DNA from: Defluviitaleaceae bacterium | Lineage (GTDB): Bacteria; Bacillota; Clostridia; Lachnospirales; WQUN01 | NCBI GenBank assembly: GCA_009779755.1 | Contig: WRDO01000006.1 | Span: 1-64,000, forward strand | Length of the DNA stretch: 64,000 nucleotides | Reading direction: 5' to 3' | Part shown: one piece after another, positions 1-64,000 of the stretch | Position numbering within the stretch: the first letter of the stretch is position 1 | Layout of the letters: every line of letters begins with the position of its first letter | Translations under genes and position numbers: made by a program | The notes under the pieces: model-generated | Database searches by the model: none | What the model was told of the DNA's origin: nothing | What the model saw: only the letters and a program-made list of their open reading frames with translations

Positions 1-1730
1 ACCGACGCGTATAATACTTCCCACGCGAATTCCGTGGAAACGATGATCCAAACGTCACGGCCGGGTTCGACTTCCGGGTCGGGCCGCATTTGTACGGAAC
101 CGCCGTTGGCCGCGATGATGATATTCTCGATCCAACCGGGGATTTGCATCACGTACCAGTCGCCTTCTTTTTCGGTAAATTCCTGCCCGGGCCAAGACGC
201 GCCGCGGAAGGCGTTACCGATGCCGTCGGTCCATGCCCACACGCTGGGGCTTTCCCAATCTCCGGGTACGAAGGCGCGCAGGGTAATCATGTCCGCGTCG
301 GGTATTTCAACTTCAGGCTCCGCGCCGAACACGAAGGGGTCGCGTGCTTGCAACGCACCGGAGGTTTGCTGCTCGGTGGTTATATCGAAATCGCCGTCGT
401 CGTTATGCACGGTTATCCATACGGGTACGCCTTCGAAGCGGAAATCGCTCGTTTGGATCGTTCCTTCGTTGGCGTTAATCAACGCGCCCGTTTTGTCGGC
501 GGGCAGGAAGGTGTAGTACCAGCCGGGATTGTTGGCGTCAGGCGTAAAACGTATATCGCCCGGCCAATCGGTGGCGGAGGCGTTGCCTCGGGGCCCCCAT
601 GCCCATAAGGCAGGTTCTTCCCAATTTTCGGGTACCTGCGCGTAGATAACGACGGCATCCATCACAACCGAGCCTTCTTCAACTGCAGCCGTCGCGCGGG
701 GTACAAACGGCGCGAACGCGCCCGCGGTTTGTTTGGTTGCGGTTACTTCAAAACTTCCGTCCGCTTCCACCGTCACCCATACGGGGCGGCCCTCCAAGGG
801 GAAGTCGCTCGTTTGGATACCGACGCCGTTGATCAACCCGCCGGTTTTATCGGTGGGGATATAGACATAATACCAACCGGGGTTGTTCGGGTCTGCTTCC
901 ATTGTTAACTCGCCCGGCCAATCGGTCGCCGCAGCGTTACCCCTCGGGCCCCAAGCCCATACGGCGGGCCGTTCCCATCCGTCGGGGATTTGCGCGTAGA
1001 TGATCGTATACATCTGCGGGATCGCGCCCGTGGTTTGTTGTGTATTCGTTGCCTCAAACGATCCGTCGTCGCTAATCGTCACCCATACGGGGCGGCCGTC
1101 CAGCGGGAAGTCGCTCGTTTGCGAACCGCCGGCTTCGTTAATCAACGCGCCTGTCTTGTCCGCGGGCAAATGGAAGAAGTACCAACCTTCGTTACCAGGT
1201 ACATGGTACATGTACAGTTCACCCGGCCAATCGGTGGCGGCGGCGTTACCCCTCGGGCCCCAAGCCCACACGCGGGGGTTGGACCAACCTTCGGGGATTT
1301 GCGCGAAGATAACGGTCGTGGCTGATGGGAGCGCACCCGTGGTTTGCGGTGTGGTGGATACGGTAAATTCACCGCTTGCGTTGGTTACGGTCACCCACAC
1401 GGGTTCGCCCGTCAAGGGGAAGTCGGCGGTTTGCGCGCCGCCGCCTTCGTTGATTAAGCCGCCGGTTTTATCCGCAGGCAACCAAATGTAATGCCATCCG
1501 GGGTTGCCGGGGTCCGGCGTCAGGTACAGCTCGCCCGGCCAATCGGCGGCGGCGGCGTTGCCCCTTGGTCCCCATGCCCATATGCGGGGCGTTTCCCATT
1601 CATCGGGAACCTGTACGAACACAATAGATTGCCCCAGTTCTTCCGAAGCGTTGACCGTCGTGTTCGGCGCGATAAACATGGCCAAAAGCACCATGATTAC
1701 CGCAAGCAATAAAAATTTGATTTTCTTCAT
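1..1730 (-). CDS. Secreted protein with tandem CBM26-like starch-binding modules (3' part beyond window)
   Basis: The frame is open from the ATG at 1730 to the left edge (576 codons), so the C-terminus is missing. The start follows an AGGAG box about 7 bases upstream. Residues 1-28 form a signal peptide (MKKIKFLLLAVIMVLLAMF, then a small-residue site). Five modules of about 100 residues follow. Each has a W-x-x-P-x-VWAWGPRGNA stretch, a WPGEL motif, a GWYY segment and an N-x-x-x-x-QT(S/A)DFPL end. This matches the family 26 starch-binding pattern (NGxGxQTxD). Modules 1-4 are near copies and module 5 is diverged. No catalytic domain is visible in the window; one may lie further left. It sits 17 bases after the pullulanase gene, so it is probably in the same operon. 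The modules are a confident call, the whole-protein function is not. Confidence 0.85.
   Translation of the reverse strand, partial: MKKIKFLLLAVIMVLLAMFIAPNTTVNASEELGQSIVFVQVPDEWETPRIWAWGPRGNAAAADWPGELYLTPDPGNPGWHYIWLPADKTGGLINEGGGAQTADFPLTGEPVWVTVTNASGEFTVSTTPQTTGALPSATTVIFAQIPEGWSNPRVWAWGPRGNAAATDWPGELYMYHVPGNEGWYFFHLPADKTGALINEAGGSQTSDFPLDGRPVWVTISDDGSFEATNTQQTTGAIPQMYTIIYAQIPDGWERPAVWAWGPRGNAAATDWPGELTMEADPNNPGWYYVYIPTDKTGGLINGVGIQTSDFPLEGRPVWVTVEADGSFEVTATKQTAGAFAPFVPRATAAVEEGSVVMDAVVIYAQVPENWEEPALWAWGPRGNASATDWPGDIRFTPDANNPGWYYTFLPADKTGALINANEGTIQTSDFRFEGVPVWITVHNDDGDFDITTEQQTSGALQARDPFVFGAEPEVEIPDADMITLRAFVPGDWESPSVWAWTDGIGNAFRGASWPGQEFTEKEGDWYVMQIPGWIENIIIAANGGSVQMRPDPEVEPGRDVWIIVSTEFAWEVLYAS
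170..1640 (-). repeat. Tandem array of five CBM26-like modules
   Basis: WPG(E/Q) landmarks fall near 1540, 1228, 919, 559 and 185, a period of about 310 bases, with one longer spacer of about 360. Between modules 1-4 long nucleotide stretches around the WAWGPRGNA motif are nearly identical, which suggests recent duplication. Module 5 keeps the W, WPG and N-x-GG framework but has a different linker. Confidence 0.8.
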
Positions 1731-1747
1731 TTTGCATCTCCTCTTTT

Positions 1748-4700
1748 TTATTTTTTGTTGCTTAAATCCTCATCATATGCCACCAGCAAAGAAAACGGCG
1801 GCAGGGTTACGGCGTGCCGGGATTGTATCACCCACAGTGTTTCCGTCCCTGCGGTGCGGTCGTCAACGACTACATGCAAAGGTACGTGCCATAGGAAGTT
1901 AACCACACGCGGTTCGCTTGACGCGTTGTACGCCACAAAGATATTACGCCATTCGTCACCGCCCGCGTGTTCACCCAAGCGGTACGCCAATATTAAATCC
2001 GATCCGGCAGGGGCAACCGATGCGGGTGGGTTGGGCAGGAGGGGATGGTACGCGTCGTTGATATCCGCCCGATTATCCATACGGAACGCGGGGCGCGCGT
2101 TGCGTAAAGCGATCAAACCCACGAAGTATTCGTGTACGTCGATGAATGCCGCTTTTTGGTCCCAGCGTATGGCGTTAAAGAAATCGTCGGAGTTGAAGGT
2201 ATTTTCATGACCGCGTTTGGAACGCAGGAACGAATCCGCCGCGTGGATGAACGGAATACCTTGCGAGGTTAGTATTACCCCCGTGCCGAAGGTCATGCTT
2301 CGGGCCACATTTGCTTGGAGCGGGTCGTCGCGGTCAATCATGTGGTGCGGGTCATGGCGGAAGGTTTCGTTGTTGAGCGTATTGTACTGCGAAAAGAATT
2401 GCGGCGTGGACCAGTTGCTCGACCCCGGGGAATCAATGCCGCCGCGTGCCGCGCCCAACGACCATGCGATATTATCGAACAGGATCATGTCATCATGCTT
2501 GGAAATATAGTTGACGCTCTCCGAAGCGACGCCCACGTTGGGCGTATTGGCGCGGATGCTCCGCCAAACGTCGCCCGTGATACCGCCGAAGGTAGAGCCA
2601 TTGACAAAACCGGAGCTTGCGTCGCGATTGCCGCCGCGCAGCAGGTTACGCGTATTGTCGTTAAAGAAAGCGAAGCCGTTACCCGTGATGTTGTTCGCCG
2701 AGGAAGGCAGCGGCGGATGATCAAACGCTTCGCGTAAATTGCCTTGGCTGTCGCGGAACAATTCGGGGAAGTTAAGTGGTGATCCGTTCGGGTTGGCCGC
2801 CCACGGTTCGCCGTAAATAATCACCGTCGGGTCTACGGCGCGTAACGCTTCCACGGCGGCGCGCATCGTGTGGATGTCGTGCAGCCACATTAAATCGAAG
2901 CGGAAGCCGTCGATGCCGAACTCGCGCTGCCAATACAGCAGGGAGTCCACAATATATTGCCGCACCATCGGGCGTTCGTCGGCCAGTTCGTTCCCTACCC
3001 CGCTGCCGCCGCCCGCGATCATCCCCGTACACCATGTCCGATGGAAATAATACGGCACGCTCGCTTGGAACGGCCCGTCGGAAACGCTGGCCGTATGGTT
3101 ATACACCACGTCCATCACCACGCGGATGCCGACGTTGTGCATGGCGTTGACCGCGGCCTTTAATTCCCGTATACGTTTGTACGGGACGGTTGGGTCGGTG
3201 GCGTACGCGCCTTCGGGTACGTTATAGTTCTGCGGGTCGTAGCCCCAATTCATGGCGTGGCGCGTGTTATAGACTTGGCGATCGGGCTGGAGCTCGTTTA
3301 CGTGACGTTGGTCGTAGATGGGCAACAAATGGACGGTGGTTACGCCGAGCTCGATCAAATGGTCAAGCCCCGTCGCCGCGCTTGTCGGTACCGACCAACA
3401 GGCTTCGTTTGAGCAAAGCGAAATTTCAAAGGGTGTTTGCGCATTACATGTACCGCTTGCGCGATGCGTTCGCGCGGTCGTCCCCCGTTCGGTAAACGCC
3501 ATAAACGTACCGCGGTACGCGGGATTGATCCCCGAGCTTGGATGGATGGAAAAATCGCGCACATGCAGTTCGTAAATCACGTGGTCCACTTGGTACGGGT
3601 GGTCCGTGACGGGATTGACGCGCAACTTCGGTGCGGTTCGCTCCACGTATTCGCGTTCGCCGTTAACGTAGCGGTAACCCCGTTGCAGCCACGTCAGGTT
3701 ATCCCCGCCCCTCAAGGGTTCGCCGCGTTGCGTATCGTTGATGATCGCACCCAATCCTTCATTGGCGGAAACCGCCGTGGCGTACGGGTCGATCGCGAAC
3801 GTAACGTTCCCTTGCGGGTGCGTCACACGGTACATATACCACCATTGCGTATTTCCGTCCGCCCAATCGCCGGGGACGGATACGCTCCACACACCCGACG
3901 CGTTGCGCGTCATGTCAAATAAATGATGCGGCTCCCGTATAAAGGACGAAAGCACACGCATCCCGCCCTCTTCCTCGTAATGGCCTCCGCCGGGAATCTG
4001 GTTTAAATCACGGTATAAGGCTATTTGCACGTTGACGGCCGTCGGGGCCCACAGTTTGAATTCGCTCCTGTCGGCGTACCAACGGTGCCCCAGCCAACCC
4101 GTGTAGCGGAATTGGTCCAATATCCCGCGCATCAATACGTTTACACCGCCGGTTTTTAGTTGCCCGTCACCGTACGCCAGCGAATAATGGCGTTGGGGGT
4201 CCAATTCCCCTGCGGTATGGACATGGAATACGGGGAACGAAGCGCCGCCGGCGATACGGCTGGAGCCTTCGCTTACGTTTGTGATGGGGATATCGGTGCC
4301 GTTCGCCCAGTCCGTGCCCGTTATATCACGCAATATAAAGGCTGCGGGGTCCACTTCGCCCTCCGGTTCAAGCATGGTGATCTTTATATAATCCCGCCAA
4401 TCGGCGATTGCCGTCACCGCGAGTCCGCCCATGTACGGGAAGGTCGGCATGACCATCGTCGTGCCCTGTATATGATAAACGGTCGTATTCACAGGATTTC
4501 CCTCCCCGTCGGTGTCCAAATACGCGATTACGTCGCCCGTTTGCCGCCCCCATACTTCCCAACCGCCCACCGGGCAAGGCGGTAAGCGCATAAGGAAACC
4601 TATGCGGTCCGTCCCCGGTTCAAGTTCAAGCGTAAGCGTACGGAAGGGGTAATATTCCTCCGTAAACGGGCTTAACAGCGATACCTGCGAGGAATACCGC

Positions 4701-4951
4701 CCGCCGCCGCCGCCGATAATGCCGCCCGAACCGCCGCCGGGTTCCCATACCCAAAAATCCCAGCCGCCCGAATGGCGCGGCGCGCGTTCGTACACATGTA
4801 TGGTGAGCGTCAAGCCGTCATGCGATACGGACAGGGGTTCGTCGGAGGGTTTGCCGTCGCCGCGCAACACCCAATAAACCCCGAACGCACCCAACGCAAC
4901 GACCAATAACATAACCGCGATAATTAACTTCGTCGAAAGTTTATCAAGCAT
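1748..4951 (-). CDS. pulA: Type I pullulanase (GH13), membrane-anchored or secreted
   Basis: Hydrolyses alpha-1,6 branches of pullulan, amylopectin and limit dextrins. The 1067-residue product starts with a hydrophobic anchor at about residues 8-29. A CBM41-like N-terminal domain follows (IHVYERAP...GWDFWVWEPG at about 48-75), then a CBM48-like segment and the GH13 barrel. The type I signature MNWGYDPQNYNVPEG is present. The catalytic residues are visible: nucleophile Asp in GFRFDLM (about residue 685), acid/base Glu in YGEPW (about 713) and the third Asp in SKHDD (about 819). The gene begins 6 bases after the LacI-type regulator and is followed at 17 bases by the CBM26 protein, so all three probably share the promoter at 6022-6050. 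The hydrophobic N-terminus and the secreted CBM partner imply action outside the cell. Confidence 0.95.
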   Translation of the reverse strand: MLDKLSTKLIIAVMLLVVALGAFGVYWVLRGDGKPSDEPLSVSHDGLTLTIHVYERAPRHSGGWDFWVWEPGGGSGGIIGGGGGRYSSQVSLLSPFTEEYYPFRTLTLELEPGTDRIGFLMRLPPCPVGGWEVWGRQTGDVIAYLDTDGEGNPVNTTVYHIQGTTMVMPTFPYMGGLAVTAIADWRDYIKITMLEPEGEVDPAAFILRDITGTDWANGTDIPITNVSEGSSRIAGGASFPVFHVHTAGELDPQRHYSLAYGDGQLKTGGVNVLMRGILDQFRYTGWLGHRWYADRSEFKLWAPTAVNVQIALYRDLNQIPGGGHYEEEGGMRVLSSFIREPHHLFDMTRNASGVWSVSVPGDWADGNTQWWYMYRVTHPQGNVTFAIDPYATAVSANEGLGAIINDTQRGEPLRGGDNLTWLQRGYRYVNGEREYVERTAPKLRVNPVTDHPYQVDHVIYELHVRDFSIHPSSGINPAYRGTFMAFTERGTTARTHRASGTCNAQTPFEISLCSNEACWSVPTSAATGLDHLIELGVTTVHLLPIYDQRHVNELQPDRQVYNTRHAMNWGYDPQNYNVPEGAYATDPTVPYKRIRELKAAVNAMHNVGIRVVMDVVYNHTASVSDGPFQASVPYYFHRTWCTGMIAGGGSGVGNELADERPMVRQYIVDSLLYWQREFGIDGFRFDLMWLHDIHTMRAAVEALRAVDPTVIIYGEPWAANPNGSPLNFPELFRDSQGNLREAFDHPPLPSSANNITGNGFAFFNDNTRNLLRGGNRDASSGFVNGSTFGGITGDVWRSIRANTPNVGVASESVNYISKHDDMILFDNIAWSLGAARGGIDSPGSSNWSTPQFFSQYNTLNNETFRHDPHHMIDRDDPLQANVARSMTFGTGVILTSQGIPFIHAADSFLRSKRGHENTFNSDDFFNAIRWDQKAAFIDVHEYFVGLIALRNARPAFRMDNRADINDAYHPLLPNPPASVAPAGSDLILAYRLGEHAGGDEWRNIFVAYNASSEPRVVNFLWHVPLHVVVDDRTAGTETLWVIQSRHAVTLPPFSLLVAYDEDLSNKK

Positions 4952-4957
4952 GATGGC

Positions 4958-5965
4958 TCACTCCTGCAAAGGACAAAAGCTACCGCCCTTTTCAAGGGTG
5001 GTATGTAGGATAATATGCGTATGGGGGCAGTCCGCATTAATCAGGTTTATTAATGTCGAAACGCTTCGTTCGGCCATTTCTTCGAAGGGCTGCACAAAAG
5101 TGGTAAGCGTAGGGTTTGTATATTCCCCGTTTTCAATACCATCGAAACCGATAATAGAAATATCTTCCGGTATACGTAAACCTTTTTCGTGTACGGCTTT
5201 CATCGCGCCGATGGCCAACACATCTGACAGACATAAGAAACAAGTGTGCTTTCCTTGTTCCAATAATTTCCTCGCGGCCTTGTAACCCGTCATAAACAGG
5301 TAAGCCTTATCATAGTCCAGCGCCACCGACGTCGGGGTTATCCCGTATTCACCGAATACCTTGGCCATACCTTTCTCACGCAGGTGGTATTGCCCGATTA
5401 CGGCGATATCCCGATGGCCGTTGCGGCAGATATAATCCGCTATCTTCGCGCCCTCGGTTTCATCATCAATTGTCACGCTGGAAAACCACGAGCGGTCCTC
5501 CGTTTTTAATACCGTAGTGGACGCCATGACGATGGGGACGCCGATCATTTTTAATGACGGGTAATTTTCCTCAAAGTATCCGCCCAACAAAATAATGCCC
5601 TTGGGGCGTTTTTCCTTATAAATGCTGATGGCCGTATCCGCCATGCTGATGTTCGCATCCAATTCGCAGCTATGCAGTATTACGTCGTAATCCTTACCGT
5701 TCAGGTTTTCCAAAATAAGCGAAATAATCCTTGAAAAAAACGGGTTCGTGATGCCGTGTACAAGCAGCACAATAGATTGGGTGGAAATGCTGGACAGGCT
5801 CCGCGCGCTGTTATTGGGTATGTAGGTGCAGTCCTCGATGGCTTGCCGCACGCGGGCGCGCGTATCCTCACTGACACCCTTGTGCCCGTTGAGCACCCGC
5901 GAAACGGTGCTTTTGCTTACGCCGGCGAGGCGTGCTATGTCATATATGTTCGCGTCTTTCGGCAT
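4958..5965 (-). CDS. LacI/GalR-family transcriptional repressor
   Basis: 335 residues. A typical LacI helix-turn-helix is at about residues 5-30 (IYDIARLAGVSKSTVSRVLN) and a periplasmic-binding-protein-like effector domain fills the rest. The frame is open further upstream, but the ATG at 5965 is preferred because the helix-turn-helix starts right after it and an AAAAGGGG ribosome site precedes it. It is the first gene of the operon with pullulanase and the CBM26 protein. Overlapping palindromes immediately upstream (5995-6020) are the expected LacI-type operators, so autoregulation is likely. The natural effector is probably a maltodextrin or related sugar, inferred from the neighbours only. 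Confidence 0.92.
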   Translation of the reverse strand: MPKDANIYDIARLAGVSKSTVSRVLNGHKGVSEDTRARVRQAIEDCTYIPNNSARSLSSISTQSIVLLVHGITNPFFSRIISLILENLNGKDYDVILHSCELDANISMADTAISIYKEKRPKGIILLGGYFEENYPSLKMIGVPIVMASTTVLKTEDRSWFSSVTIDDETEGAKIADYICRNGHRDIAVIGQYHLREKGMAKVFGEYGITPTSVALDYDKAYLFMTGYKAARKLLEQGKHTCFLCLSDVLAIGAMKAVHEKGLRIPEDISIIGFDGIENGEYTNPTLTTFVQPFEEMAERSVSTLINLINADCPHTHIILHTTLEKGGSFCPLQE

Positions 5966-5994
5966 GGGTACCCCTTTTATTTCATAAATTAAAA

Positions 5995-6020
5995 CGGGAA
6001 CGTTCCCGGGAACGCTCCCG
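5995..6020. promoter_or_regulatory. Tandem LacI-type operators
   Basis: CGGGAACGTTCCCG at 5995-6008 is a perfect 14-bp palindrome with a central CG, the usual symmetry of LacI-family sites. A second copy with one mismatch, CGGGAACGCTCCCG, lies at 6007-6020 and overlaps it by two bases. They sit directly downstream of the -10 box of the minus-strand promoter, across the expected start point, which is the classical repression position. Confidence 0.75.
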
Positions 6021-6021
6021 A

Positions 6022-6050
6022 ATCGTAGCATACGACACGGAATATGTCAA
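6022..6050 (-). promoter_or_regulatory. Sigma-A promoter of the lacI-pulA-CBM26 operon
   Basis: On the minus strand TTGACA (6045-6050) is followed after exactly 17 bases by TACGAT (6022-6027). The palindromic operators begin one base downstream of the -10 box. Confidence 0.8.
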
Positions 6051-6091
6051 TTGTGTTACAAAACCAAAAACATGACAGGCGATAACACAAT
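6050..6091. promoter_or_regulatory. Inverted repeat in the divergent lacI / ABC-importer intergenic region
   Basis: ATTGTGTTA (6050-6058) and TAACACAAT (6083-6091) form a perfect 9-bp inverted repeat separated by 24 bases. It abuts the -35 box of the lacI promoter and lies about 75 bases upstream of the ABC ATPase gene. It could be an operator for an unseen regulator; the long loop makes a terminator unlikely. A second weak hairpin (TAATCC 6125-6130 with GGATTA 6143-6148) lies just before the importer ribosome site. Confidence 0.4.
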
Positions 6092-6166
6092 CGGACGTAC
6101 CGCATATATATGGATTGGTAGCGATAATCCGCTCTGACGCCCGGATTACGCTTGGGGGGAATCGAC

Positions 6167-6910
6167 ATGCGTGAGATGCTGCGTTTTAGTGACGTTTCGC
6201 TGACATATCAAGCCGAAAACGGTGAGGTTGAAGCGCTCAGGGATATTGATTTTTCGGTGTACGAAGGGGAACTGGTATCCGTCATCGGGCCGTCGGGCTG
6301 CGGTAAGACGACGCTCCTTTCCTTGATTGCGGGTTTGGAGCCGCCTACCGACGGGACGGTTACGATCAACGGCACGCCGGGTTATATGCTTCAAAAGGAT
6401 AACCTGTTGGATTGGCGTACGATACGCGGCAACGTTTTATTGGGCTTGGAGATATGCGGCAAGAAAAATACCGCGAATACGGATTACGCCGACAGGCTGC
6501 TTGGGACATACGGCTTATGGGAATTCCGTGATAAGCACCCTTCGCAGCTTTCCGGGGGAATGCGCCAGCGCGCCGCATTAATCCGTACGCTTGCCGTAAA
6601 GCCGGAGCTTTTGCTCTTGGACGAAGCGTTTTCCGCGCTCGATTATCAAGCGCGCCTCGTCGTGGCGGATGATGTGTTTAATATCTTAAAACGGGAAAAG
6701 AAAACGGCGGTCATCGTCACGCACGACATCGCCGAGGGCATCAGCATGGCCGACCGTTTGATTGTGTTAACGAAACGCCCCGGAAAAGTGCAGACCAATA
6801 TATTATTGGAATTCGACCCCCCCGACGCAACCCCGCTGAAACGCCGTGAAGACCCCGCTTTCCGCGGGTACTTTAAGACTATATGGGAGGGGTTGGATAT
6901 CCATGTGTAA
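6167..6910 (+). CDS. ABC transporter ATP-binding protein, SsuB/TauB/ThiZ type
   Basis: 247 residues with Walker A GPSGCGKTT, signature LSGGMRQR, Walker B LLLLDEAFSALD and a switch His in VIVTHD. This is the energising subunit of a nitrate/sulfonate/taurine-type importer. The frame also permits an upstream TTG at 6152, but that overlaps the GGGGGA ribosome site. The ATG at 6167 has correct spacing and starts at the family N-terminus. Its end overlaps the permease start by 8 bases (ATGTGTAA), so the two are translationally coupled. The substrate is not readable from the sequence. Confidence 0.9.
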   Translation: MREMLRFSDVSLTYQAENGEVEALRDIDFSVYEGELVSVIGPSGCGKTTLLSLIAGLEPPTDGTVTINGTPGYMLQKDNLLDWRTIRGNVLLGLEICGKKNTANTDYADRLLGTYGLWEFRDKHPSQLSGGMRQRAALIRTLAVKPELLLLDEAFSALDYQARLVVADDVFNILKREKKTAVIVTHDIAEGISMADRLIVLTKRPGKVQTNILLEFDPPDATPLKRREDPAFRGYFKTIWEGLDIHV

Positions 6911-7709
6911 CGTAATCTCGCCCGAACGCGTCGCGTATTTGGACGGTAAGCGAAAGCGGCAACGGTTGATACGTTTGTGTCAATTCTCCGTTTTGTTATT
7001 CACCGTCGGATTGTGGGAAGGGCTCGCCCGTATCGGTATCATCGACGCGTTCCTTATGAGCCAACCCTCGCGCGTGTGGCGGACGATCGCCAACCTTCAA
7101 AACAATAACCTGTTAAGCCATATCGGCGTCACGCTGTTCGAAACCGTCGTGGGTTTCGCCATCGGTGTGGTGCTGGGGATTTTTATCGCTTTTTTATTGT
7201 GGTATTCGGACTTTTTGGCCAAGGTCAGCGAACCGTTCCTCGTGGTACTCAACGCCTTACCCAAGATCGCGCTCGGCCCGATCATCATCATTTGGGTAGG
7301 CGCGGGAATGCAAGCCGTCATCGTGATGGCGTTGGCGATTTCCTTGGTGGTTACGGTTATGGAAATGTTCAACGGCTTTAAAAACACCGATACGGAGCTT
7401 ATCAAAATGGCGAGAACGTTTGGGGCTACGCGCCTGCAAACCTTTATCAAGATCGCATTCCCTTCCAATCTGCACACGCTCTTTAGTTGCTTAAAAATAA
7501 ATATCGGGCTTACGCTCGTAGGCGTCATCGCGGGGGAATTCCTCGTGTCGCGTGCGGGGTTGGGGTATTTGATCGTGTACGGCGGGCAGGTTTTCCAAAT
7601 GGATTTGGTGATGACGAGCGTTATCATATTGGCGGCGCTCGCGGCGATGCTGTACCGGATGGTTGTCTTTTTGGAACGGATTGTCATGCGGGCGGTTAAG
7701 GGAAGTTAG
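6903..7709 (+). CDS. ABC transporter permease, SsuC/ThiX type
   Basis: 268 residues, about six membrane segments, with a binding-protein-dependent transport domain whose EAA-like loop reads ELIKMARTFGATRLQTF near residue 165. The ATG at 6903 is chosen because it follows GGGAGGGG at good spacing and overlaps the ATPase stop; the longer upstream frame lies inside the ATPase gene. It forms the membrane channel of the importer with the preceding ATPase and the following lipoprotein. Confidence 0.9.
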   Translation: MCNVISPERVAYLDGKRKRQRLIRLCQFSVLLFTVGLWEGLARIGIIDAFLMSQPSRVWRTIANLQNNNLLSHIGVTLFETVVGFAIGVVLGIFIAFLLWYSDFLAKVSEPFLVVLNALPKIALGPIIIIWVGAGMQAVIVMALAISLVVTVMEMFNGFKNTDTELIKMARTFGATRLQTFIKIAFPSNLHTLFSCLKINIGLTLVGVIAGEFLVSRAGLGYLIVYGGQVFQMDLVMTSVIILAALAAMLYRMVVFLERIVMRAVKGS

Positions 7710-7736
7710 CAATAAAAGATATAAGGGGAGATTTGC

Positions 7737-8735
7737 ATGAAGAAGGTTTTATTATTAGCCGTGATGGCGGCCGTGGGCCTTATCGTGTTTACGGCTTGCG
7801 GACGCCGCAGCGACGGCGACCTTACGACGGTGAGGGTAAGCGAGGTTACGCGCTCGGTATTCTACGCGCCGCAATACGCGGCGATCGCACTCGGTTTCTT
7901 TGAAGATGAAGGGATCGCTGTTGACCTGTTTACTTCGGACGGTGCGGACAGAGTAATGACGGCTTTGCTTACGGGTGCGGCGGATATCGGATTTTCCGGC
8001 CCGGAGGCGACGATCTACGTCTTTAACGAAGGACGCGCCGACCATGCCGTGGTATTCGCGCAAGTGACCAAGCGTGACGGTTCGTTCCTGATCGCGCGGG
8101 AACCCATGCCCGACTTTACGTGGAGGGATATCATCGGTGCGCATGTACTTCCCGGCAGAAGAGGCGGAATGCCCTTTATGGCACTCGAATACGTGGTGCG
8201 CCAACATGGGATCATGCCCGGTACGGACGTCGATTTTGACACATCAATACAATTCGCCGCGATGGTGGGCGCGTTTATGAGCGGAACCGCCGATTTCGTG
8301 ACCGCATTCGAACCCGTCGCCTCTACCGTCGAACTCGAGGGGCGCGGCTTCGTGGTCGCTTCCGTGGGTGAAGCAAGCGGCGAAATTCCCTACACGGCAT
8401 ATTACGCCCTCGGCAGCTATATTTCAGCCAACCCCGAAACCATCCAAGGCTTTACCAGCGCCATCGCCCGTGCGCAAAAGTGGGTAACGGATAATCACGC
8501 GTCGCTGGTGGCAAGCACGATCGCGGGATTTTTCCCCGACGCCGACCCGATTATATTGGAAAACGCCATCGCCCGTTACAAGGCGATCGACGCGTATTCC
8601 GCCAATCCCGTCATGACGCGCGATTCCTTCGACCGTTTACAACGCGTGATGGAATCCGCCGGGGAACTGACGCAGCTTGCGCCGTTCGATCGGCTGGTGG
8701 ATAACCGCTTCGCGGAAATCGCGGCGGGTAAATAA
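7737..8735 (+). CDS. NMT1/THI5-like substrate-binding lipoprotein
   Basis: 332 residues. The signal peptide ends in a lipobox (VFTAC, Cys at about residue 21), so the mature protein should be lipid-anchored outside the membrane. The body has the NMT1/THI5-like pattern SVFYAPQYAAIALGFFEDEG followed by VMTALLTGAADIGFSGPEA. This is typical of binding proteins for sulfonates, nitrate or thiamin-pyrimidine precursors. I see no thiamin riboswitch upstream, so thiamin-precursor uptake is not specially supported. The last 125 bases overlap the oppositely oriented gene ending at 8611. Confidence 0.88.
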   Translation: MKKVLLLAVMAAVGLIVFTACGRRSDGDLTTVRVSEVTRSVFYAPQYAAIALGFFEDEGIAVDLFTSDGADRVMTALLTGAADIGFSGPEATIYVFNEGRADHAVVFAQVTKRDGSFLIAREPMPDFTWRDIIGAHVLPGRRGGMPFMALEYVVRQHGIMPGTDVDFDTSIQFAAMVGAFMSGTADFVTAFEPVASTVELEGRGFVVASVGEASGEIPYTAYYALGSYISANPETIQGFTSAIARAQKWVTDNHASLVASTIAGFFPDADPIILENAIARYKAIDAYSANPVMTRDSFDRLQRVMESAGELTQLAPFDRLVDNRFAEIAAGK

Positions 8736-9684
8736 GGACACCGCAAGCCATTGCGAAGAAAACCCCGATTTGCCGTATAAGGAGCAAACGAAGCTCCACG
8801 TCACGTTGCGCGGGGGGTACGCCGAGGAATTCCTTGACGCCATCCCCCGCTTGTTGGAAAAGGGATGACCAAAAGGCGAAATCACCCCAATGCGTGGGGA
8901 CGATCCATGCGGGCAGGATGTCCAATATAAGCGGGAGCAAAACGGCAAAAATAATTAATGCCGTTAGGAGGGTAAGCGTACCGTATCGCGGAAACCATTT
9001 TTTCAGATTCTTTATAGAGACAAACAACGCATGGATAACGATAAATAAAACAGGCAGCAACGGCGTAAAACCAACGAAGGCAACCAAACCGCCGGTCAAT
9101 ATATGGTCGGGCTTTCCCAAACCGGAAGTGACCGCAAAGCGTTCCGCGTTTACGCGCGTGGGTTCGGTTGCTCCGCCGAAAAGCTCAACGTTGTGCCAAT
9201 CCCGTGACATATCCTCAATATGATAGGGAATAAGCGCAAGTTCCGCGCCGCCTTTGAACACACCGCGGATGATCCGATCCTCACCGTCAACTGTCAAAAT
9301 CATACCCACAACATCGATACTTCCCCACAACTTATGCGCCAGGGCTTCGGAAACAGCCGCGCCCGCACCGTCGATGGGGCTTGGCGCGCCGCCCGTCAAA
9401 TAAACGGCGGGCCAAACGCAATCGGCATTACCGGAATACGTGATGCCGATTACGTCATGTTTCCTATACGGGCCCGCGGCCCGAACAACGGTTTCATTCC
9501 AAAAGGTCGGCCAAGGGGTTTCCGCATTATCGATCGCGTATTGCCGCGCGCGGTAAGCGGTTTGGCCGCTTATCGACTGCGAATAGCGCAAGGATGTCGG
9601 CGGAAAGTGCTTGATTTCGCGGGCTTGGAACATACCGATCAGCCCGAATATGATCAGGATGCACCAAGGGACGATACGCTTCAT
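8611..9684 (-). CDS. MacB/FtsX-like membrane protein without ATPase domain
   Basis: 357 residues: an N-terminal membrane segment (residues 4-21), an extracytoplasmic domain resembling the MacB periplasmic core (DVIGITYSGNADCVW, then a GAGAAVSEALAHKLWGS element), and membrane segments near 210-230, 245-270 and 308-325. There is no nucleotide-binding domain. It follows the HlyD/MacA-like adaptor by two bases, the usual pairing for MacA-MacB-type systems, so the two probably interact. The final 40 or so residues are basic, low in hydrophobicity and read through the 3' end of the binding-protein gene on the other strand. That tail may result from loss of an earlier stop. Confidence 0.6.
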   Translation of the reverse strand: MKRIVPWCILIIFGLIGMFQAREIKHFPPTSLRYSQSISGQTAYRARQYAIDNAETPWPTFWNETVVRAAGPYRKHDVIGITYSGNADCVWPAVYLTGGAPSPIDGAGAAVSEALAHKLWGSIDVVGMILTVDGEDRIIRGVFKGGAELALIPYHIEDMSRDWHNVELFGGATEPTRVNAERFAVTSGLGKPDHILTGGLVAFVGFTPLLPVLFIVIHALFVSIKNLKKWFPRYGTLTLLTALIIFAVLLPLILDILPAWIVPTHWGDFAFWSSLFQQAGDGVKEFLGVPPAQRDVELRLLLIRQIGVFFAMACGVLIYPPRFPRSGYPPADRTAQAASVPRRIPSRVVNGRRNRAS

Positions 9685-9686
9685 CG

Positions 9687-11885
9687 TCAGTTCACCCGTA
9701 CGCGGTCGCCGACGCTGACCGCCCGATTGCTTGATGATATGACTTGGCTGCCGCGGTCGATCGGGCCCGTGACGGACACCGTATGGTCGTCGGAAACGAT
9801 GACGCTGACGTTTATCCGCTCCACCACGTTTTGCAAGCCGAGGACGGTATTACGCCTTCCCACGGCATATACGAAATACCCGGTGTTATCGGTACGGAGA
9901 GCCGAAATCGGTACGCTCATATCGTAATTACCTCGGCTCAGGACAATCTGCGCGTCGATCCGCTGCCCCACGCCCCAATCATTACCGGGGAGGGCGATCG
10001 TGACCGTGACCCGATCGTTTTCGTCGGGCGCGGAAATGGCTGATACGACCCCTGTCACGGTGGGGGTGAAAAACAAGTTGCCGCCCCCCGTCGTCACTTC
10101 GCTTTGGCTCCCGACGGAAAGCCTTTGCGCATCCCTTTGGTTAACCTGCATTTGCGCCTCAAACCCACCTTCCGTGTCCCTGAGGGTGGCAAAGGGGGCT
10201 TTTGCCGTTACGGAGCCTTTTTCCGTTATCGTTGCAACCACGCCGTTTTTTTCCGCGAATAAAATACCCTCCGCCAATATCAACGCATCCAATGATTCGA
10301 CGATGGCTTCCTTATCGGCGATGTCCAACGCCAGCGTTACCGCAGTAATATTGCTTTGCACCGTTGATTCGTTGCGCTGGTGTACGCTACGCTGATGGGT
10401 GAACTCCGCCGAAGCGAGGGAAGCGGCGGCATCCTCCACACGCCGCGCCGCCGTTCGGCGGTTATCGTTCGCCCGGGTGACCGCCGTTTGCAACGCGGCT
10501 TGCGCGCGTTCCACTTCCGTGTCCAAGGATTGGGACGTATCCTCCAGCCGTCGGGTCGCCGCCAACAGGTTGTCACGGGCGCGGGATTCGGCTGCATCCA
10601 ATGCTTTTTGCGCCTGTTCTATCAGGTTTTGCCGGTTTTGCATTAAGTTATGTTCCGCGTCCTCCAGTCTTCGCGCTGCGTTTTGCTTGTTTTCCGCCGC
10701 ACGGGCTTGCGCGGTTTCCAACGCCGCTTCCGCACGTTCGATTTCGCTTTGACGTCCTTCACGGGAGTTTTGCTCTGCTTGCGCCAGGCTTGCCTGCGCG
10801 TCCTCCAGCTTGCGCATCGCGATAAAGAGGCTTTCCTGCATCGCAGCTTTCGCCGAATCATAAGCGGCTTGCCTTTGGTTTATTTCCGCTATGGCCGATG
10901 CGATTACAGAGGGGTCCGGGGAAATTTGCATCAATAGGCTTTGGTATATGATCAACGCGTTATGCAAATGCCCGAGGGCTGTTTCCACGGCTGCCTCCCC
11001 TTGTATTCGCGTGCTTTCGAAATCCTCGCGCGTGCGTTGGTAATTGCGCCGAGCGTTGTCGATTGCGTTGCGGTCGGCGGTCGGTGTGTTGAGCCTTAAC
11101 GCTTGCCTCAACGCTTCCTGCGCTTCATTTACGCCATGCTCGCCCTGCGCTACCGCGGCTTCGTAATCCTCCACCGCGCGGGTATGGCTGCGCAGGGCGG
11201 ATTGTACAGCGTTGTCATCCCATTCTTCGTAAGGTGCGGATAACAATTGATTTAAGACCTCTTGGGCATCGGCTATTTCGTTCCTGCCTTGTTCGACCGC
11301 CGCTATATAATCCTCCAACGCGCGTGCGTGGTTGCGCAGGGCCGTTTGGTTATCCCCGCTTTCGTTTAATAACCGTTCCAACGCTCCCCTCGCGGCATCG
11401 ATGTCTTCTTCGCCTTCATGGACCGCGGAGGTATAATCCTCCCTTGCCCGCGCCAACGTACGCCGCGCGTTTTCCAAAGCGCTTGCGTCAAGGGGTTCTA
11501 TGTGTTCGTGCCGTTCAAGGTCAAAGCGCATTTGGTCAAGCCGCGCATTTTCGCGGATACGCATTACGGACAATTCATCCACGCAGAACGCCGCGATGGC
11601 GTCGCCGCTCCGTACCTCTTGCCCTACTCCGATAAACACTTCGTCAACCGTCAACCCTTCAAGAACGGTAACATCAATCATGTTCGCGGGCATTACCGTG
11701 GCGACGCCGTTGATCGCTTCGATGATTTCACTCCTGGCGGGTGCGGATACCGTAACCTTTGCTAAGGTCGCGCCGCTCGTACCCCGCGCCACCAGCGTGA
11801 AGATAAGCATAAACGCCAGGAACCTGAATATATTGCCCGCGGCGCGGCGTTGCTTGGGATCGGCGTTTTTCAACAGATTTTTCAT
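9687..11885 (-). CDS. HlyD/MacA-like adaptor protein with an exceptionally long coiled coil
   Basis: 732 residues: one N-terminal membrane segment (about 18-37), the first half of a lipoyl/barrel-sandwich domain (about 45-105), about 440 residues of Ala/Glu/Arg-rich coiled coil (105-545), the second half of the lipoyl domain (GVVATITEKGSV), and C-terminal beta-barrel domains. The coiled coil contains two families of internal repeats. One has units with a YxxAVxxGE core near residues 151, 193, 241 and 289. The other has (A)xRRLEDA units near 358, 405, 445 and 481. In Gram-positives such adaptors span the wall between an inner-membrane transporter and the exterior. It lies 6 bases after the permease gene and 2 before the MacB-like gene. 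Confidence 0.8.
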   Translation of the reverse strand: MKNLLKNADPKQRRAAGNIFRFLAFMLIFTLVARGTSGATLAKVTVSAPARSEIIEAINGVATVMPANMIDVTVLEGLTVDEVFIGVGQEVRSGDAIAAFCVDELSVMRIRENARLDQMRFDLERHEHIEPLDASALENARRTLARAREDYTSAVHEGEEDIDAARGALERLLNESGDNQTALRNHARALEDYIAAVEQGRNEIADAQEVLNQLLSAPYEEWDDNAVQSALRSHTRAVEDYEAAVAQGEHGVNEAQEALRQALRLNTPTADRNAIDNARRNYQRTREDFESTRIQGEAAVETALGHLHNALIIYQSLLMQISPDPSVIASAIAEINQRQAAYDSAKAAMQESLFIAMRKLEDAQASLAQAEQNSREGRQSEIERAEAALETAQARAAENKQNAARRLEDAEHNLMQNRQNLIEQAQKALDAAESRARDNLLAATRRLEDTSQSLDTEVERAQAALQTAVTRANDNRRTAARRVEDAAASLASAEFTHQRSVHQRNESTVQSNITAVTLALDIADKEAIVESLDALILAEGILFAEKNGVVATITEKGSVTAKAPFATLRDTEGGFEAQMQVNQRDAQRLSVGSQSEVTTGGGNLFFTPTVTGVVSAISAPDENDRVTVTIALPGNDWGVGQRIDAQIVLSRGNYDMSVPISALRTDNTGYFVYAVGRRNTVLGLQNVVERINVSVIVSDDHTVSVTGPIDRGSQVISSSNRAVSVGDRVRVN

Positions 11886-11891
11886 ATACAG

Positions 11892-12740
11892 CTACTCCTT
11901 GATTCCGGCGGATTGGATACCCAACTCCAGGTATTTTTGGCCGAAGAAAAAAAACAGCGCGGCCGGTATCAGCATTAACAGCGAGGCTGCCATGGCAACC
12001 CCCAATTCCTCCGACACGATTTGCGGCAGGAACAACGAAATCGGCCATGACGCGGGGTCGTTCAAAAAGGTCATGGGTTGCTCGATCGCGCCCCAAGTCT
12101 CCAAAAAGCCCAGCACCAAAGCCGCGAGGATACCGGGTACGCCCAACGGAAGCCCGACGTACACGAAGGTACGCAATCGCCCCGCCCCGTCGATGTTGGC
12201 CGCTTCCATGAGCGCCCGCGGCACCGCGTCGAAGGCCCTCATCATGATAAAGACCGGGAACGCCGAAAACGCGAAGGGCAGGATCACGGCCCATATGTTA
12301 CCCATCAGACCCAAGCGGTCGATCACCAAATAATTGGGTACCATCGTCACTTGGAAAGGCATGAGCATGAGCGAAATATAGACCGTAGCTGCGACCTTGC
12401 GTCCGCGGAAACGGAAGCGGCTCAACGCCCAAGCCGCGGGTGCGCCCAAAATTAACTGGCCGACAACCGAGGGTATGACGATCTTGAACGTATTCCAAAA
12501 CATGGTGAAGAACTGCGGCATGTCCAAGAGCAGCGAGACCATGGGTTGCAACGTTGGCCACGACGGAAGGATCGGCCAAACAGATTGGCCCTCCGCGGAG
12601 GTGAGCGCGGGGCCGATCGTGATGCGCAATTCATCCAACGGCATCAACGAACCCATCACCATAAACCACAACGGCCATACCACCAAAAAGGCCAGCGCGA
12701 TTAAGGGAACACATTTTATACAAAACCTAATCCTTTTCAT
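11892..12740 (-). CDS. Carbohydrate-type ABC permease, MalG/UgpE family
   Basis: 282 residues, six predicted membrane segments. The EAA loop reads ALMEAANIDGAGRLRTFVYVGLPL (around residue 185), which is diagnostic for the MalG-type inner-membrane subunit. The start overlaps the end of the MalF-type permease by 14 bases, indicating translational coupling. No dedicated ATPase is encoded in the operon, so a shared MsmK/UgpC-like ATPase elsewhere would be needed if this is a working importer. Confidence 0.88.
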   Translation of the reverse strand: MKRIRFCIKCVPLIALAFLVVWPLWFMVMGSLMPLDELRITIGPALTSAEGQSVWPILPSWPTLQPMVSLLLDMPQFFTMFWNTFKIVIPSVVGQLILGAPAAWALSRFRFRGRKVAATVYISLMLMPFQVTMVPNYLVIDRLGLMGNIWAVILPFAFSAFPVFIMMRAFDAVPRALMEAANIDGAGRLRTFVYVGLPLGVPGILAALVLGFLETWGAIEQPMTFLNDPASWPISLFLPQIVSEELGVAMAASLLMLIPAALFFFFGQKYLELGIQSAGIKE

Positions 12741-13626
12741 CCAGGAATCTCCGCATAACCAAGATAATCAAAAGCAACGCGACCCCCAGCATCGTAGCCG
12801 CCGCGCTCAATCGGCTGATGTCCAGGTTCATGAACCAATTATTGAACAGGTGCTGCAGCAGGTACATGGAGTCATTCGGATACGCCCCCGCTACCAAATA
12901 CGCCTCCCGAAAGACACGGAAGCTGTTAAGCAGCGAAAGGATCGATACAACCCCGACCGTAGGCAGCAGGCACGGCAGGGTCACGTACCGAAAGGTCTGC
13001 AACGCGTTTGCGCCGTCCGCGTGGGCGGCTTCGTACAACGTTTCGGATATGCCGTCCAAACCCGCCAGCCACAGGATCATGTTGTAACCGTTGTTCTTCC
13101 ACAGGTAGGTAAACACCAGTACCCAAAACGCCGCACCCGAATCCATGAACGCTACGGGCTCCAACCCTACACGCAGCAGGACCGTATTGGCGAGCCCGCC
13201 TTCGTTAAACAACGCCTGCCACAGCAACACGATGCTGGCCACGGGTACGGCCATCGGCAGCAAAAACGCGGTCTTGAAGAATTTACCCATGGGTTTGATC
13301 GAACGGAGCAAAAGCGCCGTACCCAAACTCACAACCATAAGGAGCGGGATGCAGACGGCCGCGAACTTTAAGGTATTCGCAGCCGCCAGCCGAAAGGCTT
13401 GGTTGTTCAAAACGGATACATAACTTTCCAAACCTATAAAATTCACGCCGCGTACGTCGTAGAAGCCCCTGCGTACCGTATCGATCAACGGCAGCAGGAA
13501 AAAAACCGTTATCCCACCAAAACTCGGCGCAAGGAACGCGACGGCCGCAGGGCCGTCCCCCTTACGAACGTTCCGCCAGATAGTTGCGAATGCTTTGCTC
13601 AATTTCCCGCACAGCCCCTTCCACAT
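12727..13626 (-). CDS. Carbohydrate-type ABC permease, MalF/UgpA family
   Basis: 299 residues with six predicted membrane segments and a MalF-type EAA loop (LYEAAHADGANALQTFRYVTLP). The frame is open up to 13734, but upstream codons lie inside the binding-protein gene. The ATG at 13626 follows an AAGGCAGG ribosome-site candidate and begins a short hydrophilic leader before the first membrane segment. With that start the gene overlaps the end of the binding-protein gene by 65 bases. This start is less certain than the identity. Confidence 0.85.
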   Translation of the reverse strand: MWKGLCGKLSKAFATIWRNVRKGDGPAAVAFLAPSFGGITVFFLLPLIDTVRRGFYDVRGVNFIGLESYVSVLNNQAFRLAAANTLKFAAVCIPLLMVVSLGTALLLRSIKPMGKFFKTAFLLPMAVPVASIVLLWQALFNEGGLANTVLLRVGLEPVAFMDSGAAFWVLVFTYLWKNNGYNMILWLAGLDGISETLYEAAHADGANALQTFRYVTLPCLLPTVGVVSILSLLNSFRVFREAYLVAGAYPNDSMYLLQHLFNNWFMNLDISRLSAAATMLGVALLLIILVMRRFLDEKD

Positions 13627-15829
13627 CCAACCTGCCTTGACATAACCGTTCCACCGTTTCCCAAACCATATTACGCAGGGTCGTTTCGATGTTCGTCGGC
13701 GTATTGAGCCGGGCGATAAACGCATCCAAATCAACCCCGAACAGCGGCATGTTACGCTCCCGCATCAATTCATTGATCAGATCGATTTGCGCGGCGATGC
13801 CCGAACGCGTAATCGGTAAGCCCAAGCCGTGGTTAATCTGCTGTACTTGGACCGATAACAGGGTTTGGATAAACGCGGCCGCGAAATCGGGGTTGGCCGT
13901 ATCGGCGGAAACGCCCGCGAGGGTGGAAGGTATCCAAACACCCGGTGCCAGTCCCGGGAAGGGTTCGATAAACGCTTCCCCGTCCCCGCGGTCCATCATC
14001 GTATGCAGCAACGAAAGGTTCGTAACGGCGAACGCGCCCATGTTCGTTGATTGGAGCATATAAGTCACCAGCGAAGCGGGTACCGTATTCACCCTCCCGC
14101 CGCCGCCAAAGGATAGGAAGGACGATCCGGCCATCATTTCGTTTGTATCTGTCAAGCCGTACATATCGCTGATCGCCTTGGTTGTTTCCAGGAAAGCACG
14201 CAGCATATCGGAATCCAAACGATTGCCGTCAACGATCGCGGGGGCATTGGCTTGCCACATGATGTCGAACAACTCCCGTAAATCGCCGAAGTGCAGTTGG
14301 GCGCGTTCTTCCTTGGGTACGCCACCGAGCATCCCCTCCCCGCTTATCAGCGGAGCGGCGGGGTTGCCGTTTACCACGCTGTCCGCCAATGCGGCGAGCG
14401 TGCGTACATTGCTTAATTCGCTCCTGTCCCCCAGCAAAGCGGGGATCATGAATTGCGTGGGGATCACATGTAATCGGCCGTTGTCCGTATACGACGCCAG
14501 CAGGTTTTGATAGATGCCGCTTACGTCCATCCTACCCGTCAAATCGAGCAGCATACCCCTGTTCGCGTAGCTTTCGACGGGTGTACCGTCCAATATAAGT
14601 ATGTCAGGCCCCCTGCCGCTCAATAAACGGGTATTTAACGTACGGATCGCATCGGACACGGATACGGCGTTGTCGCCGGATAACGCGATTTCATAGGTGA
14701 TGCAAGCATCCGGATGTAAACGCCATATTTCCGTTATCGCGGCGCGTACCGTTTCGTTATCCTCCAATGACCAAATGCTTATGGTCTTTTGTGGGTTAAC
14801 ATGTGCGTCATGGTCCCACGTGTATCGGAACAATCGATTGTACTGACCATACATCGATACGTTTACGATGATACAGCCGTCGGCGATTTCCTGCATGGCC
14901 GCGGCCGTACCCGAAGCGGAGCCGAACGTAAACGCCGTGCCGTCAAGAAAGGTATCGATATGCCCGTCCGATGTATGGCGCAGGATGCTGTGCCCTTGCA
15001 AGGTAAAAACATCCCCGTTATTGTTCGCGCCCAGCGTACCCGGCGTTTCCAAATCGGATATCAGGCTCCCCGTGGCGATATCGTGGATCGCCGTCGTCTG
15101 CCCGAACATGCCGCCTAAGGAAATATTATTACCTCCGGCACTTATGCCGCCGCCCGCGGTACTCCCCGACATCCGAACCTCCGACGTTCGGACCTCCGTT
15201 CGGCTTCCCGTCGCTCCCGAGCCTTGCGAACCTTGCCCATGCGTTATGTTATTCATGCCCGTGGGGTTTTCCCGCATAAACCTTGCGAGCCAATCCACGC
15301 CGTAATTAAGCAAGACCCGTTGGTCGTCCAACAACTGTATCAACGATACGTTGTGGCTGTCCCCTTCGGCAATCGCATCGTCGATTTCCGCAACCGGGAA
15401 ATGCTCCGTCGTACCGTCCGGGGATAATTTTGTCATGCCGTAACCCTGTAAATACAGCAGCAACCTTCCGTCGGGAAGCAACGCCGCGGATTGAACGTTT
15501 GTGAAACGGTCGTCGTTTGCACCCGGACCGGGCGATTGCGTCCATGTCACGCCTTTATCGCCGCTGTCGTACCGGGTACGCAGCCCTTCGTCGAACGCAA
15601 CCAATGAACCATCCTGCGCTACCATGCTGATAATCCGCCCTTCGATGGGAGGGGTTATATCCACCTCGGCATACCGCCCCGACCGTTCTCCTCCTGCTTC
15701 AACCCTTCTTGATTCCCCTCTACTCGTTTCCTCGTTGGCACCTTCACCGCCTTCACCGTTCCTGCCGCAAGCGGTGGCAAGCAATAACAACCCCGCCGCG
15801 CAAACAAAACAAACGAACCACTTCTTCAT
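13562..15829 (-). CDS. Lipoprotein fusing a beta-propeller-like region to a family 1 solute-binding domain
   Basis: 755 residues from the ATG at 15829, which follows GGAGGT by 5 bases; the frame upstream of it is non-coding. The lipobox is LLLLATAC (Cys21). Residues of about 60-340 resemble beta-propeller blades (ISMVAQDGSLVAFDEG, VQSAALLPDGRLLLYLQG, ...NNNGDVFTLQGHSILRH). From about residue 348 the protein becomes a family 1 extracellular solute-binding protein (ISIWSLEDNETVRAAI, then LLSGRGPDILILDG and LLDLTGRMDVSG). A low-complexity Ser/Gly/Thr linker interrupts the propeller region near residue 210. It precedes two sugar-type permeases and is divergent from a two-component system, so it may act as importer subunit, sensor or both. 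Confidence 0.8.
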   Translation of the reverse strand: MKKWFVCFVCAAGLLLLATACGRNGEGGEGANEETSRGESRRVEAGGERSGRYAEVDITPPIEGRIISMVAQDGSLVAFDEGLRTRYDSGDKGVTWTQSPGPGANDDRFTNVQSAALLPDGRLLLYLQGYGMTKLSPDGTTEHFPVAEIDDAIAEGDSHNVSLIQLLDDQRVLLNYGVDWLARFMRENPTGMNNITHGQGSQGSGATGSRTEVRTSEVRMSGSTAGGGISAGGNNISLGGMFGQTTAIHDIATGSLISDLETPGTLGANNNGDVFTLQGHSILRHTSDGHIDTFLDGTAFTFGSASGTAAAMQEIADGCIIVNVSMYGQYNRLFRYTWDHDAHVNPQKTISIWSLEDNETVRAAITEIWRLHPDACITYEIALSGDNAVSVSDAIRTLNTRLLSGRGPDILILDGTPVESYANRGMLLDLTGRMDVSGIYQNLLASYTDNGRLHVIPTQFMIPALLGDRSELSNVRTLAALADSVVNGNPAAPLISGEGMLGGVPKEERAQLHFGDLRELFDIMWQANAPAIVDGNRLDSDMLRAFLETTKAISDMYGLTDTNEMMAGSSFLSFGGGGRVNTVPASLVTYMLQSTNMGAFAVTNLSLLHTMMDRGDGEAFIEPFPGLAPGVWIPSTLAGVSADTANPDFAAAFIQTLLSVQVQQINHGLGLPITRSGIAAQIDLINELMRERNMPLFGVDLDAFIARLNTPTNIETTLRNMVWETVERLCQGRLDVEGAVREIEQSIRNYLAERS

Positions 15830-15861
15830 ACATGACCTCCGTTGATTTGATTTTCCCTCGG

Positions 15862-15867
15862 AGTATA
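15862..15867 (-). promoter_or_regulatory. -10 box candidate of the binding-protein/adaptor operon
   Basis: TATACT on the minus strand lies about 33 bases upstream of the start codon. No good -35 box is present at 17 bases. The first copy of the 11-bp repeat overlaps the -35 region instead, as at promoters that depend on an OmpR/PhoB-type activator. Confidence 0.45.
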
Positions 15868-15877
15868 CAAACGCAAC

Positions 15878-15919
15878 TGGGACAAAATCAGCCTTCATTT
15901 GGAACAAAATTGGAACAAC
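15878..15919. promoter_or_regulatory. 11-bp direct repeats, candidate binding site of the adjacent OmpR-family regulator
   Basis: TGGGACAAAAT (15878-15888), TGGAACAAAAT (15900-15910) and TGGAACAAC (15911-15919) are direct repeats whose starts are 22 and 11 bases apart, so they are in helical phase. PhoB/OmpR-type regulators bind head-to-tail 11-bp repeats. The site lies between the response-regulator gene and the transport operon. Confidence 0.6.
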
Positions 15920-15943
15920 CGCGAAACGCGGCGGCAAGGATGC

Positions 15944-15949
15944 TATAAT
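15944..15949 (+). promoter_or_regulatory. -10 box of the two-component operon
   Basis: TATAAT lies 22 bases before the response-regulator start codon. No -35 match sits at the right distance; the direct repeats upstream could substitute by activator binding. Confidence 0.5.
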
Positions 15950-15970
15950 CCGTACGGGAGGTCGCAGACA

Positions 15971-16663
15971 ATGAATCGATTGATCTATATCGCCGAAGAC
16001 GAAAAAAACATCCGCCGTCTCATCCAATCCTATTTGGAAAAAGAAGGCTATACCGTAACGGCCTTTGAAAACGGGGACCAATTGTATGAAGCATTCTTGC
16101 AAAAGAGTTGTGACCTGCTGATCCTCGACATCATGATGCCGGGTAATAATGGGTTGATTATATGTACAAAATTGAGGGCGATTTCGAACGTCCCTATCAT
16201 CATGCTGACGGCCCGTGATACGGATGAGGATTATATCTCCGGCATAACCCTGGGGAGCGACGATTACTTCACCAAGCCCTTCAGCCCCGCGAAGCTGCTC
16301 GTGCGTGTCAAGGCTATGTTCCGCAGGATCGAGATGGATACGCAAACCAAGGAAGAAACGGTCGCCTTCGCGGATATCACCCTGCATTTGGATCAATTTT
16401 CCGCTTATTGCAAGGGAAATCGCTTGGGGCTTACGAACACGGAATTCAACCTATTGGCTTATCTGTTGACGAACAAGGAAAAGGCCGTCTCAAGAAACGA
16501 ATTGCTCAACAGGATTTGGGGGTTCGGGAATATCGTGGAAACCCGCGCCACGGACGCTGCCGTCAAGCGCCTGCGCAGGAAACTGTCGGATATGGACAGC
16601 GAAGTTTTCATCGAAACGGTGTGGGGGTATGGGTTTAGGATACGGTCCGGATCGGAGGCATAA
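15971..16663 (+). CDS. OmpR/PhoB-family response regulator
   Basis: 230 residues. A receiver domain has an acidic pocket (AEDEKN), phospho-acceptor Asp in LLILDIMMPG (about residue 52), Thr in MLTARD and Lys in TKPF. A winged-helix DNA-binding domain begins near residue 130 (FNLLAYLLTNKEKAVSRNELLNRIW). The ATG at 15971 follows GGGAGG; the longer frame upstream is the promoter region. It is followed after one base by its cognate histidine kinase. Divergent orientation to the binding-protein/adaptor operon suggests that operon as target. Confidence 0.93.
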   Translation: MNRLIYIAEDEKNIRRLIQSYLEKEGYTVTAFENGDQLYEAFLQKSCDLLILDIMMPGNNGLIICTKLRAISNVPIIMLTARDTDEDYISGITLGSDDYFTKPFSPAKLLVRVKAMFRRIEMDTQTKEETVAFADITLHLDQFSAYCKGNRLGLTNTEFNLLAYLLTNKEKAVSRNELLNRIWGFGNIVETRATDAAVKRLRRKLSDMDSEVFIETVWGYGFRIRSGSEA

Positions 16664-16664
16664 A

Positions 16665-18233
16665 ATGAAGAGCTTTACGCGGAAGTTGATCCTATATTGC
16701 ACCGGGGTTATCTTTATCGGTTTTTTTGTGGTTTATATCCTGTTTAACGCGATGGTGGGCTCTTATATCCGCGCGGAAGCCGAACAGGAACTCAACCTGG
16801 GGATAATAGACGCGGAGAATATATCCCGGCGCCTGTACCTTTCCATGACCGAAGTTGAATATGACGGGGAATCCGAAAATGACGATATTTCGGTTCATAA
16901 TGAAATCACGCAGGGTATAACCATCGCGTCCGGTATTAGGACAAGTGAGATCAACCCCATAAACGATATACCGATTTCAAGCGTTATACGGGTATCACCT
17001 TACGATGGTTTCCACATTTCGAGCCTTTCCGTCAGCCTGGGGCACGCATATACCTTTCTTCCCATGCGTCAATCCATTATTAATACGGGTACGATCATGA
17101 TAGACGCCCATATGGGTGAAATTATCATGCCCTCGCTCGAATTCCTGCCCGACAACCAAATCGCGCAAATAGAATTTCTTTCCATGTACTACTTGGATAA
17201 CCGCAGCCTTTTTGCAAACGGGGGGATGGTCATCGCAACCGACGCGAACAGCACCCACTACATGCGCGCAATCAACCAAACCATGGGCGATGAATCCATT
17301 TCCATATTGCTTTATACGGATATCAGCTCCGCCATCGCCTTCATGAACAGCATGAACAACCGATTGATCCTGCTTTTGGTTTTATCCGGGCTCGCGAGCC
17401 TGACAATCGCCGCATTAATGTCCATACGCTTTAAGAAGGCGATCAACCGCCTTTGCAAACATGCGGAAACCATCGGTCACGGCGATTTCGACAAAACGGC
17501 GGGTGCATTCCATGATTCGGAATTCACGAGACTATCGAACAGTATGAATGAAATGTCCAACATGCTCAAAACCTACGAAGGTAACCAAAAGCAGTTCTTC
17601 CAAAACGCCTCCCACGAATTGCGTACCCCGCTTATGTCCATCCAAGGTTATGCGGAAGGTATCATCGACGGCATCTTCGATAAAGACGAAGCGGCGGAGA
17701 TCATCCTGTCCGAAGGGCAAAAAATGACAGACATGGTGGGTGAGCTCCTTTTCCTGTCCAGGATGGACAGTCACCCCCAAAAATCCTTCACGGTTTCACC
17801 CATCAATATCCGCGGCCTGTTATCCGAATGCGCCGAACAAATGAAACCCATCGCCGCGAACGTGAATAAAACCATAACGCTAAGCGAAACCCCACCCGAA
17901 GCGGCAATTACGGGCGACAGGGAAAAATTGACATGCGCAATTATTAACGTATTGTCCAACGCGGTACGCCATGCGAAAAGCGATATAACGCTTAATTGCG
18001 TTATAAATGAAAATACTCTCAAGATCGAGGTATGTGATGACGGAGACGGGATAGACGCCGCTGACTTGCCCCGCCTGTTCGAACGCTTTTACAAAGGCAG
18101 GGACGGGAACGCCGGATTGGGGCTTGCCATCAGCAAGGAGATCATCAAGAACCATGGTGGGGACATTACCGCCGGCAACAAGCCGAAAGGCGGGGCCGTG
18201 TTTGTGGTTGAATTGCCGCTTATTCCTTCTTAA
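16665..18233 (+). CDS. Membrane sensor histidine kinase
   Basis: 522 residues: membrane segment at about 12-33, an extracytoplasmic domain of about 200 residues, second membrane segment at about 233-255, HAMP (about 256-300), HisKA with phospho-His in NASHELRTPL (about 316), and HATPase_c with N box NVLSNAVRHA, G1 box DDGDGID, F box and GNAGLGLAISK. The start is one base after the response-regulator stop and preceded by GGAGG, so the pair is coupled. The large external domain could sense the propeller lipoprotein or its ligand. The 3' end overlaps the convergent hybrid kinase by 14 bases. Confidence 0.93.
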   Translation: MKSFTRKLILYCTGVIFIGFFVVYILFNAMVGSYIRAEAEQELNLGIIDAENISRRLYLSMTEVEYDGESENDDISVHNEITQGITIASGIRTSEINPINDIPISSVIRVSPYDGFHISSLSVSLGHAYTFLPMRQSIINTGTIMIDAHMGEIIMPSLEFLPDNQIAQIEFLSMYYLDNRSLFANGGMVIATDANSTHYMRAINQTMGDESISILLYTDISSAIAFMNSMNNRLILLLVLSGLASLTIAALMSIRFKKAINRLCKHAETIGHGDFDKTAGAFHDSEFTRLSNSMNEMSNMLKTYEGNQKQFFQNASHELRTPLMSIQGYAEGIIDGIFDKDEAAEIILSEGQKMTDMVGELLFLSRMDSHPQKSFTVSPINIRGLLSECAEQMKPIAANVNKTITLSETPPEAAITGDREKLTCAIINVLSNAVRHAKSDITLNCVINENTLKIEVCDDGDGIDAADLPRLFERFYKGRDGNAGLGLAISKEIIKNHGGDITAGNKPKGGAVFVVELPLIPS

Positions 18234-19776
18234 GGTATTTTCTCAATATTTCAAACACCTTATCCATATCAAGCGGTTTGCCCAGGTGGTCGTCCATACC
18301 CGCTTCAAGGCATTTTTCAATATCCGCTTTAAATACGTTTGCGGTCATCGCGATTATCGGTAATTTACCCTGCAGGCCCACGGGCATCAGGCGTATCCGA
18401 CGGGACGCTTCCAACCCGTCCATGACCGGCATTTGAACGTCCATAAAGACGATGTCATATTTTTCAGGGTGCGCCCCAATCATGGCGAGTGCTTCCTCGC
18501 CGTTTTTGGCGCAGTCGATCGCAAGCCCCGTGTCATCAAGCAAAGTGATAAGGATTTCGCGGTTAATCTCAATATCTTCGGCAAGCAACATTCTTTTGCC
18601 CGCAAATTCATTGATTCCGGCACCGCTTGCGGGGTCCGTTTCCGTTAAGATACGGGTATTTTCATCATTGACGTCGGGTACCGGCATTGTGCGTGAATCT
18701 TTATCGCTGCGCCGTACCTTTACGGTAAAGATAAACCGTGCGCCTTTGCCGAGCTCCGATTCGGTACGGATATCGCCGCCCATCAGCTCGATGATACGCT
18801 TGGAAATGGCAAGGCCCAATCCCGTACCGCCGTATCTGCGGCTGATTTCGCTTTCGGCTTGCTCGTACGCGGAGAATAACCGTTCCTTTTGCTCGTCGGA
18901 TATTCCGATACCGCTGTCGGTTACCTCGATGCACAGCTCGCAATCCTTTTCGGATTCTGACACGACAAACGCGTCAAAGCGGATTTCACCGTCTTCGGGG
19001 GTAAACTTTACCGCGTTGGACAGCAAATTCGTGATAACCTGCGCCAAGCGTTGGTCGTCCCCTATCAGGAAGCGCGGGATATTTTCATTGACATTCACCG
19101 TAAGCCGCTGCTTCTTTTCTTCCAATTGGAAACCCACGACCGTAAGCACCTTTTGCAACATTTGTTCGAAGTTATATTCAACGGATGACAGTTCTAATTT
19201 GTTGGCTTCAATTTTCGCCATGTCAAGCACGTCATTGATAACGCCCAATAAATGGGAGGACGCTTCACCTATCTTGTAAAGGGCTTGGTTTTTTTGTTCA
19301 ACGCTTTTGGCCTTTTTCCCTATAGCCGTCATGCCGAAAATCGCGTTGATCGGCGTCCGTATTTCATGGCTCATTCTGGAAAGGAATTCACTTTTGATTT
19401 GGCTTATTTCTTCGGCATTATCCTTTTTCCTTACCAGCTCGTCTTGGGCTTCTTTTAATTGTACTATGGTCCGGCGATCCCTTGCTTTCAGCTTACCCAC
19501 CATGATAACAATCGAGGATACCGCCAGCAGGATGGTCATCAGCTTTTCCGTCGCCGCGATATCGGACGTCGCGATGAAAAAAAAGTACGCGGAGTATAAT
19601 ACGGCGGTACTGCCGCTTAATGTTCCGCTGATATAACCGTCCAAATATGTAAACAGTACGACCGGGATAATCAGTATCATCATGGGATTCGGTATCTTAA
19701 AAAAGTAAACAATCGCAATCGCCAAAACCGTGACGGGGATACTCGAAAAGCGATAAATAATTTTACTCCATTTCAC
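18220..19776 (-). CDS. Hybrid sensor histidine kinase/response regulator
   Basis: 518 residues. A GTG start at 19776 is chosen because AAAGGATGG lies 7 bases upstream; the ATG at 19809 has no ribosome site. Order: a short membrane region of three or four segments (about 7-90), coiled coil, HisKA with LSRMSHEIRTPINA (His about 137), HATPase_c (N box NLLSNAVKFT, G boxes, GTGLGLAISK), linker, and a C-terminal receiver (MLLAEDIEINREI, phospho-acceptor Asp in IVFMDVQMPVMDG about 443, Lys in GKPLD). There is no output domain, so phosphate must go to another protein. No partner lies next to it. Confidence 0.92.
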   Translation of the reverse strand: MKWSKIIYRFSSIPVTVLAIAIVYFFKIPNPMMILIIPVVLFTYLDGYISGTLSGSTAVLYSAYFFFIATSDIAATEKLMTILLAVSSIVIMVGKLKARDRRTIVQLKEAQDELVRKKDNAEEISQIKSEFLSRMSHEIRTPINAIFGMTAIGKKAKSVEQKNQALYKIGEASSHLLGVINDVLDMAKIEANKLELSSVEYNFEQMLQKVLTVVGFQLEEKKQRLTVNVNENIPRFLIGDDQRLAQVITNLLSNAVKFTPEDGEIRFDAFVVSESEKDCELCIEVTDSGIGISDEQKERLFSAYEQAESEISRRYGGTGLGLAISKRIIELMGGDIRTESELGKGARFIFTVKVRRSDKDSRTMPVPDVNDENTRILTETDPASGAGINEFAGKRMLLAEDIEINREILITLLDDTGLAIDCAKNGEEALAMIGAHPEKYDIVFMDVQMPVMDGLEASRRIRLMPVGLQGKLPIIAMTANVFKADIEKCLEAGMDDHLGKPLDMDKVFEILRKYLKKE

Positions 19777-19795
19777 AGAGCAACCATCCTTTAAA

Positions 19796-19828
19796 CGAAC
19801 ACCTTGCAAACTTGTTGCAAGGTGTCCG
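19796..19828 (-). terminator. Intrinsic terminator downstream of porB
   Basis: GAACACCTTGCAA and TTGCAAGGTGTCC form a 12-13 bp stem (one mismatch) with a 5-base loop, located after the porB stop. The downstream T-run on the minus strand is short (GTTTAAA), so efficiency may be moderate. It also precedes the hybrid-kinase gene, insulating it from the por operon. Confidence 0.6.
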
Positions 19829-19846
19829 TTTCATTCATATTAATTT

Positions 19847-20794
19847 TTACTTGCACCTTTTCAATAATTGCTCCCACTTCTTATCAACGTGCGCTTGCAA
19901 TTCCTCAATCATCCACTCGTTGCCTTTCTTAAACAGATGACGGAAACGGCCTTGCAGCTTGAGGTAATCTTCCACGGGGAGCTTCGTCTTCGGTTCGTAG
20001 GTCAGCTTCCATTCGCCGTTTTCGACCTCGTACAGCGGCCATATGCAGGTTTCCACAGCCAGCTTGGTGATGGTCATCAATTCCTCGGGCGGGTAGCGCC
20101 AGCCGCGCGGACAGGGAGCCAGCACGTTGAGGAAGGCCGGGCCGGGCGTGTAGTGCGCTTTATAGGCCTTTTCGTGCAGGTCCTTGAAGTTGTTGGTAAA
20201 GGTCGTTTGCGCGACATAGGGTACGCCATGGCCTACGATAATGGCCGTGAGGTCCTTTTTGTGCTGGCCTTTACCTACGCCCATTTCGCCCTTGGCTTGC
20301 TTGGAGCCGACGGGAGCCGTCGAAACCTCGGCGAACTTAGGTGTGGACGAGGAACGCTGGAGACCCGTGTTCATATAGGCTTCGTTGTCGTAACACACGT
20401 AGACCATGTTGTGGCCACGTTCCATCGCGCCGGAGAGCGATTGGAGGCCGATGTCGTACGTGCCGCCGTCGCCGCCGAAAGCCACAAACTTATAATTGTC
20501 CGTAATCTTACCCTTACGCTTAAGCGCGTTGTAGTTGGATTCCACACCTGAGATGGTGGCGGCTACGTTTTCGAAGGCGCAGTGAATGAAGCCTTCCTGC
20601 CAAGCGGTGAAGGGGAAGAGTACGCTGGATACCTCCAAACAACTCGTAGCCACGCCGCAGACGGTTTTGTCTTCCTCATTAACGGCGCGCAATACGCCGC
20701 GTACCGCAACACTTGCGCCGCAACCGGCACAAAGGCGATGACCGCCCGTCAAGCGTTCCGGTTTGCATGATTCTTTCTTAAGATTGTAAGCCAT
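19847..20794 (-). CDS. porB: Pyruvate:ferredoxin oxidoreductase, beta subunit
   Basis: 315 residues. The thiamin diphosphate-binding subunit of the four-subunit enzyme that oxidises pyruvate to acetyl-CoA and CO2 while reducing ferredoxin. Cluster-binding Cys are seen in LCAGCG (22, 25), CLEVSS (about 53) and APCPRGW. The ThDP motif is GGDGGTYDIG with CYDNEAYMNTG. Last gene of the gamma-delta-alpha-beta operon; its start overlaps the alpha-subunit stop by one base. A related 2-oxoacid oxidoreductase cannot be fully excluded, but subunit order and sequence best fit pyruvate. Confidence 0.92.
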   Translation of the reverse strand: MAYNLKKESCKPERLTGGHRLCAGCGASVAVRGVLRAVNEEDKTVCGVATSCLEVSSVLFPFTAWQEGFIHCAFENVAATISGVESNYNALKRKGKITDNYKFVAFGGDGGTYDIGLQSLSGAMERGHNMVYVCYDNEAYMNTGLQRSSSTPKFAEVSTAPVGSKQAKGEMGVGKGQHKKDLTAIIVGHGVPYVAQTTFTNNFKDLHEKAYKAHYTPGPAFLNVLAPCPRGWRYPPEELMTITKLAVETCIWPLYEVENGEWKLTYEPKTKLPVEDYLKLQGRFRHLFKKGNEWMIEELQAHVDKKWEQLLKRCK

Positions 20795-21978
20795 CAGTTT
20801 ACCCCCCTTACTCCGACATGGCGATAAATATCGTCGGTTTTTCCGGAGTTTATAATTTCGGTTAGTTTTTCAAATACATACAGGAAATTTTCGACCGTTA
20901 CGTCGCGTCCGCCCAAGCCGTAAATATAGTTAACGATTTGGGGACGGTTGGCGAGGTCGTAACACGCCGTGCGTACATCCACGAATACGGGGCCGCCCAA
21001 ACCGTTGAAGCTGTCACACTTATCCATAACCGCGACGGCTTTCGCGTTGGCGAGTGCCTCCGCCAATTCGGCATGGGGGAAGGGACGGAACAAACGCAGC
21101 TTGAGTACGCCCACTTTTTCGCCTTTGACACGGAGTTGGTCGGCGGCAACCTTTGCGGTACCCGCGCTGGAGTTAAGCACGACGATCACGCGTTCGGCGT
21201 CGGCCATTTTATATTCCTCGAACAGGCCGTACTCGCGGCCGGTCAATGCCGCGAATTCCTTGGAAACATCCAATACAATCTGCTTCGCACCCTTCATGGC
21301 TTGCGCGCGTTGGTATTGGTGCTCGAAGTAAAATTGCGGCGTGTCATACGGGCCGACCGATAACGGGTCGCCGTCAAGCAAATAGCGTTCGGGTTTAAAT
21401 TCACCCACAAACTTCTTAACTTCATCGTCTTCGATCAGTTCGATATTTTCCACCGCGTGGGAGGTGATGAAGCCGTCTTGGCATACCATGACGGGAAGCA
21501 GCACATCCTTATGCTCGGAAATACGCCATGACATAACATAGTTGTCATACGCTTCCTGGTTATTTTCGGAATACAATTGTATCCAGCCGCTGTCGCGTGC
21601 GCCCATGGAATCGGAATGGTCGTTGTTGATGTTGATGGGGCCCGAAAGCGCGCGGTTGATGACCGCAAGTGTCATGGGTAAACGTTGGCCGGAAGCCACG
21701 TACAACAATTCCCACATAAGGGCAAGGCCGCACGCCGACGTTACCGTAGCGGTACGCCCACCGGCTGCGGATGCACCGATACAGGCACTCATAGCGGAGT
21801 GTTCCGATTCAACCGCTACGAATTCGGTATCGACTTCGCCGTCGGCCACGTATTGGGAGAAATAATGAACGACTTCAGTCGAAGGGGTAATCGGATAAGC
21901 GGCAACCACGTCGGGGTTAACTTGCTTCATTGCGGTCGCGGTCGCTTCGTTACCGGAGAGTAATCTGCGGATTCCCAT
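20794..21978 (-). CDS. porA: Pyruvate:ferredoxin oxidoreductase, alpha subunit
   Basis: 394 residues. Contains the N-terminal pyrophosphate-binding domain I (VVAAYPITPSTEVVHYFSQY, with conserved EHSAMSACIGASAAGGRT) and the domain II/IV region (ERVIVVLNSSAGTAK...KLRLFRPFPHAEL). It carries the pyruvate-binding domain and pairs with PorB across the active site. The start lies immediately before the delta-subunit stop in the operon. Size and motifs match archaeal/clostridial heterotetrameric PorA. Confidence 0.93.
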   Translation of the reverse strand: MGIRRLLSGNEATATAMKQVNPDVVAAYPITPSTEVVHYFSQYVADGEVDTEFVAVESEHSAMSACIGASAAGGRTATVTSACGLALMWELLYVASGQRLPMTLAVINRALSGPININNDHSDSMGARDSGWIQLYSENNQEAYDNYVMSWRISEHKDVLLPVMVCQDGFITSHAVENIELIEDDEVKKFVGEFKPERYLLDGDPLSVGPYDTPQFYFEHQYQRAQAMKGAKQIVLDVSKEFAALTGREYGLFEEYKMADAERVIVVLNSSAGTAKVAADQLRVKGEKVGVLKLRLFRPFPHAELAEALANAKAVAVMDKCDSFNGLGGPVFVDVRTACYDLANRPQIVNYIYGLGGRDVTVENFLYVFEKLTEIINSGKTDDIYRHVGVRGVN

Positions 21979-22284
21979 TTATTTGTCCTCCTTATCCCAA
22001 GTAATCGCACCGTCGAAGGGGCAGACCTTAAAGCATACGCCGCAACCCTTGCAATGCTTGAAGTCGAAGTCGAGGCGTTTTTCGTTTTCCACGGGAATTG
22101 CGGAGTCCGGGCAAACCGGGAAGCAAAGCATACATTGCTTGCATTTATCCTCATGGAAGGTAGGGATCATAATACGCCAGTCACCCGTGTTTACCGCGAG
22201 GGCCGTGCCCCCCTCGGTTATGTTGCCGCCTACGCTGATTTCATTCCACGGTTGGTTTTGGTTTACACCTTTTACATAAATCAT
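21979..22284 (-). CDS. porD: Pyruvate:ferredoxin oxidoreductase, delta (ferredoxin-like) subunit
   Basis: 101 residues. Two 4Fe-4S motifs are visible: CKQCMLCFPVCPDSAI and CKGCGVCFKVCPFDGAI. This subunit passes electrons from the catalytic PorAB pair to external ferredoxin. It overlaps the gamma-subunit stop by 4 bases, typical translational coupling. Confidence 0.93.
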   Translation of the reverse strand: MIYVKGVNQNQPWNEISVGGNITEGGTALAVNTGDWRIMIPTFHEDKCKQCMLCFPVCPDSAIPVENEKRLDFDFKHCKGCGVCFKVCPFDGAITWDKEDK

Positions 22285-22862
22285 AAGCCCTTTACCTCCT
22301 TTAAGCCGCGTTCGATTGCTTTCATGTTGGGCGCGATAACGTGGGGTTTTGAGGAGAAGGTGTCTTTAATCGAGATTTCCATTTCCTTCATGAATGCGTC
22401 TTCGGGTATGACACCGCTTACTTTTACGATTGCGGCCAGCATGGCGGTGTTTGACAAGTTCCGGTTGCCCAATTCTTCGCCGGCTATTGCGCTGGCGTCG
22501 ATGGTATAAACCCCGCCCTTGTAACCTTCCAATTGGTCGAGGAGTTCCTTGGGTTCCCTTTCGGAGTTGATAACGATGGCTCCCGTTTCCTTAAGGCCGC
22601 CCGTAACGGCTACCGCCGAGAGGAGCGTCGCGTCCACGACCACGACATAATCGGGTTCGTAGATGTTGGAATGGAGCGAACTGCGTTCATCGCTGATACG
22701 ATTGTACGCGGCAATCGGCGCACCCATTCTTTCCGGGCCGTACTCGGGAAAACCTTGTACGTATTTCCCTTGTGCGAACGCCGCGTCCGCCAAGAGCAAG
22801 GAAGCCGTTTTCGCACCTTGTCCGCCGCGTCCGTGCCAGCGTATTTCTACCATGTTTGACAT
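22281..22862 (-). CDS. porG: Pyruvate:ferredoxin oxidoreductase, gamma subunit
   Basis: 193 residues from the ATG at 22862, which follows AAAGGTGG by 5 bases. The reading frame continues upstream to 22991, but that part holds the promoter. Contains the gamma-domain signature GRGGQGAKTASLLLADAA and the GFPEYGPERMGAPI segment. First gene of the porGDAB operon. Confidence 0.93.
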   Translation of the reverse strand: MSNMVEIRWHGRGGQGAKTASLLLADAAFAQGKYVQGFPEYGPERMGAPIAAYNRISDERSSLHSNIYEPDYVVVVDATLLSAVAVTGGLKETGAIVINSEREPKELLDQLEGYKGGVYTIDASAIAGEELGNRNLSNTAMLAAIVKVSGVIPEDAFMKEMEISIKDTFSSKPHVIAPNMKAIERGLKEVKGL

Positions 22863-22953
22863 GCTAGACCACCTTTCGTTTTGATACTTGCCACGGCATA
22901 TCCGTACAATTTTTATAATAATAAAAGTGTACGCGGGCAATGGCAGTATTTCG

Positions 22954-22982
22954 ATTATACAGCAGGGTTTGTTTGCTCGTAA
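22954..22982 (-). promoter_or_regulatory. Promoter of the porGDAB operon
   Basis: A perfect TATAAT (22954-22959 on the minus strand) lies 17 bases from TTACGA (22977-22982), a weak -35 box. It is about 90 bases upstream of the porG start, in the only sizeable gap of the region. Confidence 0.55.
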
Positions 22983-23019
22983 ATGGAACAAACATTCTTG
23001 CTCGTTACGGGAATTATAT

Positions 23020-23064
23020 AAAAATAAAAAATCCGCATGTCCTCATTGACAAGAACACGCGGAT
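23020..23064 (-). terminator. Intrinsic terminator of the yggS-sepF-yggT operon
   Basis: ATCCGCATGT (23031-23040) and ACACGCGGAT (23055-23064) form a 10-bp stem with one mismatch. On the minus strand the stem is followed by TTTTTTATTTTTA, a strong T-tract. It lies 30 bases after the yggT stop and upstream of the por promoter. Confidence 0.85.
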
Positions 23065-23094
23065 AAACGAATCACATCTTATTCACAGATCACC

Positions 23095-23373
23095 CTACAT
23101 CAACCTTACCAGCAATTGGATGATAAAGTCGCGTAATAAAAACATGAGGAGCAAGGTAAAGATCACGGAAAAATCGATCATCATACCCGGACCGCCCAAA
23201 GGCGAACGCTGGATAACCTTCCGAACAGGTGAAAGGATTGGTTCCGTTATCCTGTATATATAAAAGGCAAACCTACCGCGCGAATGGGGAAACCACGACA
23301 ACAAAATCCGTATGAACAATACCACATATAAAACATTAAAAAACCATTCAATCGCCGTGATCAAATTGGGCAT
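23095..23373 (-). CDS. YggT-family small membrane protein
   Basis: 92 residues with two hydrophobic segments (about 8-28 and 65-88) and the YggT motif FIRILLSWFPH...ITEPILSPVRKVIQ. YggT proteins sit next to sepF in the division cluster of many Firmicutes; their role is linked to envelope or osmotic functions but is not firmly defined. Begins 5 bases after the sepF stop. Confidence 0.88.
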   Translation of the reverse strand: MPNLITAIEWFFNVLYVVLFIRILLSWFPHSRGRFAFYIYRITEPILSPVRKVIQRSPLGGPGMMIDFSVIFTLLLMFLLRDFIIQLLVRLM

Positions 23374-23378
23374 TGCAC

Positions 23379-23906
23379 TTACCTTGCGCTAACCCAAGGA
23401 AATAAATACCCGCCGCTGGTAAGCTCTTCCTTCATTTCCCCGGAAATGTGTACGCCCTCGGGCGCAACCAAAAAGATGTCCTTGGAAATGCGTGATATGG
23501 AACCATCCAACGCGTAAACGGCACCGGCAAGCACGTCGGCGATCCGTTGCGCTTGTACGCGATCCACGCCCGTCAAGTTAACGGCACAGGTCTTGCCTTC
23601 ACGGATGTTGTCGGTTACCGTGCAGGTGGAGTTAACGTCCTTGGGGTTGGTCAGTATAATTTGGATTTTATTATCCGAATGGCTTTTACGGCCATATAAT
23701 TCTACGATTTTATCTTCGAACTTACCCTTGTGGGGCTTGGGCGCGGTAGCGGCGCGGGCGTGCTCCTGCCAGGTTTTTTCCGGTTGGGGTGCTTCCTCTT
23801 CATTGTAATACGCTTCATCTTGGTTGTCGGGATCGTAGGTGTCAAAACCCGGACTCAACATCGCGTTACGCAAACCGCTTTTTACTTTTAACCATAATTC
23901 CTTCAT
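23379..23906 (-). CDS. sepF: Cell division protein SepF
   Basis: 175 residues. The C-terminal SepF domain is clear (about residues 75-165: IILTNPKDVNSTCTVTDNIREGKTCAVNLTGVDRVQAQRIADVLAGAVYALDG as consecutive recognisable blocks). It is preceded by an acidic Pro/Glu-rich linker and an N-terminal amphipathic segment (LWLKVKSGLRNAM) that would serve as membrane anchor. SepF tethers and bundles FtsZ at the division septum. Neighbours yggS and yggT are its usual companions. Confidence 0.93.
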   Translation of the reverse strand: MKELWLKVKSGLRNAMLSPGFDTYDPDNQDEAYYNEEEAPQPEKTWQEHARAATAPKPHKGKFEDKIVELYGRKSHSDNKIQIILTNPKDVNSTCTVTDNIREGKTCAVNLTGVDRVQAQRIADVLAGAVYALDGSISRISKDIFLVAPEGVHISGEMKEELTSGGYLFPWVSAR

Positions 23907-23928
23907 GTATGTTACCTCCTTGTAATGG

Positions 23929-24630
23929 TTACCTTCCTCCCACCAAGGCCGTGCCTACACGTACCATGGTGGCCCCTTCCTCTATCGCGACGGTATAATC
24001 ACCGCTCATGCCCATGGAAAGTTCGAAGGGCGTTTGTTGGGGGGTAACAGAATCGTAACATCTCGTCCCAAAAATGTCAACACCTAAATTTCGCATTTTT
24101 CTGAAAAATAAACGGTTTTCTTCGCCATTTTCTACAAAAGGGGGAACGCACATCAAACCGCGCAACCGAATGTTCGGCAAATCGAACAGTTGCTCCGAAA
24201 ATATTTTCGCTTTGTCGGGTAAAATCCCTTGTTTGCTGGCCTCGTCGGCTATATTTATCTCAATAAGGATGTCGATTTTCCTGTGTATCGCTTTTGCTCT
24301 TTCGTTTATTTCCACGGCCAAATCATAGGAATCCACCGAATGGATCATACAAACCTTATCAATAATTTTCTTTACCTTGTTGCGTTGCAAATGTCCGATA
24401 AAGTGCCACACAGGTGAGTCGCCATATAATTCAACATATTTCGGTAAAAATTCTTGTGCGCGATTTTCACCGAGATGCGTTACACCCGTTTTTATAAGTG
24501 TACGGATACGTGAAACGTTTACGTTTTTCGTTACGCCGATTAACGTAACATCAGAAGCATGGTGTCCGCTTTTATGCGCCGCTTCAGCGATGTTTTTTCG
24601 TATAATTCTTACATTTTCCTCAATATCCAT
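23929..24630 (-). CDS. YggS/YlmE-family PLP homeostasis protein
   Basis: 233 residues, the usual family length. PLP-binding Lys is expected in LIGVTKNVNVSRI (about residue 35), followed by GENRAQEFLPKY and WHFIGHLQRNKVKKI; a C-terminal phosphate-binding segment reads LSMGMSGDYTVAIEEGATMVRVG. These fold-type III proteins bind pyridoxal 5'-phosphate without known catalysis and influence vitamin B6 balance. Located in the division cluster upstream of sepF. Confidence 0.93.
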   Translation of the reverse strand: MDIEENVRIIRKNIAEAAHKSGHHASDVTLIGVTKNVNVSRIRTLIKTGVTHLGENRAQEFLPKYVELYGDSPVWHFIGHLQRNKVKKIIDKVCMIHSVDSYDLAVEINERAKAIHRKIDILIEINIADEASKQGILPDKAKIFSEQLFDLPNIRLRGLMCVPPFVENGEENRLFFRKMRNLGVDIFGTRCYDSVTPQQTPFELSMGMSGDYTVAIEEGATMVRVGTALVGGR

Positions 24631-24647
24631 ATAATCTCACCATACCG

Positions 24648-26102
24648 TTACCATATCATTTGGCCGTCCGTAACCAATCCCGCATCGATCACGATGCTGT
24701 CGAACTCACGCAGGCTGCCGCGGTTACGCACCGGGCACAATAATGTAGAACCACCCCTGTCGGTAATCGGTTCATCCGTATATATCCTCCGAAAGTCCGC
24801 AAAGCCGTGATTCGCGCGGTATATGCCCTGTACGGTACGCACGTCGGTGATTGTATGGCGGCCGCCTTGCCCGTCAAGCAAAACATCGCCGTAAAAAAGG
24901 CCCGGCGTGTCGCTCCTGATATGGGCGAATGCGCCCGCCCATTCCGCAACCGTTACGGGAATGCTTACATTCCCCTCCCCCGTATAACGGAGCACCGAAT
25001 TATCGATAATACCGTGTACATACGATATGGGAATAACAAAATAATCGCGCGAGGCAACGGCCGTGTTGGGAATTTTCAGCCCTTCCTCCACGGTTTGGGT
25101 CGTACGGATATTCACGTTGCGCCGATGCATAAAATCCATTACATAACGCGTTGAGCGGAATACCACACGGCTGTCACGTGTATAGGTCTTTAATTGCGTT
25201 ATACGCATATTCATGGGGATAAAATCGCCGATGGAAGGGTTTTCCACAAATATCGTGCGCGTTTGCCCTACGGCATAATCGTGTATCAGTTCATTGGGTA
25301 TGTATACGGCGATGTACCATATATTACCTACGATCTTAAATGCGGGTTCGTTGGCTTCCAGATACTGCGGGGGGAAGAGGGGGATGGTATCAGGGGTGAA
25401 ATTGAGCTGTTCACGGGTGAGCGATTCCATACCGGATAGGGTGAACACACTTTCCAAGCCGTCCACGATCGGCGACATAATGCCGCCCGAACGGGCATAC
25501 ATATTAGTGGAATGTACGCCTAAAAGCGCCAACAAATCCGCCTGTTCACGGGCATAATCCCCCGCGGCGCTAAAGCCCCTGCTTATGATGAACTGATTGC
25601 GGTGGGTAATCGATTGGTTTAAACCGTCGCGCAGGGCATACAAGTCGGAAAGGTTATGGGACGTAAACGAATGGGCGCGGTTGTCCACCTGTCCCCTGAT
25701 ATGGTTATTGAGACGGACGACATTGGGGTCGGTTTGGTCGTGCCGCATCGTGGAAACACGCATGGCGTTTTGGTCCAATACTTGCATATCCCGATTGATC
25801 GAAGCGACTTCGGCGGCGTCCTGTATGCTGGCGATACGTGTACCCGAACGGACGCGCTCACCTTCACCGACGGCATATACGATTTGTCCGTCGCGCGGGG
25901 CGTGATATACGCGCTCGTCCCTGATGATAATCCCGGTAAAAGTTTGCGGTGTGTCAATGGGGCCTATGCGCACAACTTCCGTGGCGACGAGGGGAGCCAT
26001 ATGGCTAACCCCCCTGTTTATCAAATGCCCGATAACGTAGAGGATAATGACCCCCAAAATAAAATACGCGGAAAATGAGGAATAACGGATCCTTCTTTCC
26101 AT
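24648..26102 (-). CDS. HlyD-like membrane protein of the division cluster
   Basis: 484 residues: one N-terminal membrane segment (about 10-30) and an HlyD/barrel-sandwich-like extracytoplasmic domain (GIIIRDERVYHAPRDGQIVYAVGEGERVRSGTRIA in successive blocks). A helical hairpin follows, then a C-terminal domain with PNTAVASRDYFVIPISYVHG. Proteins of this design often precede yggS-sepF in Clostridia; their function is unestablished. The gene starts 36 bases from the divergent YlbJ-type gene. Confidence 0.75.
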   Translation of the reverse strand: MERRIRYSSFSAYFILGVIILYVIGHLINRGVSHMAPLVATEVVRIGPIDTPQTFTGIIIRDERVYHAPRDGQIVYAVGEGERVRSGTRIASIQDAAEVASINRDMQVLDQNAMRVSTMRHDQTDPNVVRLNNHIRGQVDNRAHSFTSHNLSDLYALRDGLNQSITHRNQFIISRGFSAAGDYAREQADLLALLGVHSTNMYARSGGIMSPIVDGLESVFTLSGMESLTREQLNFTPDTIPLFPPQYLEANEPAFKIVGNIWYIAVYIPNELIHDYAVGQTRTIFVENPSIGDFIPMNMRITQLKTYTRDSRVVFRSTRYVMDFMHRRNVNIRTTQTVEEGLKIPNTAVASRDYFVIPISYVHGIIDNSVLRYTGEGNVSIPVTVAEWAGAFAHIRSDTPGLFYGDVLLDGQGGRHTITDVRTVQGIYRANHGFADFRRIYTDEPITDRGGSTLLCPVRNRGSLREFDSIVIDAGLVTDGQMIW

Positions 26103-26138
26103 AACGTCCCCCCACTTATCTTAAACTCGGAGTAAAAA

Positions 26139-27083
26139 ATGCCCTTTAGAAAGTTGATTATACCGATATTGGTTGGCTTGTTCAATATAACGTTGCTTGC
26201 GTTTCCGCGGGAAGCGTTAGGTGCGGCGCGTGAAGGGCTTTTATTATGGTTTCATACGGTTTTGCCTTCGCTTTTACCGTTTGCCGTCGGTATGAATATA
26301 TTGATAAAATTGGGGTTTATGCGTTTTTTCGGCGAATGTATCACCCCTTTGACGAAAAAAGTATTCGGTGTCGGCGGTGCGGGGGGAGTCGCGTTTATTA
26401 CGGGGGTAACGTCGGGCTACCCGATTGGTGCCAAGGTCATCGGGGATTTATACCGCGAGGGGGATGTTAAAGCCGATGAAGCGCAGCGGCTTATGGCGTT
26501 TTGTAACAACGCGGGGCCGTTATTTATCGTGGGAGCGGTAGGGCTCGGGATGTTCGGCGATGCGAAAGCGGGTTATATATTGTGGGCGGGGCATATATTG
26601 GGTGCGCTTGCGATCGGTTTGCTCGGGCGATTTATGCGGGGAACCGTAAAGGAAAAAGATAACCGTAGAACCCGAAAGGATGCGGGTCATTTACGTACGG
26701 AACCCTTCGGTAAGGTCCTTGGCGAATCGGTGGGTAACGCAATGGAAGCGATGGTGCTCGTCGGCGGGTTGATTATTTTCTTTAACGTGTTCTTTTGTAT
26801 CCTCCATACAATATTTAAACCGGATGATATGATTATCGGGGGGTTAATCAACGGGTTGCTTGAAGTGTCCGGCGGGGCGCGTATGATTTCCGCACATGGA
26901 CCCGACGCGATTTCATTATCGGCGGCGGCTTTTGTGATTGCCTTCGGCGGCTTAAGCGTCCATGCGCAAGCAATGCACTTTACCGTGGGTACAGGGGTAA
27001 AAGCCGGTATATATCTATCGCATAAACTCCTCCACGGCATCCTTGCGGCGGTTTTTACGACTTTTTTATGGTTATTGACGTAA
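26139..27083 (+). CDS. ylbJ: Sporulation integral membrane protein, YlbJ type
   Basis: 314 residues, about eight hydrophobic segments. Nucleoside-recognition (Gate) features occur twice, with the YlbJ signature blocks FPREALGAAREGLLLWFHTV, LPSLLPFAVGMNILI and TGVTSGYPIGAKVIGDLY. YlbJ is required for spore formation in Bacillus. This is the best evidence in the window for a sporulating lineage, though related Gate proteins exist in non-sporulators. Confidence 0.85.
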   Translation: MPFRKLIIPILVGLFNITLLAFPREALGAAREGLLLWFHTVLPSLLPFAVGMNILIKLGFMRFFGECITPLTKKVFGVGGAGGVAFITGVTSGYPIGAKVIGDLYREGDVKADEAQRLMAFCNNAGPLFIVGAVGLGMFGDAKAGYILWAGHILGALAIGLLGRFMRGTVKEKDNRRTRKDAGHLRTEPFGKVLGESVGNAMEAMVLVGGLIIFFNVFFCILHTIFKPDDMIIGGLINGLLEVSGGARMISAHGPDAISLSAAAFVIAFGGLSVHAQAMHFTVGTGVKAGIYLSHKLLHGILAAVFTTFLWLLT

Positions 27084-27138
27084 ATTGTGCATATGATACT
27101 ATTACTTTGCGCAATCAACGAAAAGGGAGGGTTCCAAT

Positions 27139-27546
27139 ATGAACCATGAATTGCAATACATGAGGCGCGGGGTCGCGGCGGCGATCGTGTTCACCGTTAT
27201 CACTTGCGGCATCTACGGGATATATTGGCTGTATCAAATACTGACAGCGCAATACCACCTGAACAGACGCCCAAGCTCCGCCGGTATGGATATCGTGCTT
27301 TCGATTATCACCTGTAACATCTATACCATTTACCTGATGTATAAGATGGGTAAAATGGAATCGGAAGCCTACCGCAACTACGGCATGTATCCCAAGGATG
27401 ATGCGATCCTTTACCTCATTCTCGGGATATTCGGGTTCAGCATCATTTCATATGCGATTATCCAATCAAATATGAATGCCTTGGTGGACAGCGGCAAGGA
27501 ATACAACCCGCCTCCACCACCACCCCAACACAGTTATTATCAATAA
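27139..27546 (+). CDS. DUF4234-type small membrane protein
   Basis: 135 residues, three hydrophobic segments. The repeated ITCGIYGIYWLYQI and ITCNIYTIYLMYKMG blocks are typical of DUF4234. The C-terminus is a short Pro run (NPPPPPPQH). Preceded by GGGAGGG. Function unknown. Three bases from the next gene, so probably one transcript. Confidence 0.8.
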   Translation: MNHELQYMRRGVAAAIVFTVITCGIYGIYWLYQILTAQYHLNRRPSSAGMDIVLSIITCNIYTIYLMYKMGKMESEAYRNYGMYPKDDAILYLILGIFGFSIISYAIIQSNMNALVDSGKEYNPPPPPPQHSYYQ

Positions 27547-27549
27547 CCT

Positions 27550-27954
27550 ATGAAACAGACAATTAAATTATATGTAATATTATCAATAATCGGAGGGATA
27601 GCGTTGTCGCTGTCCCTCTTTTTCGGCATTGGCTTCCCTTGTGTTTTTTATTGGGGGGTCGGTGTCCCCTGCCCTGCCTGCGGCCTGACGCGGGCGTTTA
27701 TCAACGCGGTGCGATTGGATTTCGGGCAGGCGTTCGCGTATCACCCGCTGTTTATTATCGTCCCGATTTTGCCGCTGATCGCTTCGGGCTCAACGAAACC
27801 AAAAGTGCAAAATACCTTATGGATAATCGCCATTGTGCTGATTATCGCGGTGTGGGTTGTACGGATGGCCTTGTTTTTCCCCGATACGCTTCCCATGGTT
27901 TTTAATTGGCAGTCGTTGTTGGGTCGGGTTCTTCAAACAGTTCGGGGAGGATAA
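27550..27954 (+). CDS. DUF2752 membrane protein
   Basis: 134 residues, three or four hydrophobic segments. The DUF2752 hallmark PCPACGLTRAF is present near residue 40, followed by FAYHPLFIIVPI. Function unknown; often paired with DUF4234 proteins. No clear ribosome site precedes the ATG, so translation may depend on coupling to the upstream gene three bases away. The last 53 bases overlap the convergent dacF gene. Confidence 0.85.
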   Translation: MKQTIKLYVILSIIGGIALSLSLFFGIGFPCVFYWGVGVPCPACGLTRAFINAVRLDFGQAFAYHPLFIIVPILPLIASGSTKPKVQNTLWIIAIVLIIAVWVVRMALFFPDTLPMVFNWQSLLGRVLQTVRGG

Positions 27955-29119
27955 CCTCGACGGATTTATCCGTGAGCTGCGAAACGAACGCGTTTAATAT
28001 TTTTTCGATTGATGTCTTTAAGTCGTGTCGGGCGGCATCCTCCGTCGCCGTAAGCGATATCGATGTATACAGGTCGTTTCCGATATATACATTTGCGCTC
28101 CCCATCACGTCCCCTTGATTGATGGGCGCTTTTTTATGGATCGGTACGCTTAACTCAACGCGGATTTCAACTCTTTCAACACTATTTAAGGGAATCCGTA
28201 CGCCTTCTTCATAAATGTACCCTACGGAACCCCCGCGGGAACGCGTAACGGGCATTTCCCCCGCATTGTCCCGCGCCGTGAGGATCGTCTCATATACATA
28301 ATTATTAAATCCGTAATTAAGGATTTCCTTGGAATCCTTATATTTTTGGCTGCGGCCCTTATCGCCCCAGCCGCTTGCCAATACGACGGAAATCAGCTGC
28401 ATATCCTCGCCTTCGATTTTACGTTTGGCCGCACCCACGAAGCAATGCCCCGCTTTATTGGTATAACCCGTTTTTACGCCGTTGGCGCCGGGGTATTCGT
28501 GCAGGAAGCGGTTGCGGTTGGTAAACGAATAGCCCCTCTTATCGCTTTCAAACCGCGCGTCGCGGGTATTGGTGAGGCCGATGAAACCGGGGACGCGTAA
28601 CGCATAACGCGTGATGATCGCCAAATCATAAGGCGTTGAATGGTGATCATCCATATCCAAACCGCTGGCCGTTTTAAAAATTGTATCCGTCGCACCGATC
28701 TCACGCGCTTTTTCGGTCATCGCAATGCAAAAATCCGCCACGCTCCCGTGCAGATGTTCGGCGATCGCCACGGCTGCATCGTTGGAGGATTCAAGCATGA
28801 GTGCCAGCATCAAGTCGCCGAACCTAACCTTTTCGCCGGCGGAAAGGTTCATCTTAACCTTTGGCGCGGATGCGGCTTTTTTCGATATAGTTACGGTTTC
28901 GTTCATGCGGCCGCTTTCAAGCGCGATGATAGCCGTCATGATCTTCGTGGTGGAGGCCATCGCCAACGGTTCGTGTTCCCCCTTCCCCCAAAGGACGCGC
29001 CCCGTTTCCGCGTCGATGAGGATCGCGCCGTGCGCGTTGACGTCGGGTTTATCGGCTCTTACCGGAAAAACGGGGGATAAACAAAGCATAATCCCAACGA
29101 TAAGCAATACCTTTTTCAT
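27902..29119 (-). CDS. dacF: D-alanyl-D-alanine carboxypeptidase, DacF type (peptidase S11)
   Basis: 405 residues with a signal peptide (cleavage after about residue 22, VRA). The penicillin-binding triad is intact: SxxK in MASTTK (Ser56, Lys59), SxN in ESSND (about 115) and KTG in GVKTGYTNKAGHC (about 222). A C-terminal beta-rich domain follows (PBP5_C-like). Trims stem peptides of peptidoglycan outside the membrane; in spore formers DacF shapes the cortex. The ATG at 29119 follows GAAAGGAA. Divergent from parA. Confidence 0.92.
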   Translation of the reverse strand: MKKVLLIVGIMLCLSPVFPVRADKPDVNAHGAILIDAETGRVLWGKGEHEPLAMASTTKIMTAIIALESGRMNETVTISKKAASAPKVKMNLSAGEKVRFGDLMLALMLESSNDAAVAIAEHLHGSVADFCIAMTEKAREIGATDTIFKTASGLDMDDHHSTPYDLAIITRYALRVPGFIGLTNTRDARFESDKRGYSFTNRNRFLHEYPGANGVKTGYTNKAGHCFVGAAKRKIEGEDMQLISVVLASGWGDKGRSQKYKDSKEILNYGFNNYVYETILTARDNAGEMPVTRSRGGSVGYIYEEGVRIPLNSVERVEIRVELSVPIHKKAPINQGDVMGSANVYIGNDLYTSISLTATEDAARHDLKTSIEKILNAFVSQLTDKSVEVILPELFEEPDPTTTAN

Positions 29120-29176
29120 CAGAAAATTCCTTTCAACGTATCGATAACGTTCCGATAAAATTATTGTGTTCTATTT

Positions 29177-29205
29177 TTTACAAATCATACGAGCCATTGT
29201 ATAAT
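29177..29205 (+). promoter_or_regulatory. Promoter of parAB
   Basis: TTTACA (29177-29182), 17-base spacer, perfect TATAAT (29200-29205), about 20 bases upstream of the parA start, with GGAGG in between. Confidence 0.8.
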
Positions 29206-29225
29206 GTTACGGAGGTGTTACATAC

Positions 29226-29987
29226 ATGAGCAGAATCATCGCCATCGCCAACCAAAAAGGCGGTGTGGGTAAAACCACCACCAACGTCAATCTCGCAACC
29301 TGCTTGGCGCAAGCGGGTAAAAAGGTACTCGTCGCGGATATTGACCCGCAAGGCAATACCACCAGCGGTTTCGGCATAGATAAAACCGCGCTGAGGCATA
29401 CGATCTATAACCTCTTGATGGGTGACGCTTTTCTTGAACAAGTGAAGCTGTCCACCATCGTGGACAATTTAGACTTGGTGCCCGCCAACATCCATTTAAG
29501 CGGTGCGGAAATTGAGCTCGTCAACCAACCCCGACGGGAATTCCTGCTTCGGGGTATATTGAGCCACACACGCTACCTCTATGACTTCATCCTCATCGAT
29601 TGCCCTCCCTCCCTTAACATGCTGACGTTAAACGCGTTATGCGCCGCCGATACGGTACTCGTACCCATCCAATGCGAATATTACGCGATGGAGGGTTTGA
29701 CCCAATTGATGCACACCATTAAATTAATACAAAGGAAACTTAACCCGCGCCTTTTCATCGAAGGCGCGGTATTTACCATGTACGACGCCCGTACGAATCT
29801 GAGCGCGCAGGTCGTGGATCAAGTAAAGACGCATCTTTCGGAGCATATTTACGCCACGATCATCCCCCGCAATGTGCGCCTGAGCGAAGCGCCGAGCCAT
29901 GGCTTACCCATCACCCTCTACGACCCGGGTTCAAAGGGTGCGGAGGCATATATCCAACTGGCGCAGGAAGTCATCGACAAGGAATAG
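29226..29987 (+). CDS. parA: Chromosome-partitioning ATPase ParA/Soj
   Basis: 253 residues. Deviant Walker A ANQKGGVGKTTTNVNLA at the N-terminus, DIDPQGNTTSGFG (A' motif) and IDCPPSLNMLTLNAL (Walker B). ParA binds DNA in its ATP form and, with ParB, drives origin segregation and regulates replication initiation. Twelve bases before parB, so co-transcribed. Confidence 0.95.
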   Translation: MSRIIAIANQKGGVGKTTTNVNLATCLAQAGKKVLVADIDPQGNTTSGFGIDKTALRHTIYNLLMGDAFLEQVKLSTIVDNLDLVPANIHLSGAEIELVNQPRREFLLRGILSHTRYLYDFILIDCPPSLNMLTLNALCAADTVLVPIQCEYYAMEGLTQLMHTIKLIQRKLNPRLFIEGAVFTMYDARTNLSAQVVDQVKTHLSEHIYATIIPRNVRLSEAPSHGLPITLYDPGSKGAEAYIQLAQEVIDKE

Positions 29988-29999
29988 AGGTATTTTTCT

Positions 30000-30884
30000 A
30001 TGGCGAAAAAAGGACTGGGCAGGGGGCTCGACGCCCTGCTGGACAACCCGAATATCGAGCAAACCGAAACGAATACCCCCGAAACGCCGTTATCGGGCGT
30101 ATCCATGGTCGATATCCGACTGGTGGAACCGAACGAAAAACAACCCCGACAATACTTCGACGATACCGCCCTTGAGGAATTGGCGGCTTCCATGAAGAAC
30201 TTCGGTATCATACAACCGCTTTTGGTAAAGCAATCCGGCGGTTATTATACGATTATCGCAGGCGAGCGCCGTTACCGTGCCGCCCGTATGGCGCAATTGA
30301 CGGAGGTCCCCGTCGTCATCAAGGAATATACCGCGATGGACGAGCTCCAAGTCGCCCTCATCGAAAATATACAACGGCAGGACCTCACCCCCATCGAGGA
30401 AGCGCAATGCTATACCCGATTGATGGATGAATATTTTTTTAGCGCGGAGGACATCGCAAGGCAGGTGGGTAAAAACAAACACGCCGTCACAAACGCGCTG
30501 CACTTGCTAAAACTGTCGCCCGCCGCGCAGGAATTCGCCGTCACGGGCGATTTGACCGCAAGCCACGCCAAGGTACTACTCGCAGTCGAAAACCAAAAAT
30601 TACAAGCAAAATTGGCGAAGAGGATCGTTGAGGAAGGGTTAAGCGTACGCAACGCGGAAAACGCCGTCGCCGCCGCGCTCCGTGAAGCGGAACGCGAATC
30701 GATTGAAGATCCTATTTCGGAAGCGGTTTTGCAAGCCTACCGTACGGCGGAAATTGATTTGAAACATGCCCTCGGCGCCAAGGTAAGCATCCGACCCGGT
30801 AAAAAGAAAGGCCGGATAGAAATCGAATACTATTCACCGAATGAACTGGAAAGGTTGTTGCAATTGTTACGGGGAATCCAATAA
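30000..30884 (+). CDS. parB: Chromosome-partitioning protein ParB/Spo0J
   Basis: 294 residues. The N-terminal MAKKGLGRGLDALL start interacts with ParA. The CTPase/ParB core has GERRYRAARMAQLTEVPV and IENIQRQDLTPIEEAQ, followed by a helix-turn-helix (VGKNKHAVTNALHLLKLS) and a C-terminal dimerisation region. It binds parS sites; I saw no clear parS palindrome in the window. Confidence 0.95.
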   Translation: MAKKGLGRGLDALLDNPNIEQTETNTPETPLSGVSMVDIRLVEPNEKQPRQYFDDTALEELAASMKNFGIIQPLLVKQSGGYYTIIAGERRYRAARMAQLTEVPVVIKEYTAMDELQVALIENIQRQDLTPIEEAQCYTRLMDEYFFSAEDIARQVGKNKHAVTNALHLLKLSPAAQEFAVTGDLTASHAKVLLAVENQKLQAKLAKRIVEEGLSVRNAENAVAAALREAERESIEDPISEAVLQAYRTAEIDLKHALGAKVSIRPGKKKGRIEIEYYSPNELERLLQLLRGIQ

Positions 30885-30912
30885 ACCTAAACCATTCCCC
30901 CAAATTATCCGA

Positions 30913-30960
30913 ATACATTACCGAGGACGTATTTAATCTTCGCCGATTGGGGTAATGTAT
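30913..30960 (+). promoter_or_regulatory. Inverted repeat enclosing the ribosome site of the FliK-like gene
   Basis: ATACATTACC (30913-30922) and GGTAATGTAT (30951-30960) are perfect 10-bp complements with a 28-base loop. The right arm contains the end of the GGGG ribosome site and the first two bases of the start codon at 30959. Folding of the mRNA would hide the start site; as DNA it could be an operator. Confidence 0.5.
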
Positions 30961-33808
30961 GAACCCTTTTAATATTTTCATCAACCGCGATGTATCCGTT
31001 TTCACCGCGGTACATAACCAAAAGCGACCCGAAACGGTATGGCGGGACGGTCAAACCGTTTCGGCCGTGTTGGAAAGCGTAAACAACGGCACAGCATCCT
31101 TACGAACGGAGGATGATGTGCTTTTTACTGCCGACGCATCGGCTATACGGGGACAAGTGGGCGATAATCTGACATTCTCGGTAAAGCGTACGCAACAGGG
31201 ATACGAGCTGACGCAAGTCACCGACCGTAAGCAAAATACCGAAACGCCTGCGCCCCGACGCGGCCGCGCCACAACGATGGACGCCATCAAGGATTTTACG
31301 CAAACAATTGAAAGCATAAAGGAAAATAATGAGCTCCGTTCCGAATTCCAACAGGAACAGAACCTGAAGGTAGCCCGCGCCATCGCGGCGATACGGCGTT
31401 CGCAGGGGTTTATGGCCGCTACCGGCGGGAAGAGCGCGGCAGCCGCCATCGTGGAAAGCGGCTTGGATATATCCAAAGTGAGCTTCGCCGCGATGGATCG
31501 TATCCTGCACCATGTGGATCGCCGCCCCACGCAACCCATGCCCGAAGACGAACGGTTTTTTTCCCGTAAAAACGGCGAAGCCATGGTTTCGGGTTTACGC
31601 AATCACGGCTTGCCCGTTTCCGAACGTAACGTTTCACACATGGAACGCGCGTGGGAACGTTTGCCGGCCAAAATGCCCGATCCCGTCATAACGCACTTGG
31701 CAGCCGATGAAACGGAGCTCACGCTGGACCATATCTATAAATGCAATTATTCCGCCCCGGAAAATAAGGAACCGCAGCCTTACCGCGAAGTCACGGCGGA
31801 TGAATGGAACAAGCATCAAATCGCCATCGAAAAACTATTTATCCATGAGGAAATCCCTTCAACGCAAAAAACGTTTAACGCCGCCCGCTTCCTTTTCGAA
31901 CGGGACCTGCCCATCACGAGGGAAAATATCGAACGGTTTATCTTCCTCCGCGAATTACCCGTAAGCATAAGCGGCGAAAATTTTCCCGAAGCCTTTTTTG
32001 ACCGTGCGGCGGCGTTTATCGTACAGGATAAGCCGTTAGGTACGTTATCCCTGCCGGAAATCGTACGCCTGGCCGAAACACAATTAAAAATAGCCGTACA
32101 AGCGGCGGCACGCCATCAAAGCATAGGCATCGACACCGACGTTATGCGTAATAACCTGCGCCAACTGACACAACGAGAAGCGGAACTTTATTTAAAAATG
32201 GCCGGTACGCAAACAACCGGTACGGAAACGGCAAACCTTACGCTCCCTGCTTCCCGCCTCGTCTCCGTTTTTTCCGTTTTATCCAACCTCCAGCCCCTTA
32301 CCGCAAACGTCCATGCGAACATACTCCATGACCGAACACCCTTCACGATCGAAGGGGTACATGAATCCGTGCTTACGGCGCGCGCGCATTCCGACTACGA
32401 ACAAAACGCGACCGTCCCGCTTGCACGTTACGGCGACTCCTTCGCTCAAGTCAAAACGTTGTTTGCGCCCTTGCTTGACGGTATGGGTATCACGCCGACG
32501 TCGGAAAACGTAAAGGCCGCGTTTATCCTCAGTAAAAATAAAATGGACGTAACGGTCGAAAACCTCCACGCCGTAAAGGAAATCGATGCAAAAATCACTG
32601 CGATTACCCACAAGCTCCACCCCCTCATCGCCGCCAAAATGATTACCGAGGGGTTAAATCCGCTTAACATGCACGCCGATCAATTATTGGCTTATGTAAG
32701 GCAATTCAATTACGACATGGGTGAAAGCGGTACGGAAAAAATCGCGCGCTACATACATGAAATGGATGAAAACCAACAAATCGACGGTGACACACGCAAG
32801 GGCATGATCGCCATCTACCGTATGCTGCACGTCATCCAAAAGGACGGCGCGGCATCCTTGGGGCTTGCAGCGCAGCTCAACACCCCTATTACATTGGGCG
32901 GCTTGTATGACCTCGCGTTAAATCGGAGCACCCGCAAACACGTGGATATAACCGTTGACGACGCGTTGGGGGAATTGGAGCGTATCGTACGCCCCGAAGG
33001 TAATATCCGTGCCGCAATCGAAAACGGCGCCCAACGGCACGCGCTTTCGCACGCGGATATCATCGCTGACGCCTTCACCGACATCGCCCAACCTACCGCT
33101 TTGGAAAAGTTGTTCCAAGCCGCCAACGGCATGGAGCAAGCCCTTGAAGACCTCGCCGCGGAAAAGCCCCACACACCGACAAATCCCGCAACCGCTACCG
33201 AACAAATCCAATCGTTTGTATCAGCCAATCCCGAGGTAATCCACAAGCTGCAGAGCCGAGGTATCTCCACCCGACCGGGGCATATAAAAGCGCTTTCCGA
33301 AGGGGACGATTCCGCTTTGGTTAATCATTTAAATGATATCGAAGATAAGACCGATTGGTTGGATGCCGTCCCCGCATCAAACCTTTTATCTCTTCGTATG
33401 GGCCAATCCCCCGGACATATCCTCGCGCAAATCCGCGCTGCGCTCGGGGATGAAGCCATTGGCCCCGTCCAATCCTTAATCGCAATCACCCACGGGCTCA
33501 ACGGCGACGCCCAAGAGGGTTTTTCCCTTCCCGTTCGCATTAACGGGCGTATCTCCCACTTGCGCATGTATGTATTAAATGACCGTATGCTTACCGCTGA
33601 CGGCGCACGAATCTTTATGTCGCTGGACACGGCATCCCTGGGTAAGGTTTCCGTTTATTTTACATGGAACAAAAACGGTTTGGACGCCACGGTTTCCGCG
33701 CAATCGAACGCCGTATCCGAAGCGCTGGAATCCTATGAGGATGAACTCCATGCACTTGCGGAGGAAAACGGCATACACATTAACGGAGTGAAGTTCATTC
33801 ATGAATAA
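30959..33808 (+). CDS. FliK-like flagellar hook-length-control-type protein, very long
   Basis: 949 residues. Only the C-terminal 140 residues are recognisable: the FliK C-terminal (Flg_hook) pattern LPVRINGRISHLRMYVLND then SLGKVSVYFTWNKNGLDATV and a final helical segment EALESYEDELHALAEENGIHI. The N-terminal 750 residues are hydrophilic, helix-rich and lack a signal peptide. They contain LTLPEIV-like short blocks that I cannot assign; such long versions are annotated in gut Clostridia near flagellin genes. FliK is secreted as a molecular ruler and triggers the switch from hook to filament export. The gene opens the flagellin transcription unit and its stop overlaps the next mini-ORF by 8 bases. 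Confidence 0.65.
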   Translation: MNPFNIFINRDVSVFTAVHNQKRPETVWRDGQTVSAVLESVNNGTASLRTEDDVLFTADASAIRGQVGDNLTFSVKRTQQGYELTQVTDRKQNTETPAPRRGRATTMDAIKDFTQTIESIKENNELRSEFQQEQNLKVARAIAAIRRSQGFMAATGGKSAAAAIVESGLDISKVSFAAMDRILHHVDRRPTQPMPEDERFFSRKNGEAMVSGLRNHGLPVSERNVSHMERAWERLPAKMPDPVITHLAADETELTLDHIYKCNYSAPENKEPQPYREVTADEWNKHQIAIEKLFIHEEIPSTQKTFNAARFLFERDLPITRENIERFIFLRELPVSISGENFPEAFFDRAAAFIVQDKPLGTLSLPEIVRLAETQLKIAVQAAARHQSIGIDTDVMRNNLRQLTQREAELYLKMAGTQTTGTETANLTLPASRLVSVFSVLSNLQPLTANVHANILHDRTPFTIEGVHESVLTARAHSDYEQNATVPLARYGDSFAQVKTLFAPLLDGMGITPTSENVKAAFILSKNKMDVTVENLHAVKEIDAKITAITHKLHPLIAAKMITEGLNPLNMHADQLLAYVRQFNYDMGESGTEKIARYIHEMDENQQIDGDTRKGMIAIYRMLHVIQKDGAASLGLAAQLNTPITLGGLYDLALNRSTRKHVDITVDDALGELERIVRPEGNIRAAIENGAQRHALSHADIIADAFTDIAQPTALEKLFQAANGMEQALEDLAAEKPHTPTNPATATEQIQSFVSANPEVIHKLQSRGISTRPGHIKALSEGDDSALVNHLNDIEDKTDWLDAVPASNLLSLRMGQSPGHILAQIRAALGDEAIGPVQSLIAITHGLNGDAQEGFSLPVRINGRISHLRMYVLNDRMLTADGARIFMSLDTASLGKVSVYFTWNKNGLDATVSAQSNAVSEALESYEDELHALAEENGIHINGVKFIHE

Positions 33809-33929
33809 ACAATCGGATTTTTTCGCGGCGGTCGCCGCGTTAACGCAATTTATCGAGTTGGCGGATAAAAATGTCGCAAAAAAAATTTCCGCATCACAAC
33901 AAAATGCTGCTGATAACGAGGAGGAATAG
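33801..33929 (+). CDS. 42-residue mini-ORF between FliK-like and flagellin genes
   Basis: The ATG lies inside the FliK-like stop region (ATGAATAA), suggesting coupled translation. The product begins MNKQSDFFAAVAALTQFIEL and ends in an acidic DNEEE tail. The DNA encoding that tail is itself the GAGGAGGA ribosome site of flagellin, whose start is 3 bases after this stop. It may be a real small flagellar protein or simply translation through the leader that feeds ribosomes to flagellin. No family recognised. Confidence 0.5.
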   Translation: MNKQSDFFAAVAALTQFIELADKNVAKKISASQQNAADNEEE

Positions 33930-33932
33930 TGA

Positions 33933-36900
33933 ATGGTAATCGGTCATAACGTACCTGCCCTTAAAACCCATTTGAGTATGCGCCGTTCCGACCGCGGCCT
34001 TGCCGCCGCCATGCAACGTTTATCCACGGGTTTCCGTATCAATTCCGCCAAGGACGACGCGGCGGGCCTCGCCATCGCCAACAAGCTGAGCTTCCAAGTC
34101 AACGGGCTCAACCGTGCCAGCGAAAACGCCACCCACGGCATTTCCCTCGTGCAAACCGCCGAAGGCGCGCTCAACGAAATGCATAACATGCTGCAGCGTA
34201 TGCGTGAATTGGCTGTGCAAGCCGCAAACGATACCTATACGGCGGAAGACAGGTCCCTCTTGGACAGGGAAATCGCCCAGCTCATCGACGAAATCCACTT
34301 CATCGCCAACCGTACGGAATTTAACCGTATGCGCATCATCAACGGTGAAGCGGACAGGGTATCGTCGGTAACAAAATCACCCAATCCCCCCGCGTTTATC
34401 CCCAACCCGCCCGTGGGTGAACCCGGACATGTTCCGGCTGCGCCGCCGGCAAATATTTCAATTCCCAATCCGCCCCCCGGTCAGCCCGGCCATGTACCCG
34501 GCTTGCCATGGCCGCAACCTCCCGCTTCCGGCGGTCATCCCGGTCCCACCCCCGAATTTATTGTTATCGCTAACCCAACGGATCCTTCCGATCCCTTTAT
34601 CGGATATTTTCAAGACGGAATCCCCGAGTTTATCGCACTCGATAATATGGATTTATTAACGATGGGGCTCCCATACAGTAACTTGCATATCCCGGGTGGG
34701 ACGCCTCCGCTGTTTATTCTAAACCCGCCCGAAGGCGAACCCGGACACGTAGCGGGTACGCCTCCCCCATTTATCGTCACTTCATGGAACGAAATCCCGA
34801 ACCCCAACGAAGGTGCGCCGGGGCATGTATCGGGTACACCCGTAGGTGATTTGATTCCCAACCCGGCATTCGGTGAACCGGGGCACAGGATGCCCGTGGT
34901 AAAACCGAACCCGGGCGTAGCTTTCGACGGGACGGTTACCGATGCCGCCGCTCCCGGCCATTACGCGGGAACACCCCCGCATATCATCCCCAACCCGCCC
35001 GTGGGTACCGTCGGCCACTATAACCCCGCCGAACCCCCCGCCACGATATGGATACCCAATCCGCTGCCGACGGATCCCCTTTATAGTTCCATACACGATC
35101 CGGGAGCGGCTCCGTCGCATATTATCGTCGCCAATCCGCCCCCCGGGCAGCCCGGCCATGTACCCGGTTTGTTACCGTCGCAAATAACGATACCTACCCC
35201 CGTGTCGCAATTCCCACAGTTGTACGCGCTTTTTAACAATCCCTCAAGCCATCTTTTCGGCCTCCATTTGCAACCCGACATGGTTATGGGGCTTAATTAC
35301 CCCTTGGGTGATCCCAACCGCGTATTGGGCGGTACCCCGCCGGAATATATACCCAACCCACCCGTCGGCGAACCGGGGCATATAAGCGGCGGTACCCCGC
35401 CGGAATACATCCTCGTATGGATGCCCGACCCCGACGGGGAATATACGTGGACATTGTCACTCAATCCGCCCGCAGGCGACCCCGGGCATGTCCCCGCAAA
35501 GCCGCCGAGCATTATTCCCAACCCCCCCGCGGGTAATCCCGGTCACGTAAACAACCCCGATGACCCGGAATATATTTGGCGCGTGAATCCTTCGGCGGGT
35601 ACTCCGTGGCCTCCGGGTGAAGGCCCCGCGTTTATCACGATTGATGTCCCCCACTACGGCGACCCGACAAACGACCTTTTCTTCGACGCATTACGTGCGC
35701 TCGAGTTACGATACCCCGCGCCGGATTTTATTACCGTACCCAACCCGCCTTTCGGCGAGCCCGGCCATGTACCGGCGGCCGCACCCCCCACCATCGAAAT
35801 TCCTAACCCGCCCCCGGGTGCCTACGGGCACGACCCCGGTCCCCCCCCCCCAACCCTCATCCCCAACCCGGACCCGGGCGAACCCGGGCATGTATCCGGT
35901 GCTGCTCCCCCCACAGCGATCCCCAACCCGGATCCGGGCGAACCCGGGCATGTATCCGGTGCTGCTCCCCCCACAACGATCCCCAACCCGCCGTACGGCG
36001 ACCCGGGGCACGTACCCGGTATACCCCCCGCCATGATTACCAATCCGAACGCGGGTGACCCCGGGCACGTACCCGGCATACCGCCCGCTATGATTACCAT
36101 ACCCAACCCGGCGGCAGGGCAACCGGGGCACGTACCCGGCATACCGCCGACGACGATTACCATAACCAACCCACCCGCGGGACAACCGGGGCATGTGCCC
36201 GCCCCGCCGCCGCCCGCGTTAATCGGTATGGCAAACCCCCCGCCCGTCGGTCACCCGCTGAGCAGCTTCCACCAACCCGCGGCAGTGCCTGATTATATCC
36301 AAATACCCAACCCACCCGCAGGACAACCCGGGCATGTTCCCGGAGGCGTACCCCCCACGGAAATCGCGAATCCGCCCGTGGGTGATCCCGGTCATGTTCC
36401 CCCGCCGGAGCATATTATTTGCTGGGACGAATGGACCATACCGGACGAAATCCCCAACCCGGCTCCGGGCGAACCCGGCCACGTGGCGGGGACACCCATG
36501 GGTACATTGGTCCCCAATCCGCCGTCGGGTGCACCGGGACATGTCACCATGCCCGTGCCGGTGGTTATCCTCAACCCCATCGACCCAATGGACCCCAAGC
36601 ATGTACCCGCCCCCACGATAATCCCCAACCCCGCTCCGGGCGAACCCAGCCATGACCCGGGGCACATTGCCCCCGCAAATATATGGATACCCAACCCGCC
36701 GCCGGGGGAAATCGGGCACGTACCCGCCCCCGCCGACCCGCCCGATTTTATTTGGGTACCCAACCCCGCGCCGGATCATCCCGATTACGGCCATTTGCAC
36801 GCATTCTTCGAACCCGATGCCACGATAACGGTTAATAACCCGCCTTACGGTTCCCCCGGTCATGTACTCGGTACGCCGGATGTTATGATAACCATGGATA

Positions 36901-38699
36901 ATCCGCCATCGGATCATCCCGCGCTCGGTCACTTGCATGATCCCGGTATACCGCCTGCCGATATCGCCAACCCGATCTACGGGCAACCCGGACATGTACC
37001 CGGTACGCCGGACGCGACAATCGACAATCCGAACCCGGGCGAACCCGGACATGTATCCGGAGGTATGCCGCCCGCCATAATACCCAACCCCGCATCGGGC
37101 GAACCCGGACACGTGCCCGGCACGCCGATTCCCGATTTCATTGATAACCCTGACCCGCCCGACCTCCTGCACGACCCCGGCGACGGCCCCCCCGATATGA
37201 TCACCATACCCAATCCCCCACCCGACCATCCCCATTTCGGGCATTTAAACGTACCTTCGCTTGCTTATCCCCCGCCGATCATCCAAAACCCGCCGTTCGG
37301 CCAACCGGGGCACGTTCCCGGTGCCTCAGCCATACCCGCGAGGGGTATCGCTTCATTATTATATATGTCGGAGCAGGTACAGCCGGGTTCGCTGCCGTTA
37401 ACGGTGGAAAGCCCGGGAATGCCTGCGATCTTGACCATTGCCTCCACCCCTTCATGGATCGCTCCCACGAACGGTTCGTTCAGGCTCAACGGTAATGCCT
37501 TTAACATACAGGAAGGCGATGACCTGCAAGCCATACTCAACGAAGCCATGAAATACGCCGGGATCGATATGCAGAAAAACCACACCACCGGCGAATACCA
37601 TATGTATACCCGAGTAGCCGGAAGCAGCCAAATGATCAGCTTCCAAGGGAATGCGCAAATCCTTGCGGCTATGGGCATACAAGGTGAAACGCATATAACG
37701 GGTACGGATGCGGTTATATCGGGACCTCGGGTAAACCCGCCCGTATTGGCGCAACCTGCGTCGCTGCCGATTAAAATTCCATCGGTCCCCTTAACCCATG
37801 CAGGTAATCTCACGATAACCGTCAACGGCGTATCCCACTCGAAAGGCTTCGAAATCGGCGACGAATGGGACACCGATGTACTTCCGTGGATTGAGGGTTT
37901 ATCGGGCTTAAGCGTCGTCGGCACCGAAATCGTCTCCGACTTAACCGGTGCGCAGCAATCCATATCCATCGCCGCCGACGATCCCCTGTTGTTGACGCAT
38001 TTCGTTAGCCTATCGGCTCCCTCTACCGTTTTCGGCACGAACGAACCCCTCCAACTGCTTAACATCAACGGCGTTCCGGTACCCGGTACCAATTTGGCGG
38101 TTTCCGTCAACGGTAACCAAATATCCGTACGGGGTACGGGCGGCGAGGACATACGCTTTAACATACAAGCGAGGATTAATCCGAACAATCCGCCCCAAAT
38201 CATATTCGGTGACGTGGGCATGACACCCGTGACAGGCAATACGCTCCCGATGGACTTGGATTTTGGATTCCGTGAATTCGGTCCGTTGCGTTTGCAAATC
38301 GGCCCGAGCCATAACAACGCCATCGATATCCAAATCCCACGCCTTAACGCCGAAACGTTGGGTTTGGTGGAGTATGTGGCGGGGCAACGCCGAAACTTGC
38401 TTTTATACACCACATCCGAAGGCGCGCAATTGGCCATCGGCACGTTGGACAGGGCGATCAACACCGTTTCGGCGGCGCGCGCGCGGCTCGGCGCGTTTCA
38501 AAATCGCTTGGAATCAACCGTACGCAGCTTGGACGTGGCTGCGGAAAATACCGAATCCTCCCGCAGCCGTATAAAAGATACCGACATGGCATACGAATCC
38601 ATCAAATTCGCCCAATATAACGTCATGTTCCAAGCCGCGCAGGCCATGCTGGGGCAAGCCAACCAACGCCCGCAGCAATTGCTGTCGCTGTTGCAATAA
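33933..38699 (+). CDS. Giant flagellin with a ~980-residue proline-rich repeat insert
   Basis: 1588 residues against 250-550 for common flagellins. Residues 1-140 are a canonical D0/D1 N-terminus (RLSTGFRINSAKDDAAGLAIAN, LQRMRELAVQAAND). Residues of about 1500-1588 are the C-terminal D1/D0 (RLGAFQNRLESTVRSLDVAAENTESS, ending QQLLSLLQ). Between them are about 980 residues of NP-x-x-G-x-PGHV-x-G repeats (149-1130) and a further 370 residues with flagellin-IN-like blocks (SFRLNGNAFNIQEGDDLQAIL). Both ends are intact and in one frame, so a working filament subunit is plausible, exported by the flagellar apparatus with the FliS-like protein 12 bases downstream as chaperone. The insert should be surface-exposed in the D2/D3 position. 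Preceded by GAGGAGGA. Confidence 0.92.
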   Translation: MVIGHNVPALKTHLSMRRSDRGLAAAMQRLSTGFRINSAKDDAAGLAIANKLSFQVNGLNRASENATHGISLVQTAEGALNEMHNMLQRMRELAVQAANDTYTAEDRSLLDREIAQLIDEIHFIANRTEFNRMRIINGEADRVSSVTKSPNPPAFIPNPPVGEPGHVPAAPPANISIPNPPPGQPGHVPGLPWPQPPASGGHPGPTPEFIVIANPTDPSDPFIGYFQDGIPEFIALDNMDLLTMGLPYSNLHIPGGTPPLFILNPPEGEPGHVAGTPPPFIVTSWNEIPNPNEGAPGHVSGTPVGDLIPNPAFGEPGHRMPVVKPNPGVAFDGTVTDAAAPGHYAGTPPHIIPNPPVGTVGHYNPAEPPATIWIPNPLPTDPLYSSIHDPGAAPSHIIVANPPPGQPGHVPGLLPSQITIPTPVSQFPQLYALFNNPSSHLFGLHLQPDMVMGLNYPLGDPNRVLGGTPPEYIPNPPVGEPGHISGGTPPEYILVWMPDPDGEYTWTLSLNPPAGDPGHVPAKPPSIIPNPPAGNPGHVNNPDDPEYIWRVNPSAGTPWPPGEGPAFITIDVPHYGDPTNDLFFDALRALELRYPAPDFITVPNPPFGEPGHVPAAAPPTIEIPNPPPGAYGHDPGPPPPTLIPNPDPGEPGHVSGAAPPTAIPNPDPGEPGHVSGAAPPTTIPNPPYGDPGHVPGIPPAMITNPNAGDPGHVPGIPPAMITIPNPAAGQPGHVPGIPPTTITITNPPAGQPGHVPAPPPPALIGMANPPPVGHPLSSFHQPAAVPDYIQIPNPPAGQPGHVPGGVPPTEIANPPVGDPGHVPPPEHIICWDEWTIPDEIPNPAPGEPGHVAGTPMGTLVPNPPSGAPGHVTMPVPVVILNPIDPMDPKHVPAPTIIPNPAPGEPSHDPGHIAPANIWIPNPPPGEIGHVPAPADPPDFIWVPNPAPDHPDYGHLHAFFEPDATITVNNPPYGSPGHVLGTPDVMITMDNPPSDHPALGHLHDPGIPPADIANPIYGQPGHVPGTPDATIDNPNPGEPGHVSGGMPPAIIPNPASGEPGHVPGTPIPDFIDNPDPPDLLHDPGDGPPDMITIPNPPPDHPHFGHLNVPSLAYPPPIIQNPPFGQPGHVPGASAIPARGIASLLYMSEQVQPGSLPLTVESPGMPAILTIASTPSWIAPTNGSFRLNGNAFNIQEGDDLQAILNEAMKYAGIDMQKNHTTGEYHMYTRVAGSSQMISFQGNAQILAAMGIQGETHITGTDAVISGPRVNPPVLAQPASLPIKIPSVPLTHAGNLTITVNGVSHSKGFEIGDEWDTDVLPWIEGLSGLSVVGTEIVSDLTGAQQSISIAADDPLLLTHFVSLSAPSTVFGTNEPLQLLNINGVPVPGTNLAVSVNGNQISVRGTGGEDIRFNIQARINPNNPPQIIFGDVGMTPVTGNTLPMDLDFGFREFGPLRLQIGPSHNNAIDIQIPRLNAETLGLVEYVAGQRRNLLLYTTSEGAQLAIGTLDRAINTVSAARARLGAFQNRLESTVRSLDVAAENTESSRSRIKDTDMAYESIKFAQYNVMFQAAQAMLGQANQRPQQLLSLLQ
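34377..37326 (+). repeat. Degenerate tandem repeat, NP-x-x-G-x-PGHV-x-G, within flagellin
   Basis: I count 27 PGH tripeptides plus several variants (GTVGHY, GAYGHD, GEIGHV, and DHPxxGHLH forms). The commonest unit is about 15-20 residues: I-x-NPPxG(E/Q/D)PGHVPG-x-PP. Units near 35860-36180 are almost identical to each other; others have diverged and carry non-repeat inserts of 10-60 residues. Codon choice in the repeats resembles the rest of the gene. Confidence 0.92.
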
Positions 38700-38711
38700 C
38701 GGGAGGTCGGT

Positions 38712-39155
38712 ATGATAAACGCAGATGATTATAAGATAAGGATTTCCAATGCCAATCCTGCGCAGTTGGTCGTAATCAATTTCGAAATGGTTATCGCGTT
38801 CCTGGACGACGGCCAAATCGAAAAAGCAAAGGACGCGCTCAGCCAGCTCATACGCTCGCTCAACTTCGAAATCACCCTCGCGCATGATTTCTATGAAATA
38901 TATAAATATGTAAACGAATTGTTAATCGCCGCGCAATTTTCGAAGGACGACGCGAAAATAAAACAGACACTCAACGAAGCGCGTGAATTGATGGATGTTT
39001 TACTCGTCGGTTGGAAGGATGCGGAAAAGCAGGTAGCCGACCTCCCGCCCGTGGCGGGGATAGCCCCCAAGGTGTACGCGGGGCTTACCTATTCGCGCAG
39101 CGGCCAAGTTGACGAATATGTAGATGAAGGTAATAATAAGGGGTACATGGCATAA
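38712..39155 (+). CDS. fliS: FliS-like flagellin export chaperone
   Basis: 147 residues, all helical. The FliS pattern is recognisable (ANPAQLVVINFEMVIAFLDDGQIEKAKDALSQLIRSLNFEI, in consecutive blocks), while the usual N-terminal Tyr-rich motif is reduced to ADDYKIRIS. FliS binds the disordered C-terminus of flagellin before export. It follows flagellin by 12 bases and is preceded by GGGAGG. Divergence from standard FliS may reflect adaptation to the unusual flagellin. Confidence 0.8.
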   Translation: MINADDYKIRISNANPAQLVVINFEMVIAFLDDGQIEKAKDALSQLIRSLNFEITLAHDFYEIYKYVNELLIAAQFSKDDAKIKQTLNEARELMDVLLVGWKDAEKQVADLPPVAGIAPKVYAGLTYSRSGQVDEYVDEGNNKGYMA

Positions 39156-39170
39156 GACAAGGAGCATTCA

Positions 39171-40193
39171 ATGCAAAAACCTATCATCTACAGCGGAATG
39201 CAGGCAACGGGAAATCTCCATATCGGCAATTGGTTGGGTGCGGCGCGTAATTGGGCGAAGCTGTCTTCTGACTATAATTGCCTTTTTTGTGTGGTGGACC
39301 TGCACTCGCTGACCGTGCGGCAAGACCCGAAGGTACTTCGCCAAAGCGCGCGGAACGTATTGGCATGGTACATCGCACTCGGGCTTGATCCTGCGAAAAA
39401 CATCCTTTACTTCCAATCCCACGTAGCCGCCCACGCGGAGCTGGCGTGGATTTTGAATTGCTATTCCTATATGGGCGAATTGGGCCGAATGACCCAGTTT
39501 AAGGAAAAATCCGCCAAGAGCGAAGAAAACATCAACGCGGGGTTATTTACATATCCCGTATTGCAAGCGGCGGATATCCTGTTGTATCGGACCAACCTCG
39601 TACCCGTGGGGGACGACCAGCGCCAGCATTTGGAATTAACCCGTGACGTTGCCCAGCGCTTTAACCAAGTGTATGGGGACATTTTTACCGTACCTGAGGC
39701 ATATATTCCACCTGTAGGCGCACGTATCATGGCATTGCAAAACCCCGAAAAAAAGATGTCTAAATCCGATGATAATCAAGCCAACTGCATCTTCCTTTCC
39801 GATGAACCCGGTGTTATAATCAAAAAGTTCAAACGGGCGGTGACCGACTCCGATAACCAAATCCGCCACGCACCGGATAAACCGGGTATCTCCAACCTGC
39901 TTACGATTTATTCCTGCGTAACGGGACGCACGATGGATGAAGGCGTCGGCGATTTTTCACAAAGCGGGTACGGTGACTTTAAGGTCAAGGTGGGTGAAGC
40001 GGTGCTAGAAGCCCTTATCCCCTACCGCGCAGAATTTGAGCGGTTGATAACGGATACCGCGTACTTGGACGGCGTAATCGCCGATGGCGCCGATAAAGCG
40101 CAAGCCATGGCAACGTCCACATTAATAAAAGTAAAGGAAGCTGTAGGGCTACCTATATGTATAAAGGAAGGGGTTTCTTATGAACGCAGTTAA
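39171..40193 (+). CDS. trpS: Tryptophanyl-tRNA synthetase
   Basis: 340 residues, normal length for the class I enzyme. HIGH-like motif is GNLHIGNW (about 15-21) and KMSKS is in EKKMSKSDDN (about 195). Charges tRNA-Trp. Located inside a flagellar segment and overlapping the next gene by 14 bases, so translation is coupled to a flagellar-associated protein. Confidence 0.96.
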   Translation: MQKPIIYSGMQATGNLHIGNWLGAARNWAKLSSDYNCLFCVVDLHSLTVRQDPKVLRQSARNVLAWYIALGLDPAKNILYFQSHVAAHAELAWILNCYSYMGELGRMTQFKEKSAKSEENINAGLFTYPVLQAADILLYRTNLVPVGDDQRQHLELTRDVAQRFNQVYGDIFTVPEAYIPPVGARIMALQNPEKKMSKSDDNQANCIFLSDEPGVIIKKFKRAVTDSDNQIRHAPDKPGISNLLTIYSCVTGRTMDEGVGDFSQSGYGDFKVKVGEAVLEALIPYRAEFERLITDTAYLDGVIADGADKAQAMATSTLIKVKEAVGLPICIKEGVSYERS

Positions 40194-40593
40194 TTGCCCG
40201 CGTTGCGGTCGTATGTTTACCAAAACGTTATCTAACATTTGCAAGGATTGTGAAAAAGCAGAGGTAGATAAATTCGAGGAAGTACGGTTATACGTAAAGG
40301 AAAACCCGCACAGCTCCGCCCAGGAGGTTTCTGAAAAATGCGAGGTTTCCGTAAAACGTATCCTGCAATACGTACGCGACGGGAAAATTGATATTTCGCA
40401 AGGGATGGAAGGGCTTATCACTTGCTCCAAATGCGGCAGACCGATCAAATCGGGCCGCATGTGCGAACGGTGCACGAAAAATATCGCCGGCGCGCTGACG
40501 GATATGATATCGGTCGCCACAGCCGTTAAGGAAAAGGAATCCTCCGGTTCAAGCCCCAAGCAAAGCGGTATGTTTACGTTAAATAAAAATTAA
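40180..40593 (+). CDS. YvyF/TIGR03826-type flagellar-operon zinc protein
   Basis: 137 residues. Two CxxC pairs near the N-terminus (CPRCG, CKDC) and two near residue 87-101 (CSKCG, CERC) suggest zinc ribbons around a helix-turn-helix-like centre (SAQEVSEKCEVSVKRILQYVRDGKI). Family members sit at the start of late flagellar operons in Firmicutes and are thought to regulate flagellar genes. Confidence 0.8.
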   Translation: MNAVNCPRCGRMFTKTLSNICKDCEKAEVDKFEEVRLYVKENPHSSAQEVSEKCEVSVKRILQYVRDGKIDISQGMEGLITCSKCGRPIKSGRMCERCTKNIAGALTDMISVATAVKEKESSGSSPKQSGMFTLNKN

Positions 40594-40599
40594 TATCCC

Positions 40600-40619
40600 G
40601 AAATAACAGCCGTTATTTC
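40600..40619. terminator. Possible bidirectional terminator hairpin
   Basis: GAAATAAC and GTTATTTC form an 8-bp stem with a 4-base loop between two convergent genes. The stem is AT-rich, the T-tracts are poor and it overlaps the 3' end of the ABC ATPase gene, so it is a weak candidate. Confidence 0.3.
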
Positions 40620-41497
40620 CACGCTTTATACAGCCCCGCGATGACTTGTTCGATCGGGGCTTTTTTGATTACGACGGTTTTGATTTCCACGCCGTATGAC
40701 GCTGACAACAAACGCAAGCCGTCGAAGCTCCCGTTATAGGCGATTTTACCGTTCGATACCATAAGGATACGTTCGGCCATTTCTTCCAAGTCGTCCATGT
40801 CATGACTGGTGACGATGATCGTCACGGCGTTTTCACGGTTAATCTTCTTTAGGAAGTCGATCATTTGCCGCTTGGCAACTACGTCCAGCCCCAGCGTCGG
40901 TTCGTCCAATAAGATGAGCGTGGGGCTGTGTAAAAGCATCATGGCAAGGTCCACCCTCATACGCTGGCCAAGGGATAATTCCCGTGCGAAGGTCTTTAAT
41001 AACCCGCCGATGTCGAGCAGGTCGGTCACCATTTCCATGTTGCGTTTATACACGGCGTCGGGGATGTCCCACACCACGCGCTTCCATTCAAAGCTCTGTA
41101 AAATGGGATGATCCCACCACAATTCCGTACGGTTGCCGAAAAGTACGCCCAACTTATGCATGAGGCGTATCCTGTCTTTATCGGGTGACATACCCAGTAC
41201 GGAAATATGACCCTGTGTGGGTCGCAGCATACCCGCCAAGAGCTTCATGGTGGTTGATTTGCCCGCACCGTTGGGCCCGGCGTAGGCGACGAATTCGCCG
41301 GGATTGACGGTGAACGAAACATCATCCAACGCATGGACGGTTTTCTTTTCCGGTTTAAGCAGGTTTTTAAGTATCCCTTTCCCCGCGTTTTCACGCTGCC
41401 ATTGGGTGAAGGTTTTGGTAACGCCTTGGACATGAATTCCCCCGTTTTTATCGGCGGTGTCCCATGGGATGGTATCGGTTGATGCCCTTTTTAACAT
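40613..41497 (-). CDS. ABC-2-type exporter ATP-binding protein (DUF990-associated)
   Basis: 294 residues. Walker A GPNGAGKSTTMKLL, signature LSLGQRMRVDLAMMLL, Walker B TLILLDEPTLGLD, switch His in VTSHDM. The FTQW...VHALDDVSFTVNPGEFVAYAGPNG layout matches ATPases that pair with two ABC2_membrane_6 (DUF990) permeases. The ATG at 41497 has AGGAAAGGA upstream and overlaps the permease end by 50 bases. Substrate unknown; relatives export cationic drugs or toxins. Confidence 0.88.
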   Translation of the reverse strand: MLKRASTDTIPWDTADKNGGIHVQGVTKTFTQWQRENAGKGILKNLLKPEKKTVHALDDVSFTVNPGEFVAYAGPNGAGKSTTMKLLAGMLRPTQGHISVLGMSPDKDRIRLMHKLGVLFGNRTELWWDHPILQSFEWKRVVWDIPDAVYKRNMEMVTDLLDIGGLLKTFARELSLGQRMRVDLAMMLLHSPTLILLDEPTLGLDVVAKRQMIDFLKKINRENAVTIIVTSHDMDDLEEMAERILMVSNGKIAYNGSFDGLRLLSASYGVEIKTVVIKKAPIEQVIAGLYKAWK

Positions 41498-42281
41498 AAT
41501 GGTTCAATCCTTTCCTAAAGAAATAAACAGCGAAAAGCCATATGACGATTGCTATCAATAACGGATACCACGCGCTCAAACCGAAGGGCGCTTTACCGAA
41601 TAACGCAAGCGTGGGGAACCACGCGAGCAACCCCGTGGGGATAAACGTGATAAGCGGAAGCTGCAGGTAACGCGGCATCCCCGACAGCGGGAACGTGCTG
41701 ATATGTCCGAAGGTATCGATGACGAAGGACGAAATCTCCTCAGCCTGTACCGGCGCGTAAAACGTAAAACAAGCAGCGAAGTACGAGCTACCCAATATGA
41801 TCGCCATCGTTATCAACAGGTTACCCGCAAGGGAAAGTATCCACCACCAAGGGAGGGTGATATCAAGGTTGTGCAGGGCAATCCCCATCATCACCGCGCC
41901 CGAAATAAGATTGCTGCTGCCCGAAAACGGGATGAACCCTTCGGTGGCGAGCTGCATGGGTAGGGACACGGGTTGGATAAACATATGCTCAAGCTGCCCA
42001 CGTCCTATCCTTCTGCTGATATGCCCCGTATTCCCGCCCGAACAGAACGTTTGGAAAATACCCGTGACAACGGTCGTATACGCAAGCATAAACAGTACCT
42101 CGAAGCGGTTCATGCCGCCGAGGCCGTCGAACCGCCACGCCAACAGGAAAATTCCCGTTACGGACGACAGGTTGGAAATCACGTCCGCCAAAATCGCGAG
42201 GACGGCGAATGTACGGTCACGCAACAACCAAGCCAAATCCATCTTTGCGTATAAGGCATAAAGGGAAAGCACCCTACCCAC
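41448..42281 (-). CDS. ABC-2 family permease (DUF990 type), first of pair
   Basis: 277 residues, six hydrophobic segments with the family blocks FLLAWRFDGLGGMNRFEVLFMLAY and RIGRGQLEHMFIQPVSL. Forms one half of the exporter membrane channel. Its start overlaps the second permease by 8 bases and its end overlaps the ATPase start. Confidence 0.82.
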   Translation of the reverse strand: MGRVLSLYALYAKMDLAWLLRDRTFAVLAILADVISNLSSVTGIFLLAWRFDGLGGMNRFEVLFMLAYTTVVTGIFQTFCSGGNTGHISRRIGRGQLEHMFIQPVSLPMQLATEGFIPFSGSSNLISGAVMMGIALHNLDITLPWWWILSLAGNLLITMAIILGSSYFAACFTFYAPVQAEEISSFVIDTFGHISTFPLSGMPRYLQLPLITFIPTGLLAWFPTLALFGKAPFGLSAWYPLLIAIVIWLFAVYFFRKGLNHYVKKGINRYHPMGHRR

Positions 42282-43050
42282 CGTAACTCACCAACCTTTC
42301 CTTCGATTGCGCGAACCATATGATCGCGACGGGCCAAAGGATGATATTCCATACCGCTTGCACGATGATAATCCGCATCGGGTCGGACGCACCCACAAAC
42401 AACGACAGCGACGCGCCGCCCAAACTCCCGAAGGGTTGCACTTCGAAAATACGCGTTAAGCCGAAGGGTAAAATCCGAAACGGGATCACCGTACCCGAAA
42501 ACAACGACACGACCGCCATCCTGATCGAATGCCCCAACCATGCCATACCGCGCAGACGGATCGTGATGCAAGCAAAGATAAAATCCAACGCGAACCCCAA
42601 AGATATACAAAGGAGCAACGACGGGAAGAACCACCCCGTAACCGGGATTACGGAGATTCCGAACAGGGGCGCGATCGCCAGCATGGGCAACGAAAATACC
42701 AGTAGCATAGGCATCCATTCCCCGACCGTCTGCGCGATTAGCTGACCGAAAATCGGGAAAGGCCGCGCATACAAATTAATTAGTTGGCCTTCATAATTCC
42801 AAGCGGATGCCATGGTGCGTACGACCAGCATCTCCGACAGCAACGCGTTTACATAGGTATAGGTAAGTAACTGCGTTAACGTCATCCCCACGTCGGTTTC
42901 ACCGTCGGCGATGACCCGCCATAAGAACATTAACGGCAGCAAGTACATCAGCCGCACGATGATGGCGGGCAAAAGGTAGACCAGCCCGCCGTTGGTTTGC
43001 CCGCGTAAGGCAGTCAGGGCGGTCGCGGTATATTTATGCATCGCCGGCAT
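42274..43050 (-). CDS. ABC-2 family permease (DUF990 type), second of pair
   Basis: 258 residues, six hydrophobic segments, with a matching domain (LLTYTYVNALLSEMLVVRTMASAW, then NLYARPFPIFGQLIAQ). It overlaps the end of the upstream ABC-F gene by 17 bases, which ties the exporter to the ABC-F transcript. Start ambiguity: Met at 43050 or 43041. Confidence 0.82.
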   Translation of the reverse strand: MPAMHKYTATALTALRGQTNGGLVYLLPAIIVRLMYLLPLMFLWRVIADGETDVGMTLTQLLTYTYVNALLSEMLVVRTMASAWNYEGQLINLYARPFPIFGQLIAQTVGEWMPMLLVFSLPMLAIAPLFGISVIPVTGWFFPSLLLCISLGFALDFIFACITIRLRGMAWLGHSIRMAVVSLFSGTVIPFRILPFGLTRIFEVQPFGSLGGASLSLFVGASDPMRIIIVQAVWNIILWPVAIIWFAQSKERLVSYGG

Positions 43051-44593
43051 CGGTTTCCAACTCCGTTATCACGCCGTTTTCCATATGCCATATCCGCGCG
43101 GCGAATTTATTGATGAAATAGCGGTCATGGGAAATCATCAGCAACGTACCGTCGAAGTCCGCCACCGCTTCTTCGATCCATTCGCGCGATTCTATATCCA
43201 AATGGTTGGTCGGTTCGTCGAGGATAAGAAAATTGATCTTATCCTGCATCAGCAAGCATAACTTGAGGCGGCTTTTTTCACCGCCGGAAAGCGATGATAC
43301 CTTCTTGGCGATATCGGGTGTACGGAAGTTGAACTTCATCAGCAAGGCACGTGCCTTGTCTTCGGGTAACCCGGTTGCGCCGCGGATCGTTTCCAATACC
43401 GTTGCGTTAACGTTGTCAAAAAGGACGATTTGCGGGAGATAAGCGATTTTGATATTGCTGCTTACCTTTACGGTGCCGTCGTCGCAGACCTCTTCGCCCG
43501 TCAATAGCTTGATCAACGTAGTCTTACCGCAGCCGTTTGCGCCGATGAGGGCGATGCGGTCATTACGCAGGATATTTAACGTAATACCGTCCATCAGAAT
43601 ATTTCCACCATATGCCTTACGCACATCCTTAAGCGAAACGACGACCTTTGCCGCGTAACCCCCGCTCTTAAAATCCTCGTTTACCTTACGCGTCACGTTG
43701 GGTTTGTCGATCTTCACCATATGGTCGATACGCGAAAGGATGGCGTGGTGTTTCGTCGTATAACGATTGTTTAACACAAACCATTTGGCGCGGTCTTCTA
43801 TGCGTTTGATTTCCCTCTGCTGGCGTTCGTACTGTTCCGAATGCTTTACGAACCGCCGAATCCGCTCAACGGCATAAAATGAATAGCTCCCGCCGTAAAA
43901 GTTTACCTTGCCGTAATCGATTTCGATAATGCGCTTGACGACGTTGTCCAAAAATACCCTGTCGTGGGAAATACATACCACCGTGCCTTTGAAATCACGC
44001 AGAAATTGTTCCAGCCACGCAAGGGACGGCAGATCAAGATGGTTGGTCGGTTCATCCAGCAACAGGATGTCGCATTCACGCAAGAGGATTCGGGCCAAGT
44101 TGACCCGCGTTTTTTCCCCGCCGCTAAGGGTGGAAAATAAACTGCTTTTCATCCCCTCCCCTATGTTCATCCCATTGCAAATCTTATCGATCTTATAATC
44201 CACGTCGTATCCGCCCAAGCGTTCATAATCGTCCATGAGCTTGCCGTAGCGTTTGAGTACGGCGGGATCAGGGTCGCCTTCCGCTTTTTTCATTGCGTTA
44301 TAAATTTCGGTAACCTCTTCGAAGGATGTGCGCAGGATATCCTCCACGGTTTCACTTTCACCGAAAACGGGGATTTGCGCCAGAACCTCCACTTTTTTGC
44401 CCGTTGCCTTTGACAACGTACCGCTTTCGTAATCCTCGTCTTCGGCCAATACACGAAACAGCGTCGTCTTACCGGAGCCGTTCCTGCCCAGCAATCCGAT
44501 TTTTTCCCCGCTGTAGATTTCCAAGCTGATGCCTTGCAATACGTGATTGGCTCCGTAGTATTTGTTTAACTCGTGTACGGAAATGTCGATCAT
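43034..44593 (-). CDS. ABC-F family ATPase
   Basis: 519 residues, two nucleotide-binding domains in one chain and no membrane segment. Walker A sites: GRNGSGKTTL (about 38) and GANGCGKTTL. Signatures: LSGGEKTRVNLA and LSGGEKSRLKLC. Walker B: LLLDEPTNHLD and ILDEPTNHLD. The linker (P-site tRNA interaction motif region) is about 80 residues. ABC-F proteins act on the ribosomal E site; some give antibiotic target protection, others are housekeeping. The leader/terminator upstream favours a drug-inducible type. The ATG at 44593 has AAAGGA about 10 bases upstream; the earlier ATG at 44602 is too close to it. Confidence 0.92.
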   Translation of the reverse strand: MIDISVHELNKYYGANHVLQGISLEIYSGEKIGLLGRNGSGKTTLFRVLAEDEDYESGTLSKATGKKVEVLAQIPVFGESETVEDILRTSFEEVTEIYNAMKKAEGDPDPAVLKRYGKLMDDYERLGGYDVDYKIDKICNGMNIGEGMKSSLFSTLSGGEKTRVNLARILLRECDILLLDEPTNHLDLPSLAWLEQFLRDFKGTVVCISHDRVFLDNVVKRIIEIDYGKVNFYGGSYSFYAVERIRRFVKHSEQYERQQREIKRIEDRAKWFVLNNRYTTKHHAILSRIDHMVKIDKPNVTRKVNEDFKSGGYAAKVVVSLKDVRKAYGGNILMDGITLNILRNDRIALIGANGCGKTTLIKLLTGEEVCDDGTVKVSSNIKIAYLPQIVLFDNVNATVLETIRGATGLPEDKARALLMKFNFRTPDIAKKVSSLSGGEKSRLKLCLLMQDKINFLILDEPTNHLDIESREWIEEAVADFDGTLLMISHDRYFINKFAARIWHMENGVITELETDAGDA

Positions 44594-44638
44594 GCGGATC
44601 ATTCCTTTCTGTTGTTGCGTCGGTCGTCGCACAGCTAA

Positions 44639-44678
44639 TTAAAAAACCCTGTGCGATTGTTGACCTCCGCACAGGGTT
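44639..44678 (-). terminator. Intrinsic terminator in the ABC-F leader (attenuator)
   Basis: On the minus strand AACCCTGTGCG pairs with CGCACAGGGTT (arms 44668-44678 and 44645-44655), an 11-bp GC-rich stem, followed by TTTTAA. It lies between the leader-peptide stop and the ABC-F start. A second hairpin, TATAAGC...GCTTATA (about 44678-44698), lies immediately upstream and could compete with it. Confidence 0.85.
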
Positions 44679-44707
44679 ATAAGCGCGATATGCTTATAGC
44701 TTACGAA

Positions 44708-44833
44708 TTAACCGATTAATTCGCGTGTGGTTACGGGCATCAAACAATCCGAAAATGGGCATACCACCCCCTTGTTTGAAACCGCGTTCATTGAAAGATG
44801 GAAGATATGCGCCATCCATGTAAATTGTTTCAT
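44708..44833 (-). CDS. 41-residue leader peptide of the ABC-F operon
   Basis: ATG at 44833, preceded by AAAGGTGG with an 8-base spacer. The product starts MKQFTWMAHIFHLSMN and ends VTTRELIG, with TAA at 44708-44710, ten bases before the upstream hairpin. Leader ORFs in this position let drug-stalled ribosomes block terminator formation upstream of ABC-F, erm and tet genes. Another frame across the same DNA is open but lacks a ribosome site. Confidence 0.7.
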   Translation of the reverse strand: MKQFTWMAHIFHLSMNAVSNKGVVCPFSDCLMPVTTRELIG

Positions 44834-44868
44834 GCTTTTCACCACCTTTCTTGTTAAAACCAATAGGT

Positions 44869-44897
44869 ACGCTAGCACAGCACTTACCGGAAGTCAA
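44869..44897 (-). promoter_or_regulatory. Promoter of the ABC-F/exporter operon
   Basis: TTGACT (44892-44897), 17-base spacer, TAGCGT (44869-44874) with a TG extension just upstream. It lies after the rsgA stop and gives a leader of about 270 bases before the ABC-F start. Confidence 0.6.
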
Positions 44898-44915
44898 AAT
44901 ATTTCGCTTAACGAG

Positions 44916-45986
44916 TTATTTTTTGCGCATATTCGCTTTCATGTGTTGCCTTACGTGTATTTGGTGTTTCTTCCAATGCGCGGCATCCTCCCGATGGTAC
45001 GCGCTTCGGTCGTCCGTATATTTATTTTCGCGCTGTTGTTTTTGGTATTGTTCCCAACGGACGGGGGTTAGTGTTCCGCTTTCCAATGCGGCCCGAATCG
45101 CGCATCCGGGTTCGTTCGTATGGCGGCAATCGGAAAAGCGGCATTGCGCAAACAACCCCTCCACGTCGCCGAAGCCGATGCTGATCCCCTCCTCCGCGTC
45201 CAAAAGGCCCAATTCGCGCATCCCCGGCGTGTCGATGACCATCGCTCCCTGCGGCAACGTAAAAAGCTGCCGATGGGTAGTGGTGTGTTGACCCTTCGAA
45301 GCGTCTTCTTTGCGAGTTTCCTTCACCGTCATGACCTCTTCATCGGCCAAGGTGTTAAGCAAACTTGATTTGCCCACGCCCGACATCCCAAGGAAGACGA
45401 TCGTCTTACCCGGTTGCAAGTATCCTGCCAACGCGTCAAGACCGTAACCCGCACGGCTTGAAATGGCATGGACGGGCACATCCGGCGCCGCGGTTTTCAC
45501 TTCATTGATTTGCGAAGTAAAGTCATCGACCAAATCCGCTTTTGTCAGGATTACTACGGGTTGCCCCCCGCTTTGCCGCGCTTGCGTAAGGTAGCGCAGG
45601 ATACGGTGTATGTTAAAGTCCCGGTTCAAGGACGTGAGGATGAAAACATAGTCGAAATTGGCGGCCACTACCTGCTCCTTGATATGCTTGGCATACCCCG
45701 CCAAATGGCCGGAAAAATCCGCCCGCGAAAATTTCGTGCGGCGGGGCAGTAATTCCGTGATCATCGACGGCCCGCTGTCGTTGTATTGCAAAAGCACGAA
45801 GTCACCCACGCAAGGCATGTCGGCCCGTACGATTGCGCCGCGCATGAACGAGCCCTTCAACCTCGCCGCCAGATCCCCGCGTTCGGTGATGACGGTGTAC
45901 TGCTCGCGGTGCTGTTCGGTTATCCGCGCGGGGAGAAATCCCTCGGGTATCATTCCATCGTAACCATATGCTTGTAAGGCTGTCAT
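44916..45986 (-). CDS. rsgA: Ribosome small-subunit GTPase RsgA
   Basis: 356 residues. The order is an N-terminal OB-fold, a circularly permuted GTPase with G4 LTKADLVDD before G1 GMSGVGKSSLLN and G3 DTPGMRELGL, then a C-terminal zinc-binding segment with CRFSDCRHTNEPGC. Assists late 30S maturation. The ATG at 45986 follows AAAGGAGA; the longer frame to 46025 lacks this. Confidence 0.95.
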   Translation of the reverse strand: MTALQAYGYDGMIPEGFLPARITEQHREQYTVITERGDLAARLKGSFMRGAIVRADMPCVGDFVLLQYNDSGPSMITELLPRRTKFSRADFSGHLAGYAKHIKEQVVAANFDYVFILTSLNRDFNIHRILRYLTQARQSGGQPVVILTKADLVDDFTSQINEVKTAAPDVPVHAISSRAGYGLDALAGYLQPGKTIVFLGMSGVGKSSLLNTLADEEVMTVKETRKEDASKGQHTTTHRQLFTLPQGAMVIDTPGMRELGLLDAEEGISIGFGDVEGLFAQCRFSDCRHTNEPGCAIRAALESGTLTPVRWEQYQKQQRENKYTDDRSAYHREDAAHWKKHQIHVRQHMKANMRKK

Positions 45987-46044
45987 TCTCTTCTCCTTTT
46001 TTAATCGTGTGATCATTTCGGACATAAAAATACCGCGGACATCT

Positions 46045-46062
46045 TATACCATTTTTGGTATA
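46045..46062. promoter_or_regulatory. 18-bp palindrome in the rsgA / patatin intergenic region
   Basis: TATACCA and TGGTATA are perfect 7-bp inverted arms around TTTT. It lies 57 bases before the patatin-like gene and 58 before rsgA in the divergent gap. Size and AT-rich form suggest a dimeric repressor site (GntR-like spacing), but no regulator gene is adjacent. Confidence 0.45.
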
Positions 46063-46118
46063 GAAAGTAACCCCCGCATCATTTTTGAATAGGATACAAG
46101 GTGACGGGGGGATTAGCA

Positions 46119-47126
46119 ATGATGCGGATAGGTTTAGCCCTCTCCGGCGGGGGGATACGCGCGGCCGTTTTCCATCTCGGCGTATTGCGTTATATGGCGG
46201 ACTCGGGGCTTTTTTCACGGATATCCAGTATTTCGTCGGTTTCGGGCGCGAGTTTATGTATGGGGGTTATCTTCGCGGCCAACGGGAACAAATGGCCGTC
46301 CGCGGAAGCCTTTATCAAAGACATCCAACCGCGGGTCAAGCGTTTGATCATTAACGAAGACATCCAACGTTCGGCGTTGCTCCGTTTGCCGTTTTCACCG
46401 ACGAAATGGAATAACCGCGTGGAATTACTCGCCGACATGCTTGAGGAAAAATGGGGGGTAGTCGGAAACCTGCAGGATTTGCCTTCATTTCCGTTTTGGG
46501 AAATTAATTGCACGACGTTTGAAACCGGCAACCGTTTCCGCTTCCGCAAGGACTATATGGGTGACCAAAAAATCGGTTATGTCCAAAACCCCAACCTGCC
46601 TATTTCACATTTGATCGCGGCATCGGCGGCGTATCCCGTCCTTATCGGTCCCTATACGTTAAAAACGACCGACCTGCGCTTCACCGCGGATAAACAGGGT
46701 AAAGGAAAAAATGCCGAGGTCCTTGATCGCTATACCTTATGGGACGGCGGTGTTTTTGATAATTTGGGATTGGATGCCTTGCACAAGATAGGCGGCCATT
46801 TGGACAGGGAAATTAATTTCCTTATCGTCAGCGACGCCTCCCTTCCTTTGGAACATCAAAACCGCGGACGGCCCTCGCAAAATTTACGGCGGTTATTGGA
46901 TATCGCCACAAACCAAGCAAATCATTTGCGCGCCCGCGATTTTATATATTCCATTGTTGGATGGAAAAGGGGGCTCTACGTAAAAATCGGCGAAGGCGTA
47001 AGGAATTACCCGACGACGCTGAACGCCCCAAGCGAAAAGGATTTCGACCTCATCTTCAATAACGGCTACGAAAGCGCAAAACACGAGCATGTCACCAAAA
47101 CCCGTTTTATTAATACAATAAAATAA
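46119..47126 (+). CDS. Patatin-like phospholipase
   Basis: 335 residues. Oxyanion-hole loop GGGIRA (about 10-15), nucleophile-elbow Ser in SVSGAS (about 42) and catalytic Asp in LWDGGVFDNLGLDAL (about 208), so the Ser-Asp dyad is intact. No signal peptide, hence a cytoplasmic or membrane-surface lipid acyl hydrolase. The ATG at 46119 (doublet with 46122) follows GGGGGG. Followed at 24 bases by the proline-rich protein. Confidence 0.9.
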   Translation: MMRIGLALSGGGIRAAVFHLGVLRYMADSGLFSRISSISSVSGASLCMGVIFAANGNKWPSAEAFIKDIQPRVKRLIINEDIQRSALLRLPFSPTKWNNRVELLADMLEEKWGVVGNLQDLPSFPFWEINCTTFETGNRFRFRKDYMGDQKIGYVQNPNLPISHLIAASAAYPVLIGPYTLKTTDLRFTADKQGKGKNAEVLDRYTLWDGGVFDNLGLDALHKIGGHLDREINFLIVSDASLPLEHQNRGRPSQNLRRLLDIATNQANHLRARDFIYSIVGWKRGLYVKIGEGVRNYPTTLNAPSEKDFDLIFNNGYESAKHEHVTKTRFINTIK

Positions 47127-47150
47127 GATTCGAACAAAGGGGACTGTATC

Positions 47151-47984
47151 ATGCAAAACGACATGTTTTATTTACAGGATGAATCGTCGGACTACTTTAC
47201 GCAAGATTTTTGGGAAGAAAACGATCCCTATGACCAACCCGAATGGGCGGAAGCGCCTTCGGAAATGGTGAAGGAATTGTGGCCGGAAATACAATCGGAA
47301 GGCATGTTCCAATCCGAATGGCGGGAAGTGCAACCGGGTGACGTGACGTTGCCCGTGTGGGCGGAAGCGGCTGCGGGTGTATTGCCACCCCCGTCGATGC
47401 GTGAGGTTCCCGTTACGATTACGGCAGCCGAACCCGGCAGGGGCCATGCGTGGATCCTAACGCCTTCTCAGCGTCCGTGGATGCAGGGTCATTGGTTTGT
47501 CCCGGGTACCCGAATCGAAATCTTCGCGTCACCCGCACCGGGCTTTGCTTTTTCGCATTGGACGTTTATCAACCCCTTTACGGGGCGATCCTTTTCCGAT
47601 GTGCGGGAAGCCATGGTAATCACCGTATGGGGCGAATTGAATATTCTGGCGTATTTCGTAGCCCGCAGGCCGATACCCCCACCCCGACCCCCGATCATCG
47701 GCAGGCCGCCGATCCCACCCGGGCCGCCTTTTATTCCGCCAAGGCCCCCGGGACCGCCTCGCCCGCCGATCAGGCCGGTGCCTCCGATCCTCCCGCCCCG
47801 TCCGCCGGTCCCGCCCCCACGGCCACCCTTTAATCCCCCACGGCCCCCGGGAACCCGCCCGCCGGTTCCCCCGCCCCGCCCGCCGATGAGGCCCACGCCC
47901 CCGAGACCGGAACCCATACGCCCCGGCGGCCCCCGAGCGGCAACCCTTTCGGAAACACCCGTAAACCCGATTATATCCGTATAA
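47151..47984 (+). CDS. Acidic/InlB-B-repeat-like/proline-rich protein
   Basis: 277 residues. Residues 1-75 are acidic with repeated W-x-E motifs (FWEENDPYDQPEWAEAPSEM). Residues of about 82-165 resemble a Listeria-Bacteroides/InlB B-repeat (VTITAAEPGRGHAWILTPSQ, PGTRIEIFASPAPGFAFSHW). Residues of about 168-260 are almost pure PPRPP units (Pro, Arg, Gly). There is no signal peptide or sorting signal. Low-complexity tail resembles wall-spanning regions of surface proteins, but export is unproven. Preceded by AAAGGGG. Confidence 0.75.
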   Translation: MQNDMFYLQDESSDYFTQDFWEENDPYDQPEWAEAPSEMVKELWPEIQSEGMFQSEWREVQPGDVTLPVWAEAAAGVLPPPSMREVPVTITAAEPGRGHAWILTPSQRPWMQGHWFVPGTRIEIFASPAPGFAFSHWTFINPFTGRSFSDVREAMVITVWGELNILAYFVARRPIPPPRPPIIGRPPIPPGPPFIPPRPPGPPRPPIRPVPPILPPRPPVPPPRPPFNPPRPPGTRPPVPPPRPPMRPTPPRPEPIRPGGPRAATLSETPVNPIISV

Positions 47985-47986
47985 GC

Positions 47987-48020
47987 AAAAGGCTGCCTCG
48001 CAAAAACGATGCAGCCTTTT
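47987..48020. terminator. Bidirectional intrinsic terminator
   Basis: AAAAGGCTGC and GCAGCCTTTT enclose a 14-base loop that can pair further (TCG/CGA). There are A/T tracts on both sides. It serves the proline-rich gene (plus) and the pectin/pfl operon (minus), which converge here. Confidence 0.88.
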
Positions 48021-48743
48021 TTATCGGTTGAACCCGTAAGCCGTTAAGATTCCCTTAAACCTTTCGAGCTCCTCCGTTGCGGGAGATCGAGTATCGGCGA
48101 GCTTGTATGGGATGTTCAAATCCTTCCATTTAAGCTCGCCGTGTTTATGAAAGGGGAGTATTTCGATTTTTTGGATATTCTTGAATTGCTTCAGGAATGC
48201 GGCCATTTCGGTAAATTCGCTTATATCGTCGGTCAAGTCGGGCACAAGGACATAATTAATTTGCGTCGGTACGTTTAAGCGTTGCGCCACGCGTAAAGTG
48301 GCGAAGGGTCTTTCTATTTTTGATTGCGTGAGCCGACGGTATGAATCGGGGTTGTATGCCTTTAAATCCAACAATAACAAATCCACGTACGGGAGGATAT
48401 CGTCAGCGGCCCCTTCATCCGCGCAGCCCGAAGTGTCCAGCACCGTATGGATTCCGTTAACGCGGCACGCCTTCAACAATTCGCGCAGGAACGTCGGTTG
48501 ATCCGTCGGTTCCCCACCGGATACGGTAATGCCGCCGCCCGAAAATTTATAGTAGGAAGCGTATTTTAATACCTCCTTTAATATTTCCTCAATCGATTTC
48601 TTTTCCCCGTGTTTGCGAAACCATGTGTCGGGGTTATGGCAGTATAAACAACGTAAAGAACAGCCCGCAAAAAAAACCACGGTACGTATGCCGGGACCGT
48701 CCACCATGCCGCCGGTGTAAATGGAATGGATGTAACCCTCCAC
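48021..48743 (-). CDS. pflA: Pyruvate formate-lyase-activating enzyme
   Basis: 240 residues, radical SAM. The cluster motif CxxxCxxC is at Cys28, 32 and 35 (FAGCSLRCLYCHN), preceded by GPGIRTVVFF and followed by the GGE-like segment VSGGEPTDQP. It installs the glycyl radical on PflB. Starts two bases after pflB, last gene before the terminator. Confidence 0.95.
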   Translation of the reverse strand: MEGYIHSIYTGGMVDGPGIRTVVFFAGCSLRCLYCHNPDTWFRKHGEKKSIEEILKEVLKYASYYKFSGGGITVSGGEPTDQPTFLRELLKACRVNGIHTVLDTSGCADEGAADDILPYVDLLLLDLKAYNPDSYRRLTQSKIERPFATLRVAQRLNVPTQINYVLVPDLTDDISEFTEMAAFLKQFKNIQKIEILPFHKHGELKWKDLNIPYKLADTRSPATEELERFKGILTAYGFNR

Positions 48744-48745
48744 GC

Positions 48746-51007
48746 CTACATGCTTTCGTGGAAGGTACGATGAATGACTTCCAATTGCTGCTCGCGCGTG
48801 AGCCGCACGAAGTTAACCGCATATCCGCTGACGCGCACGGTCAGCTGCGGGTATTCTTCGGGTTTCTCCATCGCGTCCATCAGGGTTTCCTTGTCAAAGA
48901 CATTAATATTAATGTGATGGCCTTTGTCGTGGAAAAATCCGTCCAGTAAATTGGAAAGGTTGTGGATGCGTTCATCCCCGTCGCGCCCCAGCGCCTTGGG
49001 TATCACCGAAAAAGTGTAGGAAATCCCGTCGAGCGCATATTCGTAAGGCAATTTCGCCACGGAGGACATGGAAGCGATTGCTCCCTTTTGTTCGCGGCCG
49101 TGCATGGGGTTGGCACCCGGTGCGAAGGGTTGCCCCGCTTCACGTCCGTCGGGTGTTGCGCCCGTGGTTTTTCCGTACACGACGTTGGAGGTTATCGTTA
49201 AGACCGAAAGCGTGGGGATGGCATTCCTGTATGCGCGGTGTTTCTTTAATTTTTCCATGAAGAGCTTCACGAGGTCGTTTGCGATTTTGTCCACGCGTTC
49301 GTCGTTATTGCCGAATGTGGGGTAGGTTCCCTCGATTTCGTAATCCACCACCAAATCGTTTTCGTCGCGTATTGCCTTCACTTTCGCGTGTTTGATGGCG
49401 GAGAGGGAATCCACTACGACGGAAAGCCCTGCGATACCGCACGCGTGCGTACGGACCACTTCCATGTCGTGCAAAGCCATTTGCAAGGATTCGTAGTTAT
49501 ATTTATCGTGCATATAATGGATGATGTTGAGTGTGCTGATATAAAGCTGTGCCAACCAGTCCATTACTTGGTTGAGCTTACGGTACACTTCGTCGAATTC
49601 AAGGTATTCCGTTTTAACGGGCGCGAACTCGGGTGCGACCTGTTTGCCGCTTTTTTCGTCCCGCCCGCCGTTGATGGCGTAAGTCAACGCCTTCGCCAAG
49701 TTCGCCCGCGCACCGAAGAATTGCATTTGTTTGCCGATGCGCATAGCGGAGACGCAACAGGCGATGGCATAATCGTCGCCCCAATAACCCCGCATCAAAT
49801 CGTCGTTTTCGTATTGCAAGGAACTCGTTTCAATGGACATCTTCGCGCAATATCGTTTAAAGTTGTCGGGCAGGTTATTGCTCCACAATACCGTCAGGTT
49901 GGGCTCGGGTGCGGGACCCAGCGTCGTCAGCGTGTGGATCATGCGGAATGAATTTTTGGTGACGAGCGTCTTTCCGTTTTCACCCATACCGCCGATCGCC
50001 TCGGTCACCCATGTGGGGTCGCCGGAGAACAGCGCATTATATTCCGGCGTGCGCAAAAAGCGGATAATCCGCAGCTTTATCGCGAAGTGGTCGATGAGCT
50101 CCTGCGCTTCCCGCTCGGTAATTATTTTATTTTTTATATCCTGCTCAATATAGATATCAAGGAACGTAGCTACCCGCCCCAACGATGTAGCCGCTCCGTC
50201 CTGTTGCTTCGCCGCCGCCAAAAAAGCAAAGTACGTCCATTGGATCGCTTCCTTCGCGTTGGCTGCGGGGTTTGAGATATCAAAGCCGTAACCCCGTGCC
50301 ATGTCCTCCAATTGCTTCAACGCACGCAATTGCTCGTTGATTTCCTCGCGCAGTTGTATCTCTTCACGGATACCGATCAATTTACCCGAAAGGCGCATCA
50401 AGTTTTCATGCTTGAGTTGGTTTTTCTTGTCCTTTATCAGGAACGCCGTACCGTACAACGCGACGCGGCGGTAATCGCCGATAATCCGTCCGCGCCCGTA
50501 TGCATCGGGTAAGCCCGTTATAATGCCGGAGGAACGCGCGGCGCGCATATCATCCGTATACGCGTCGAACACGCCGTCGTTGTGGGTTTTACGGTGGTTG
50601 GTATAAACATCCTCGATGGCGGGGTCAAGTTCATACCCGTAGGATTTCAACGCGTTTTTAATCACGCGTACACCACCCTTGGGCATAATGCCGCGTTTTA
50701 ACGGTTTATCGGTTTGCAAACCTACGATTTGTTCCAAATCCTTGTTGATATACCCCGGCCCGTGCGACACGACGCTCGACGGTTTTTTTGTTTCCACGTC
50801 AAGCACGCCTTTTTTCGCCTCTTCCTTCAAAAGCACGCAGACCTCCGCCCAAAGAGCGTCCGTACGTTCGGTCGCATCGGTGAGGAAACCCGCATCCCCT
50901 TCGTAAGGCGTAACGTTACGCTGTATAAAATCACGCACATTAACTTCTTCCGCCCATGTGCCGTCGTTAAAGCCCTCCCACGCAGGGAATATATTTCCCG
51001 CGTTCAT
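48746..51007 (-). CDS. pflB: Formate C-acetyltransferase (pyruvate formate-lyase)
   Basis: 753 residues, full length. The active-site Cys pair is in IACCVSAM (about 416-417) and the radical Gly in [10 protein letters not shown] (about 725). Cleaves pyruvate with CoA to acetyl-CoA and formate in anaerobic metabolism. Its start overlaps the kduD stop (ATGA), so it is translationally coupled to pectin catabolism, not placed behind its own promoter. Confidence 0.96.
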
Positions 51008-51795
51008 GGTTGTTTGCCGATATAAGCCAGAATCCCGCCATCCACATACAGGATGTGGCCGTTGACGAAGTTAGACGCGTCAGACGCCAAAAATACCGCC
51101 GGTCCGGCTAAGTCCTCCGGTATACCCCAACGCCCCGCGGGTGTTTTCGCTATGATAAATTTATCAAACGGATGCGGATTGCCTTCGGCATCCTTTTCAC
51201 GCAGGGCGGCTGTTTGCGGCGTGGCAATGTAACCGGGACCCAAGCCGTTACATTGGATGTTGGCCCCGCCGAATTCCGCGCAGATATTTTTCGTGAGCAT
51301 CTTCAAACCGCCTTTGGCGGAAGCGTAAGCGGAAACCGTTTCGCGACCCAATTCGCTCATCATCGAACAGATATTAATAATTTTACCGTGACCCTTTTCC
51401 AGCATACCGGGTATCGCCGCTTTGGACATGATAAACGGCCCGTTTAAGTCAATATCGATAACCTGACGAAAATCCGCGGCTGTCATCTCCAGCATGGGGA
51501 TACGTTTAATAATCCCCGCGTTGTTTACCAGTATATCGACGATACCCACGTCCGCGCGGATTTGTTCAAACAATCCGTTCACTTCGGCCTCGTCGGTCAC
51601 GTCACATACATAACCGCTTGCTTTAATACCCAACGCTTCGTAACCCGCCAATCCCCTTTCCACCAGTTCCGGCTTCAAATCGTTGAAAATAATCCGTGCG
51701 CCGGCGTTGGCGAGTGCGGTACCGATAGCCATACCGATACCGTACGACCCTCCCGTAACCAATGCGATCTTTCCGTCCAGCCTAAAGATATCCAT
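51004..51795 (-). CDS. kduD: SDR oxidoreductase, 2-dehydro-3-deoxygluconate 5-dehydrogenase type
   Basis: 263 residues. Classical SDR: cofactor site [16 protein letters not shown] motif, catalytic Ser (ICSMMSE), YxxxK in SAYASAKGG, and a [10 protein letters not shown] loop. In this context it should interconvert 2,5-diketo-3-deoxygluconate and KDG after KduI. The sequence alone also fits gluconate 5-dehydrogenase, which belongs to the same subgroup. Overlaps the upstream isomerase gene by 14 bases. Confidence 0.88.
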
Positions 51796-52621
51796 TATGA
51801 TTCCTCCCTACCAATTGCTTTAATGTATTTAAGTCTTCCATATAACTATCCATCCTTACGTTGTCGCACAGCAGGCGTATATCGGCTTTTTCGCGGAGCA
51901 GCCAATCGAAGATCATCGTGTAATCAATCACACCTTCACCGATTTTACACCATGCTTTTTTATTGTCTTCAATGGCGATATTTTTGATATGCATTACGGC
52001 GATATCGTCGCCAAGCAATTCGATCATTTGCCGGAATATAGCGCCCTGTCGGTCAACGCTTTCCGGCAATAGCAAGTTCGCGGGGTCAAAAATCAATTTA
52101 AGTTTTTTTGACCGCACTTCGTCCAGCAGTCGCCGCGCAAGCTCGGGTGTATTTAACGTATGCTCCGCAACGGGTTCGATGCCGATGATGACGCCTTCCC
52201 TTTCCGCTGCTTCGGCCATACGGAGGACGCTGTCCTTCAGCAGCGCATAACTCGCTTCCCGTTCTTCCTTGGGTGCTTGTGTGTTTAGCGCCGTCGTTTC
52301 CGTGCCTACGACGGTTGCACCCATATTCTTCGCATGTACGATGTTATCCGTAAAAATCCTTACATTTTCCAACCGTTTTTCTCGGTCGTGTATGGAAGGT
52401 TCGATATAACAACCCAATACGGTGATTTCCAAATCGTAACGTTCGAAGGCGCGTTTTATTTCTTCCGCGTGCCGCGCGGTAATATCATGAATGCGGTTGA
52501 TCCCGTCGATCGCTTTCGCCGGTGCCAGTTGGACGCAATCAAACCCAGCGTCTTTGATTATCCCCGCTAATGCGTCCGCCGTATGCCGCCCGAAGTCGTG
52601 CGCTCTGGCCCCGATCTTCAC
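51782..52621 (-). CDS. Sugar phosphate isomerase/epimerase-like TIM-barrel protein
   Basis: 279 residues of the xylose-isomerase-like/AP-endonuclease 2 superfamily. Metal-binding residues are visible in IGIEPVAEH, LIFDPANLL and VMHIKNIAIED. Reaction unknown. In this operon it could isomerise or epimerise a uronate or keto-sugar intermediate. Overlaps uxaA by 4 bases. Confidence 0.8.
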   Translation of the reverse strand: MKIGARAHDFGRHTADALAGIIKDAGFDCVQLAPAKAIDGINRIHDITARHAEEIKRAFERYDLEITVLGCYIEPSIHDREKRLENVRIFTDNIVHAKNMGATVVGTETTALNTQAPKEEREASYALLKDSVLRMAEAAEREGVIIGIEPVAEHTLNTPELARRLLDEVRSKKLKLIFDPANLLLPESVDRQGAIFRQMIELLGDDIAVMHIKNIAIEDNKKAWCKIGEGVIDYTMIFDWLLREKADIRLLCDNVRMDSYMEDLNTLKQLVGRNHNGYL

Positions 52622-54051
52622 AGCGTCACCCCCGTTTTAAAGATCGCCAAATCCCGTATGCCGTTTTGCTCCGTTTTGGTTAATTCGTTGCCGCTTGCGA
52701 TCCTGATGATATATTCATAGAAATTATCCGCCATATCGCCCACGGGTATACCGTGTATCAACGGTTCGGCGTCGTAATCGATCCAATTGCGTTTTTTATC
52801 GTATAGGGCCGTATTGCTGGAAATCTTTACAGTGGGTACGGGTGAACCGAAGGGGGTACCGCGTCCCGTGGTAAACAGGACGATGTGCGCCCCGCTCGCC
52901 GCAAGCGCGGTAGCGGCGACCAAATCATTACCCGGGGATTCGAGCAAGTTGAGCCCCGGTTTACGAAGGATTTCACCATAAGACAACACGTCGCTTACCA
53001 AAGCCGTTCCGGCTTTTTGCGTACAGCCCAAGGATTTTTCATCCAACGTCGTAATCCCGCCCTCCTTGTTGCCGGGAGACGGGTTTTCGTATATGGGTTG
53101 ATTATTGTCAATGAAATATTGTTTGAAATTATTGATGAGACCGACCGTTTTATCAAAGATACCTTCGCTGACGCAGCGGCCCATGAGGATCGTTTCCGCG
53201 CCGAACATTTCGGGTACCTCCGTAAGGATTGCGGAACCGCCCTCCCCCACCAACCGATCGGTGAACGCACCCACCAACGGGTTGGCCGTTATCCCGGAAA
53301 GGCCGTCGCTCCCGCCGCATTTGAGCCCGATTATTAAACCCGTCGTGGGGATCGGTTCCCGCACATCGTTTTCCGCTTCCGCGATGATATCATCGATAAG
53401 CGCCAACGCGGCGGCGACCTCGTTTTCGTGGTCTTGGCAATTAATAAATTTGATTCTGGATTCGTCGATGTTTCCCAGCATATCACGCATTTCGGCGATA
53501 CTGTTATTTTCACAGCCCAATCCCAATACCAAAACGCCGCCTGCATTGGGATGATGCACCAACCCGCACAATGCCTTTTTCGTATTTTCGTGGTCTTCAC
53601 CCAACTGCGAACAACCATAAGGATGCGGAAAATTATATACCCCTTGCACGCTGCCGCGGATTTTATCCACAGCTTCACGCGCGATGGCGTTGCCTGTGGG
53701 GTTTACGCAACCGACCGTAGGAATGATCCAAATCTCGTTACGGATACCCGCCTTACCGTTCTTTCGTTTAAACCCCATAAACTGGCCGGGTTCGCACGTT
53801 ACGGGAACCGTTCCGACGGATGTATAGGAATAATCCACTTCTTCCGATAAACCCGTCCTCAGGTTATGGCTGTGCACATGTTCACCCGTTTTTATATCCT
53901 TGGTCGCATAACCGATAGGGTAGCCGTATTTGATGATTTTTTCACCGGTTCGGATATCGCTTAGGGCGATTTTATGGCCGAACGGGATGTCCGCGGTCAT
54001 ACTTAACGCCACCGCTACATTATCCGCGGGATTGATCCTAAAGTAATCCAT
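52618..54051 (-). CDS. uxaA: Altronate dehydratase
   Basis: 477 residues from the Met at 54051. N-terminal SAF domain (MTADIPFGHKIALSDIRTGE, HSHNLRTGL), then the galactarate/altronate dehydratase core with YNFPHPYGCSQLGEDHENT, VLGLGCENN and LKCGGSDGLSGITANP. Iron-dependent conversion of D-altronate to 2-dehydro-3-deoxygluconate. The frame extends 8 codons upstream, but homologous ends begin at this Met. Overlaps uxaB by 14 bases. Confidence 0.94.
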   Translation of the reverse strand: MDYFRINPADNVAVALSMTADIPFGHKIALSDIRTGEKIIKYGYPIGYATKDIKTGEHVHSHNLRTGLSEEVDYSYTSVGTVPVTCEPGQFMGFKRKNGKAGIRNEIWIIPTVGCVNPTGNAIAREAVDKIRGSVQGVYNFPHPYGCSQLGEDHENTKKALCGLVHHPNAGGVLVLGLGCENNSIAEMRDMLGNIDESRIKFINCQDHENEVAAALALIDDIIAEAENDVREPIPTTGLIIGLKCGGSDGLSGITANPLVGAFTDRLVGEGGSAILTEVPEMFGAETILMGRCVSEGIFDKTVGLINNFKQYFIDNNQPIYENPSPGNKEGGITTLDEKSLGCTQKAGTALVSDVLSYGEILRKPGLNLLESPGNDLVAATALAASGAHIVLFTTGRGTPFGSPVPTVKISSNTALYDKKRNWIDYDAEPLIHGIPVGDMADNFYEYIIRIASGNELTKTEQNGIRDLAIFKTGVTL

Positions 54052-55474
54052 GAACGGCACCGCGCATCCCCGCATCGTTAATGCGGTATAAATGGCTTAT
54101 GATGGTTTCGGTTAAGCCCGATATCGTCGTTAAATCCCGACCCCACAAATCAGCGCGGCTTAAGAATAAGGGAACGAACACATCCACGGGTTTATCTTTG
54201 CTTTCATTAAAAAACGCCTTCACCGAATCATCATCCATAACCGTGTACGGAATGCCGTCGCGTTCACCAACGGAATAAAATCTGATAAACGCCGCAAGCG
54301 AAAAAGTCAGCAATTTCGGAAGGGATCCCGTTTTTTCATATGTCTCCAATATAGTGGGCAAAACGCGTACCTTAAACTTGGCGAACGAATTTAATGCGAT
54401 CGAAAGGAGGTTGTGCCGTATGAACGGGTTTTCGAACCGTTCGATAACCGAACGGGCGAAGGTGTTCACTTCGTCTTCGGGTAGGGGCACCATAGGGGCG
54501 AGCTCCGTATACATAACCTTTTCGACGAAGGCACGCATGTCGGTGTCCTTCATCATATCCCCCACCGTATCCAATCCTGCCATATAAGCCGCCAACACCG
54601 ATGCCGTATGGGTACCGTTCAATAAACGTACCTTACGTTCGCGATAGGGTGTCAAATCGTTCGTGTAGATTACGTAGAACCCTATTTTATCGAGGGGGAA
54701 CCTGCGCGAAATACGTGACGGGCTTTTGCTTTCGATTACCCAAAGCGCGAACGGTTCACCCGTAACGATCAAATCATCCTTATACCCGAATTCCTTTTCA
54801 AGAGTTTCCGCTTCATCCGTGGGGTAACCCGTCATAATCCTGTCCACCAGCGTATTGCAAAACATATTACAATGCTTCATCCAATCCAAAAAATCGGGGG
54901 GCAGCTTCCAATGCTCCGCAATCTTCAAGCAGCAATCCAAAAGCAAATCGCCGTTGTTTTCGTTTAATTCGCACGGGAGGATGATTAGCCCCTTCGTACT
55001 GTCGCCGTTAAAGTGTTCGTAACGTTCATGCAACAGCTTGGTGAGTTTACCCGGATAGGTGTTTGGCGGGGTTAATTCGTATAAGTCGGTATCATCGTAT
55101 ACGATCCCCGCTTCGGTTGTGTTTGAAACGATCACTTGCAAGTCGGTGTTCTTGGCGAAAGCGGCGTATTCATCATAATCCTCGTACGCATCCGTCGCGC
55201 CCGCCACACTTGTTACGACGCGTTTCTCCACATGGATTTCGTTGTTGCGTTTACCCCGCAGCAACACGGTATACACGCAATCCTGCGATTTTAACGGCGC
55301 CAAATCACCTTGCGGGATGTTCTTTATGATTTGCACGCTGCCGATATAAACGTTTTGCTCGTTTGCGATGTCGATCATATAATCGACGAACCCTCGCAGA
55401 AAGTTCCCTTCCCCGTATTGTAAGACCGTTACGGGGCGTTTGCATTTCTTCGCCGCTTCGTTGACGCGTTTCAT
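54038..55474 (-). CDS. uxaB: Tagaturonate reductase (altronate oxidoreductase)
   Basis: 478 residues, mannitol dehydrogenase-family. N-terminal Rossmann region (TVLQYGEGNFLRGFVDYMID) and C-terminal catalytic domain with RKVRLLNGTHTASVLAAYMAG. Reduces D-tagaturonate to D-altronate with NADH. Start at 55474 overlaps the kdgK stop by 4 bases (ATGA) and follows GGGAGCGAGGG; the longer frame is not needed. Confidence 0.94.
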   Translation of the reverse strand: MKRVNEAAKKCKRPVTVLQYGEGNFLRGFVDYMIDIANEQNVYIGSVQIIKNIPQGDLAPLKSQDCVYTVLLRGKRNNEIHVEKRVVTSVAGATDAYEDYDEYAAFAKNTDLQVIVSNTTEAGIVYDDTDLYELTPPNTYPGKLTKLLHERYEHFNGDSTKGLIILPCELNENNGDLLLDCCLKIAEHWKLPPDFLDWMKHCNMFCNTLVDRIMTGYPTDEAETLEKEFGYKDDLIVTGEPFALWVIESKSPSRISRRFPLDKIGFYVIYTNDLTPYRERKVRLLNGTHTASVLAAYMAGLDTVGDMMKDTDMRAFVEKVMYTELAPMVPLPEDEVNTFARSVIERFENPFIRHNLLSIALNSFAKFKVRVLPTILETYEKTGSLPKLLTFSLAAFIRFYSVGERDGIPYTVMDDDSVKAFFNESKDKPVDVFVPLFLSRADLWGRDLTTISGLTETIISHLYRINDAGMRGAVHGLL

Positions 55475-56565
55475 CGCTGGACCCTCGCTCCCGCGCCTTT
55501 CATTAAACCTTCGACTTCCTTTAATAAAGCCGTCGTTGTATCGCCCGCCGTCGTCATCGCCAATGCGCCGTGGCACACGCCGTAATTTAACGCCGTTTGA
55601 TAATCCTTACCGTGCATGAGCCCGTAAATCAAACCCGATGCGAAGCTGTCACCGCCGCCCACACGGTCAAGGATTTCCAATCCGTCAAGTTTCATGCCTT
55701 GGTATACGTTGCCTTCCGCCCAGCAAATGGCCGACCAATCGTTGATTGTAGCGGTTTTTACGGTGCGCAGGGTCGTACCGATTACCTTAAAGTTAGGATA
55801 AGCCTTCGAAGCCGCGTTAATCATTTGGATATAACCGTCCATATTTAATTCGGAAAGGTTTTCGTCGTTACCTTCGATTTCCAACCCGAGGCATGCTTCA
55901 AAATCCTCTTCGTTTCCGATCATCACATCCACGTTTTTGGCGATTTCGCGGTTTACTTCCTGTGCCTTTGCTTTACCGCCGATGGCTTTCCACAAAGAGG
56001 GGCGGTAATTTAAGTCATAGCTGACTAGCGTGCCGTATTTTTTAGCGCATTGTGCGGCTTCGATAGCCACCTGCGCGGCGGTTTCGGACAACGCCGCGAA
56101 AATCCCCCCCGTGTGGAACCAACGAACACCGAGCTTACCGAAGATTTCCTCCCAATCGATGTCACCGGGCTTAAGCGCGGCGGCGGCGGTATTGGCGCGG
56201 TCGCTCACCCCGATGGCCCCGCGTACGCCGTACCCCCGCTCAGTGAAATTGAGGCCGTTGCGTACATTACGCCCAATGCCGTCATATGGGATCCATTTGA
56301 TAAAACGCGTGTCCACGCCGCCCTGTAAAATGAAATCCTCGATTAAATAACCGATATCGTTATCCGCGAACGCGGTGACGACGGTCGTTTTTAGTTTGAA
56401 GCATTTGCGTAAGCCGCGGGCTACGTTATATTCGCCGCCGCCTTCCCACGCGCGGAAATTACGTGCGGTACGGATGCGTCCTTCGCCGGGATCGAGCCGC
56501 AGCATAACTTCCCCCAGTGATAATTCATCAAACAAGCAGCTTTCCTTCGGTTTTACGTTTAACAT
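55471..56565 (-). CDS. kdgK: 2-dehydro-3-deoxygluconokinase (PfkB family)
   Basis: 364 residues. N-terminal GEVMLRLDPGEGRI with substrate-binding EGGGEYNVARGL, and the PfkB signature DRVGGGDSFASGLIYGL carrying the catalytic Asp (about residue 308). Phosphorylates KDG to KDPG, the meeting point of the KduI/KduD and UxaB/UxaA branches. KDPG aldolase is not in the window. Confidence 0.92.
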   Translation of the reverse strand: MLNVKPKESCLFDELSLGEVMLRLDPGEGRIRTARNFRAWEGGGEYNVARGLRKCFKLKTTVVTAFADNDIGYLIEDFILQGGVDTRFIKWIPYDGIGRNVRNGLNFTERGYGVRGAIGVSDRANTAAAALKPGDIDWEEIFGKLGVRWFHTGGIFAALSETAAQVAIEAAQCAKKYGTLVSYDLNYRPSLWKAIGGKAKAQEVNREIAKNVDVMIGNEEDFEACLGLEIEGNDENLSELNMDGYIQMINAASKAYPNFKVIGTTLRTVKTATINDWSAICWAEGNVYQGMKLDGLEILDRVGGGDSFASGLIYGLMHGKDYQTALNYGVCHGALAMTTAGDTTTALLKEVEGLMKGAGARVQR

Positions 56566-56597
56566 ATACGTTCTCCTTCTTTCGCGTTATCGCGAGG

Positions 56598-57752
56598 TTA
56601 TTTATTTTTTATGGTTTCGGAAAAGGCAAACAAAAACGGTGCGACACCCTTCGCGTCATTATTCACGCGGGGTTCGGATACATAGTACTCGAACGTGCCG
56701 TCGCGTTCCTTATACGTACCCTGCCCCGGCATACCGCCGAGCCCTGCCACAAGGCATATATCCTTTAATATAAAATTACCGTTTTCCAATGTGAGTTTAT
56801 GCTTTACGACGGCATCGAATATTTCCTTGCCGTATTCGAAGTAATAAACAGGCAGGTATCCCAACCGCGCACCTTTCATCAAGGCGTAAGCGATCGCGCA
56901 GGAACCGCTGGTTTCCAAATAGTTGCCCTCACGATCCCCTTGGTCGGTTACTTGGAAGAATAGGTTCGTTTCCTTGCATTTATACCTTAACAGCGCATCC
57001 AATAAATCCTTCAGATAATATTGCATCGTTATATATTCGTAAAAAAATTGTTCGTTTGTTTTTTCCGTCGTATCGACCAACGCCATGGCGAGCCAACCGA
57101 GCGAGCGCGTCCAAAAATTTTTACTTAACCCTGTTATCCGATCCGACCAAAACACTTCACGGCTTTCGTCGTAGCCGTGGAAGTAAAGCCCCGTCGCCGG
57201 ATCACGCATGATTTCGAATACGTTCTTAAATTGATTGAACACGTCCTTGTAATTCCTGCATCCGTTGAAGCGCATTTCATATTCCATATAAAAAGGTTGT
57301 ACCATATATAAACCGTCAAGCCATACTTGGTTGGGGTATATCATTTTATGCCAAAAGTTACCTACTTTTATACGCGGGTGGGAACGCAGCTGCGTATATT
57401 GCAACTCGATGGCGTTCCGATATTTTTCCTTATGATTCGCATCGTCGGTTGCTTGGTGTAAATCAAACAACATTTTTCCCATATTGATATGGTCGCAGTT
57501 GTATTCATATATATCATAACCCAACAGACGACCTTCCCCGTCGATATAATAATCCATATATCCCTTTGCGAAGTCGAAGTAGTCACGGTTCCCCGTAACG
57601 TAATATAAATCGAATATGGCCTTCATCATACAGCCGTCCACGTAATTCCATTTCGGCTTCTTTCCGTGCAGCGTATATTCCAAATTCCACGCGGGAGCGG
57701 AGGGTGTGGATGCGGCGAGTAAGCCGTTGACGAAATTGATGATTTCTTTCAT
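56598..57752 (-). CDS. GH105 unsaturated rhamnogalacturonyl/galacturonyl hydrolase (paralogue 1)
   Basis: 384 residues, (alpha/alpha)6 barrel pattern. Family blocks WNYVDGCMMKAI, GNFWHKMIYPNQVWLDGLYM, SRITGLSKNFWTRSLGWLAMALVD-type segment and GSGTYKERDG-like end are present. The WLDGLYM segment probably carries the catalytic Asp of YteR-type enzymes. Removes 4,5-unsaturated uronic acid from pectin fragments. No signal peptide, so intracellular. Overlaps GH28 by 4 bases. Clearly related to the second GH105 at 61079-62281. Confidence 0.92.
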   Translation of the reverse strand: MKEIINFVNGLLAASTPSAPAWNLEYTLHGKKPKWNYVDGCMMKAIFDLYYVTGNRDYFDFAKGYMDYYIDGEGRLLGYDIYEYNCDHINMGKMLFDLHQATDDANHKEKYRNAIELQYTQLRSHPRIKVGNFWHKMIYPNQVWLDGLYMVQPFYMEYEMRFNGCRNYKDVFNQFKNVFEIMRDPATGLYFHGYDESREVFWSDRITGLSKNFWTRSLGWLAMALVDTTEKTNEQFFYEYITMQYYLKDLLDALLRYKCKETNLFFQVTDQGDREGNYLETSGSCAIAYALMKGARLGYLPVYYFEYGKEIFDAVVKHKLTLENGNFILKDICLVAGLGGMPGQGTYKERDGTFEYYVSEPRVNNDAKGVAPFLFAFSETIKNK

Positions 57753-59263
57753 ATATTTGACCCGATACCTTTATTATTATTTAAGATCATTCCGGTTACG
57801 TTTTCCGTAAAAAAATCCAAATGTTCCGTAATTTCAAAGTCATCCATCATCGCCGGGCATTCGCATATCCGCTTATCATTCGGCGCAAATGAAAACGTAT
57901 TACCGACGATGCTTACGCCCGACACCTTATTTTCCGGCAATCCGTAAATAAAAACCGCGCTGCCGGTTATCCCCGATGCGTTTACGCCTGTAACGGTGAT
58001 GTTTTTAACCGTTGGGGTATATTCGTCGATTACGCGGGGCTTTTTGTCACGTACATAGTCGCTTCTGCCGTCCGGATCGCAGAAGTAAAACATGTTGACG
58101 ACAAAACAATGGCGTACGTTTTCCATGGTAACGTTGGCGAAGGTTATCCCGTCCGCGACGGCGTGTTTGCCGCGGCCGCGGCGCGTTTTAATACGGAGCC
58201 CCCTATCGGTTTCACGCAGGAGGCATTGCGTAACGGTTACGCCGTATACGCCGCAGCTCATCTCCGAACCGATGACCACGCCGCCATGCCCTTTTTCCAT
58301 TAAGCAATTGCGTACCGTAATATTTCGGGTTGGGCGTAAATGCGCGACGCTCATGTAATACTTACCCGCTTTGATGGCTATGCAATCGTCGCCCACGTTA
58401 AAGCGGCAGCCGATTATATCCACATCTTCGCTGCTTTCAGGGTTAATGCCGTCCGTATTGGGGGAATCGGGATCACATTCAAGCGACAGGCACAGGAATG
58501 ATAAACCGTTGCAATATAACGGATGTATATTCCATGACGCGCTGTTTCGGCTGGTGATGCCGCTGACGGTTATACCCTCGCACCCGACGAGAAGTATGTT
58601 CTTGGGGCGATACGCTTTATTTTTGATTTTCGGATTAACCCAAAAACCGCTTTTATCCCCGTTGCCGTCGATGGTCCCCTCGCCGTAGATGTGGACGTTC
58701 TTAATATCTTTACCGTAGATGATGCTGCAATAGCAATCCAGAGGATGCCCTTCCCAAGAAACGTTGATCAAAGCCTTCGTCGGGGAATCATGCGTATAAT
58801 CACGTTGGTACCCCTTTAATATCGCATGTTCATCGCGTTTGGTGCTTTGCTTGATTATCGCGCCATCTTCCAAATAGATATCCACGTCCGATCTTAATAA
58901 TATATGACCCGTTATATATTCCCCCTTGGGGATATACACGACGGAACCCGCGACGGCTGTATAAATTGCCATATTAATGGACGACGTATCATCCGTGATA
59001 CCGTCGCCCGAAGCGTTATAGTCCTTTATGTTAATCAAATATTGGGGTTTTGCCGTCCTTACGTTGAAGCGGATTCCTTTACCTCTTAACTCGATTTCAT
59101 ACTCCGTGTCGCACATAAGCCCGTACAGACAAACGACGTTTTTATCGGTGGTCGAATGCAATCGCCCGTTCAGATAAACATCGTACGCTTCCGTAAAGAA
59201 ACAATCGTCGTTTTCCAGTTCAAAGATAAAACCGAAAGGGGTAACCTTGTGGATCTTGTACAT
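57749..59263 (-). CDS. GH28 polygalacturonase-type hydrolase, intracellular
   Basis: 504 residues. N-terminal Fn3-like beta domain (about 1-75) then a right-handed beta-helix. Catalytic motifs are intact: NTDGIN (Asp about 268), GDDCIAIKAG (Asp pair about 289), GHGGVVIGSEM (His about 324) and RIKT. Hydrolyses galacturonic-acid linkages. There is no signal peptide, so it likely acts on imported oligomers (exo-polygalacturonase or rhamnogalacturonan type). Coupled to GH105 and RDD genes by overlaps. Confidence 0.93.
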   Translation of the reverse strand: MYKIHKVTPFGFIFELENDDCFFTEAYDVYLNGRLHSTTDKNVVCLYGLMCDTEYEIELRGKGIRFNVRTAKPQYLINIKDYNASGDGITDDTSSINMAIYTAVAGSVVYIPKGEYITGHILLRSDVDIYLEDGAIIKQSTKRDEHAILKGYQRDYTHDSPTKALINVSWEGHPLDCYCSIIYGKDIKNVHIYGEGTIDGNGDKSGFWVNPKIKNKAYRPKNILLVGCEGITVSGITSRNSASWNIHPLYCNGLSFLCLSLECDPDSPNTDGINPESSEDVDIIGCRFNVGDDCIAIKAGKYYMSVAHLRPTRNITVRNCLMEKGHGGVVIGSEMSCGVYGVTVTQCLLRETDRGLRIKTRRGRGKHAVADGITFANVTMENVRHCFVVNMFYFCDPDGRSDYVRDKKPRVIDEYTPTVKNITVTGVNASGITGSAVFIYGLPENKVSGVSIVGNTFSFAPNDKRICECPAMMDDFEITEHLDFFTENVTGMILNNNKGIGSNI

Positions 59264-59649
59264 TAGACAACCTCGGTTTCACAAACGATATCGTGCTTTC
59301 CCTCCCGGCCGAACAATACGGGAAAACACATAAAATAACACGTAAAAACCTTCGCGAACAGTTCACGCTGCAGGACAATCCCGACCGTTAGCGGCCTTTC
59401 ACCGTTAACGGACACGATGCGCAATCCCATCATAGCCTTGCCGATGGTTTGGTTGACCTTCATAAAAGGCCATTGTAATAAAAAGACAGTTAAGATTATC
59501 ACTATAAGCACAATCGCCGCCATCGTTATGCTTAAACCCTCCCCGTCGGGTAAAAAAAATGGAATAACAAAAATAAAAAATAAAACGATTACGGCAAGGA
59601 ATACGAAAATATCCACGAGGTTTGCCAGCAGTCGTTTTATTAATTTCAT
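59263..59649 (-). CDS. RDD-family membrane protein
   Basis: 128 residues, two hydrophobic segments near 12-32 and 40-62. RDD features are [15 protein letters not shown] and [15 protein letters not shown]. Function unknown; the family is often fused or adjacent to transport proteins. It overlaps kduI by 4 bases and GH28 by one, so it is an integral part of the operon. Confidence 0.8.
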
Positions 59650-60476
59650 TTTAAATCACACATCGCTATGTGATCCATATCCGTAAAGGTGATATTTTCG
59701 CCGCACATACCCCATATAAAAGTATAGCGCCCCGTACCCACGCCGGAATGGATGGACCAGCTGGGGGAAAGCACCGCCTGCTCGTTGGCGATGATGATAT
59801 GGCGTGTTTCGTCGGGTTGCCCCATCATGTGGAACACACGGGTCTGTTCGTCCATATCGAAATAGAAATACGCTTCCATACGGCGTTCATGGGTATGGCA
59901 GGGCATGGTATTCCATATGCTTCCTTCCGAAAGGATGGTCATACCCATAACGAGTTGGCACGACTCCAGTACGTCAGGGTGCACATATTGGTTGATGGTA
60001 CGTTGGTTACACGTATTTTTATCGCCTAAGTGCACTTTTTTCGCGTCGTTTAGGGTAACCGCGCGTGTCGTAAACGCGTGGTGTGCGGGACATGAATTAA
60101 AATAAAATCTGGGGGGCGCGGCGGCGTCAACACATTCGAAGGTTATATCCTTTACCCCTTTACCGATATAGAATCCGTCCTGATATCCAAGCTCATACAT
60201 GATGCCGTCAACGATAATTTTCCCTTTACCGCCGATATTGATAATACCGCCTTCACGGCGTTCAAAGAACGTGTCAACACCCATTTCCTTACCTGCGGTT
60301 AAAGTCAGGGTTTTTTTAACGGGCATGATACCGCCCACAATAATACGGTCGATGTGTGAATAGGTCAGGTTAACCGCATCCGCCGTAAAAATATTTTCAA
60401 TTAAGAAATGCTTGCGAAGCTCATCGGTTGTGTACCTCTTTACGTCATCCGGATGGTTTGAATATTTGATATCCAT
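59646..60476 (-). CDS. kduI: 5-keto-4-deoxyuronate isomerase
   Basis: 276 residues, the normal length. Bicupin with zinc ligands in [15 protein letters not shown] (HxHxxxxE). It isomerises 4-deoxy-L-threo-5-hexosulose uronate, the product of GH105 action, to 2,5-diketo-3-deoxygluconate, the KduD substrate. Its presence shows that the cell handles lyase-derived unsaturated pectin products. Confidence 0.95.
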
Positions 60477-60488
60477 GATATCCCTCCT

Positions 60489-61052
60489 TTAATGCGTTTG
60501 TTTGAAATTCCGCTTCGGCGGCTTGGTACCGATAAACATCAACGCGCATGTCGCCGCTTGCAACGCGATAAACGTCACCCCGGCGATAATCCCATACGAC
60601 AAAAAAATGGCGCGATGCAATGCGATGTAAAATCGGGCTGTGATGTCAAATCCGGCACCGGTTAAATACGCGGCCCAACCCCGGTAGGAACCCAAATGGC
60701 GCAAGCCTCGCGGCATATCCGCCAATACGGCGTGCATCCTATGACCTTCAAACGCCGCGAAATCCACATGGTTGGAATACATCAAGGCATTGTACATCAC
60801 GATAACGGCCAACAATGCAATTACGATGATCACGAACAACAAACCGACCGCCGCTTTGGGTGGTTCCGATGCGTTTTTCACCACGATGCGCGCCGCAACA
60901 AAAAGAATGAACCCCGTAAGGAAAGCGATCAAATAATCCTCACTGCGACTGGATATCATGCCCCCAATGAGGAAAAACGTCGTGAGGGACAATGCCGTAC
61001 AGCTTAACAACAGTACCGGCCAAAATATAGGTTTAATAAGCCTTTGGTCCAT
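60489..61052 (-). CDS. Hypothetical four-segment membrane protein in the pectin operon
   Basis: 187 residues; hydrophobic segments at about 10-30, 38-58, 68-90 and 148-172. The loop before the last segment contains MPRGLRHLGSYRGWAAYLTG. Family not recognised. Located between the second GH105 and kduI with gaps of 26 and 12 bases, so co-transcribed. Confidence 0.6.
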   Translation of the reverse strand: MDQRLIKPIFWPVLLLSCTALSLTTFFLIGGMISSRSEDYLIAFLTGFILFVAARIVVKNASEPPKAAVGLLFVIIVIALLAVIVMYNALMYSNHVDFAAFEGHRMHAVLADMPRGLRHLGSYRGWAAYLTGAGFDITARFYIALHRAIFLSYGIIAGVTFIALQAATCALMFIGTKPPKRNFKQTH

Positions 61053-61078
61053 ATGATTGCCTCCGTTTTACATCGGTG

Positions 61079-62281
61079 TTAAACGCGCGCCACCGGTATA
61101 CAACATCCACCCCGTATAATCTCCGCAAAAGCATAAAGGAATATCGCAACCGTTTTTAACTCATTATCCGCGCGCAACTCCGAAATATAATAATCATACG
61201 TGCCGTCACGTAATTTATAGCTTCCGGTCCCGCGCATTCCCCCAAGCCCCGATACCAAGCAACCGTCTTTAAGGACAAAGATTCCGTCCCCAAGCTCTAA
61301 TTTATTTTCCACTACGGAAATGAATATTTCCCGTCCTACGTCAAAATAATTTTCGGGCAGGAGCTTTAACCTCGCGCCTTTCATGATCGCGTACGACATG
61401 GCGCAAGTCGCGCTTGTTTCGGTATAGTTACCCGGCATATCCCCTTTGTCCGTCACCTGCCAAAACATCAGGTTATGTGTATACCTCAACATCGCGTCCA
61501 CGATTTCCCGTAAATGCCGTTTTAACGTTTCACGTTCGATTGAATTGGAATCCGAATGGTTTCCTGTCTTAGCGTTATCCAATATTTCCGCGCAATCCAC
61601 GAGGGCCATAACATACCAAGCGATGGCGCGGCTCCAAAAATGGCGGCTCAACCCCGTTTCCTTATCAGCCCAAAACATCGTGCGTGATTCGTCGTAGCCG
61701 TGATAAAAGAGACCGGTTTTTTTATCCTTCATAAATTCACGTACATTAACGAATTGGAGCAGGCTGTCGGATATATTCCTTCCGCCGTTAAATTCAACTT
61801 CATATCGGATATAAAACGGCTGCCCCATGTAAAGTCCGTCCAGCCAAACTTGGTTGGGGTATATCTTTTTATGCCAAAAATTACCTGTTTTAGTACGCGG
61901 ATGCTTTTGTAATTGGGAATACAATAATTCCGTTGCTTTTTTATATTTTTCCTGCCCGGTTTTTTCATGTAAATCGAACAGTACTTTCCCCATTTTTATA
62001 TGGTCAATATTATATTCTTCCGGATCATACCCCAAGATACCGCCGTCGTTATTGACGAATTGATCCGCGATCCTCTTTACAAAGTCGAAATAAATTTGCT
62101 CCCCCGTCGCGCAATGCAAACCCATAACGGCTTCCAGCATACATCCGCTTTCATACGCCCATTTGGGTTTGCTTGCCTGTACGGATTGCCCGATATTCCA
62201 AGACTCGACGGTTGCGTTTAATAACTTATTTTTTACGAAATCGATGATTTGACGGTGCTTTTCCTCTGTAAGGTACGCCAT
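61079..62281 (-). CDS. GH105 unsaturated rhamnogalacturonyl/galacturonyl hydrolase (paralogue 2)
   Basis: 400 residues from the ATG at 62281, which overlaps the permease stop (TAATG). Family blocks WAYESGCMLEAVMGLH, GNFWHKKIYPNQVWLDGLYM and FWSRAIAWYVMALVDCAE are present, then GSYKLRDGTYDYYISE. No signal peptide. Related to the GH105 at 56598-57752 but with a distinct insertion (DNAKTGNHSDSNS) near residue 240; the two may differ in preference for galacturonan or rhamnogalacturonan fragments. Confidence 0.92.
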   Translation of the reverse strand: MAYLTEEKHRQIIDFVKNKLLNATVESWNIGQSVQASKPKWAYESGCMLEAVMGLHCATGEQIYFDFVKRIADQFVNNDGGILGYDPEEYNIDHIKMGKVLFDLHEKTGQEKYKKATELLYSQLQKHPRTKTGNFWHKKIYPNQVWLDGLYMGQPFYIRYEVEFNGGRNISDSLLQFVNVREFMKDKKTGLFYHGYDESRTMFWADKETGLSRHFWSRAIAWYVMALVDCAEILDNAKTGNHSDSNSIERETLKRHLREIVDAMLRYTHNLMFWQVTDKGDMPGNYTETSATCAMSYAIMKGARLKLLPENYFDVGREIFISVVENKLELGDGIFVLKDGCLVSGLGGMRGTGSYKLRDGTYDYYISELRADNELKTVAIFLYAFAEIIRGGCCIPVARV

Positions 62282-63153
62282 TATTCCTTGCCCCCGGAAG
62301 CGGTGACGCTCTGCACGAAATAACGTGAGCAAGTGAAGAATACGGCAAGCACGGGTATGATCGCGATCGTGGCGGCGGCGAATATCGCGCCGTAGTTGGT
62401 AAGCGTATCGACGTCCCCCATCAAACCGCGCAATGCTTGTGCCAATACCTGATTGTTGGGGCTGTTTAAATAAATCAACGGCCCCAAGAAGTCATTCGAA
62501 CCCCACATGAAGGTGAGCAACGCTGTGGTGATGACGATGGGACGTAACACAGGGACCAGGATATACATCAGGATACGCAACGGCCCGCAACCGTCGATGG
62601 CGGCCGCTTCGTCCAAATCCCGCGGGATCGTCCGCATGAATTGAATAATCATAAACACGAAGAAGGAGTTTACCGCAAGCATTTCCTGTACATACAACGA
62701 TGCGAAGGTGTCCAATAGGTTCATATCCCTGAAGATAAAGAAAACCGGGATCCTGAACGCCACATCGGGCATCAACAACGTCAGCATAACCAAACCGAAA
62801 ACGATTTTCTTTCCGGGGAATTGGAAACGCGCGATGGCATAGGCCGTTAGGGTACAAGATATTACTTGAAATATTACCCTCGGAATCAGGAAGCGCAGCG
62901 TATTCATATAATAAAACAGCATATTATGGTTGCGGGAGATATTCCACGCCTCCGGGTAGTTATCCATCGTCCCCCGTCCGGCGGGCGGCAGAATGGCCAC
63001 GCTGTTAAAAATGTCGAAATTATTCTTAAACGCGCTGCCGATCATCCAAATAAGGGGATAAGCCATAAACAATCCCACAACGATCAGGATAAAGTATCGG
63101 ATCCCCGCGTTTATTTTAGCCCTGCGTACGGTGCGCAGATTCGCTTCAGACAT
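62281..63153 (-). CDS. Oligosaccharide ABC permease, LplC/YtcP (MalG) type
   Basis: 290 residues, six membrane segments. EAA loop DLDEAAAIDGCGPLRILMYILVP. LplC/YtcP permeases pair with LplB/YteP in importers for pectin-derived or complex oligosaccharides that use large lipoprotein binding proteins and a shared ATPase. Starts 14 bases after the upstream permease. Confidence 0.92.
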   Translation of the reverse strand: MSEANLRTVRRAKINAGIRYFILIVVGLFMAYPLIWMIGSAFKNNFDIFNSVAILPPAGRGTMDNYPEAWNISRNHNMLFYYMNTLRFLIPRVIFQVISCTLTAYAIARFQFPGKKIVFGLVMLTLLMPDVAFRIPVFFIFRDMNLLDTFASLYVQEMLAVNSFFVFMIIQFMRTIPRDLDEAAAIDGCGPLRILMYILVPVLRPIVITTALLTFMWGSNDFLGPLIYLNSPNNQVLAQALRGLMGDVDTLTNYGAIFAAATIAIIPVLAVFFTCSRYFVQSVTASGGKE

Positions 63154-63167
63154 ATACCTCCACCCCC

Positions 63168-64000
63168 CTAATCACTGTAATGGACCCAAAATTTTGATGT
63201 CAGCCAGAGGATTAAGGTAAGTGCGCCAATCCCCAAAAGTAAAACCCACGTCAACGCCGAGCCGTATCCAAAGTCAAGCCCCGCGAAGGAACGCTGGTAA
63301 ATATATACATTCATAAAGAGCGTGGCATTAAAGGGGCCGCCCTCGGTGATCAGGAACGCCGAGTTAAACTCTTGGAAGTGCCTGAGCATTACGTTTATGG
63401 TGTTAAAGAACAGTACCGGGGAAATAACCGGTATCGTGATACGGAATAACATTTGCCGTTTCTTGGCGCCGTCCATGGCGGCGGCTTCATAAAGGCTGGG
63501 GGATACGTTTTGCAAGCCCGCGAGGAAGATTAACATCGTGGAACCGAATTGCCACGCGGACAGCAGAACCAGCACAAACGGGGCGAAGGTTTCCGACCTC
63601 AGCCACATAATGGGTTCTATGCCGAATATACCCAACGCCGCGTTCACAAGCCCGTTATTACGGAACATTTGCCTCCACAAAATAGCCACCGCAACGTTCC
63701 CGCCCAATATTGACGGGATATAATAGGCCGTACGGAAAAGGTTTACGCCTTTGAGTTTGAAATTTAAGATATAAGCGATAAAGAACGCCACGATCAGGAC
63801 CATCGGGGTCCCTAAGAACACAAAGCGGAGCGTAGCCGCAGCGGATGCCGTGAATAAAATATCATTCGTAAACATACGAACATAGTTGTCAAACCCGACA
63901 AATCGGGGTTGGGCGTCCAATAAGTGAAAGTGGCTGAGGCTTAAATAAAAGGAACGTAATATAGGATACGCCCGAAAAATCGCGAATCCGATAAACCAAG
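63168..64000 (-). CDS. Oligosaccharide ABC permease, LplB/YteP (MalF) type (5' end beyond window)
   Basis: The frame stays open to the right edge; translation of the last 80 bases gives WFIGFAIFRAYPILRSFYLS, a typical first membrane segment of LplB-type permeases. So the true start is outside and the TTG near 63920 is not the start. EAA loop SLYEAAAMDGAKKRQMLFRI. Pairs with the next permease. Confidence 0.9.
   Translation of the reverse strand, partial: WFIGFAIFRAYPILRSFYLSLSHFHLLDAQPRFVGFDNYVRMFTNDILFTASAAATLRFVFLGTPMVLIVAFFIAYILNFKLKGVNLFRTAYYIPSILGGNVAVAILWRQMFRNNGLVNAALGIFGIEPIMWLRSETFAPFVLVLLSAWQFGSTMLIFLAGLQNVSPSLYEAAAMDGAKKRQMLFRITIPVISPVLFFNTINVMLRHFQEFNSAFLITEGGPFNATLFMNVYIYQRSFAGLDFGYGSALTWVLLLGIGALTLILWLTSKFWVHYSD

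Follow-up and report, generated by a model that had tools for sequence, protein, structure and literature searches.

An operon joining MalFG-type permeases to a MacA/HlyD-type adaptor and a MacB periplasmic-core-domain protein in a Defluviitaleaceae bacterium

What is the function of an operon that places importer-type permeases beside parts known from efflux pumps? The question is raised by five genes on the minus strand of a 64,000-nucleotide stretch of DNA from a Defluviitaleaceae bacterium (hereafter the window; contig WRDO01000006.1). They encode, in order, a solute-binding protein (SBP) lipoprotein, a MalF-type permease (PERM1), a MalG-type permease (PERM2), a MacA/HlyD-type adaptor and a MacB-like protein (Table 1). 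A sequence-only reading of the window had described these genes, their order and their very short gaps, and all are present. PERM1 overlaps the SBP gene by 41 nt and PERM2 overlaps PERM1 by 14 nt; gaps of 6 nt and 2 nt separate PERM2 from the adaptor gene and the adaptor gene from the MacB-like gene, respectively. A two-component system is encoded divergently.

The host genome comprises 3.1 Mb in 91 contigs (completeness 97.7%). Its nearest named relatives are metagenome-assembled genomes of Defluviitaleaceae, a family placed in Bacillota, Lachnospirales, and isolate names suggest the termite gut as the habitat. No Omp85 gene was found in the host genome, while the control search had matches in seven of 14 known genomes, so that we take the host to be a monoderm. 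Ten proteins encoded outside the conserved core were scanned and have no common function, one being without any match. The flanking proteins scanned include a subtilase, an ABC exporter, FtsX-type proteins, a P-type ATPase, an M28 peptidase and a tRNA synthetase. Elsewhere in the window, positions 33933-38699 encode a 1588-residue flagellin-like protein in which PNPPxGxPGHV-type units are repeated over a long central region.

Table 1. Positions of the operon, its likely control elements and the related fusion genes
Sequence	Feature	Position	Strand
Window	SBP lipoprotein: signal/lipobox, propeller-like N half (~50-340), SBP domain (~345-753)	13562..15829	-
Window	PERM1, MalF-type permease: EAA-type loop, TTG start within SBP gene	12727..13602	-
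Window	PERM2, MalG-type permease: EAA-type loop	11892..12740	-
Window	MacA/HlyD-type adaptor: N-terminal TM, lipoyl halves, ~420-residue coiled-coil region, C-terminal barrel/membrane-proximal part	9687..11885	-
Window	MacB/YknZ periplasmic-core-domain (PCD) protein: 4 TM, no FtsX coupling helix	8611..9684	-
Window	Direct repeat, 11-bp spacing, likely response-regulator operator	15899..15916	+
Window	OmpR/PhoB-type response regulator	15971..16663	+
Window	Sensor kinase: HisKA/HATPase_c, HAMP, ~200-residue extracytoplasmic region (from sequence)	16665..18233	+
L026	BlaR1/M56::SBP fusion	7897-11760	
L027	BlaR1/M56::SBP fusion	2988-5522	
L028	BlaR1/M56::SBP fusion	4221-6683	

Permeases, adaptor and MacB-like protein

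Both window permeases match PF00528 above its cut-off, and the MalF-type profile matches AlgM1, MalF and SugA. The EAA-type loop carries DGA in all 44 rows for each permease.

The adaptor of the window, taken alone, scores 36 bits against TIGR01730 (cut-off 94.9) and has no Pfam match. A profile built from 44 adaptors matches structures of membrane fusion proteins (6vej, 2.1e-17; MexJ, 1.1e-15; a MacA-type chain, 1.6e-12), and 30 of the 44 members match HlyD_3. The predicted coiled-coil region varies from 123 to 437 residues among the 44 (420 in the window), which would give a reach of 9 to 33 nm if it forms one straight hairpin; the figure of 31 nm multiplies the residue count by 0.149 nm and assumes one hairpin. 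At the nucleotide level, the tandem repeats of the gene amount to only three short rows. Adaptors at two related loci, L026 and L027, are only 142 and 168 residues long. They match the N- and C-terminal ends of the profile (weakly for L027) and are without hairpin and lipoyl parts, so that some of these systems can do without a tube. MacA is reported to touch MacB through its membrane-proximal part, among others (PMC5985334). As the short adaptors keep this part, we think that the adaptor serves above all to make contact at the membrane and that reach through the wall is an elaboration.

The MacB-like protein of the window has, by itself, no credible Pfam match. The family profile matches YknZ (8.6e-5), and MacB_PCD (PF12704) is detected at E<=0.01 in 21 of 45 members and in seven of seven more distant ones, the window protein not being among them. 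The modelled structure (pLDDT 90.1, pTM 0.83) has an ectodomain similar to that of YknZ, with a Z-score of 14.1 and an rmsd of 3.2 Å over 160 residues (Foldseek E 3.5e-9); the rmsd rises to ~15 Å for Foldseek matches that take in the transmembrane part. The FtsX domain (PF02687) was found in none of the 45 members and none of the seven distant ones. As a control, six ordinary MacB-type proteins picked up by the same search (L093-L095, L097-L099) all contain both FtsX and MacB_PCD. Two further proteins scanned alongside, from L096 and L092, are also without FtsX and were counted with the composite family because their operons hold MalFG and an adaptor.

In MacB, the major coupling helix is reported to sit between TM2 and TM3 (PMC5985334). 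The corresponding stretch in the MacB-like proteins is mostly 14 alignment residues, and in the model helix runs to helix with one residue between. A crude search for a coupling-like motif gave matches in two of 45 members, and W-[SGA]-[DN]-F-x-F-W is present in all 45 between the predicted TM3 and TM4. Without the FtsX domain, the MacB-like protein does not qualify as an energised exporter of the MacB kind. The exporter-type half that had been read into the operon thus retains its periplasmic domain but not the transporter domain, and a working MacB exporter half is not supported.

The match to relatives of the MacB-like protein stops at about residue 318, whereas the window ORF is ~39 residues longer. 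Over its last 125 nt (8611-8735), this ORF lies antisense to a neighbouring NMT1-like SBP gene; the conserved part is 8728-9684, and the remainder looks like read-through. In G004, ~5 kb with a hybrid-kinase-like and a lipoprotein-like gene lie between the MacB-like and NMT1-like SBP genes. Downstream of three other composite operons (L072, 11133-17341; L073, 11044-20323; L081, 11417-20797) are two or three tandem proteins of ~1020-1090 residues, with FtsX matches in the two scanned.

Conservation of the neighbourhood

A scan with the MacB-like alignment against one genome each for 84,980 species gave 48 loci, of which L060 and L084 end at contig boundaries. As these loci were entered through the MacB-PCD protein, they are silent on how often the other genes occur without it. 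Where the DNA is in view, the adaptor gene adjoins the MacB-like gene at all 46 loci, MalF and MalG lie within 5 kb of it at all 43, and an SBP is encoded at 38 of 41, several in tandem at some. A regulator and kinase pair is found at 29 of 38, the other nine having no full pair in view. The alignments used 36 of 38 listed SBPs (L051 and L064 left out), 43 of 44 rows in A4 (L083 left out), 44 of 46 in A7 (L077 and L083 left out) and all 43 listed rows in A5 and A6.

The five genes recur in genomes titled Defluviitaleaceae, Oscillospiraceae, Lachnospiraceae and others. Among the carriers, by record title, are Blautia parvula, [Clostridium] asparagiforme, Gemmiger formicilis, Niameybacter massiliensis and Acetanaerobacterium elongatum. 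Gene order is altered at L064, L070 and L109, yet the linkage is kept. Among 61 genomes (the host and its relatives), 12 have the MacB-like gene; it was not found in one of the same genus (G002). A variant operon in G040 (L111, 11524-14590) has an ABC-like protein of 302 residues and a protein of 731 residues encoded upstream of the permeases.

An independent entry was made through MalG in 398 genomes of the phylum. At E<=1e-45, there were 27 matches in 17 genomes. An adaptor gene is adjacent to 13 of the 14 matches at 183 bits or above and to none of the 13 at 157-174 bits; for G436 the adjacency was read from a longer locus only, and for the G413 MalG (208 bits) there is no adaptor within the flank seen. 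The adaptor-linked kind thus occurs in eight of the 398 genomes (G000, G040, G200, G210, G261, G373, G404 and G436). In a tree of 65 MalG proteins, one branch (support 100/99) splits 49 adaptor-linked from 16 ordinary sequences. The host genome itself has at least 18 MalFG pairs, five adaptor-linked and 13 ordinary. All five strong MalG loci have adaptor matches, three of them short or weak, and no adaptor was found at the 12 ordinary MalG loci with the next gene in view (it is out of view for one of the 13, the second pair of L103).

The sequence-only reading had proposed a search for five-gene synteny with the two-component pair, and had allowed that a neighbourhood conserved in no relative would point to chance adjacency. 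The five genes recur together across several families, with the pair at most loci, and chance adjacency is ruled out by the synteny counts and by the MalG-based sample. At the level of genome evidence, this recurring linkage supports the composite envelope machine that had been suggested.

Energy supply, ligand and control

No ATPase gene lies within the five-gene operon, as had been noted, and no ATPase of the MacB/LolD type is encoded in it or within the conserved core of related operons. The absence is no oddity, however, and damage is likewise rejected: the host genome has one orphan OB_MalK protein and many MalFG pairs, and no MalK match above 30 bits was found at the ordinary MalFG loci examined there. 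MalK is co-encoded at eight related loci (L064, L070, L110 and L141-L145); the OB_MalK and TOBE_2 domains are present in the three of these proteins that were scanned for them (L064, L092, which is a piece of L110, and L141). One ATPase serving several importers is established for MsmX/MsmK (PMC7658222), and the ATPase of C. thermocellum transporter B is reported to be likewise encoded elsewhere (PMC9601137).

The SBP of the window scores 21.1 bits against SBP_bac_1, below the cut-off of 26, and the lipobox pattern is present in 34 of 37 SBP rows. The profile finds CbpC of C. thermocellum as the nearest solved SBP (E 8.6e-30), and the model (pLDDT 80.7) superposes on CbpC over residues 345-753 with a Z-score of 28.5 and an rmsd of 4.1 Å for 365 residues. 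The N-terminal half matches WD40/propeller chains by profile and is strand-rich in the model; its propeller fold is assigned from these profile matches and the strand pattern, the VIA-align list barely testing this half. Few columns are conserved in the SBP alignment, and no substrate could be read from its residues.

CbpC itself poses a problem. It is reported to have bound none of the carbohydrates tested, an extra loop being seen to block its pocket (PMC9601137). Binding of G3-G5 had been found in an earlier study, as cited in PMC3492117, and cbpC is described as up-regulated on xylose (PMC7471329). A search of the 398 genomes with a CbpC fragment gave one match at E<=1e-15, which lies within an adaptor operon (L144), and C. 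thermocellum transporter C may be of the composite kind. Given the reported blocked pocket of CbpC and its failure to bind the tested carbohydrates, sugar import may be wrong for the composite. As a guess, the composite probably handles a compound that derives from the envelope or from glycans and is beyond the reach of a bare SBP.

Between the regulator and SBP genes lies TTGGAACA-N3-TTGGAAC, for which 0.14 matches at two or fewer mismatches are expected by chance in the window. Exact 8-base direct repeats with a spacing of 11 occur upstream of 12 of 33 operons, compared with 0-2 of 33 for other spacings from 9 to 25 and a mean of 0.15 (largest 2 in 300 runs) in shuffled controls. A TCTCTAAA-type box is common to several other loci. 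Direct repeats at 11 bp are the pattern expected of OmpR-family regulators, and these are likely the operator of the response regulator. The control by the adjacent two-component system that had been surmised is thus backed, at the genome level, by the frequent pair and by a likely operator between the two units. The kinase has a HAMP domain at 267-314 and ~200 extracytoplasmic residues. Beside the composite operon of L064, positions 13973-18500 encode an ABC ATPase, a membrane protein of ~660 residues, a kinase and a regulator, a set that resembles BceAB-BceRS by layout only.

Paralogues in the host genome are controlled differently. Three loci (L026, L027 and L028) join the same MalFG clade to a BlaR1/M56::SBP fusion with a BlaI gene beside it; genes for MalF/MalG-type permeases and a short adaptor come after the fusion. 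The five adaptor-linked MalFG loci of this genome show two kinds of control. The SBP is thus associated with signalling by two unrelated routes, linkage to a two-component system and fusion to BlaR1.

Mechanism, alternatives and known systems

Read directly from sequence are the parts and their conserved linkage, the clade of MalG proteins, the MalK partner encoded in related operons and the absence of FtsX. These observations point to what we regard as the probable explanation, held with some reserve: a MalK-driven type I ABC system with the adaptor and an ATPase-uncoupled MacB-PCD protein as fixed partners. For substrate, direction and physical assembly, we infer the following. A shared MalK would drive MalFG, and the SBP would hand its ligand to MalFG for import. 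The MacB-PCD protein may serve as a passive membrane platform for an adaptor ring, as MacB does for MacA, so that the adaptor/MacB-PCD assembly would sit on the outer face of the ABC system. The membrane-proximal part of the adaptor would touch the importer or the SBP, with the coiled coil reaching into or across the wall, and the two-component system would sense a related signal and switch the operon through the 11-bp repeats. A bolder version appears unlikely to us: an intake duct, in which a hexameric MacA-like adaptor on the ATPase-free platform leads the ligand to the SBP and MalFG. We are just as doubtful that, in such a duct, the coiled-coil arms pass through the Gram-positive wall, for up to ~30 nm if each is one straight hairpin. 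If true, it would be a tripartite machine running inward.

The composite could also be a signalling complex first and a transporter second, reporting ligand or envelope state to the kinase or to BlaR1, much as BceAB reports to BceS. This idea is compatible with the MalK-driven system, but we doubt that it is the main account. Its best argument is the BlaR1::SBP paralogues: the SBP is fused to BlaR1/M56 at three paralogous loci with BlaI beside all three, and two unrelated sensor types thus sit with the same MalFG clade. Also in keeping with it are the likely operator, the presence of a two-component pair near 29 of 38 loci and a CbpC-like SBP whose pocket is reported to be blocked. Against it, the kinase has an extracytoplasmic region of its own, nine of 38 loci show no complete pair in the DNA in view, and the MalK co-encoded at eight loci points to ATP-driven work.

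Export is improbable on the present evidence. The adaptor and MacB-PCD protein would then be the working half, with MalFG acting outward or a distant ATPase driving the MacB-PCD protein. Adaptors and MacB PCDs are indeed best known from efflux (PMC5985334), and FtsX-type proteins lie beside some loci (L072 and L073); yet FtsX is absent from the MacB-like proteins (0/45 and 0/7), the TM2-TM3 stretch is short where MacB carries its major coupling helix, SBPs accompany 38 of 41 loci, and the co-encoded ATPase is of the MalK type. We give even less credence to two independent machines that merely share a transcript. Each half is of a recognisable, known kind, but the linkage has outlasted deep divergence as well as changes of gene order and regulator, and adaptor-linked loci have a MalG clade of their own. 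The MalK-driven system with fixed partners remains our preferred reading.

Efflux adaptors have so far been understood as parts of outward pumps, and this family would give both adaptors and MacB ectodomains a second use; it may also explain SBPs with a disputed ligand, such as CbpC. It is unusual, as judged from the genes, for an importer core to be joined both to an adaptor of the efflux type and to a MacB ectodomain that has no motor contact. In many gut Clostridia, this combination suggests an envelope machine for uptake or sensing of a kind so far undescribed. Since the composite occurs in cultured gut bacteria, these proposals can be tested. No description of such an importer/adaptor/MacB-PCD system was found in searches of a library of open-licence PMC papers.

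The composite shares with CUT1 importers (MalFGK2-SBP with a shared MalK/MsmX) an SBP lipoprotein, two BPD_transp_1 permeases and the EAA-type loop; the ATPase of CUT1 importers is often encoded elsewhere (PMC7658222), as may be so here. In contrast to these, it has its own adaptor and MacB-PCD protein, a propeller-like SBP half and a separate permease clade. An adaptor and a MacB periplasmic domain in one operon are features of the type VII ABC systems YknWXYZ, Spr0693-0694-0695 and MacAB, and such operons are also reported in Gram-positives (PMC5768738, PMC5985334). Unlike these systems, the composite is without FtsX domain, coupling helix and MacB-type ATPase, and is partnered with MalFG and an SBP. 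Spr0693 is described as having a helical barrel 56 Å high, its hairpin partly untraced, in an assembly of 15.4 nm from membrane to tip (PMC5768738). The coiled-coil region of up to 437 residues in the composite adaptors contrasts with this 56 Å barrel, bearing in mind its partly untraced hairpin.

BceAB-BceRS combines an intramembrane-sensing kinase with a 10-TM FtsX permease. The composite resembles it in having a two-component system beside an ABC transporter that carries extracytoplasmic domains (compare Table 3 of PMC5985334) and differs in its type I importer core, in a kinase with a large extracytoplasmic region and in being without BceB, no FtsX permease of that kind being encoded in the five-gene operon. 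On the side of the binding protein, the closest likeness is to CbpC and transporter C of C. thermocellum, the source of the nearest solved SBP.

Follow-up and report, generated by a model that had tools for sequence, protein, structure and literature searches.

Giant flagellins with repeat-bearing inserts have been described in Bermanella/Oleibacter and their relatives, where tandem Domain-Extension (DE) regions make up the insert, and giant flagellins have originated convergently in several phyla (PMC6248924). In flagellinolysin, by comparison, the passenger carried in the outer region of the flagellin is a folded zinc protease with a patchy distribution among relatives (PMC5595980). Here we describe a flagellin gene from a 64,000-nucleotide stretch of a Defluviitaleaceae genome, referred to below as the window. 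Its product resembles the Bermanella/Oleibacter proteins in its canonical D0/D1 ends, its repeat-containing central insert and its length, 1588 aa lying above the >1000 aa by which giant flagellins are defined (PMC6248924). The inserts differ, however: DE regions are large duplicated domains, whereas the array described here consists of about 45 proline-rich units of 20 aa, with no sequence relation shown between the two. A thickened filament is a further trait by which giant flagellins are recognised. The array shares with flagellinolysin its position in the outer region and its patchiness, but not the folded protease. It is a further passenger domain on an already-known kind of giant flagellin, carrying a motif that, judged from its sequence, is undescribed in the libraries searched. 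The reading we favour, and consider reasonably probable, is that of a giant, export-competent flagellin in which a Pro-Gly-His repeat cassette was placed after the D1 helix, duplicated in frame and kept under purifying selection, to be displayed as an extended surface coat.

Other repeat-bearing flagellins occur in the same bacterial family. Two giant flagellins, L116 (G034:C32) and L106 (G033:C55), contain Gly-rich tandem repeats, and the L116 repeat matches PF18889 (Beta_helix_3). Like the array flagellin, they carry a tandem-repeat passenger between the D1 halves, but the repeat is a different one (Gly 19-24%, Pro 3-4%) and the flagellin belongs to a different paralogue. A 1126-aa flagellin, L104 (G034:C29), has an Ala-rich repetitive stretch of coiled-coil appearance. 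The proline content of 17 further long flagellins that we surveyed was 3-12%, none of them near that of the array. An earlier note on this DNA had described the inserts of known large flagellins as folded or enzymatic; this holds for the enzymatic inserts (PMC5595980) but is too narrow, given the repeat-bearing giants (PMC6248924) and the Gly-rich beta-helix relatives in the family.

The gene is a single open frame (33933-38699, + strand) with an ATG start and no internal stop, and the computed mass of its product is 166 kDa. Flagellin_N (PF00669) matched residues 3-139 (E 9e-42, 142.9 bits vs. a cut-off of 26.6) and Flagellin_C (PF00700) residues 1503-1587 (E 1.4e-22, 80.3 bits vs. 23). With both models above cut-off, fliK and fliS genes adjoining, and orthologues that are themselves flagellins in the tree, the protein is a member of the bacterial flagellins. 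The features of the locus are as follows:

30959..33808, + strand: FliK-like hook-length control protein with DUF6240 (PF19753, E 1.2e-41; PF02120, E 4e-9)
33801..33929, + strand: 42-aa ORF between fliK and the flagellin gene; its start overlaps the fliK stop (ATGAATAA) and its sequence begins MNKQSDFFAAVAALTQFIE
33933..34361, + strand: flagellin N-terminal D0/D1, residues 1-143, ending in NRMRIINGEADRV (PF00669; the G004 orthologue is 90% identical at the aa level)
34362..37325, + strand: proline-rich repeats in an array of about 45 units, each ~20 aa, spanning residues 144-1131 (absent in about 20 orthologues, 2 units in G025, about 37 in G004)
35799..36201, + strand: stretch in which the array repeats are most regular and most recently duplicated (tandem copies of 60-63 bp with 84-89% matches)
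37326..38432, + strand: outer (D2-like) flagellin domain, residues 1132-1500 (common to array-free orthologues; 71% aa identity to G004 over the alignable part)
38433..38699, + strand: flagellin C-terminal D1/D0 (PF00700, residues 1503-1587)
38712..39155, + strand: FliS-like flagellin export chaperone (PF02561, 40.4 bits vs. a cut-off of 26.7)

Much of this agrees with the earlier note, which had given exactly this frame, an estimate of ~165 kDa, canonical D0/D1 at both ends, a repeat span of ~980 residues (~988 here, from residue ~144 to 1131) and 27 PGH tripeptides, a number that we recovered on recounting. Its FliS-like and FliK-like neighbours are likewise both above their Pfam cut-offs, the FliK match scoring 36.5 bits vs. 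29.8. What it had overlooked is the outer domain of ~370 residues between the array and Flagellin_C, for which no match was found in Pfam. In the window protein this domain has about 100 additional residues after ...GTDAVISGP that are missing in G004.

The genes at and around the flagellin locus encode ParA, ParB, the FliK-like protein with DUF6240, the 42-aa ORF, the flagellin, FliS, a tRNA-synthetase and a YvyF-like flagellar-region protein. The synthetase is of class I (W/Y-type) and was taken as trpS. The 42-aa ORF (33801-33929) had no Pfam match; similar ORFs precede the flagellin gene in L078, L079 and L047. Sigma-28-like promoter patterns occurred twice in the window (1.5 expected), in neither case at the flagellin gene.

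The window genome (G000; 3.1 Mb, 98% complete, 91 contigs) also contains the flagellar export gene FlhA, the cap gene FliD and genes for three other flagellins, namely two giants (1718 and 1046 aa) and a minimal one (272 aa). The array flagellin is therefore not the sole candidate for the filament and need not be its main protein; from the gene content, it probably shares a mixed filament with other flagellins, in which it may be a minor or rarely expressed component. The central parts of the two other giants (L008:4386-9542, - strand, 1718 aa; L007:215-3355, - strand, 1046 aa) gave no Pfam match. The FliD cap is itself a giant of 1623 aa (L130:1080-5951, - strand, contig C29), with FliD_N and FliD_C domains and a long middle in which stretches of ~135 aa visibly repeat. 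Ranked by length among 28 genomes of the family, the FliD frames of the three array-carrying genomes come 1, 2 and 4. The correlation between FliD and flagellin length is weak (Spearman 0.42-0.47) and loses significance without G000 and G004.

The array consists of about 45 degenerate units with the consensus IPNPPxGxPGHVPGxPPxxI. The units are irregular, 19-26 aa long with some longer spacers, and the distance from one unit start to the next is most often 20 or 21. NPxxGxxGH occurs 28 times in the array, compared to 0.01 on average, and never more than 1, in shuffles of the array's own residues; the whole flagellin has 48 NP dipeptides. None of the 29 core units deviates at N, P, G or H, residues that are written with mixed synonymous codons, and the mean DNA identity among these units is 63%. 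As the pattern that picked the core units itself required N, P and H, the independent signal lies in the shuffle test, the synonymous variation and the retention between species. Two residues ahead of NP, an Ile or Val is nearly invariant (30 of 33 units). A block of several units at residues ~256-420 aligns again at ~805-990, suggesting that the array grew partly through block duplication.

In composition the array is rich in proline (26%), glycine (11%) and histidine (5%), with a 2P+G value of 0.64. It shares its high Pro and Gly content with elastin-like and PRP-like disordered proteins, an analogy of composition only; to our knowledge, neither the strict Asn-Pro-Gly-His frame nor the Ile/Val position is a feature of elastins or PRPs. 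Lys and Arg are nearly absent (9 of 988 residues, and 6 of 754 in the G004 array, vs. 11% in neighbouring proteins), so the array would be expected to resist trypsin-like cleavage. Histidine accounts for 53 of the 988 residues, is invariant in the core and is 85% conserved between species, which would fit a multivalent metal-binding surface. We consider this improbable, however, since there is only about one His per unit, almost no Cys and no known metal motif, and binding would depend on pairing between units.

The insert belongs to no recognised family, as the earlier note had supposed: the array had no match in Pfam or PHROGs, and the best PDB sequence match had an E value of 0.31. The flagellinolysin model NF033876 reached only 42 bits vs. 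a cut-off of 205; it matched only the flagellin ends, its best stretch (1451-1519) lying outside the array, which speaks against an HExxH metallopeptidase insert. An AlphaFold model of residues 600-788 from a 9-row alignment had a mean pLDDT of 66 and showed one short strand per unit, whereas residues 600-880, modelled from a 6-row alignment, gave a mean pLDDT of 40 and almost no structure. Foldseek against PDB and viral fold libraries and VIA found no credible relative: the single PDB match, to calnexin (E 5.5, TM 0.09), was rejected, and VIA gave no Z >= 2.

One possibility suggested by the first model is that the repeats stack as a proline-rich solenoid, with one short beta strand per coil of ~20 aa, to form a rigid rod or platform. 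The invariant spacing of N, P, G and H, the Ile/Val ahead of NP and the strands lying 18-21 residues apart in central units with pLDDT mostly of 80-92 would all be explained in this way. With a whole-segment pTM of only 0.34, the collapse of confidence in the longer overlapping segment, the variable unit length and long spacers, and the lack of a PDB or viral fold match, we nevertheless regard the solenoid as a tentative alternative that is less likely than an extended coat. The motif spacing is too strict for a featureless brush, but the two AlphaFold pictures conflict. Two conformations are candidates for the array: a stacked repeat, and an extended chain that forms local turns. The polyproline brush of the earlier note, taken as a featureless chain, is only one option.

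The repeat was present in only three of the 96 genomes searched, G000, G004 and G025. The G004 orthologue, from the same genus as G000, is encoded at the same locus and has 1244 aa, of which 754 form a colinear array of about 37 units (65% identity). The G025 orthologue, from another genus of the family, has 612 aa and just two units, at exactly the insertion point. The order FliK, flagellin, FliS, trpS, YvyF-like gene is common to all three. In about 20 orthologues at this locus that lack the insert, ...NGEADRV (or similar) is followed by a short linker and then the outer domain. Because these orthologues and the array-carrying proteins coincide again from there on, the array is an insert placed at the junction between D1 and the outer domain. 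A tree of D0/D1 placed G000 and G004 as sisters, adjoining the insert-free G001 and G003, and G025 as sister to the insert-free G011, which requires at least two gains or losses. Judging from these sequences, the array has been patchily gained or lost among orthologues.

Searches with the repeat unit in 392 genomes of the order recovered only G000, G004 and G025, and a profile search of 391 genomes of the class found none besides G000. Among 398 genomes of the phylum there was one weak match (G735, E 7e-4, 34% identity), which contains a stop and which we regard as due to chance. No unit was found in the phages, plasmids or viral contigs searched, and an origin from any of the three was set aside. 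The rarity of the array refers to the genomes sampled. Since repeats assemble poorly and the genome is in 91 contigs, a mis-joined frame or other assembly artefact, a possibility raised in the earlier note, was also considered. It is hardly credible: G004 is an independent MAG with the same architecture at the same locus and a colinear array, the units are diverged and the frame stays open over 4.8 kb.

Comparison of the window and G004 arrays provided an indication of how the repeats are maintained. The alignment score of 2354 is well above that of 300 shuffles of unit order (1572 +/- 57, maximum 1755), showing that unit order is conserved between the two species. Nei-Gojobori estimates gave a dN/dS of 0.25 for the array (dS 1.15), compared to 0.23 for the outer domain and 0.09-0.15 for D0/D1. 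P, N and H were retained at 84-87% of positions vs. 18-33% for D, E and A; however, shuffled unit orders still reach 59% identity (vs. 65% for the real one), so that part of this retention is due to the aligner pairing like with like. The best reading of these comparisons is that the array is kept under purifying selection. Phase variation through repeat slippage, as previously proposed, is not supported by the data: the units are in frame, ~60 bp long and mostly diverged (63% DNA identity), and with their order conserved across species the array appears to be old and not flickering. A near-neutral repeat expansion, tolerated on the outer side of the filament, would account for the patchy presence, the copy numbers of 0, 2, ~37 and ~45 and the local recent duplications. 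We think this improbable in view of the dN/dS, the selective retention of motif residues, the colinearity between species and the depletion of Lys and Arg.

We therefore return to the surface coat as the favoured reading. A Pro-Gly-His repeat cassette would have entered directly after the N-terminal D1 helix and grown as single units of ~20 aa and blocks of several units were duplicated in frame, after which purifying selection would have maintained it. The flagellin would be exported unfolded with the help of FliS and would co-polymerise with the other flagellins of G000, the array being turned outward to cover the filament with an extended coat that is multivalent and resists proteases.

What such a coat might do is suggested by the habitat, as documented for the congeners of G000: the sister genomes come from the guts of litter- and soil-feeding higher termites. 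G004 matches WQZS01000018.1, from the Defluviitaleaceae MAG Lab288P1bin109; Lab288 stands for the soil feeder Labiotermes labralis, and the Defluviitaleaceae MAGs come mostly from gut section P1, described as highly alkaline (PMC7024585). The food of litter- and soil-feeding termites contains much humic and polyphenolic material (PMC8784593). The most likely role of the coat is in contact with the gut surroundings, either adhesion to, or protection from, their particulate, polyphenol-rich, highly alkaline and proteolytic contents. Binding of metal, pectin, mucin, polyphenol or polysaccharide, or immune shielding, are guesses, with candidate ligands named on compositional arguments.

Mammalian salivary proline-rich proteins and histatins bind polyphenols. 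By analogy, the array could bind polyphenols or humics and so anchor or shield the filament in the gut of a soil or litter feeder. The P, G and H content of the array and the humic, polyphenolic food of the hosts of the sister MAGs (PMC8784593) are in keeping with this idea, but the analogy is one of composition, no sequence relation to the salivary proteins was found, and we judge it unlikely. A more elaborate version is a long shot: an undescribed proline-rich repeat fold, present in thousands of copies per filament, would form an alkali- and protease-resistant coat binding polyphenolic or humic material, and the FliD cap, enlarged and carrying repeats, would fit the bulk of the subunits.

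Going back to the extended coat as such, a single orthologous flagellin site at which related species have 0, 2, ~37 or ~45 copies constitutes a natural series, in which one can ask what a filament gains from, or tolerates as, an outer coat. The low Lys/Arg and high Pro content lead to direct predictions, namely trypsin resistance and an extended shape. If the repeats bind gut particles, the flagella of these uncultured symbionts would be organelles of adhesion or protection.
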